In this document: positions 1-21,317 of the stretch, piece after piece
Layout of the letters: each line of letters opens with the position of its first letter
Numbering within the stretch: position 1 is the stretch's first letter
IMG/VR virus record: IMGVR_UViG_3300027733_000239
Location: 1-21,317 of that record
DNA from: a virus
Length of the DNA stretch: 21,317 bases
Reading direction: 5' to 3' (one strand)
Position numbers and translations under genes: made by a program
The notes under the pieces: model-generated
What the model was told of the DNA's origin: nothing
What the model saw: the letters and a program-made list of their open reading frames with translations, nothing else
Database searches by the model: none

Positions 1-71
1 TCCTTGACATGACTGGAGCTTGTATGTCTTTTGTTATTGGCGAAAGAATGTACTTGACACTTAAAAAATGA
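1..71 (+). CDS. 3' end of a gene cut by the window start
   Basis: An open frame read from base 3 gives about 22 residues ending in ERMYLTLKK and then TGA at 69-71. The next gene's ATG overlaps this stop (ATGA), which suggests translational coupling and a real gene. Only the last residues are visible, so the function cannot be named. Its place just before a small membrane protein and a DUF5675 protein is compatible with a lysis or tail-end gene, but that is inference. Confidence 0.5.
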   Translation, partial: LDMTGACMSFVIGERMYLTLKK

Positions 72-226
72 TTGTATTAAACATAATGAATTGGATAGGC
101 TTAACTATCCTTAAGTTTTTAATAGTATCATTGTTATTTGGTGCTATGGGTTTTTCTATTATCTTTATGTATGCTATGCAATACTTAACACAAGCATTAC
201 ATTATGTAGATAAAAATGTTAATTGA
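68..226 (+). CDS. small single-span membrane protein, holin or spanin candidate
   Basis: This 52-codon frame starts with an ATG that overlaps the previous stop and ends inside the start of the DUF5675 gene (TGA 224-226 against ATG 216). Residues about 9-38 are almost all hydrophobic (Trp, Ile, Leu, Phe, Met, Gly), a long single membrane segment, followed by a short polar tail ending DKNVN. Size, topology and position next to a probable cell-wall gene suggest a lysis role such as a holin. No family was recognised, so function is inference. Confidence 0.6.
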   Translation: MIVLNIMNWIGLTILKFLIVSLLFGAMGFSIIFMYAMQYLTQALHYVDKNVN

Positions 227-605
227 AGTAAAAAGATATGAATTTAATGATACCTATACTGTAGGTAGAATGTATATCAACAATGTTTATTTCTGTTACA
301 CCCTAGAAGACGTAGTTAGAAAGGGAGCTAAAGTAAATGGACAAACAGCTATTCCTGCTGGGACTTACGATGTTATTATTGATGACTCTGCTAGATTTGG
401 CAAACCTATGCCTCATATTTTAAATGTGCCTAATTTTACAGGGGTGCGAATACACTCTGGTAATACATCTAAAGACACAGATGGATGTATTTTGTTAGGT
501 CATACCTATGCAGGTAAAGATTTTATAGGAAACTCTAAACTAGCATACGATGTGTTCTTTAATAAACTTAAAGAAGATAAAACTGCATCTATTACTATTT
601 CATAG
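216..605 (+). CDS. DUF5675 family protein, probable cell-wall active enzyme
   Basis: The 129-residue product matches the DUF5675 pattern: an N-terminal strand with FCYTLED (about residues 26-32), TAIPAGTYDV (about 44-53), LNVPNFTGVRIHSGNT (about 69-84) and a downstream DTDGCILLG. The paired His (IHSGNT) and Cys (DGC) are the conserved residues of the family and recall the His/Cys centre of L,D-transpeptidase-like folds; a peptidoglycan-directed role is widely suspected but not proven. It overlaps the upstream membrane protein by 11 bases, consistent with a lysis cassette. No strong Shine-Dalgarno is visible, so translation is probably coupled to the upstream gene. Confidence 0.85.
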   Translation: MLIEVKRYEFNDTYTVGRMYINNVYFCYTLEDVVRKGAKVNGQTAIPAGTYDVIIDDSARFGKPMPHILNVPNFTGVRIHSGNTSKDTDGCILLGHTYAGKDFIGNSKLAYDVFFNKLKEDKTASITIS

Positions 606-639
606 TATATAATAGGTAAACTCATAACCAAAGGTTAAT

Positions 640-1377
640 ATGAAAATATTACTTATTGATATAGAAGTAGCACCAAATACTGCTCATGTCTGGGGTATCT
701 TTGACCAGAACATCTCTATTAACCAATTACTAGAATCATCTTATACTCTTTGCTACGCAGCCAAATGGTATGGTGAATCTAAAATCATGTTTGACTCCAT
801 TCAAAAATCTGGTAAACAAAAGATGCTTGACTCTGTGCATAAACTTCTTGACGAAGCTGATGCCATAGTCCACTACAACGGTTCTAGGTTTGACATACCC
901 ATACTACATAAAGAGTTTTTATTAGCAGGTATGAACCCTCCAGCACCTTCTAAACAGATAGATTTACTTCAAGTAGCTCGTAGACAGTTTAGGTTTGTTT
1001 CTAATAAACTAGATTATGTATCACAGGCTTTAGGACTTGGTGCTAAAACAGCACATGAAGGTCATGCCTTATGGTTAAAATGTATGAATGATGACCGTAA
1101 AGCATGGAAGACAATGGAAGAATACAATAAGAATGACGTTATTCTTTTAGAGAAAGTATATAACCGTTTTAAAGGATGGATTAAATCACATCCTAATCAC
1201 AATGCTTATTCTAAAAGCATGGTATGCCCAAGTTGCAATTCTAGTAAATTACATAAACGTGGGTTTGCAATTACAGCTACACGACAATATCAACGATACC
1301 AATGTTCGGAGTGTGGGTCATGGAGCAAGTCTGTGAAATCAGAAAAGAATTACAACGAATCAGTTACCAGCATATAA
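640..1377 (+). CDS. predicted DEDD-type 3'-5' exonuclease with C-terminal zinc ribbon
   Basis: The N-terminal 180 residues are RNase H-like: DIE at 7-9 (first acidic motif), NGSRFDIP at 80-87 (the NxxxFDxP motif) and YNKND at 162-166 (the YxxxD motif of the DEDDy class). This resembles YprB-type predicted exonucleases. The C-terminus adds a treble-clef-like zinc ribbon, Cys196-x2-Cys199 and Cys222-x2-Cys225, with basic and aromatic residues between the pairs, probably for nucleic-acid binding. It may process DNA or RNA during replication or host takeover; the target is unknown. AAAGG precedes the ATG. Confidence 0.8.
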   Translation: MKILLIDIEVAPNTAHVWGIFDQNISINQLLESSYTLCYAAKWYGESKIMFDSIQKSGKQKMLDSVHKLLDEADAIVHYNGSRFDIPILHKEFLLAGMNPPAPSKQIDLLQVARRQFRFVSNKLDYVSQALGLGAKTAHEGHALWLKCMNDDRKAWKTMEEYNKNDVILLEKVYNRFKGWIKSHPNHNAYSKSMVCPSCNSSKLHKRGFAITATRQYQRYQCSECGSWSKSVKSEKNYNESVTSI

Positions 1378-1385
1378 GGAAAATA

Positions 1386-1553
1386 ATGAACATTCAGCAG
1401 TTATGTGAGCATATGGTAGGCAAAATGGTAGTAGAAGCAGAAGCCTACTACGGTGAAAACGTGCTTATTATAATGTTAGACGATGGTAGTCACATAGAAA
1501 TTAGTGGTGATGACCTATCTGTTTATTCAGAAGTACCAGAATTAGACGATTAA
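1386..1553 (+). CDS. small acidic protein, unknown function
   Basis: The ATG at 1386 follows AAGGA at a normal distance and gives 55 residues; a longer in-frame start at 1302 would overlap the exonuclease by 76 bases and is less likely. The product is acidic (LDDGSHIEISGDDL, EVPELDD) with alternating hydrophobics that suggest a small beta fold. No family recognised. It is the last plus-strand gene before a run of minus-strand genes. Confidence 0.6.
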   Translation: MNIQQLCEHMVGKMVVEAEAYYGENVLIIMLDDGSHIEISGDDLSVYSEVPELDD

Positions 1554-1580
1554 ACCCCTTTTAAACGCATTTTAAGGGGT
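1554..1580. terminator. weak inverted repeat between convergent genes
   Basis: ACCCCTT at 1554-1560 pairs with AAGGGGT at 1574-1580 across a 13-base loop. It lies exactly between a plus-strand gene end and a minus-strand gene end, where a bidirectional terminator is expected. Neither side has a clear run of T, so intrinsic termination would be inefficient. Confidence 0.35.
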
Positions 1581-1590
1581 CTACCACGCA

Positions 1591-1746
1591 TTAAACACAA
1601 ATAATCATATCCTTACCCCTAGTGCATACTGTCACAGTACCATCAGGTGCAAATATAGTGGTTGTATCAGCTAATGCTTTTTCTGTTCCCCATACGGCTA
1701 ATCCAGCCATTACAATAATAAATACAATATATATTTTATTCATCAT
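1591..1746 (-). CDS. small exported protein with signal peptide and two cysteines
   Basis: The minus-strand frame gives 50-51 residues. The N-terminus MNKIYIVFIIVMAGLAVWG is a hydrophobic signal sequence, followed by a likely signal peptidase I site at ALA/D. The mature part is only about 25 residues (TTTIFAPDG, then VTVCT and MIICV), with two Cys that could form a disulfide in the periplasm. Its start lies inside the last codons of the DUF3310 gene. No family is recognised with confidence. Confidence 0.7.
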   Translation of the reverse strand: MMNKIYIVFIIVMAGLAVWGTEKALADTTTIFAPDGTVTVCTRGKDMIICV

Positions 1747-2008
1747 CAAATCTACCCAAAATAGCCTCAACTTCTGGTGGGTTTATAACTTCTTCATCTT
1801 TAACTATTTCTAATAGTTTATCTTTATACCATTCAGACTTTTGCAAATCTTCTTCAAACTTTCCTTTAAAAGGGTATCGTAAGTCATATTTCATCTTACA
1901 TCCTTTTAGGTATCCAATAAACTCTTCTTTTGTCAAGCGACTTTGAATGACATCTATTGCCTCAATTCCGCCTTGTAAATAATGCCTTGGGTGGTTCACG
2001 TTATCCAT
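1736..2008 (-). CDS. DUF3310 family protein
   Basis: The N-terminus NVNHPRHYLQGGIEAIDVI is the signature of DUF3310, a small phage family sometimes called SaV-like or nucleotide-kinase-like without firm biochemical support. Residues 30-60 hold the usual FIGYLKGCKMKYDLRY continuation. Three ATGs in a row (2014, 2011, 2008) follow GGAGG directly; the third has the best spacing and gives about 90 residues. The acidic C-terminus ends FDDE. Confidence 0.85.
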   Translation of the reverse strand: MDNVNHPRHYLQGGIEAIDVIQSRLTKEEFIGYLKGCKMKYDLRYPFKGKFEEDLQKSEWYKDKLLEIVKDEEVINPPEVEAILGRFDDE

Positions 2009-2105
2009 CATCATCCTCCATATATTGTTTAACTTCTACTTGAATAATTGCTACAATTACCATTCCTATTAATATTACTGCTGGTACTACAAAAAAATAA
2101 ATCAT
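2001..2105 (-). CDS. tiny single-span membrane protein (34 aa)
   Basis: The ATG at 2105 overlaps the glycosyltransferase stop as ATGA. Residues 2-23 are hydrophobic (IYFFVVPAVILIGMVIVAII) and form one membrane helix; the tail is acidic (YMEDDDG). Its 3' end carries the GGAGG ribosome binding site of the DUF3310 gene, so it has a coupling role at least. Function unknown. Confidence 0.55.
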   Translation of the reverse strand: MIYFFVVPAVILIGMVIVAIIQVEVKQYMEDDDG

Positions 2106-2842
2106 ACAAGTCTACCACTATATTGATAAGTGCCTGTATGGACTAACTGTGCCCATGCTGCACCCCATACTTTAATGCCATTGTCCCTAGCTAGTTTACA
2201 GAAATGATAATCTTCTGACAATAGTTTCTTATCTTCATCAATGCTAGTAGCAAAGTACTCCACTACCTCATCACCTAAATCAGAATTGTTAGTAGTATCA
2301 TTCATGTTATGGATGTATTTTGGACACTTGTTTTTAAGTTTTTCAAATACTTCACGCTTAATCACCATAAAACCTGTACCACCATATTTAATCTCAAAAG
2401 GTTTATCTAATGGCACAAGTTCTTCTGTAACATCACCTAACATATTGACTACATATTGACCAGTAAAGTATTTTAATTGGTTTTCTGGTACATTCTTTTT
2501 GATAGCAAATGCTAATGAGCCAAAGTTAATTTCTTTTTTAGGGTAAAGACCACAAATAATTTCTACATCAGAGTCAATCATCTTAAATAAATGTTCTGGG
2601 TCAAAATGAATATCAGCATCAATAAATATCATATGCGTACAATCAGATTTTAAAAAATCATTAACTAATGTATTGCGACCACGAGTAATAAGGCTTTCGT
2701 TGTATAAGAATGAAAAGTAAGCATTTATATTTTTAACAGTTAAATGTGATTGAAGGTTTAATATAGACTCCATATAAGTGCCATAACAAAGACCGCCATA
2801 CATAGGTGTTGCTATAAATAAATTAGGTTTAGTCGCCACCAT
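2102..2842 (-). CDS. GT-A fold glycosyltransferase (family 2-like)
   Basis: The 246-residue product has a Rossmann-type start (LFIATPMYGG), a nucleotide-sugar and metal-binding DXD motif in IFIDADIHF (Asp75, Asp77), a GGTGFMVIKR loop and SEDYHFCKLARDNG near the C-terminus, the acceptor-side acid region of GT-A enzymes. ATG at 2842 is preferred because GGAGG lies just upstream. Phage enzymes of this kind may modify host surface sugar, phage DNA or virion proteins; the target cannot be told here. It overlaps both neighbours, so it is co-translated with them. Confidence 0.8.
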   Translation of the reverse strand: MVATKPNLFIATPMYGGLCYGTYMESILNLQSHLTVKNINAYFSFLYNESLITRGRNTLVNDFLKSDCTHMIFIDADIHFDPEHLFKMIDSDVEIICGLYPKKEINFGSLAFAIKKNVPENQLKYFTGQYVVNMLGDVTEELVPLDKPFEIKYGGTGFMVIKREVFEKLKNKCPKYIHNMNDTTNNSDLGDEVVEYFATSIDEDKKLLSEDYHFCKLARDNGIKVWGAAWAQLVHTGTYQYSGRLV

Positions 2843-3065
2843 AAGCCTCCACAAGTTTTTTACTATCGTATTTAGATATACCCTTATACTCTTCTATGGG
2901 CTCGCCTGCAATTAATGGCGTTATCTTAATATGATGTGTTGTATTCTTTAAATCGTTTAAATATGATAGTTGGTTAGGATGGAAAGACCATAAATAAGAC
3001 TTTAACAAGTCACCAGACTTTACATCATATTCTTCATACAAAAATGCTAGTGGTTTTTTTTTCAT
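2829..3065 (-). CDS. hypothetical protein (78 aa)
   Basis: The frame starts with MKKKPLAFLYEEYD at 3065, sharing TAATG with the stop of the hydrolase gene, and ends inside the glycosyltransferase start region. It contains SYLWSFHPNQLSYLND and KITPLIAG. It is soluble, with no membrane segment. I do not recognise a named domain. Confidence 0.65.
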   Translation of the reverse strand: MKKKPLAFLYEEYDVKSGDLLKSYLWSFHPNQLSYLNDLKNTTHHIKITPLIAGEPIEEYKGISKYDSKKLVEAYGGD

Positions 3066-3445
3066 TAGTAAAATACCATCCTTCCTATGTGCGTTTTTTT
3101 CCCTTTACCAAACCATTCTTTCTTGGGCGGTATCGAGTCATCATGGAAATATAAAGCATTTGCAACTGGGTTAGTATGTTTATTAAAAACAACCGTATCA
3201 ATAACCAAAAGTTTAGTCGCCAAATACGCCCTTTCATCAACTGGATGGTGGGTTTCATCTTGCACAGCAAACTGATTATTAGCGTAAACGACAGAGCATA
3301 CAGAATAACCCCAACGACCACTATGCAACCTATTACGAATAACATTAATCACCCCAACCTTTTCTTCTAATGAACGAGTATTGACCTCATGATACACTGC
3401 AGTTGCATAACATGCAACATCTAACTCTAAATTATTAATATCCAT
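3065..3445 (-). CDS. SleB-type cell wall hydrolase (Hydrolase_2), probable endolysin
   Basis: The 126 residues fit the SleB/Hydrolase_2 family: ATAVYHEVNTRSLEEK (about 14-29) with the conserved catalytic-type Glu20, GVINVIRNRLHSGRWG (about 31-46), SVVYANNQFAV (about 51-61) and a C-terminal ALYFHDD, then IGRMVFY. Members cleave peptidoglycan glycan strands as lytic transglycosylases or glucosaminidases. There is no signal peptide, so a holin or another export route would be needed if it is the endolysin. Unusually, it lies on the strand opposite the DUF5675 lysis-like cassette. It overlaps both neighbours at TAATG junctions. Confidence 0.85.
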   Translation of the reverse strand: MDINNLELDVACYATAVYHEVNTRSLEEKVGVINVIRNRLHSGRWGYSVCSVVYANNQFAVQDETHHPVDERAYLATKLLVIDTVVFNKHTNPVANALYFHDDSIPPKKEWFGKGKKTHIGRMVFY

Positions 3446-3777
3446 TATGGTTTGTAAGTATTATACACAATAGGATATATAATTTTAGCTCCCACTATGT
3501 TAATAATTTTTCTTCTTATAGAATCTTTATGAATATTAACTACAAAACAACATAAGTCTAATAATTCACTATTAGTAAATAACCATTTAATAGCATCTAT
3601 TTTGCTATTGAAATTAATTTCGTGATTATATCTTGTATTTTTACTATTTTCATTGGTAGGTTTTTGCCTATACAAAGCATCTTCTACTGCTTTCATTAAA
3701 ATACATGTCATTAATTTACCTTCTGGTGTATGTGATAACATACTATTATCATCATTGTCAATTATTTCTTCTAACAT
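3445..3777 (-). CDS. hypothetical protein (110 aa)
   Basis: ATG at 3777 follows AGGAGG at good spacing. The product has an acidic N-terminus, then a helical middle with TRYNHEIN and AIKWLFTNSELLDLCCFV, then HKDSIRRKI. That pattern recurs in phage proteins of unknown role and may form a small helical DNA-associated domain; this is only a resemblance from memory. It heads the minus-strand gene run that contains the hydrolase and glycosyltransferase. Confidence 0.65.
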   Translation of the reverse strand: MLEEIIDNDDNSMLSHTPEGKLMTCILMKAVEDALYRQKPTNENSKNTRYNHEINFNSKIDAIKWLFTNSELLDLCCFVVNIHKDSIRRKIINIVGAKIIYPIVYNTYKP

Positions 3778-3820
3778 ATTGCCTCCTGATTTTACTTAGG
3801 GTTATATAATTACTTTGTTG

Positions 3821-3849
3821 TTGATTTTGTATTGCAAAATACGCATAAT
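3821..3849 (+). promoter_or_regulatory. predicted sigma70-type promoter of pqqA
   Basis: TTGATT at 3821-3826 and CATAAT at 3844-3849 are separated by exactly 17 bp, putting the start point near 3856 and a leader of about 38 nt. An inverted repeat ATTTTG-N5-CAAAAT (3824-3840) fills most of the spacer, a place where a regulator could block polymerase. Part of it recurs at 3864-3872 (ATTTTGTAT), 40 bp downstream. Confidence 0.55.
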
Positions 3850-3893
3850 TTGCTAGACAAACAATTTTGTATGTCATAAACAAGGAGCAAACT

Positions 3894-3965
3894 ATGTGGA
3901 CAAAACCATCAGCAACTGAAATGCGTTTCGGCTTTGAAGTAACTATGTACGTTATGAACAAGTAA
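3894..3965 (+). CDS. pqqA: PqqA, pyrroloquinoline quinone precursor peptide
   Basis: The 23-codon frame begins MWTKP and ends RFGFEVTMYVMNK. It matches PqqA in length and layout: Trp2, Lys4-Pro5, and the Glu15-x3-Tyr19 pair (EVTMY). In known PqqA the radical SAM enzyme PqqE, with chaperone PqqD, crosslinks this Glu and Tyr, which become PQQ, the cofactor of periplasmic methanol and glucose dehydrogenases. AGGAG at 3884-3888 gives a strong ribosome binding site. The gene stands alone on the plus strand between minus-strand blocks, with its own promoter and no other pqq genes nearby. It most likely feeds host PqqB-E during infection (inference). Confidence 0.93.
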   Translation: MWTKPSATEMRFGFEVTMYVMNK

Positions 3966-3977
3966 TTATTGCATTAT

Positions 3978-4005
3978 GGGGATGTTCCTAAAAAGGAACA
4001 TCCTC
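3978..4005. terminator. strong hairpin between pqqA and the SSB-like gene
   Basis: GGATGTTCCT (3980-3989) pairs perfectly with AGGAACATCC (3994-4003) around an AAAA loop; two more pairs extend it (one G-T). It lies 12 bases after the pqqA stop and overlaps the last codons (DVPF-stop) of the convergent minus-strand gene. There is no T-run on either side, so it may act as a transcript-end stabiliser or mRNA boundary rather than a classical terminator. Confidence 0.5.
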
Positions 4006-4218
4006 ATCTATTGCTTCTTGTTTAGGCTTAACATCGCCTTCTTTCATTTGCACAGAGCCACTAATAAACTTACCCTTAGCACTCTCTCTAATCCATCCAC
4101 TAATTCTAAACTCAATCCCATCTACGTTAGCATTGCCTGTGTAGTCTGGTCGTTTTGGATTGTCGCCCTTATCATTTTTAAATAAAGTAAACGTATTTGT
4201 ATTATCATATTCTGCCAT
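3988..4218 (-). CDS. SSB-like protein with acidic DEDVPF tip
   Basis: This 76-residue product begins with YDNTNTFTLFKND and continues with strands compatible with an OB-type barrel (RPDYTGNANVDG, EFRISGWIRES, KGKFISGSVQM), and it ends EAIDEDVPF. That tip mimics the DDDIPF tail by which bacterial SSB recruits partners. It closes a minus-strand operon with YqaJ exonuclease and ERF annealing protein, so a single-strand DNA binding role in phage recombination is likely. It is shorter than cellular SSB (about 170 aa); a DUF736-like relation is also possible. AAGGAAAT precedes the ATG. Confidence 0.7.
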   Translation of the reverse strand: MAEYDNTNTFTLFKNDKGDNPKRPDYTGNANVDGIEFRISGWIRESAKGKFISGSVQMKEGDVKPKQEAIDEDVPF

Positions 4219-4219
4219 T

Positions 4220-4420
4220 TTATTTCCTTAGTGTTTTATAAAAATTTGCTACTGTGCTACCTGTAAAGTTATCAGGATGACGTTTAATTAATTGACCAAT
4301 AACTTTATCTAATCTTTCCATGTACTCTTCTTGCTTTTCTAAAGACAGTTCATCAAATGTTTGTGCATGTAATCCACTAGATGCTTTAATTAATGCTTGT
4401 CTTTCTATATCGTTAAACAT
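4220..4420 (-). CDS. small helical protein in the recombination operon
   Basis: The ATG shares TAATG with the stop of the exonuclease gene, whose last codons carry AAGGAG as ribosome binding site. The 66-residue product is predicted mainly helical (FNDIERQALIKASSGLH, DELSLEKQEEYMERLDKVI) and ends in a basic tail. No domain recognised. Position suggests an accessory of the exonuclease/annealing system. Confidence 0.65.
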   Translation of the reverse strand: MFNDIERQALIKASSGLHAQTFDELSLEKQEEYMERLDKVIGQLIKRHPDNFTGSTVANFYKTLRK

Positions 4421-5022
4421 TACTTAATCTCCTTAAGTTTATTAATTACATTATCCACTTCTTTTAAAAACTCTTGTACTTCTGTTTCTAATTCTTTTTG
4501 ATAGACAGGGTCTGCCTCTATACGCTTTACAAATATTTGTAAATGTTTTGGAAACATTGGATGGTAACTCACAAAATCACACCACTTACGACCTGTCACC
4601 AAAAGTTGAAACTGTACTTGAGGAACATACTTACTTGGAATGTCTTGTGTCATCAATGTTTCTGTATGCGTACTTCCCATAGGACATTTAATTTCAAGAA
4701 TACCATCATCACCTACCATACCATCAGGACTAGCACCAGCTTCCAAAGTGGGATGCTTAACAAATCCCACCTCTTCCACTTCCCCATGTTCTTGCACATA
4801 CCTTTCCCTAGCAAATTGCTCCCTATCTATACCGTCTTGCATTGCTTGGTTAATATAAGACTCTTGCCTTTCTCCAGTCAATCTTTCACTTACTAACTGA
4901 ATCTTGTAGTTACGTCTAGACGCAGACTCACCACTCTTAATCTTTGCTAATACATCAGCCACACGACTGGCTGTAACCAAACCGAGCCTCGCTTGAAACC
5001 ACTCTTGGGAAAGTTGTTCCAT
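4420..5022 (-). CDS. YqaJ-family (lambda-exonuclease-like) recombination nuclease
   Basis: The 200 residues show the YqaJ fold markers: QEWFQARLGLVTAS at 6-19, then SPDGMV with Asp100 and LEIKCP with Glu110 and Lys112, which form the PD-(D/E)XK active site, then VPQVQFQLLVTG with the conserved glutamines. Such enzymes resect double-stranded DNA 5' to 3' to leave single strands for annealing. It overlaps the ERF gene upstream (TAATG), and together with the SSB-like protein forms a complete exonuclease-annealase recombination set. Length is typical. Confidence 0.9.
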   Translation of the reverse strand: MEQLSQEWFQARLGLVTASRVADVLAKIKSGESASRRNYKIQLVSERLTGERQESYINQAMQDGIDREQFARERYVQEHGEVEEVGFVKHPTLEAGASPDGMVGDDGILEIKCPMGSTHTETLMTQDIPSKYVPQVQFQLLVTGRKWCDFVSYHPMFPKHLQIFVKRIEADPVYQKELETEVQEFLKEVDNVINKLKEIK

Positions 5023-5441
5023 TAGATAAAGTCCTCTGCTTTAGTATCTTTCATCTTAATAACTGCACCTGCACTAGAATCAATAGCGTCATGCTCTACA
5101 ATCTCAAAAGCATTAGTCCATAAATATCTACGCAAGTAAGTTTGTACTGCACCTAAATTCTGAACCTCATGGCAACCTTTTAAGGCAGCACTTGACATAG
5201 GGCATTTAAACTCAATGAATTGTGTAGCATCATTCATATCTGTAATAGTCAATACTGCAATGTCTGTATAAAATGTAACTGTGCCACAGATACCCACCTC
5301 ATTACAAATCTCTTGAATAGTAGGTAAGAAATCACCTAACTCAAAATACTTGTATCCAGCAAATTTATTATGACCAGACTTCTTGAGGTCTGCTACTTGT
5401 AACTTTAATCTTGCTTGCATTAGCTTACTGTGTATGCTCAT
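5022..5441 (-). CDS. ERF-family single-strand annealing protein
   Basis: From ATG 5441 the 139-residue product begins MSIHSKLMQARLKLQ and contains GYKYFELGDFLPTIQEI (about 33-49) and the hallmark GAVQTYLRRYLWTNAFEI (about 105-122), the ERF-family pattern. AGGAG sits at good spacing before this ATG. A longer in-frame start at 5534 would add 31 residues but would overlap the upstream gene by about 110 bases, so it is not preferred. ERF proteins pair complementary single strands made by the exonuclease encoded next. It is on the short side for the family. Confidence 0.85.
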   Translation of the reverse strand: MSIHSKLMQARLKLQVADLKKSGHNKFAGYKYFELGDFLPTIQEICNEVGICGTVTFYTDIAVLTITDMNDATQFIEFKCPMSSAALKGCHEVQNLGAVQTYLRRYLWTNAFEIVEHDAIDSSAGAVIKMKDTKAEDFI

Positions 5442-5622
5442 CGTTTTCTCTCCTGTTACATAATGTAATGTCTCTAATACTTCCTTCTGGTGTTGCTCCA
5501 TCATCACTTGGTCGTAATGCTGTCTTTGGCTCATTTGCTTTCTCCCATTTGTCGTTAGACTCTTTAAGTTCTGCTGTGCATCTGCGTAATTCTTTTACTA
5601 CGTCTTCTAAAGTAAGCGACAT
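5425..5622 (-). CDS. small charged protein (65 aa), leftward operon
   Basis: ATG 5622 is preceded by GGGGA. The N-terminal half (MSLTLEDVVKELRRCTAELK) is a likely coiled helix; the C-terminal half is polar and looks disordered. It overlaps the membrane-protein gene upstream by 16 bases and the ERF start by 17. No family recognised; it may be an accessory of the recombination genes. Confidence 0.55.
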   Translation of the reverse strand: MSLTLEDVVKELRRCTAELKESNDKWEKANEPKTALRPSDDGATPEGSIRDITLCNRRENDEHTQ

Positions 5623-5738
5623 ATAAAATATCCCCAAAATATTACTGTAAAATATCCTACCACATAATAAAACTTTTGTGTAAACTTTTTTTGTAGTCTG
5701 TCGTTAGTAATAATTCTCATAAATCTATCTATACTCAT
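5607..5738 (-). CDS. small membrane protein (43 aa), first gene of the leftward operon
   Basis: ATG 5738 follows AGGAG with 5-base spacing. The N-terminal half is basic (DRFMRIITNDRLQKKF), the C-terminal half is a membrane helix (YYVVGYFTVIFWGYFICRLL). It is the first gene after a near-consensus promoter, so it should be among the earliest and most abundant leftward products. Function unknown; inner-membrane early phage proteins of this size often target host processes. Confidence 0.65.
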   Translation of the reverse strand: MSIDRFMRIITNDRLQKKFTQKFYYVVGYFTVIFWGYFICRLL

Positions 5739-5762
5739 GTCTACTCCTAAACTTGAAAACAC

Positions 5763-5791
5763 ACTATACTCTTACTTTAATAAATTGTCAA
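5763..5791 (-). promoter_or_regulatory. leftward early promoter (lambda pL-like position)
   Basis: On the minus strand TTGACA (5791-5786) and TATAGT (5768-5763) are 17 bp apart, a full -35 match and a five-of-six -10 match. Transcription would start near 5756 and read the 43-aa membrane protein, ERF, YqaJ and SSB-like genes. Confidence 0.85.
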
Positions 5792-5828
5792 TAGGTATTT
5801 AACAGGGGGTATTTATCCGACTTCTCTA

Positions 5829-5848
5829 TTTGACAAGATTTGACAACT
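5829..5848 (+). repeat. tandem TTTGACAA repeats, candidate operators
   Basis: TTTGACAA occurs at 5829-5836 and again at 5839-5846, exactly 10 bp (one helical turn) apart, with an inverted TTGTCAA at 5785-5791 in the facing promoter. The first copy is the -35 box of the rightward promoter. The spacing suits a regulator such as the Cro-like protein, but this is inference. Confidence 0.5.
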
Positions 5849-5858
5849 ATGCTATAGT
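5830..5858 (+). promoter_or_regulatory. rightward early promoter (lambda pR-like position)
   Basis: TTGACA 5830-5835 and TATAGT 5853-5858 are separated by 17 bp, using the same hexamers as the divergent leftward promoter. Predicted start is near 5865, about 23 nt before the Cro-like ATG, whose ribosome binding site AAGGAGAG lies at 5876-5883. Confidence 0.85.
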
Positions 5859-5887
5859 CGCTATTCATTTCAATCAAGGAGAGCAAG

Positions 5888-6085
5888 ATGACCTTTCAAG
5901 AAGCGGTAGCACACTTTCATAACTCAAGACGTAAGATGGCATATGCCCTAGACATATCTATTCAGGCAGTTCAGAATTGGGCAAAGAATCCTGAAAAGCC
6001 AATTCCAAATAAACGAGCAGAGCAAATTGAAGAAGTGTTAATTAAAAGAAGACAGGCAGAAACAATTCCGCAAGCAACAGAGTAA
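5888..6085 (+). CDS. Cro-like helix-turn-helix regulator
   Basis: The 65-residue product has a Cro/YdaS-type helix-turn-helix: FQEAVAHFHNSRRKMAYALDISIQAVQNWAKNPEKPIPNKRAEQIEEVL, with the turn near LDIS and recognition helix at about residues 24-32 (IQAVQNWAK). It is the first gene of the rightward operon, directly downstream of a strong promoter and facing the leftward promoter, the position of lambda cro. It probably represses both early promoters. No CI partner gene is seen in the window. Confidence 0.85.
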   Translation: MTFQEAVAHFHNSRRKMAYALDISIQAVQNWAKNPEKPIPNKRAEQIEEVLIKRRQAETIPQATE

Positions 6086-6094
6086 GGGGATTAT

Positions 6095-6685
6095 ATGAGA
6101 ATTAAAAATTGGGAAAGGTTTCAGCATTACACTCCCATGAATCCACGTTTTCAAAAAAAGATGACTTGGTTTAAAGTTTATGGCGATGATTTACTGAACG
6201 ACCCTGACTTTATGAACCTTTCAGACGAATGTCAAGCAATGCTAGCAAAGTGCTGGTGTCTTGCTAGCAGGAAAAATGGTGAATTACCAGATGTAGATGG
6301 TATAGCCTTTGCTTTAAGAAAGGATAAAGCCTTTGTAATTAAGACTTTAGGTAAGTTATCATCATGGTTGCTAGCAGAAGGCTATCAGCTTGCTACCATA
6401 GAAGAAGAAAAAGAAAAAGAAAAAGAAATATCTATAGTTCATTTTGATACATTTTGGAATTTGTATCCAAGAAAAGTTGCTAAAGATTTATGTCTTCAAA
6501 AATGGAAGTCGAAGAAACTTGACAAAATAGGTGAACAAATTATTAGTCATGTTAAAGCTATGAAAGAAACAAAACAATGGAAAGATAGTGATGGTCAATT
6601 TATTCCTATGCCATTAACTTATATAAACCAAGCAAGATGGGAAGATGGTAAAAAAGTTAAGAATAATTGGGAAGGTGGCATTTAA
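6095..6685 (+). CDS. O-like replication initiator / helicase-loader protein
   Basis: The N-terminal 95 residues look like a winged-helix domain (TWFKVYGDDLLNDPDFMNLSDE, GELPDVDGIAFALRKD). A charged linker EEEKEKEKE (about 103-111) follows, then a C-terminal domain with FDTFWNLYPRKVAKDLCLQKW and FIPMPLTYINQARWED, the PxPxTYINQxRWED ending common in phage replication proteins. It precedes a DnaB-type helicase gene by a TAATG overlap, as O precedes the helicase function in lambdoid phages. Repeats inside the gene may mark the origin. Confidence 0.8.
   Translation: MRIKNWERFQHYTPMNPRFQKKMTWFKVYGDDLLNDPDFMNLSDECQAMLAKCWCLASRKNGELPDVDGIAFALRKDKAFVIKTLGKLSSWLLAEGYQLATIEEEKEKEKEISIVHFDTFWNLYPRKVAKDLCLQKWKSKKLDKIGEQIISHVKAMKETKQWKDSDGQFIPMPLTYINQARWEDGKKVKNNWEGGI
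6240..6427 (+). repeat. iteron-like repeats inside the O-like gene, candidate origin
   Basis: The palindrome TGCTAGCA occurs at 6240-6247, 6262-6269 and 6369-6376, with a variant TGCTACCA at 6391-6398. They form two pairs, each with 22 bp start-to-start. A purine run of three GAAAAA hexamers follows at 6407-6424. In lambda the origin iterons and an AT-rich element also lie inside gene O. The proposal is inference. Confidence 0.4.
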
Positions 6686-7602
6686 TGAATCTAGGAGAGG
6701 TCATTGATAAATTAACTGTAAACCAATCAACTGTTAAGGAGTTCTACAATGAAGGATATTCTCAAGCAGAGTTTAAAGTTAAAAGCACAGACATATTTAC
6801 TGATGACGTTATCAAGTATTTCGGTGAAGAAATTCATTCTGGTAAATCGTTGGGATTTATTAAGACGGAAGATAAGATAAGGTGTAGAAGTGCAGAATTA
6901 ACTATTCTTACAGGCGTTAGTGGTCATGGTAAATCTATGTGGCTATCTCAAGTAATATTATCTATGATGAAGCAAGGGACTAAATGTTTAATAGCGTCTT
7001 TAGAAATGAGACCTGTGCTTACATTGGCTCGTATGGTGACACAGACTTTAGGTTCACCAGAACCAACAGATGAATATATAGAAAAGTTTTGTGAACGTGC
7101 TAAAGACAAGTTATATATCTACGACCAATTAGGAACGACTACTTCTGAAGACATGATTGCTACACTTTATTATGGCAAACATATTTTAGGTGTAGATATA
7201 TTTGTGATTGACAGTCTTATGAAAATGTCAGATATTTCAGAAGAGTCTTTAGAGAAACAAAAATTGTTTATAGATAAGTTAGCAGTCACTTGTAGAGATT
7301 TGAATGTTCATGTATTCTTGGTAGCACATACTCGTAAAATGAAAGATGAAACAGAGATACCTGATGCTACAAATATTATGGGTAGTAGTCATATAAGAAA
7401 CCTTTGCGATAATATTATTTGCGTTTGGCGTAATCGTACTAAAGAAAAACTTACAGAAGAAGGTCAGACAGAAGAGAAAGATTTAAGGATAATTCCAGAT
7501 GCTAAAGTTTTTGTGCAGAAACAACGTAATGCTCAATGGGAAGGTGCGTTTAACTTTTGGTATGACCAAAAATCATTAAAGTATTTAGAATCACCAAAAT
7601 GA
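6685..7602 (+). CDS. DnaB/gp4-type replicative helicase domain protein
   Basis: From ATG 6685 the 305-residue product is a RecA-fold helicase: Walker A GVSGHGKS at 77-84, IASLEM at 103-108 with the catalytic Glu107, Walker B IFVIDS at 172-177, VAHTRK at 213-218 and IMGSSHIRNL at 231-240, which resembles the GSSxIxQ/N motif of DnaB and T7 gp4 helicases. The N-terminal 60 residues are too short for a primase or a full DnaB N-domain, so primase must come from elsewhere. It should unwind DNA at the fork together with the O-like protein encoded upstream. Confidence 0.88.
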   Translation: MNLGEVIDKLTVNQSTVKEFYNEGYSQAEFKVKSTDIFTDDVIKYFGEEIHSGKSLGFIKTEDKIRCRSAELTILTGVSGHGKSMWLSQVILSMMKQGTKCLIASLEMRPVLTLARMVTQTLGSPEPTDEYIEKFCERAKDKLYIYDQLGTTTSEDMIATLYYGKHILGVDIFVIDSLMKMSDISEESLEKQKLFIDKLAVTCRDLNVHVFLVAHTRKMKDETEIPDATNIMGSSHIRNLCDNIICVWRNRTKEKLTEEGQTEEKDLRIIPDAKVFVQKQRNAQWEGAFNFWYDQKSLKYLESPK

Positions 7603-7775
7603 CCATAAATGAGTTTATAAAACAATGTAAGAAATTATTTGGAGATGACATAGCTTACAAAGCAACTTCCAAAGATGGCGTAGTATTTAAAAATAAATGG
7701 AGGGATAGTTATGATACGATGGAGTTTAAATCAACAGAACCTAAACAATTTATTAGAGAAAATAAAAGCACTTGA
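7599..7775 (+). CDS. small protein (58 aa), unknown
   Basis: The ATG overlaps the helicase stop as ATGA, and the frame runs MTINEFIKQCKKLFGDDIAY, then GVVFKNKWRDSYDT, to TGA 7773-7775. It overlaps the NinB gene by about 65 bases, more than usual here, so its end or its reality is less certain. Sequence looks like a genuine small soluble protein. Function unknown. Confidence 0.5.
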   Translation: MTINEFIKQCKKLFGDDIAYKATSKDGVVFKNKWRDSYDTMEFKSTEPKQFIRENKST

Positions 7776-8064
7776 TTTTACTAAACGATGGAAGGTAAAC
7801 ATTGTGGAAGAAAAAACAGTTAGGTCTCTTGAATCCAATGAGAGATTATGGGCGTTGTATAATTCCATAGGTAATTATTTGGGAGAAGACGCTTCTACAA
7901 TACATGAGCTTATGGGGTATAAGTTCTTAAGAGAACAACGTGAAATATGTGATAATCCTGTAGAGCTTATCAAGTCAACAACAAAGTTGGATAGCAAACA
8001 GATGGCAGAGTATCAAGAAAACATTGAACGATGGGCTAGTCAGTTAGGTTGGAGTTTTGAGTAA
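7711..8064 (+). CDS. ninB: NinB recombination-mediator family protein
   Basis: The 117 residues fit NinB/Orf: an N-terminal LEKIKALDFTKRWKVNIVEEKTVRSLESNERLWALYNSIGNYLG (about 15-58), then STIHELMGYKFL and a C-terminal MAEYQENIERWASQLGW. NinB helps load recombination proteins onto single-stranded DNA and can replace RecFOR in lambda red recombination. GGAGGG precedes the start. It sits in the nin-type region between helicase and Q-like gene, as in lambda. Confidence 0.85.
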   Translation: MIRWSLNQQNLNNLLEKIKALDFTKRWKVNIVEEKTVRSLESNERLWALYNSIGNYLGEDASTIHELMGYKFLREQREICDNPVELIKSTTKLDSKQMAEYQENIERWASQLGWSFE

Positions 8065-8350
8065 TTACAGAAACAAAAAACTACTTGAATTAGTTCGTGA
8101 GTTTCCCTGTGCTATGTGTGGTAGAGAAGATGGAACAGTTTGTGCCTCTCATTCTAATCAACAAAGAGATGGCAAGGGCACAGGAATTAAGGCTCATGAT
8201 TATCGCATCGCTAGTCTTTGTTATGCTTGCCATGATATGATAGACAATCACAAAGAGTTAAGTAGAGCAGATAAAGTAGAAGCATGGGAGTCTGCTCATC
8301 GTAAAACTATTGGTTGGTTATTTGAGAAAGGAAAAATTAAAATTGGGTAA
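8057..8350 (+). CDS. DUF1364 / YbcO-type nuclease with HNH-like zinc site
   Basis: The product starts at TTG 8057 (SNYRNKKLLELVREFPCAMCG) and overlaps the NinB stop by 8 bases. Cys18-x2-Cys21, His32, Cys55-x2-Cys58-His59 (CYACHD) form the metal site typical of DUF1364, including the SHSNQQRDGKGTGIKAHDY stretch. YbcO of E. coli prophage DLP12 is a metal-dependent DNase of this family with a Rap/NinG-like role in recombination. Length (97 aa) is normal. The start codon is TTG rather than ATG. Confidence 0.85.
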   Translation: MSNYRNKKLLELVREFPCAMCGREDGTVCASHSNQQRDGKGTGIKAHDYRIASLCYACHDMIDNHKELSRADKVEAWESAHRKTIGWLFEKGKIKIG

Positions 8351-8519
8351 AGGCTCTACAAGACGACCATTGTTAATTTCTGAACAAGAAGCAAAAGATA
8401 ATTGGGATAAAATATTTAAAAAAGATTATGAATATGAATTAAACAAGTCTACAGGTGAAGTAGAAAAACGTTTTAAAGAAGGTACATCTAAACCTAACGG
8501 AGAACAATTTGGCGACTAG
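8343..8519 (+). CDS. small basic protein starting GKGSTRRP (58 aa)
   Basis: A TTG at 8343 gives a product beginning GKGSTRRPLLISEQEAKDNWDKIFKK, a start seen in many small phage proteins of unknown function, and overlaps the DUF1364 stop by 8 bases. Longer frames starting at 8310 would overlap it by 41 bases. The C-terminal half is polar and charged. It lies between two nuclease-like genes. Confidence 0.6.
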   Translation: MGKGSTRRPLLISEQEAKDNWDKIFKKDYEYELNKSTGEVEKRFKEGTSKPNGEQFGD

Positions 8520-8826
8520 TCCAACACAGTTAAGCCTTAAGAAATTAAAAGATGAAGGATATTTAGTAGCAATCACAGAGCATTGGAATCCGTTTGCAAG
8601 AATACGCCAAGACATGTTTGGGTTTTGCGACATCATGGCTATCAGAGATAAAGAAATTCTTTTTGTGCAAACCACAAGTGCTACCAATGCTAACGCTAGA
8701 ATAAAGAAAATTGCTAATTGTGAGCATGTTGGTATCATTAGAAAAGCTGGCATTATGATTCACGTTCATGGTTGGCATAAGAATAAAAGCAATCGTTGGG
8801 AGTGTAAGGTCAGAGATGTATCATAA
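8509..8826 (+). CDS. PD-(D/E)XK-like nuclease fold protein, active site degenerate
   Basis: The 105-residue product starts at TTG 8509 with GGAG upstream. It has an N-terminal LSLKKLKDEGYLVAITEHWN helix and strand, RQDMFGFCDIMAI with Asp41, then a strand LFVQTTS with Gln54 where a nuclease would have E/Q-x-K. A Thr-Thr takes the Lys place, so the site may be altered or the protein may bind DNA without cutting. VRR-NUC or Holliday-junction-resolvase-like proteins share this layout. It may complete the nin-type nuclease set. Confidence 0.55.
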   Translation: MATSPTQLSLKKLKDEGYLVAITEHWNPFARIRQDMFGFCDIMAIRDKEILFVQTTSATNANARIKKIANCEHVGIIRKAGIMIHVHGWHKNKSNRWECKVRDVS

Positions 8827-8834
8827 GGGAAAAT

Positions 8835-9167
8835 ATGCAAGCCAAAAGTAGAAGTTATAATGTAAGAGGTCGCTTAATCAATTTAGAAAAAATGCGTAGT
8901 CTCATTATAGAAACCATTGGAGATAGAACATTAACTATTGAAGAGTTATCTAAAGACATGGGCATGGAACGCAGAAAAGTTCAATATGTTTTACTTAACA
9001 TGAAAAATTTAGGTATGTTGAATTGCGTTAAAGATGGAAAGTTATTCAAATATTTTAAACCTTATGCTCACCCATTACAAATGATATTTCACCCTATGCC
9101 AGACTTTAGCGACAGGATTAAAGGCATCTATATTCACACAGAAGAGGAAGCCAATGCACATAGATAG
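8835..9167 (+). CDS. winged-helix DNA-binding protein
   Basis: The first 75 residues hold a winged helix: MRSLIIETIGDRTLTIEELSKDMGMERRKVQYVLLNMKNLGMLNCVKDGKLFKYF, in which ERRKVQYVLLNM is the recognition helix and VKDGKLFKYF the wing. AGGGAAA precedes the ATG. It overlaps the Q-like gene by 14 bases. It may regulate phage genes or assist replication; the target is unknown. Confidence 0.7.
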   Translation: MQAKSRSYNVRGRLINLEKMRSLIIETIGDRTLTIEELSKDMGMERRKVQYVLLNMKNLGMLNCVKDGKLFKYFKPYAHPLQMIFHPMPDFSDRIKGIYIHTEEEANAHR

Positions 9168-9480
9168 GCTTAAACAAATTTTAGATGATTGGGCATTGTG
9201 GCATAAAACACCAAGTCATCGTTTAGGATACCCTAGCAAGTCTTTAGGCATGATTTCAGGCGGTGAGTCTACTAGCGATGCTTTTGAGGATATGGTAGGG
9301 CAAATGGATATGACTAATGTTAGGACAATTGATGCCATTATAGATAGTTTACCCTCCAATCAAAAAGAAGCAATTTATACAAGGTATTTAAAAACTCGCA
9401 AATCTCTCAATTATGAGCATGAATTAGAAATGGGTATAGATAACTTACTAACTATAGCTTCAAGGCGTATAGTCGCTTGA
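9154..9480 (+). CDS. Q-like late antiterminator (phage 21/82 type)
   Basis: The 108 residues fit the Phage_antitermQ pattern: an N-terminal LDDWALWHKTPSHRLGYPSKS (about 10-30), a glycine-rich linker, then IDAIIDSLPSNQKEAIYTRYL (about 60-80) resembling a sigma region 4 helix-turn-helix, and a C-terminal ASRRIVA. Q proteins bind DNA at the late promoter, join paused RNA polymerase and let it pass the first terminator. Here a consensus promoter and a terminator follow the gene at once, as lambda pR' and tR' do. Confidence 0.8.
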   Translation: MHIDRLKQILDDWALWHKTPSHRLGYPSKSLGMISGGESTSDAFEDMVGQMDMTNVRTIDAIIDSLPSNQKEAIYTRYLKTRKSLNYEHELEMGIDNLLTIASRRIVA

Positions 9481-9505
9481 CACGAGCATTTAATTGTGGT
9501 ATAAT
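9477..9505 (+). promoter_or_regulatory. perfect consensus promoter, pR'-like
   Basis: TTGACA 9477-9482 and TATAAT 9500-9505 match both consensus hexamers with a 17-bp spacer. The -35 box overlaps the last codons of the Q-like gene. Start is predicted near 9512. A further CATAAT (9529-9534) in the early transcribed region could serve as a promoter-like pause element of the kind Q needs, though this is speculative. Confidence 0.9.
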
Positions 9506-9511
9506 CACGCT

Positions 9512-9578
9512 ATTGGATAACTCTCGCCCATAATCTCCGTAGCATCTTTAAGCCCTTATAAATAAAGGGCTTTTTTTA
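9512..9578 (+). ncRNA. candidate short leader RNA (6S-like, about 66 nt)
   Basis: Promoter start near 9512 and terminator end near 9578 define a short transcript with no reading frame of note. It would be the counterpart of the lambda 6S RNA made from pR' when Q is absent. No extra conserved fold was recognised apart from the terminator hairpin. Confidence 0.45.
9550..9577 (+). terminator. rho-independent terminator, tR'-like
   Basis: AAGCCCTT (9550-9557) pairs with AAGGGCTT (9565-9572) across a 7-base loop, and T continues to 9577. This is a textbook intrinsic terminator on the plus strand about 40 nt after the predicted transcription start. Confidence 0.92.
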
Positions 9579-9588
9579 TAGGTCAAAT

Positions 9589-9750
9589 ATGAAGAAATTA
9601 GCATCAGTTAAAAAGATTAAAAAAGTAATGGATGAATACAAGTCAGGCACTCTTCATACAGGCTCAAAAACAGGTAAAATTGTTAAAAGTCAAAAACAAG
9701 CTATCGCTATTGCCTTAAGTGAAGCAGGCAAGTCTAAAAAGAAATATTAA
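9589..9750 (+). CDS. DUF6496 small basic protein
   Basis: The 53-residue product carries KVMDEYKSGTLHTGSKTG followed by KIVKSQKQAIAIALSEAGK, the signature of DUF6496, and is rich in lysine. It starts 11 bases after the terminator T-run and ends tail-to-tail with a minus-strand gene, sharing 4 bases (TTAA). Function unknown; a DNA-binding or virion-associated role is guessed from its charge. If Q works here, this is the first gene read after antitermination. Confidence 0.8.
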   Translation: MKKLASVKKIKKVMDEYKSGTLHTGSKTGKIVKSQKQAIAIALSEAGKSKKKY

Positions 9751-9875
9751 TGGTGAAATAATTGGTCTAATATCCAAAATAAGACCTTGTAAAGCAAATA
9801 AGTTAAGAGTCCCATAACAGCATATTCAACAATTCCACGCTTTCGGTGTGATAAATGCGGTCTATAATGATACAT
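9747..9875 (-). CDS. small membrane protein (42 aa), end of minus block
   Basis: ATG 9875 has AAGGAG five bases upstream. The N-terminus is basic (YHYRPHLSHRKRG) and the C-terminus is one membrane helix (YAVMGLLTYLLYKVLFWIL). A longer in-frame start at 9935 lies inside the upstream gene and is not preferred. Function unknown. Confidence 0.65.
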   Translation of the reverse strand: MYHYRPHLSHRKRGIVEYAVMGLLTYLLYKVLFWILDQLFHH

Positions 9876-10041
9876 GTTGACTCCTTTGTTTTTGAATGAA
9901 TGATTGAGCTTCTTTTTTAGTAGCCATAAAGACATAGCTTTTAAGGCTTCTATTATACTTTATTAGTTCATTGACCCATATAGATAGGTCATGACTAGAA
10001 AATCGCTTTATGGTGCGTTCCTGTGTGTTTAAGACGTACAT
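9862..10041 (-). CDS. small basic protein (59 aa) with ATKKEAQSFI tail
   Basis: ATG 10041 follows GGAGACCTCC. The product begins MYVLNTQERTIKRFSSHDLS and ends with ATKKEAQSFIQKQRSQHVSL. The tail resembles the SIKxAKxF endings of two other products of this block (10629-10808 and 11685-11822), so they may share a small fold. Overlaps both neighbours by about 13 bases. Function unknown. Confidence 0.6.
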   Translation of the reverse strand: MYVLNTQERTIKRFSSHDLSIWVNELIKYNRSLKSYVFMATKKEAQSFIQKQRSQHVSL

Positions 10042-10235
10042 TGGAGGTCTCCTTCACTAGAATAATTAAGAATATTACGCAAAACTTGTTTAGATAAGTT
10101 TTTACCATCTCTTGACATTCGTTCCTGTTCCCATAACAAAATGTTAATAATATGGTCAACATCTTTTAATGACATACGATGTAAACACTCTGTTAAATTT
10201 TTATTGTGATTGTCTTCAATTTCGTCTGCGTTCAT
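10029..10235 (-). CDS. hypothetical protein (68 aa)
   Basis: The start overlaps the upstream stop as ATGA. The product has an acidic N-terminus (MNADEIEDNHNKN) and a helical middle (LKDVDHIINILLWEQERM). No family recognised. Third gene from the end of the minus-strand small-gene block. Confidence 0.6.
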   Translation of the reverse strand: MNADEIEDNHNKNLTECLHRMSLKDVDHIINILLWEQERMSRDGKNLSKQVLRNILNYSSEGDLQCTS

Positions 10236-10456
10236 TTTATAGTATCCTCATGAAATTTAATAAATAAATCAGTTAAGTTTTGAATATGACCTAATAAGTC
10301 ATCAGCTTCACAATGTTCAAATGGTTCCCATATAGAGACATCATCAGGAATGACATTGTCACATAATGAGTCATGAAACTGACTATGGGTGTTATCTCCT
10401 AAGTCAGAGACATAGAAGTCAATAGCATAATTGCTAGCAAGTTTGCATAAGTTCAT
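10232..10456 (-). CDS. hypothetical acidic protein (74 aa)
   Basis: ATG 10456 is preceded by GGAGG, which itself lies in the 3' end of the upstream gene. The product is strongly acidic (VIPDDVSIWEPFEHCEADDLL, FIKFHEDTIK). Small acidic early phage proteins include DNA mimics, but nothing here proves such a role. Confidence 0.6.
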   Translation of the reverse strand: MNLCKLASNYAIDFYVSDLGDNTHSQFHDSLCDNVIPDDVSIWEPFEHCEADDLLGHIQNLTDLFIKFHEDTIK

Positions 10457-10458
10457 AA

Positions 10459-10632
10459 TTAAACCTCCATTGTCAATATTTCATTAGTAATTTCGGATAA
10501 TCGATAACGCATATCTTCTAAATACGAATTTATGGTTAAGTATCCGCTTGGTGTCATGCCTCTATTAACATCTTCTAAATTGATGTCAATAGCGTGTAAT
10601 TGTTCTGTTATATAGTCTAGTTCTACATTCAT
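10459..10632 (-). CDS. hypothetical protein (57 aa)
   Basis: This frame begins MNVELDYITEQLHAIDINLE and continues with GYLTINSYLEDMRYRLSEIT, so it is mostly helical and acidic. ATG overlaps the upstream stop (ATGA) and GGAG lies before it. Its last codons hold TTGACAATGGAGG, combining the block's repeated motif with the next ribosome binding site. Confidence 0.6.
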   Translation of the reverse strand: MNVELDYITEQLHAIDINLEDVNRGMTPSGYLTINSYLEDMRYRLSEITNEILTMEV

Positions 10633-10808
10633 GATGCGTTCTCCATGTTGATAAAGTTTTTAGCTTGTTTAATAGATCGAAAATTATCTCCCCAAACGTC
10701 ATAAGGGTCTCCATTTTCGTCTAGTTTCCAAACGTGATAGTATTCTGTTCTTCCTGTAAAGCTATAACTGTTATTTATAAGATAATTGTTATATATAATT
10801 TGGTGCAT
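10629..10808 (-). CDS. hypothetical protein (59 aa) with SIKQAKNFI tail
   Basis: The product starts MHQIIYNNYLINN, has a strand-rich middle (TEYYHVWKLDENGDPYDVWG), and ends with FRSIKQAKNFINMENAS. The C-terminal motif recurs in the product of 11685-11822 (SIKDAKRLF). GGAGA lies upstream at usual spacing. Function unknown. Confidence 0.6.
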   Translation of the reverse strand: MHQIIYNNYLINNSYSFTGRTEYYHVWKLDENGDPYDVWGDNFRSIKQAKNFINMENAS

Positions 10809-10820
10809 GGTAAAGTCTCC

Positions 10821-11009
10821 TTAAATGTATTCATGTTCAATACTGATAGTCCATGAGATAGGACAAGAACACTCATAAGCCTTCTCTATAGATTGAGTTA
10901 TTTTGTCAATTGATTCAGTATCAGCAAAATGCAAAGTAAACTCTGTCAATAGATTTGTTGAATTTTTAATTGATTCTGAATATGCTTTAAACGTGATATT
11001 AGCTAACAT
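10821..11009 (-). CDS. hypothetical protein (62 aa)
   Basis: ATG 11009 follows AAGGAGAATAACC. The product MLANITFKAYSESIKNSTNL then LTEFTLHFADTESIDKI suggests a small alternating beta/alpha fold. It overlaps the upstream gene by 11 bases. No family recognised. Confidence 0.6.
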   Translation of the reverse strand: MLANITFKAYSESIKNSTNLLTEFTLHFADTESIDKITQSIEKAYECSCPISWTISIEHEYI

Positions 11010-11196
11010 GGTTATTCTCCTTAATTGGTAAATTGTCTTGAATATTTATATCTGATAATTCGTCATCATCTAAATGATAATTAGGTCTTAAAGTTATACT
11101 GCAAGCATTTCCGCAAGTAATTATTTGAAGCCTCATTGAATCGTCAGTGCTGTTTATTGCTGTTATAAGTGCTTTAATGTTTTGATCGTTATTCAT
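10999..11196 (-). CDS. hypothetical protein (65 aa)
   Basis: ATG 11196 is preferred over the TTG two codons earlier because AGGAG is seven bases upstream. The product has NIKALITAINSTDDSMRLQI, a Cys pair in TCGNACSITL, and an acidic end (DDDELSDINIQDN). TTGACAA lies between ribosome binding site and start. Function unknown. Confidence 0.6.
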   Translation of the reverse strand: MNNDQNIKALITAINSTDDSMRLQIITCGNACSITLRPNYHLDDDELSDINIQDNLPIKENNHVS

Positions 11197-11207
11197 TGTC
11201 AATTCTC

Positions 11208-11294
11208 CTAGTAAGATAACATTAATAGTAAGAACATATATAGATTTATAAAGCCTAGTAATAAGATTAGAAAATGCTTAAGTAAGTTATTCAT
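11208..11294 (-). CDS. 28-aa hydrophobic peptide
   Basis: ATG 11294 overlaps the upstream stop (ATGA) and has AAGGAG upstream. Apart from MNNLLKH, the whole peptide is one membrane helix (FLILLLGFINLYMFLLLML). Its TAG stop overlaps the ribosome binding site of the next gene. Very short, but coupling on both sides supports translation. It could be a small membrane effector or just a coupling leader. Confidence 0.5.
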   Translation of the reverse strand: MNNLLKHFLILLLGFINLYMFLLLMLSY

Positions 11295-11497
11295 TGTTTA
11301 ATCTCCTTAACTTGAATTTCATCATCATAACGTTGAATTGTCTCATGCTCTTCTTCATGCCATTGAGAACCGCCTATGATATTGTCATAGATTAAAGCAT
11401 TTTGTTTAGCTTCTTCTGTATTGTTAGCTTCTACAATGATAGTTTCATACTCTATCATTTGCACTAATCTAGGTATAACTATTTCATATTGATTCAT
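11291..11497 (-). CDS. hypothetical protein (68 aa), EEA-motif type
   Basis: The product MNQYEIVIPRLVQMIEYETI then IVEANNTEEAKQNAL has the beta strand followed by a short helix with EEA that is common in small phage and plasmid proteins. AAGGAGG lies before ATG 11497. Acidic overall. Function unknown. Confidence 0.6.
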   Translation of the reverse strand: MNQYEIVIPRLVQMIEYETIIVEANNTEEAKQNALIYDNIIGGSQWHEEEHETIQRYDDEIQVKEIKQ

Positions 11498-11643
11498 TAT
11501 AAAACCTCCTTATTAATATAACTGTCAATTTGTTTAATAATGCTGTTATATTGCTTTAATGATATAGATTGAGGTAAACATAAAGTCAAGCCTTTGTCAA
11601 TCTGTTGTTTAATCTCTTTAAGTTCTGTTATAGATAGTTTCAT
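11497..11643 (-). CDS. hypothetical protein (48 aa)
   Basis: From ATG 11643 (AGGAG upstream) the product reads MKLSITELKEIKQQIDKGL, then PQSISLKQYNSIIKQIDSYI, two likely helices. A predicted promoter lies just upstream. It stops within the start codon of the next gene. Confidence 0.6.
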   Translation of the reverse strand: MKLSITELKEIKQQIDKGLTLCLPQSISLKQYNSIIKQIDSYINKEVL

Positions 11644-11671
11644 AATGTTATCTCCTGTTAGTGTATAAGTA

Positions 11672-11699
11672 ATAATACATAAGTTTATAATGTTGTCAA
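11672..11699 (-). promoter_or_regulatory. predicted internal promoter of the minus block
   Basis: On the minus strand TTGACA (11699-11694) and TATTAT (11677-11672) are 16 bp apart. It would start transcription near 11665, just ahead of the gene at 11643. The -35 box overlaps the end of the upstream gene. Confidence 0.55.
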
Positions 11700-11822
11700 G
11701 TATTCTTTAAACAATCTTTTAGCGTCTTTAATAGAGTAAAAGTAATATGTTTGATATATATATTGATTATCTTTTATATCTGATAGCGTTATAGAGCCGT
11801 TATAATTCTTTGTTATAGACAT
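11685..11822 (-). CDS. hypothetical protein (45 aa) with SIKDAKRLF tail
   Basis: ATG 11822 follows AGGAGATAATACC. The product starts MSITKNYNGSITLSDIKDNQ and ends with FYSIKDAKRLFKEYLTTL. Its C-terminus resembles those of 10629-10808 and 9862-10041. TTGACAA stands six bases before its ribosome binding site. Function unknown. Confidence 0.6.
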   Translation of the reverse strand: MSITKNYNGSITLSDIKDNQYIYQTYYFYSIKDAKRLFKEYLTTL

Positions 11823-11882
11823 GGTATTATCTCCTGTTATATTGTCAAGTTTGATTAATTCGTAGTTATAAAAGGGAATCAG

Positions 11883-12212
11883 TTAAAATTGTAAGTAAAC
11901 TAACTTATTATCGCTAGTAATGCCTATGAGTATAGTGTTATCATTTAAGAAGTCTTCTATAGCTTGATTCTTATCTTCTATAGACAAGTCTTCTAAGTCT
12001 TCTATAGAGTAATTACTAGCTATCTCTTCATAAGTGCTTTCTGAATAGTCACAACATATAGCTATAACGTCAAGTTCTATAGGGTTTTCTCTAGTCTCTA
12101 ACTCTTCAAGGTAATTGAATAGTAGTTCTAAGGCATCATAACTGAATTGTTCGCTTCTACCTCTTAAATTAAAAGCATTGTGAAAGTCATAACTGCTGAC
12201 AGATTGATACAT
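11883..12212 (-). CDS. conserved-type phage protein (109 aa), acidic, unknown
   Basis: The product starts MYQSVSSYDFHNAFNLRGRS and continues with YDALELLFNYLEELE and IELDVIAICCDYSEST, an order I recall from small proteins in many phages without assigned function. It is strongly acidic, which could fit an antirestriction or DNA-mimic protein, but there is no proof. It is the first gene of the minus block; AGGAG and TTGACAA lie just upstream. Confidence 0.7.
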   Translation of the reverse strand: MYQSVSSYDFHNAFNLRGRSEQFSYDALELLFNYLEELETRENPIELDVIAICCDYSESTYEEIASNYSIEDLEDLSIEDKNQAIEDFLNDNTILIGITSDNKLVYLQF

Positions 12213-12294
12213 GGTAAGTCTCCTATTAAGTTGTCAAGTATTACAATAGCTATACTAAACTCATTAAATAGATTGTCAAGTATTATTATTAATT
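12213..12294 (-). promoter_or_regulatory. upstream control region of the minus small-gene block
   Basis: Two copies of AATACTTGACAA (minus strand, ends at 12231 and 12273) lie here. The distal copy offers a -35 box (TTGACA 12278-12273), but the nearest -10 candidates are weak (TAGTAT or TATAGC). The proximal copy sits six bases from the ribosome binding site and is more like an operator. Confidence 0.4.
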
Positions 12295-12314
12295 AAATTG
12301 TAACAAATTGTAAC
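12295..12314 (+). repeat. tandem 10-bp repeat AAATTGTAAC x2
   Basis: AAATTGTAAC at 12295-12304 is followed at once by an exact copy at 12305-12314, a one-helical-turn phasing. It lies between the divergent minus block and the late operon and overlaps a candidate -35 box. Confidence 0.6.
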
Positions 12315-12336
12315 AGGATAATTAAAGACATATATA
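12308..12336 (+). promoter_or_regulatory. candidate promoter of the packaging/head operon
   Basis: TTGTAA 12308-12313 and TATATA 12331-12336 are 17 bp apart, each four of six to consensus. A TATAGT follows at 12335-12340. The leader to the terminase gene would be about 110 nt. The weak match suggests an activator or reliance on read-through. Confidence 0.4.
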
Positions 12337-12452
12337 TAGTATAGATAACTTAAATACATCATAAAAGCATATTGAGACGCACATAAACGCACGCTAACGC
12401 ATTATTAATTAAGGGTTGATACTTACCCATAACCAATTTATAAGGTAATAAC

Positions 12453-12890
12453 ATGGACGATATAACAACAGATAACATAGAGACGATAGAAGATATACAG
12501 GAAGAGCTTACATCATCTGAGCTTGTAGAGATTGACAAGGAAGAGATAGTTAATAGAGGAAGACCCCCGCACCTTCCAAACGACACCACCCGAAATAGAG
12601 TTTTTATTTTAAGTACAGTAGGCACTCGCCATGAAGATATTGCAACCGTATTAAACATATCACATGATACACTTGTCAAGTACTATAAAGAAGAGCTTGA
12701 CAAAGGTCGTATTGAAGCTAACGCTTCTGTAGCAGAGACCTTATTCAAACAAGCTAAAGAAGGCAACACAACTGCTATGATATTCTGGTTGAAGTCTAGA
12801 GCTAAATGGAAAGAAACATCTCAACACGAGATAAGCGGTAACCCTGACGGTACGCCTGTTGAAGTAAAGATTGTGACAGGAATAGATTAG
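12453..12890 (+). CDS. terminase small subunit-like protein
   Basis: The 145-residue product has an acidic N-terminus (about 1-32), then RGRPPHLPNDTTRNRVFILSTVGTRHEDIATVLNISHDTLVKYYKEELDKG, a helix-turn-helix of the kind that small terminases use to bind packaging sites, then ANASVAETLFKQAKEGNTTAMIFWLKSRAKWKE, a common ending in this family. Small terminases form rings that recognise phage DNA and hand it to the large subunit. Here the large subunit is 1.4 kb downstream. AAGG precedes the ATG. Confidence 0.8.
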   Translation: MDDITTDNIETIEDIQEELTSSELVEIDKEEIVNRGRPPHLPNDTTRNRVFILSTVGTRHEDIATVLNISHDTLVKYYKEELDKGRIEANASVAETLFKQAKEGNTTAMIFWLKSRAKWKETSQHEISGNPDGTPVEVKIVTGID

Positions 12891-12972
12891 ACCCCCCACC
12901 CCTTTTTTAAAAAAACGAAAAACCTCTCTACGAATGAAACGTCAGTAGGGTAAATTTTACACAGGATATTTT

Positions 12973-13386
12973 ATGGTTGAACCAGTAGAAAAAGAAAGCA
13001 TGCCGACTTATGCGGATGTGAGCAATGATAACGTAGTGGCAGTTTTTGTGCTATTATGTCTTCATGCAGTTACTAACAACCACATCAACCACTGGCGCAC
13101 AGATTCTTTCTCTATACACTCTGCCCTTGGTGAGTTCTACGAATCGCTTGGCGAGGCTCTAGATGAGTTTGTAGAGGCATATATGGGTAAGTATGGGCAA
13201 ATCAAAGATTACCCAGAGTTTTACTCATTACCTAATAAAGACGCTTTATCTGAACTAAAGATGTTATGTGGAGCTGTAACTGCTCTTCGTGAACAAATGC
13301 CAGATGACTCTGAACTAGAAAACCTTCTGGATAATATTGAAAGTTTGATTGACTCAACTATGTATAAGGTAAAATTCTTAAAATGA
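12973..13386 (+). CDS. DUF5856 family protein
   Basis: The 137 residues contain LHAVTNNHINHWRTDSFSIHSALGEFYESLGEALDEFVEAYMGKYG (about 30-76), the four-helix, His-rich core of DUF5856, which resembles the Dps/ferritin-like bundle. Whether it binds metal is unknown; His31, His37, His40 and His49 with Glu54 are possible ligands. It lies between the terminase genes and overlaps the next gene as ATGA. Confidence 0.75.
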   Translation: MVEPVEKESMPTYADVSNDNVVAVFVLLCLHAVTNNHINHWRTDSFSIHSALGEFYESLGEALDEFVEAYMGKYGQIKDYPEFYSLPNKDALSELKMLCGAVTALREQMPDDSELENLLDNIESLIDSTMYKVKFLK

Positions 13387-13529
13387 AAAACGGATTATAC
13401 GCAAACATAAACGCTAAACAAAAAAGGATAGCTGCAGGTTCTGGTGAAAAGATGCGTAAGGTAGGCACTAAAGGTGCACCTACTGCTAAAGCATTTAAAC
13501 AATCAGCAAAGACAGCTAAAAAGAAATGA
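13383..13529 (+). CDS. small lysine-rich protein (48 aa)
   Basis: The product reads KNGLYANINAKQKRIAAGSG, then EKMRKVGTKGAPTAKAFKQS and a run of lysines. This is a family of tiny basic proteins common near phage packaging genes. Start and stop overlap both neighbours as ATGA. High positive charge suggests DNA or RNA contact, possibly inside the capsid; that is inference. Confidence 0.75.
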   Translation: MKNGLYANINAKQKRIAAGSGEKMRKVGTKGAPTAKAFKQSAKTAKKK

Positions 13530-13828
13530 GTGCTGCTTGGCAAAAGAAAGAAGGCAAGAACCCTAAAGGCGGACTTAACGCCAAAGGTCGTGCATCTTAC
13601 AAAGCTGAAACAGGCGGTACTTTAAAAGCACCTGTAAAATCTGGTGACAATCCTAGACGTGCATCATTCCTAGCTCGTATGGGTAACATGGCTGGTCCAG
13701 AACATAAACCTAACGGTGAGCCAACAAGATTACTATTATCCCTAAAGGCTTGGGGAGCATCATCTAAATCAGATGCTAAAGCCAAAGCAAAATCTATCTC
13801 AACCAGAAATAAACAAAAAGGAAAGTAA
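13526..13828 (+). CDS. DUF6321 family basic protein
   Basis: The 100 residues match the DUF6321 pattern almost end to end: AWQKKEGKNPKGGLNAKGRASY, GGTLKAPVKSGDNPRRASFLARMGNM and TRLLLSLKAWGASSK. It is strongly basic. Function unknown; found with packaging genes in many phages. Confidence 0.85.
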   Translation: MSAAWQKKEGKNPKGGLNAKGRASYKAETGGTLKAPVKSGDNPRRASFLARMGNMAGPEHKPNGEPTRLLLSLKAWGASSKSDAKAKAKSISTRNKQKGK

Positions 13829-13830
13829 TC

Positions 13831-13995
13831 ATGCCAATGGTCGGAAAAAAGAAATTCCCCTATACGGAAAAAGGTAAACATGCAGCAGAAACTTATGCTA
13901 GTGCAAAAGGTATGAAGATGCACGAAAAGAAAGAAACCAAGAAAAAAGAAGGCAAAGAAACAGGCATGAAAAAAATGATGAAAGGTAAAAAATGA
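13831..13995 (+). CDS. small lysine-rich protein (54 aa)
   Basis: The product starts MPMVGKKKFPYTEKGKHAAE, a pattern of small basic phage proteins, and more than a third of it is Lys. AAAGGAAAG lies upstream and the stop overlaps the next ATG. Probably same functional group as its two upstream neighbours. Confidence 0.75.
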   Translation: MPMVGKKKFPYTEKGKHAAETYASAKGMKMHEKKETKKKEGKETGMKKMMKGKK

Positions 13996-14309
13996 GTAGC
14001 ATACGATTTGATGATAACGAAAATTTAGTAGATGCTTATGTACCAAGTACATCACAAGTATTTGCAGTAGGTAATACGACAGCATCTTCAACTGCATTTG
14101 GTGCAGGCACAACTTTAGTAAGAGTATCTTGTTCACTTGGTCACTGCCATGTAGCGTTTGGCACAGCTCCAACAGCTTCTATTACAACAAGCATGATGAT
14201 TCCTAATAACTCTGTAGGTATATTTAAAGTTAATGCAGGTGATAAGATTGCATACATTAAAGATGCAACTGTTACTTCATCAACACTATGTGTAACGGAA
14301 CTAGCATAA
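13992..14309 (+). CDS. putative virion protein (beta-rich, 105 aa)
   Basis: After an acidic start (SSIRFDDNENLVDAY) the product is rich in Thr, Ser, Gly and Val and alternates in a beta-sandwich manner (VFAVGNTTASSTAFGAGTTL, VAFGTAP, IFKVNAGDKIAYIKDA). Such small proteins are often capsid decoration or head-associated proteins. No family name is certain. Confidence 0.6.
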   Translation: MSSIRFDDNENLVDAYVPSTSQVFAVGNTTASSTAFGAGTTLVRVSCSLGHCHVAFGTAPTASITTSMMIPNNSVGIFKVNAGDKIAYIKDATVTSSTLCVTELA

Positions 14310-14340
14310 AAAATTAAACCTTAAGGAGCGATGACCCTAT

Positions 14341-15612
14341 ATGGAGTCGCAAAACAAAACATTAGATACAGGTTATAGACCACGAGTTCCACAAAAACTT
14401 ATACACAACGCTGTAAGAGATAATAGATTTGTGGTAGTAGTAGCACATAGACGTATGGGTAAGACTGTATCAGCTATTAATCAGCTTATACATAGTGCCC
14501 TTACTTGTACTAAAAAAGAACCACGTTATGCTTATGTAGCTCCCACATACAATCAATCCAAGAGAATTGCATGGGACTACCTTGTAAACTATACTAGACC
14601 TCTTGGTGCAAAGGTAAACATTGCTGAACTTCGCGTTGATTTTATGGGTAGACGTATCTCACTATACGGTGCAGATAACCCAGACTCACTTCGTGGTATT
14701 TACCTCGATGGTTGCGTCATAGATGAAATAGGAAACATAAATCCTTCAGTATTTAGTGATATTGTACGACCAGCACTGACAGATAGATTAGGTTTTTGTG
14801 TTGCAATGGGCACTCCAAAGGGAAATAACCATTTTAGAGGCTTAAGAGATAGAGCAGCAGAGGGTCAAGGATGGAAATTATTAGAATTTAAGTCTTCTGA
14901 TACAAAACTTCTTAACGAAGAAGAGTTAAGAGCAGCAAAATTAGAAATGGGTGACGACAAATTCATGCAAGAATTTGAATGTTCATTTAATTCACCTGTA
15001 GAGGGGTCATATTACTCTAAATTAATAAACGAAATTGAAGAAAAAGCACACATGACCGAGATTCCTCGTGATGATTTGTGCAGAAGTTACACTGCATGGG
15101 ATTTGGGAATGTCAGATTCTACTGCAATATGGGTAGCACAGCTAACTGGTAAGGAAATACGTCTTATTGACTACATGGAAAATCATGGTCAAGGTTTAGA
15201 GTACTATGTTCAGTGGTTAAAAGACAATGACTACATGCACTTTGAGCATATCTTGCCACATGACGTAGAAGTTCGTGAATTAGGCACTGGAAAATCTCGT
15301 AAGGAGACTCTAGAAGATGCAGGACTTCATATTATTACTTGCCCTCGTCTTAATGTTGCTGATGGTATACAAGCTGTTAGACGAATGATTCCTAGATGTT
15401 GGTTTGACCCAAAAGCTAAACAAGGTTTAGATGCTCTTCGCAATTATCGTAGGCACTATGACGAGAAAAGAGCAGTCTTCCATGATAGACCATTACATGA
15501 TTGGTCATCACACGCTAGTGACGCTTTTAGATACCTTGCAACAGGTTTAAACGATGCACCTGCAGAAGAATGGAATAGACCTATTAACGTAAACACAAAT
15601 TGGATAGTATAA
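14341..15612 (+). CDS. terL: terminase large subunit
   Basis: The 423-residue product has an ATPase domain with Walker A VVAHRRMGKT (33-42), Walker B CVIDE (125-129) and coupling motif AMGTPKG (155-161), then an RNase H-like nuclease domain starting at AWDLGMSDST (252-261, Asp254) and ending HDWSSHASDAFRY. It pumps DNA into proheads and cuts concatemers. AAGGAG is 12 bases from this ATG, longer than usual; an out-of-frame ATG at 14331 opens only 15 codons. It ends just before the portal gene. Confidence 0.95.
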   Translation: MESQNKTLDTGYRPRVPQKLIHNAVRDNRFVVVVAHRRMGKTVSAINQLIHSALTCTKKEPRYAYVAPTYNQSKRIAWDYLVNYTRPLGAKVNIAELRVDFMGRRISLYGADNPDSLRGIYLDGCVIDEIGNINPSVFSDIVRPALTDRLGFCVAMGTPKGNNHFRGLRDRAAEGQGWKLLEFKSSDTKLLNEEELRAAKLEMGDDKFMQEFECSFNSPVEGSYYSKLINEIEEKAHMTEIPRDDLCRSYTAWDLGMSDSTAIWVAQLTGKEIRLIDYMENHGQGLEYYVQWLKDNDYMHFEHILPHDVEVRELGTGKSRKETLEDAGLHIITCPRLNVADGIQAVRRMIPRCWFDPKAKQGLDALRNYRRHYDEKRAVFHDRPLHDWSSHASDAFRYLATGLNDAPAEEWNRPINVNTNWIV

Positions 15613-15614
15613 CA

Positions 15615-17687
15615 ATGGCAAAAGCAAATAAATCTGGTTATATAATGGATGAAAGTAAACTTAAAGCTATTCTAGATTCTGAAATCTGGAGTTCATTAGG
15701 TTTTATTCAGTCTGAAACCACAGGCGAAAGACAACAAGCATTAGAGTACTACTTACGCAGACCTTATGGTAACGAAGTAGAAGGTAAATCTCAAGTTGTT
15801 ACTGGTGAAGTGGCAGAAGCTGTTGATGGTGCATTGCCACAACTTATCCGTATATTTACATCCTCTGAAAACATTGTTCAGTTTGAACCTGTTAAAGAAG
15901 GTGATGAAGATTTAGCTAATCAAGCTACTACATATGTTAACCATGTCTTCTATAAAGACAATGATGGATTTAGTGTACTACATAACTGGTTTAAAGACGC
16001 ACTTCTTGAAAAAGTAGGAGTAGTAAAAGTATATTGGGATGATGAAACAAACATTACCAAAGAAACATACAAAGGTTTAACCGATGATGAGCTTGCACTT
16101 ATCATGCAAGACCCAGAAGTAGAAATTATTAGTGTTGATTCTAAAGAAAACATAGATGAAAACTTAAATCCTAATAGTCCTATTCCTACACACGATGTTA
16201 AATTAAGAAAAACTGTTCGTAATGGTACAGTTCGTGTAGAAAATGTACCACCAGAAGAATTTATTATATCTAAACGTGCTAGAAACATTCAAGAATCTGG
16301 TTTCTGTGCTCATCGTAAAATGATGACTCGTTCAGAATTGATTGCAATGGGCTTTGACCCTAAAGTTGTAGAAGGTTTAGCTACTGGTAACGCTTTAGAA
16401 TACTCTCCAGAAAGAATTGCACGTTATACTCGTGGTGAACAACCTACAGACATGATGTCACAAGACCACTCTATGCAGTTATGTGAAGTTTATGAGTGCT
16501 ATATTAAAGTAGATTACAATAATGACGGTGTTGCAGAGCTTCGTAAGATTGTTTACGCATCTTCTGAAATTTTAAGTGATGAGGATTGTGATTACATTCC
16601 TTTCCATTCTATTTGCCCATTACCAATCCCACATAAATTCTTTGGTAACTCATTAGCAGACAGAACTATGGACTTGCAACTTATCAAGTCTACAATTACA
16701 CGCCAAATGTTAGATAACCTATACCTAACAAACAACTATCGTGTAGGTGCAGTAGAAGGTCAAGTTAATCTTGATGATTTACTCACATCTACAGCAGGTG
16801 GTGTAGTGCGTATTAAGAATCCTAATGCACTTGTGCCATTAACTGTGCAATCTAACGCTTCTCAATCTTTCCCTATGTTAGAGTATTTAGATAATGTACA
16901 GGCAAAACGTACAGGTGTATCTGACCAACAACAAGGTCTTGATCCTAACGCATTACAAAATACTACAGCTACAGCAGTATCAACTATGTCATCTGCTGCT
17001 AACGGTAAGCTAGAACTTATTGCTCGTATCTTTGCGGAAACAGGTGTTAAATCATTATTCCAATCTATCTTTAGATTACTTTGCAAATATCAAAAACAAG
17101 AAAGAACTATTCGTATTGCTGGTAAATATATTCCATTTAATCCTCGTGAATGGTCAGAACAATATGGTATTTCTATTAATGTCGGTTTAGGTAACGGTTC
17201 AAGAACAGACCAACTATCTACATTACAAATGATTCTTGGTAAACAAGAACAAATTATTCAACAATACGGATTGTCTAATCCTTTAGTTAATATTAAACAA
17301 TACAGAGATACATTAGCACGCTTTGTTCACATGGCTGGCTTTAAAGATGCTTCTGGATTTATGAATGAAATTACTCCAGAACAATCTCAACAATTATCTC
17401 AACCACAACCACCACAACCAGATTCTAATGTACAAGCTACACAAATCTTGGCACAAGTGGAACGTGAAAAAGCTGAATTAAGAGCTAAAACTGAAATGGC
17501 TAAACTTGAATTAGAGAAACAACAAATGGAATTAGATAATGCTCGTAAACAACTTGAGTTACAAATGCAAGAAGCTAAACTTCAAGCAGATGCTCAAGCA
17601 CAAGCACAAAAATCTCAATCTGATTCATTAAAATCAGTAATGGCATCTCTTAAAGACATTAAGGATTTACAAGTTAATCAACAATGA
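15615..17687 (+). CDS. portal protein (P22-like / head-tail connector)
   Basis: The 690-residue product fits large podovirus-type portals: GERQQALEYYLRRPYGNEVEGKSQVVTGEVAEAVDGALPQL (about 37-77), FKDALLEKVGVVKVYWDD, VPPEEFIISKRARN and SDQQQGLDPNAL near the middle. The C-terminal 120 residues are Gln- and Glu-rich coiled coil (EREKAELRAKTEMAKLELEK), a barrel-like extension. ATG 15615 is preferred to a TTG at 15600 within the terminase end. Portals form the dodecameric DNA gate; the location right after terL supports it. Confidence 0.93.
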   Translation: MAKANKSGYIMDESKLKAILDSEIWSSLGFIQSETTGERQQALEYYLRRPYGNEVEGKSQVVTGEVAEAVDGALPQLIRIFTSSENIVQFEPVKEGDEDLANQATTYVNHVFYKDNDGFSVLHNWFKDALLEKVGVVKVYWDDETNITKETYKGLTDDELALIMQDPEVEIISVDSKENIDENLNPNSPIPTHDVKLRKTVRNGTVRVENVPPEEFIISKRARNIQESGFCAHRKMMTRSELIAMGFDPKVVEGLATGNALEYSPERIARYTRGEQPTDMMSQDHSMQLCEVYECYIKVDYNNDGVAELRKIVYASSEILSDEDCDYIPFHSICPLPIPHKFFGNSLADRTMDLQLIKSTITRQMLDNLYLTNNYRVGAVEGQVNLDDLLTSTAGGVVRIKNPNALVPLTVQSNASQSFPMLEYLDNVQAKRTGVSDQQQGLDPNALQNTTATAVSTMSSAANGKLELIARIFAETGVKSLFQSIFRLLCKYQKQERTIRIAGKYIPFNPREWSEQYGISINVGLGNGSRTDQLSTLQMILGKQEQIIQQYGLSNPLVNIKQYRDTLARFVHMAGFKDASGFMNEITPEQSQQLSQPQPPQPDSNVQATQILAQVEREKAELRAKTEMAKLELEKQQMELDNARKQLELQMQEAKLQADAQAQAQKSQSDSLKSVMASLKDIKDLQVNQQ

Positions 17688-17911
17688 ACATACAAAACAT
17701 TCAAAACATCATAAATGATGACGATTTTAAAGAAGTATTAAAGTCAATCATTGATGTGCATATGGAAACAATTATAAACTCTAACGCTTCTGATACAGAA
17801 ATTAGAGAACATGCCTATCATAAGATAGCAGCAGTTAAAGAATTAATCGGCAGTCTTGAAGCTATTGCAGCAGGTCAAGCAATAGATGAGAACCGATTTA
17901 AGATATTGTAG
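17684..17911 (+). CDS. small helical protein after portal (75 aa)
   Basis: The ATG overlaps the portal stop (ATGA). The product IQNIINDDDFKEVLKSIIDV, then TEIREHAYHKIAAVKELIGS, is all helical and acidic. Proteins of this kind commonly follow the portal in related phages; a head-assembly role is likely but unproven. Confidence 0.7.
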   Translation: MNIQNIQNIINDDDFKEVLKSIIDVHMETIINSNASDTEIREHAYHKIAAVKELIGSLEAIAAGQAIDENRFKIL

Positions 17912-17960
17912 ATAATTCTACATTTGGTACGCCTCCCATAGAGGTAATATAGGAAAATAA

Positions 17961-18962
17961 ATGAGTGAAAACACCATGACTCCAGAAGATTCTGGAAGTG
18001 GCACGCTTACTGTAAGTCAAGCAGCCAATGCGTTTGAAGGTCTAATGGACACCCCAGCTAACTCTTCGGAGCAAAGAGCAGGTGAACAAGAAGCTGAACA
18101 AGTATTGGAACAAGAAGCAGAGCCACAACAAGAAACTGAACAAGTAGAAGAAGTAGTTGATGACGAAGCTGAAGTACAAGAAGATGACAGTCAAGAAGAA
18201 GAGCCTTCATATGTAGTTAAAGCCGCAGGGGAAGAAAAAGAAGTACCTCTATCTGAATTGATTAAAGGTTATCAGCTTGGTGCTGACTATACGAAAAAAA
18301 CTACCGAAGTAGCAGAACAACGTAAGCTAGTGGAAGCTGAACGTGGTGCTATTGAGGAAGCAAAGTATGCTCGTGATTCATATGCTCAACGTTTGCAAGC
18401 AGTAGATAACTTTCTAACTTCGCAAATGCCACAAGAGGATTTACATTCTCTTAAGGAAAACGACCCTATAGGCTATGCAGTAAAAGTTGCTGAACTTTCT
18501 GAAAAGAAAGAACAACTCCAAGCTATAAGAGCCGAACAAGCCAGAATTGCTCAAGAGCAACAATCTGACTATGCTCGTGCCATGTCTGACAGAGTTGCAC
18601 AGGAAGCATCTAAACTAGCACAAGTCCTACCAGAGTTTTCAGACCCAGTCAAAGGCGATAACTTCCGTAAGGAAATTCGTAACTATGGCAAGACGTTAGG
18701 ATTTACTGATGAGGAACTCTCACAAGTATATGACTCTCGTCATGTGCTCACTCTACAAAAGGCAATGATGTATGACAAACTTCAAAAGTCAAAGCCAGCT
18801 ATTACAAAGAAGGTAAATGAAGCTCCTAGAATGTTAAGAGCAGGCACTTCTGGTGGTAATAAACAAAGTGATGCACAGAAACTAACACAACAAAAAACCC
18901 AGTTGCGTAACTCTGGTAAAGTCAGAGATGCCGCAGCTTTATTTGAACAATTTTTAGAATAA
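17961..18962 (+). CDS. capsid scaffolding protein
   Basis: The 333 residues have a low-complexity Glu/Gln-rich N-terminal third (about 40-80), a SYVVKAAGEEKEVPLSELIKGYQLGADYTKKT element (about 82-113), long coiled-coil helices (EQRKLVEAERGAIEEA, KKEQLQAIRAEQARIAQEQQ) and a basic C-terminal part ending AAALFEQFLE. This composition, and the place between portal and major capsid protein, identify a scaffold that guides prohead assembly. AGGAAAAT lies upstream. Confidence 0.88.
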   Translation: MSENTMTPEDSGSGTLTVSQAANAFEGLMDTPANSSEQRAGEQEAEQVLEQEAEPQQETEQVEEVVDDEAEVQEDDSQEEEPSYVVKAAGEEKEVPLSELIKGYQLGADYTKKTTEVAEQRKLVEAERGAIEEAKYARDSYAQRLQAVDNFLTSQMPQEDLHSLKENDPIGYAVKVAELSEKKEQLQAIRAEQARIAQEQQSDYARAMSDRVAQEASKLAQVLPEFSDPVKGDNFRKEIRNYGKTLGFTDEELSQVYDSRHVLTLQKAMMYDKLQKSKPAITKKVNEAPRMLRAGTSGGNKQSDAQKLTQQKTQLRNSGKVRDAAALFEQFLE

Positions 18963-18974
18963 GGACATTAACAA

Positions 18975-19919
18975 ATGGCAACGTATCAAACCTATACAGC
19001 TATCGGTCAAAGAGAAGACCTTTCAGATGTGATTTACAACATTTCTCCAACAGAAACACCATTCTTAAATTCAGTAGGCAAATCAAAAGCTACTGCTATT
19101 TACCATGAATGGCAAACAGACTCATTAGCAGCAGCTTCTACTTCAAATGCAGCAGTTGAAGGTGCAACAGCTTCTGATGCAACAATTTCTCCAACAGTTC
19201 GTGTTGGTAACCGTACACAAATCTCACAAAAGACTATCAAAATTTCTGGTACTCTTGATGCAGTAAACAAAGCTGGTCGTAAATCTGAAAAGGCTTACCA
19301 ATTAGCTAAAGCATCTAGTGAAATTAAACGTGATATGGAAGCAACTTTGTTATCTAACCAAACTGCAGCTAATGGTAACTCTACAACAGCTCGTAATCTT
19401 GGTGGTTTACAAGCATGGTTAGCTTCTAACACATCAAACGGTTCTGGTGGTTCAGCAGGTGCTAACGGTACTACAGCTAGAACAACTGGTACTGATAGAG
19501 CTTTCACAGCTACATTACTTAACACTGTTATGCAATCAGCGTTCACAAACGGTGGTTCACCAACATTGTTATTAGTAACACCAGCTCAAAAAGTTGTGGC
19601 TTCTACATTCTCTGGTATTGCAACTCGTTACAGAGATGTACCAGCTAACCAACAAGCTCAAATCATCAATGCAGCAGATGTATACGTTTCTGACTTTGGT
19701 ATCATCCAAATCGTTCCAGACCGTTTCATCCCTAACACTGACTCTGATGACACAGCTTTCTTATTAGATACAGAAATGGCAGCAGTAGCTTACTTACGCC
19801 CATTCCAAACTAATGAGCTTGCTCAAGTTGGTGACGCTGATTTAACTCAACTTTTAGTAGAATACACATTAGAAGTTAAGAACGAAGCAGCACATGGCAT
19901 TATCTCTGACTTAACATAG
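18975..19919 (+). CDS. major capsid protein (DUF5309 type)
   Basis: The 314 residues start with YQTYTAIGQREDLSDVIYNISPTETPFLNSVGKSKATAIYHEW (about 4-46), the DUF5309 signature, and continue with TQISQKTIKISGT, a Gly/Ser/Thr loop (about 151-170) and LLLVTPAQKVVASTF. DUF5309 proteins are HK97-fold capsid proteins of SU10-like and other podoviruses. AAGGACATT precedes the ATG. Codons here look more biased than in early genes, as for a highly expressed gene, and a terminator follows directly. Confidence 0.92.
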   Translation: MATYQTYTAIGQREDLSDVIYNISPTETPFLNSVGKSKATAIYHEWQTDSLAAASTSNAAVEGATASDATISPTVRVGNRTQISQKTIKISGTLDAVNKAGRKSEKAYQLAKASSEIKRDMEATLLSNQTAANGNSTTARNLGGLQAWLASNTSNGSGGSAGANGTTARTTGTDRAFTATLLNTVMQSAFTNGGSPTLLLVTPAQKVVASTFSGIATRYRDVPANQQAQIINAADVYVSDFGIIQIVPDRFIPNTDSDDTAFLLDTEMAAVAYLRPFQTNELAQVGDADLTQLLVEYTLEVKNEAAHGIISDLT

Positions 19920-19931
19920 TCGGTATGAGTT

Positions 19932-19957
19932 AGCCCTAGAAATAGGGCTTTCTCTTT
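19932..19957 (+). terminator. rho-independent terminator after the capsid gene
   Basis: AGCCCTA (19932-19938) pairs with TAGGGCT (19943-19949) around a GAAA tetraloop, followed by TTCTCTTT. Placing a partial terminator after the capsid gene raises its mRNA relative to later genes. Confidence 0.85.
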
Positions 19958-20003
19958 ATGGTTTTCACTCAAAGAATCATAAACAGAAAAATGAAGGAAA
20001 ACA

Positions 20004-20324
20004 ATGACAGATAAACTAATTAACAACGGTATCTCACAAACATCTTTCCATGATGATGGTGATGATTTAATTATTGCACATTCACAAAATGTAACAACTA
20101 TTGTAGATGCTAACAAAGCAGAATATGCTCAATCAGATGAAAAACAAAGATGGAGTGATGATGCGTTTGGTAATAAAGTTGCGTCAATTCCTTTAGTCGT
20201 ATTTCAAGAATTAGAGAAACAAGGTATCACTCGTGGCTTTACTGTATTAGATATGCCACGATTCAAAGCATGGCTAAACAACCCAGATAACCGAGCATTT
20301 AGAACAAGGACAGGCAGAATATAA
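20004..20324 (+). CDS. conserved phage protein next to the capsid gene (106 aa)
   Basis: The product begins LINNGISQTSFHDDGDDLII, then AHSQNVTTIVDANKAEYAQSDEKQRW, and ends with NNPDNRAFRTRTGRI. I recognise the arrangement as typical of a small protein following DUF5309 capsid genes, without a proven role. AAGGAAAAC precedes the ATG; the stop overlaps the next ATG. Confidence 0.75.
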   Translation: MTDKLINNGISQTSFHDDGDDLIIAHSQNVTTIVDANKAEYAQSDEKQRWSDDAFGNKVASIPLVVFQELEKQGITRGFTVLDMPRFKAWLNNPDNRAFRTRTGRI

Positions 20325-20953
20325 TGGCAGCTTTTACTACATATACAGATTTGCAAGCAACATTAGCTGATTACTTGGCTCGTACTGATTTAACATCACA
20401 AATCCCTACATTTATTACGTTAGCTGAAAACAGATTAAGACGTGATTTGCGTATCAGACCTATGCTTAAAGTAGTAACAACACCAACTACAGCAGGTGAC
20501 CCTACTATATCATTACCTAGTGACTTCCTAGAAATGCGTGATTTGCACGTTGAATCAAGTCCTATACAAACACTTGTGTATCAAAATCCAAGTAACTTTT
20601 TTAGAAACACAAAGGCTTCTACAGCAGATAGTGGTGCTCCTAAATTTTATACAGTCATGGGTTCAGAGTTTCAATTTGCACCTATTCCAGATTCTGCATA
20701 TACACTTAAAATGGTTTATTACGCATCACCAACATATTTAGGTTCTACAAATTCATCTAATATATTTTTGGCTAATTGCCCAGATTTATTACTTTATGCG
20801 TCTTTAGGTGAAGCAGAACCATATCTTATGAATGATGCAAGAGTTCAAACATGGGCTAGTTTATACGATAGAGGTCTTAACTCATTAACAGTATCAGATA
20901 GTGCTGGTGAAAATCCATCTGCACCAATGGTAATTTCATTAGCTACACGATAA
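20324..20953 (+). CDS. head-tail adaptor protein (SU10 adaptor-like)
   Basis: The 209 residues contain YTDLQATLADYLARTDLTSQIPTFITLAENRLRRDLRIRPM (about 7-47), a helical opening typical of portal-adaptor proteins, then SLPSDFLEMRDLHVE, FYTVMGSEFQFAPIPDS and NCPDLLLYASLGEAEPYLMND. This matches the adaptor family of SU10-type and related phages, which bridges portal and tail. Confidence 0.8.
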   Translation: MAAFTTYTDLQATLADYLARTDLTSQIPTFITLAENRLRRDLRIRPMLKVVTTPTTAGDPTISLPSDFLEMRDLHVESSPIQTLVYQNPSNFFRNTKASTADSGAPKFYTVMGSEFQFAPIPDSAYTLKMVYYASPTYLGSTNSSNIFLANCPDLLLYASLGEAEPYLMNDARVQTWASLYDRGLNSLTVSDSAGENPSAPMVISLATR

Positions 20954-20962
20954 GGAAAAATT

Positions 20963-21317
20963 ATGTCAGAAATGAGCAATTATTTAGAGAACGCTTTAAT
21001 TAACGTAACTCTACGAGCAACAGCTTACACAGCACCTACAACCGTATATGTAGCACTGTTTACATCAGACCCTACAGATGCAGGCACAGGTACAGAAGTA
21101 TCTGGTGGTGCTTATGCTAGAACAGCAGTTACCTTTGCTGCACCTAGTAATGGTGTCACTACAAATTCTGCTGATGTTACATTTCCTACTTGCACATTGG
21201 CATGGGGAATCGTTACTCACATAGGTATTTATGACGCATCTACATCAGGAAACCTTTTATACCATACACCATTAGACGCAAGTAAAACAGTTGATGCTGC
21301 GGATATATTTAAGATTA
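20963..21317 (+). CDS. tail-fibre-type structural protein, cut by the window end
   Basis: The frame from ATG 20963 (AAGGAAAAATT upstream) is open to the end, 118 codons. It reads MSNYLENALINVTLRATAYT, then VYVALFTSDPTDAGTGTEVSGGAYAR and TFPTCTLAWGIVTHIGIYDAS, the motif order of phage tail fibre proteins with a Gp80-like domain. The C-terminus is missing. Confidence 0.75.
   Translation, partial: MSEMSNYLENALINVTLRATAYTAPTTVYVALFTSDPTDAGTGTEVSGGAYARTAVTFAAPSNGVTTNSADVTFPTCTLAWGIVTHIGIYDASTSGNLLYHTPLDASKTVDAADIFKI

Follow-up and report, generated by a model that had tools for sequence, protein, structure and literature searches.

A solitary pqqA gene in a putative Methylophilaceae phage as a likely substrate-only auxiliary metabolic gene

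Our analysis identified pqqA, a gene for the 23-amino-acid PQQ precursor peptide, in a phage that carries no other recognizable part of the PQQ pathway. Judged by gene content and conservation, it is likely to be a substrate-only auxiliary metabolic gene that would keep host PQQ synthesis for methanol dehydrogenase (MDH) going during infection. The DNA analyzed, hereafter the window, comprises the 21,317 bases of a virus contig from IMG/VR. It contains a terminase, an SU10-type portal, and a capsid gene, which, along with the presence of pqqA in cultured phages, mark it as a genuine phage genome. PHROG and Pfam searches also recovered a single-strand DNA binding protein (SSB), a YqaJ-type exonuclease, an ERF-type protein, and a cell-wall hydrolase. 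The features around pqqA are as follows.

3445 to 3777, minus strand: divergent upstream neighbor, 110 amino acids, without a Pfam or PHROG match
3821 to 3849, plus strand: promoter-like TTGATT-17-CATAAT, at chance level alone, kept in 27/42 nonredundant relatives
3856 to 3875, plus strand: predicted stem-loop GACAAACAATTTTGTATGTC in the 5' untranslated region, near the expected transcript start
3882 to 3887, plus strand: ribosome binding site AAGGAG, read from the sequence, with AAGGA kept in relatives
3894 to 3965, plus strand: pqqA, 23-amino-acid PQQ precursor peptide (PF08042, TIGR02107; pN/pS 0.117; synteny 65/65)
3976 to 4007, no strand assigned: hairpin where pqqA and SSB converge, candidate terminator (1 versus 0.2 expected)
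3988 to 4218, minus strand: SSB, convergent downstream neighbor (phrog_18154, E = 7e-15)
4420 to 5022, minus strand: YqaJ-type exonuclease (PF09588, 91 bits), the pqqA-independent bait for conservation
5022 to 5534, minus strand: ERF-type ssDNA annealing protein of the SSB/YqaJ block (PF04404, 44 bits)

The open reading frame at 3894 to 3965 encodes the peptide MWTKPSATEMRFGFEVTMYVMNK, followed by a stop. It scored 43.3 bits against the Pfam profile PF08042 (cut-off, 21.1) and 40 bits against the NCBIfam equivalog profile TIGR02107 (cut-off, 20), about twice the curated cut-off in both PqqA models, with E values of 3e-11 and 2e-10, respectively. As the initial annotation had pointed out, the peptide also contains the Glu-x3-Tyr pair, Glu15 and Tyr19; in Methylorubrum PqqA, PqqE with PqqD joins Glu16 and Tyr20 (PMC10906245). 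Profile score and residue pair together confirm membership in the PqqA family, from which a role as substrate of PqqE and PqqD is predicted. Linkage to pqqBCDE, a usual but nonobligatory trait of PqqA, is lacking, and because solitary pqqA is normal in Methylophilaceae hosts (PMC4109929), this leaves the assignment standing. An argument can be made that a frame of only 23 codons, with a single-sequence promoter match at chance level, arose by chance. The profile E values, the conserved location, and the purifying selection described below refute this explanation, and we consider its probability negligible.

The gene stands by itself on the plus strand, diverging from the minus-strand frame at 3445 to 3777 and converging on the minus-strand SSB gene, which agrees with its original description. 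Likewise, tblastn found none of pqqB to pqqE in the window, and neither a PQQ-dependent alcohol dehydrogenase nor MDH was found in this linear fragment of 21.3 kb. Because the window is a fragment, the stronger statement on these absences comes from complete relatives: in MW202481 (circular, 41 kb) and Venkman (38.6 kb), pqqA is present, and neither pqqE nor MDH was found.

Relatives were gathered from IMG/VR with the neighboring YqaJ protein as bait and hence independently of pqqA. This search yielded 80 loci, 65 of which were testable in that they had at least 1.3 kb of sequence beyond YqaJ. All 65, with YqaJ identities of 55 to 100%, carry pqqA in the same place, on the opposite strand and 340 to 690 bases from YqaJ. 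The same-locus search proposed in the initial annotation thus recovered the gene throughout, but the term "insertion" has to be given up: the position is fixed and ancestral in the lineage, and a recent insertion is ruled out by the 65/65 synteny. Among the 42 distinct nucleotide versions of this lineage, the window included, pS was 0.426 and pN was 0.050, giving a pN/pS of 0.117. The ratio was 0.156 for 140 distinct phage versions, a set partly chosen by the pattern GFEVTMY, which makes the ratio for the lineage the fairer estimate. Residues M1, W2, P5, R11, G13, E15, T17, and Y19 are invariant; E15 and Y19 are so both in the loci obtained with the YqaJ bait and in the 140 versions, a set chosen in part by pattern. 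These results show that purifying selection acts on the window gene, a true PqqA frame at a fixed ancestral locus. It is homologous to a metabolic gene of the host and is maintained by selection, as expected of an auxiliary metabolic gene. A divergent phage PqqA, MWTTPAATEIRLGMEITAYVMNR, was seen at the same locus in L313 (near 4385, minus strand), with Glu and Tyr retained.

The strong ribosome binding site described for the gene is present, with AAGGAG six bases from the ATG. The 17-bp-spaced promoter fared differently in two comparisons. From the window sequence alone it was dropped as chance-level, since 2 promoter-type sites were found in the region versus 3.2 ± 1.8 in shuffles; comparison among relatives restored it. 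Specifically, TTGNYT-N17-NANAAT occurs at fixed spacing in 27 of 42 nonredundant relatives versus 0.6% of dinucleotide shuffles, and 25 of those 27 matches lie 71 to 74 bases upstream of the pqqA start, while the spacer sequence diverges. Kinship among the 42 relatives inflates this conservation, which is therefore good but nonconclusive support for what we regard as a credible promoter. Most close relatives are predicted to fold into a small stem-loop at the position matching 3856 to 3875, with a different sequence. Close relatives have either of two quite unlike 5' leaders before pqqA (window 3850 to 3893 and the corresponding positions in L247 to L309), each able to form a stem-loop at that place; cassette exchange or a regulatory site is possible. 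An Rfam search returned no RNA family. The hairpin noted after pqqA, at 3976 to 4007, exceeds chance (1 observed versus 0.2 in shuffles) and also occurs in relatives, with AAAGGGG...CCCCTTTTT at this position in several. It does not have a classical T-run on its 3' side, and because its right arm is C-terminal coding sequence of SSB, some of its conservation may be coding.

The distribution of pqqA among cultured phages follows the host. When the PqqA peptide was searched by tblastn against 50,697 phage records, nine cultured methylophage records matched: Venkman (100%), P19250A, MEP301, MEP401, MEP402, and four Melnitz variants. These are all of the methylophage records found, they represent at least four distinct lineages, and they include P19250A and the OM43 phage isolates that PMC10580990 names; further isolates may exist. 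Other matches were MW202481, a phage from spring water, and two records labeled "Acinetobacter phage." One of the latter (MD-2021a; L007, CAKLQF020000010.1 105210-111263) contains pqqA and a complete pqqBCDE operon beside ppk and looks like a bacterial chromosome filed as phage. Searches of phages with Methylococcales-type and Methylorubrum-type PqqA (tblastn) returned nothing besides the methylophages and the Acinetobacter records. The peptides of Venkman, P19250A, MEP301, MEP401/402, Melnitz, and MW202481 are 23 to 24 amino acids long and 77 to 100% identical. The SSB/YqaJ neighborhood is common to the window, Venkman, and MW202481, and the other cultured phages belong to different lineages and carry pqqA at different loci. 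By terminase, the nearest cultured relative of the window phage is Venkman (72%), followed by HTVC010P-type SAR11 phages (about 46%). No PqqA was found in six sister genomes, namely five pelagiphages and one Rhodoferax phage (HTVC010P, HTVC106P, HTVC204P, HTVC008M, Mosig, and Rhodoferax phage P26218), among which HTVC008M and Mosig are the closest relatives of Melnitz (PMC10580990). With pqqA in all nine methylophage records and in none of these six, the gene tracks the methylotrophic host rather than ancestry among the genomes tested.

Shared peptide sequences and the closest cultured phage indicate, indirectly, that the host of the window phage is most likely a methylotroph of the Methylophilaceae. 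Where methanol or glucose dehydrogenase had been proposed as the beneficiary, the same evidence narrows the target to MDH, and the glucose dehydrogenase part was dropped. All 100 sampled Methylophilaceae genomes contain pqqA, in 1 to 12 copies (median, 4), with one to four copies still held in genomes of 1.1 to 1.4 Mb; pqqC is single in nearly all of the 96 genomes that have one. Isolates show the same imbalance of many pqqA copies and a single pqqC, and their pqqA copies are solitary, away from pqqBCDE (PMC4109929). Three PqqA peptides are letter-for-letter common to hosts and phages, and the most frequent peptide is the same in hosts and phages. Such identity bears on the alternative of a decoy, in which the phage peptide would occupy PqqD/PqqE, lower host PQQ, and stop methanol oxidation or another PQQ-dependent process. 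A decoy PqqA would likewise be under selection as a peptide and would follow PQQ-making hosts, yet it should lose its reactive residues, whereas every variant retains Glu15 and Tyr19 and many phage peptides equal host substrate peptides. We therefore consider a decoy very unlikely.

At the DNA level, the pqqA genes of four viral contigs (L027, L053, L058, and L128) are identical to a sampled host copy, which suggests recent host-phage exchange. These four copies are also what favors viewing phage pqqA as passenger DNA, gained from the host by recombination or as an integration site and functionless in the phage. The window copy, however, shares no more than 93% identity with any host copy sampled, purifying selection is strong despite synonymous divergence, and the locus is fixed over deep divergence with its promoter conserved. 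Passenger DNA is thus contradicted by pN/pS and synteny and is highly improbable.

Beyond cultured phages, a degenerate-codon scan of IMG/VR recovered at least 120 contigs with pqqA. Among the matches listed, tblastn found no pqqB to pqqE in the window or at 119 other viral pqqA loci. In 50 pqqA-bearing phage and virus records, pqqE was above the cut-off in none and an MDH-family dehydrogenase was present in one (L050), so that it is the substrate alone that selection retains. That one, a 72-kb virus contig (L050/G112), pairs a PQQ-dependent alcohol dehydrogenase at 34049 to 35731 with pqqA at 41890 to 41952, as in Lake Baikal. The immediate neighbors of viral pqqA fall into 59 upstream and 68 downstream protein clusters, and terminases of the viruses that carry it belong to several PHROG families (phrog_2, 38, 979, and 36964), beside T4-like modules. 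This diversity suggests that unrelated phages have acquired pqqA repeatedly or passed it among themselves. Whether nearly all Methylophilaceae phages hold solitary pqqA as a core gene, gained several times by unrelated lineages because the precursor becomes the limiting consumable of methanol oxidation in infection, seems to us evenly balanced. Nine loci (L011, L020, L025, L031, L032, L035, L082, L086, and L123) encode PqqA types unlike those of Methylophilaceae, e.g., MKWETPSFEDLRFGFEVTMYINASN, and may come from phages whose hosts are different PQQ producers, for instance methanotrophs. Two pqqA copies occur on a 52-kb virus contig (L262/G123), at 1939 to 2001 and 40829 to 40891.

The proposed supply of substrate would work as follows. 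The phage would express PqqA as a single-gene unit from its own promoter, host PqqE and PqqD would crosslink Glu15 to Tyr19, and a host protease, PqqB, and PqqC would then complete PQQ. Loaded into MDH, this PQQ would allow methanol oxidation to go on powering phage replication. PqqA is consumed one for one per PQQ, while PqqBCDE are catalysts (PMC10906245); because the enzymes are reusable, only the precursor would need to be carried. If host transcription drops in infection, the consumed peptide should run out first. A conserved PqqA without another PQQ gene supports the earlier proposal that the phage supplies the substrate peptide only, and this role fits the gene content of Methylophilaceae, methanol oxidizers that have one set of pqqBCDE and multiple copies of pqqA. 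These multiple copies also mean that one more from a phage may matter little unless host expression drops. Furthermore, PQQ in Acetobacter rose by 29% with raised pqqAB versus eightfold with pqqABCDE (PMC7936290), which shows that the precursor does not limit PQQ in every case; limitation, if any, may be confined to the postinfection phase. Alternatively, PQQ made from phage PqqA could serve another PQQ enzyme, redox protection, or release on lysis. The gene itself speaks for PQQ precursor supply only, and MDH enters through host biology. Nevertheless, the carbon and energy supply of Methylophilaceae depends on MDH, and the pqqA-bearing L050 also has a PQQ-dependent alcohol dehydrogenase, as reported in PMC7678222; a target other than MDH is unlikely.

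A comparison can be drawn with psbA of cyanophages. The logic is alike, in that the phage carries the fastest-used part of the host's energy system, but psbA encodes a photosystem subunit and pqqA a peptide consumed for a cofactor, and the two have no family relationship. Phage-encoded PqqA is itself already known: the initial annotation had asked whether related phages with pqqA were described, and one is, the Lake Baikal methylophage population VP_266, reported in 2020 with PqqA alongside methanol dehydrogenase (PMC7678222). VP_266, like the window phage, is a predicted Methylophilaceae phage for which the same PQQ-supply role was proposed. However, it is T4-like and has methanol dehydrogenase, whereas the window phage is a Venkman relative with an SU10-type portal and pqqA alone, and that paper, unlike our study, does not mention pqqA across methylophages. 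Virus-borne pqqA is also listed in a reservoir survey (PMC13188868). Compared with the multicopy pqqA of hosts (PMC4109929), the phage gene belongs to the same peptide family, often with identical sequence, and shares the solitary state off pqqBCDE; host copies are scattered over the chromosome, and the copy in the phage is preceded by a conserved promoter of its own and holds a constant position next to the SSB/YqaJ/ERF block. The main texts of the Venkman, MEP301, MEP401/402, and Melnitz papers mention no PQQ genes, the sole mention of PQQ being as a medium component, and no paper in the literature searched names "methylophage" and "pqqA" together. Within that literature, the pattern of a solitary, core, host-tracking, and overlooked pqqA in methylophages appears to be new, the novelty lying in its prevalence, core status, host tracking, and missed annotation.

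OM43 and related Methylophilaceae form a link between primary-production methanol and carbon dioxide (PMC9004378). The medium published for OM43 includes PQQ (PMC9004378), so that an effect of phage pqqA could be masked there. If methylophages routinely bring the PQQ precursor, infection directly touches the cofactor supply of methanol oxidation, and would offer a clean, testable case in which a phage contributes nothing to a pathway but the substrate that the pathway uses up. Published phage genomes lack this 69-base metabolic gene in their annotation because gene callers skip it, as the initial annotation had anticipated; pqqA is annotated in none of the cultured-phage records examined. In MW202481 (L001, 2067 to 2195, minus strand) and Melnitz-1 (L006, 2961 to 3056, minus strand), an antisense hypothetical protein is annotated over pqqA and is probably a miscall that hides the true gene.

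Follow-up and report, generated by a model that had tools for sequence, protein, structure and literature searches.

Does the interval between a Q-like gene and the terminator that follows it in this phage DNA act as a late switch, and of what kind? The stretch analyzed here, called the window, covers positions 1 to 21,317 of the 21.3-kb virus record IMGVR_UViG_3300027733_000239. By tblastn, its large terminase is closest to that of Caudoviricetes ctXG6705 (91%) and then to that of Methylophilales phage Venkman (72%), which makes a Methylophilales host likely. We read the locus, with a probability of roughly 85%, as a late switch of the Q/pR'/tR' type in a tailed phage, which is a well-known kind of regulation. 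The gene order found is a Q-like gene, a strong sigma-70 promoter and a terminator ahead of the late genes, with a leftward gene block intervening in the window. A tRNA search found none, and an Rfam search returned nothing at the gathering score. The features, with their basis in brackets, are as follows.

9154-9480, + strand: putative Q-like antiterminator gene, 108 aa (open reading frame, annotated homologs, weak family matches, model)
9477-9505, + strand: predicted late promoter, -35 at 9477-9482, -10 at 9500-9505, TG at 9497-9498 (12/12 consensus)
9512-9541, + strand: conserved transcript start, predicted +1 to +30 (alignment A3, 31 leaders)
9516-9521, + strand: -10-like hexamer GATAAC, candidate sigma-dependent pause element, +5 to +10 (likeness to relatives)
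9515-9526, + strand: GG-N8-CG elemental pause consensus, +4 to +15 (GG-N8-YG in relatives)
9514-9530, + strand: weak inverted repeat TGG...CCA, possible 5' hairpin (recurrent in relatives)
9535-9538, + strand: CTCC motif in the linker (63/73 distinct leaders)
9550-9577, + strand: predicted intrinsic terminator, tR'-like, stem 9550-9572 plus T run (hairpin, stem covariation)
9589-9750, + strand: DUF6496 gene, the first 3' of the terminator (Pfam PF20106, E 1.7e-10)
12453-19919, + strand: late genes (PHROGs, tblastn)
12453-12890, + strand: small terminase
14341-15612, + strand: large terminase
15615-17687, + strand: portal
18975-19919, + strand: major capsid protein

The two promoter hexamers are separated by a 17-nt spacer, with the TG one base 5' of the -10 (extended -10). 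This is the sole 12/12 site within bases 1-20000 and, with both strands and spacings of 16-18 nt considered, the sole perfect promoter anywhere in the window, where 300 dinucleotide shuffles give a chance expectation of 0.04; a Q-like gene followed by a perfect TTGACA-17-TATAAT promoter, as originally predicted, is thus what the window contains. The stop codon of the Q-like gene falls inside the TTGACA, so part of the conservation of the -35 could be coding. Assuming a start 7 nt past the -10, the predicted start point is 9512. The 8-bp direct repeat that serves as the Q site in phage 21 was sought in the spacers of 18 promoters and not found; a spacer word resembling CATTT-N3-TGG was seen by eye in groups B, C and D and in part of group A of the relatives.

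The terminator stem (8 bp with four G-C pairs and a 7-nt loop) begins at +39, and RNA running from 9512 to the end of the T run at 9577 would be 66 nt long, in agreement with the terminator some 40 nt past the start and the RNA of about 66 nt that had been proposed. Terminator-like hairpins by themselves are about as frequent as expected by chance (2 found against 1.4 expected, and 10 against 8.4 in a second count), so position and conservation are what count. A terminator is present in 73 of 75 distinct leaders, giving a median RNA length of 68 nt (range 57-104). In an alignment of 31 leaders (A3; 30 distinct), 88.8% of stem cells pair and four of the eight pairs are changed on both sides, while the two helices taken together beat all shuffles in four of five measures. 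Because the stem covaries over the aligned leaders, the terminator is, judged by its sequence, real. The group G terminator is a hairpin of 14 bp, and the leaders of L006, L034 and L044 carry two tandem terminator-like hairpins and are longer (about 88 nt).

The further suggestion that a leader of about 66 nt is an unusual, minimal version did not hold up, as known members are similar or shorter. StxS, the terminated late-promoter RNA of Stx phages, is described as 74 nt long (PMC12197685), and the AlpA-controlled terminators are described as starting 54 and 26 nt past the start point (PMC7969949). By analogy with these, the short leader is ordinary for such switches.

The promoter and terminator recur with the gene among relatives. 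A first scan of viral contigs yielded 118 protein relatives, 80 of which were kept, and a perfect 12/12 promoter (16-18 nt spacing) lies directly 3' of the gene in 77 of these 80 loci; in L069 and L074 it stands behind an inserted gene, and the contig of L070 ends 109 nt past the gene. Seventy-five of the 77 promoter-bearing loci have a terminator, the remaining two being L050, which ends too soon, and L042, in which the stem is imperfect. Further scans, run with more distant members, returned 41, 59 and 4 loci, and in one scan 191 contigs encoded a Q-like relative. Leaders were collected from 261 loci, many of which are duplicates from contigs that appear twice, by looking for a -10 of TATAAT or TAAAAT near the gene; this gave 78 distinct leaders, reduced to 75 when L165, L172 and L246 were dropped by hand as spurious. 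Outside the leader counts are 28 loci without such a -10 and most Venkman-like loci. In 57 loci no good promoter follows the gene immediately, and few of them carry one at a greater distance. Perfect promoters (15-19 nt spacing) occur in 6 of 20 long records, one or two in each, and the reversed control gave one match in all. This pattern misses groups C, F and G, in which the -10 is TAAAAT or the -35 is weaker.

In L199, from another group, a gene is likewise inserted between Q and the promoter; since the switch is intact behind the inserted gene there and in L069 and L074, it appears to be a unit of its own. The same layout is found in the EBPR podovirus group and in L288, in which the proteins are 37% and 28% identical. 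In L288, a bacterial MAG contig (Pseudomonadota), TTGACA, TATCTT, GGGCAT...TGTCC and a terminator lie at about 635-735. The Venkman group keeps the protein and not the adjacent promoter. Venkman itself (MT375522, 1448-1478, - strand) has a perfect TTGACA-19-TATAAT heading the leftward late genes, with the Q-like gene elsewhere; a possible ACGG...CCGT stem follows this promoter, and neither a T-run terminator nor GG-N8-YG is found there. Of 15 related records searched at the DNA level, 11 gave short matches, so we do not claim a conserved counterpart.

The Q-like protein of the window has no match in Pfam and none in PHROGs at E 0.1 (a family without an assigned function appears at 0.22), and a search of the window record with Phage_antitermQ (PF06530) gave no match. 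Among 32 diverse relatives, eight touch PF06530 weakly (best 0.00033), with a match colinear over residues 7-81 in L190, and eight touch Sigma70_r4_2 (best 0.0014). The best PF06530 score of the relatives, 20.2 bits, lies below the curated 26-bit cut-off, and for this reason the protein is not filed under that family. A PDB sequence search with two profiles returned only unrelated matches (E about 1), a profile comparison with QuuD of E. coli K-12 was not significant, and Foldseek found nothing under 0.001 in the PDB and two such matches among predicted viral proteins, both uncharacterized phage proteins.

The AlphaFold model (pLDDT 79) consists of an N-terminal helix, an unplaced loop at residues 22-38 and a helical C-terminus. 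Phage 21 Q chains from polymerase complexes rank first and second of 250 PDB chains compared with it (Z 5.8 and 5.7), the 5.8 being tied with sigma region 4 domains, and a Z of about 5.8 may reflect only a common arrangement. Loop 22-38 contains several positions that vary little or not at all in the family (P27, G36, G37, L24-Y26). The N-terminal segment of 21 Q is described as forming a ring in the RNA exit channel (PMC6606751), and the conserved loop would fit such a ring or nozzle role. Three public records contain a relative, and in two of them (MW202481 and MT375522) the depositors had already annotated it as an antitermination protein. The protein is probably a compact antiterminator resembling 21 Q. 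A literature search, mostly without subscription papers, found no earlier description of this Q-like family, which is no proof that none exists. Directly 5' of the Q-like gene, 8835-9167 encodes a helix-turn-helix-like protein (TrmB, E 0.0035, below the cut-off), and genes of similar size occupy this slot in several other groups.

The most conserved part of the leader, which the original prediction had passed over, is its first 30 transcribed bases. TTGG (+2 to +5), CTCG (+12 to +15), CCA and TCCG are invariant in A3, and positions +31 to +37 are variable. A -10-like element is found in the initial transcript of most groups. The hexamer begins at +5 to +8 in most groups and at +9 in part of group G, mostly inside TGGGATAGT or TGGGATAAT; most relatives have TGGGATA[AG]T or similar, and the GATAAC copy of the window is weaker, shifted and matches at 4/6. 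When scored against shuffling, the element is significant only in groups E (mean p 0.005) and F (0.02), borderline in group B (0.06) and not significant in the others (0.15-0.33), so the case for it rests on conservation. Overlapping it, 64 of 75 distinct leaders carry GG-N8-YG, against 0 of 75 control stretches; the motif is absent from groups E and F and from L189, and it recurs in the EBPR group and L288. It fits the elemental pause logo, described as a G at -10 with a neighboring G, a pyrimidine at -1 and a G at +1 (PMC10268239). Both this motif and the -10-like element lie where Q proteins are described as requiring a sigma-dependent pause (PMC9371919, PMC7876045). Further along, 63 of 73 distinct leaders carry CTCC 3' of +18, and eight of the ten others carry TTCC; in group G the CTCC sits in the terminator loop.

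Downstream of the terminator the groups differ. In groups B to G, small genes on the same strand are followed, where the locus is long enough, by terminase (eight loci). In the window, about a dozen small leftward genes (9747-12212, - strand, about 2.5 kb) separate the DUF6496 gene from the small terminase, so that late transcription from the switch would run antisense through them. No + strand terminator is listed between 9577 and 12453. The leftward genes mostly have AGGAGA-type ribosome-binding sites, three promoter-like sites with TTGACA and 16-nt spacing stand ahead of the block (11672-11699, 11821-11848 and 12252-12279, - strand), and ctXG6705 has a similar leftward block.

Four other accounts of these observations were weighed. 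The late genes proper begin 2.9 kb downstream, and together with the conserved 30-nt start and CTCC this could mean that the promoter and terminator make a stand-alone small RNA without read-through, leaving the late genes to another promoter; StxS is described as a regulatory RNA from just such a promoter (PMC12197685). We find this very unlikely, given that small genes and terminase come directly after the switch in groups B to G, that no promoter above 10/12 stands just before 12453, that the pair travels with the Q-like gene, and that the leader has no Rfam match. Alternatively, the hairpin, which lies directly 3' of an early operon and is of a kind that often arises by chance, might simply end that operon, and the small DUF6496 gene would be all that the promoter serves. 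In that case a perfect promoter 40 nt 5' of a strong terminator would be pointless. The 75 distinct leaders have kept their length and start, and the pair is not separated by the insertion of a gene behind Q, all of which makes an operon end without regulated read-through scarcely credible.

A different possibility is that the leader RNA itself controls read-through, with its 5' hairpin acting on polymerase like put of HK022 and the protein doing something else. No Q site of the 21 type is recognized in the promoter, and a small 5' inverted repeat does recur among groups with differing sequences: ten lineage representatives combined (10 of 14 sequences) reach a z of -5.7, the lineages not being truly independent. 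The hairpin is strong in leaders of groups C, D and G. That of the window, however, is weak (-0.6 kcal/mol, z +0.21), group means ran only from -0.5 to -1.9 in an earlier count, and the fourth pair in A3 is G-C in 23, A-U in 3 and a mismatched A-C, as in the window, in 5 of 31 leaders. With the Q-like gene beside the switch in all groups compared, control by a put-like hairpin is highly improbable. Given the non-independent representatives, the low group means, the weak window copy and the single pair that covaries in A3, we regard the case for the 5' hairpin as suggestive.

Less remote, though still unlikely, is a functional leader in which the 5' hairpin and CUCC are kept for a job of their own. 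The hairpin could be the RNA part of a Q-loading code in which promoter DNA, pause and nascent hairpin are read together; or the leader could be a small RNA that is made until Q acts and that base-pairs with ribosome-binding sites of the GGAG type, leaving the late genes untouched. In group A, GGAG precedes 1 of 99 distinct late-gene starts and 188 of 372 in the leftward block, whereas group C runs opposite (late 10 of 53, early 3 of 63). Pairing the window's linker with 49 gene starts gives a mean duplex energy of -7.9 kcal/mol; random stretches give -6.5 (sd 2.7). An anti-Shine-Dalgarno role was dropped as a separate reading, the duplex energies being unconvincing and group C contradicting the GGAG contrast.

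The late switch remains the preferred reading. Counting against it are a window protein without a family match and relatives below the PF06530 cut-off, the tie with sigma region 4, the missing 21-type repeat, the leftward block of about 2.5 kb, the non-adjacent Venkman promoter and the lack of GG-N8-YG in groups E and F. In the late switch as we picture it, sigma-70 RNA polymerase would start at the consensus promoter and pause within the first 14-22 nt at the -10-like element and the elemental pause sequence. As long as the Q-like protein is lacking, it would stop at the terminator and release a transcript of about 66 nt. The protein is encoded just upstream; after it has built up, it would engage the paused polymerase and insert its conserved flexible loop into the RNA exit channel, as phage 21 Q does with its nozzle, and polymerase would then read through into the late genes.

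If so, Q-type antitermination would also operate in a large group of aquatic phages, in which the antiterminator goes unrecognized by the family libraries. A 108-aa protein with a highly conserved loop would suit tests of the minimal needs of a nozzle-type antiterminator. The point deserving attention is the conserved RNA start, where natural variants of the first 30 bases could separate sigma pausing, elemental pausing and nascent RNA structure.

Among known systems, lambda Q/pR'/tR' is alike in gene order and logic, and its 6S RNA measures about 194 nt. Lambda Q, which has a zinc finger, is described as larger and unrelated (PMC9371919). StxS is a short terminated RNA similar in length to the leader here, and it has known trans-acting targets whereas none are known for this leader. 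AlpA, with the alpB promoter and tB of Pseudomonas aeruginosa, is, as proposed here for the Q-like protein, a promoter-loaded antiterminator with a nearby terminator and is described as requiring a -10-like pause element (PMC9371919); that system is a host cell-death operon with the AlpA element GGGACG, and AlpA has no known sequence homology to the Q-like protein. Phage 21 Q is longer (162 aa against 108 aa), its direct-repeat site was not found here, and the -10-like element lies a few bases further downstream here than in phage 21. It is nonetheless the best structural match of the window protein model, relatives of which weakly match PF06530, and in phage 21 the Q gene likewise lies directly 5' of a promoter and terminator, with a -10-like element in the early transcript.
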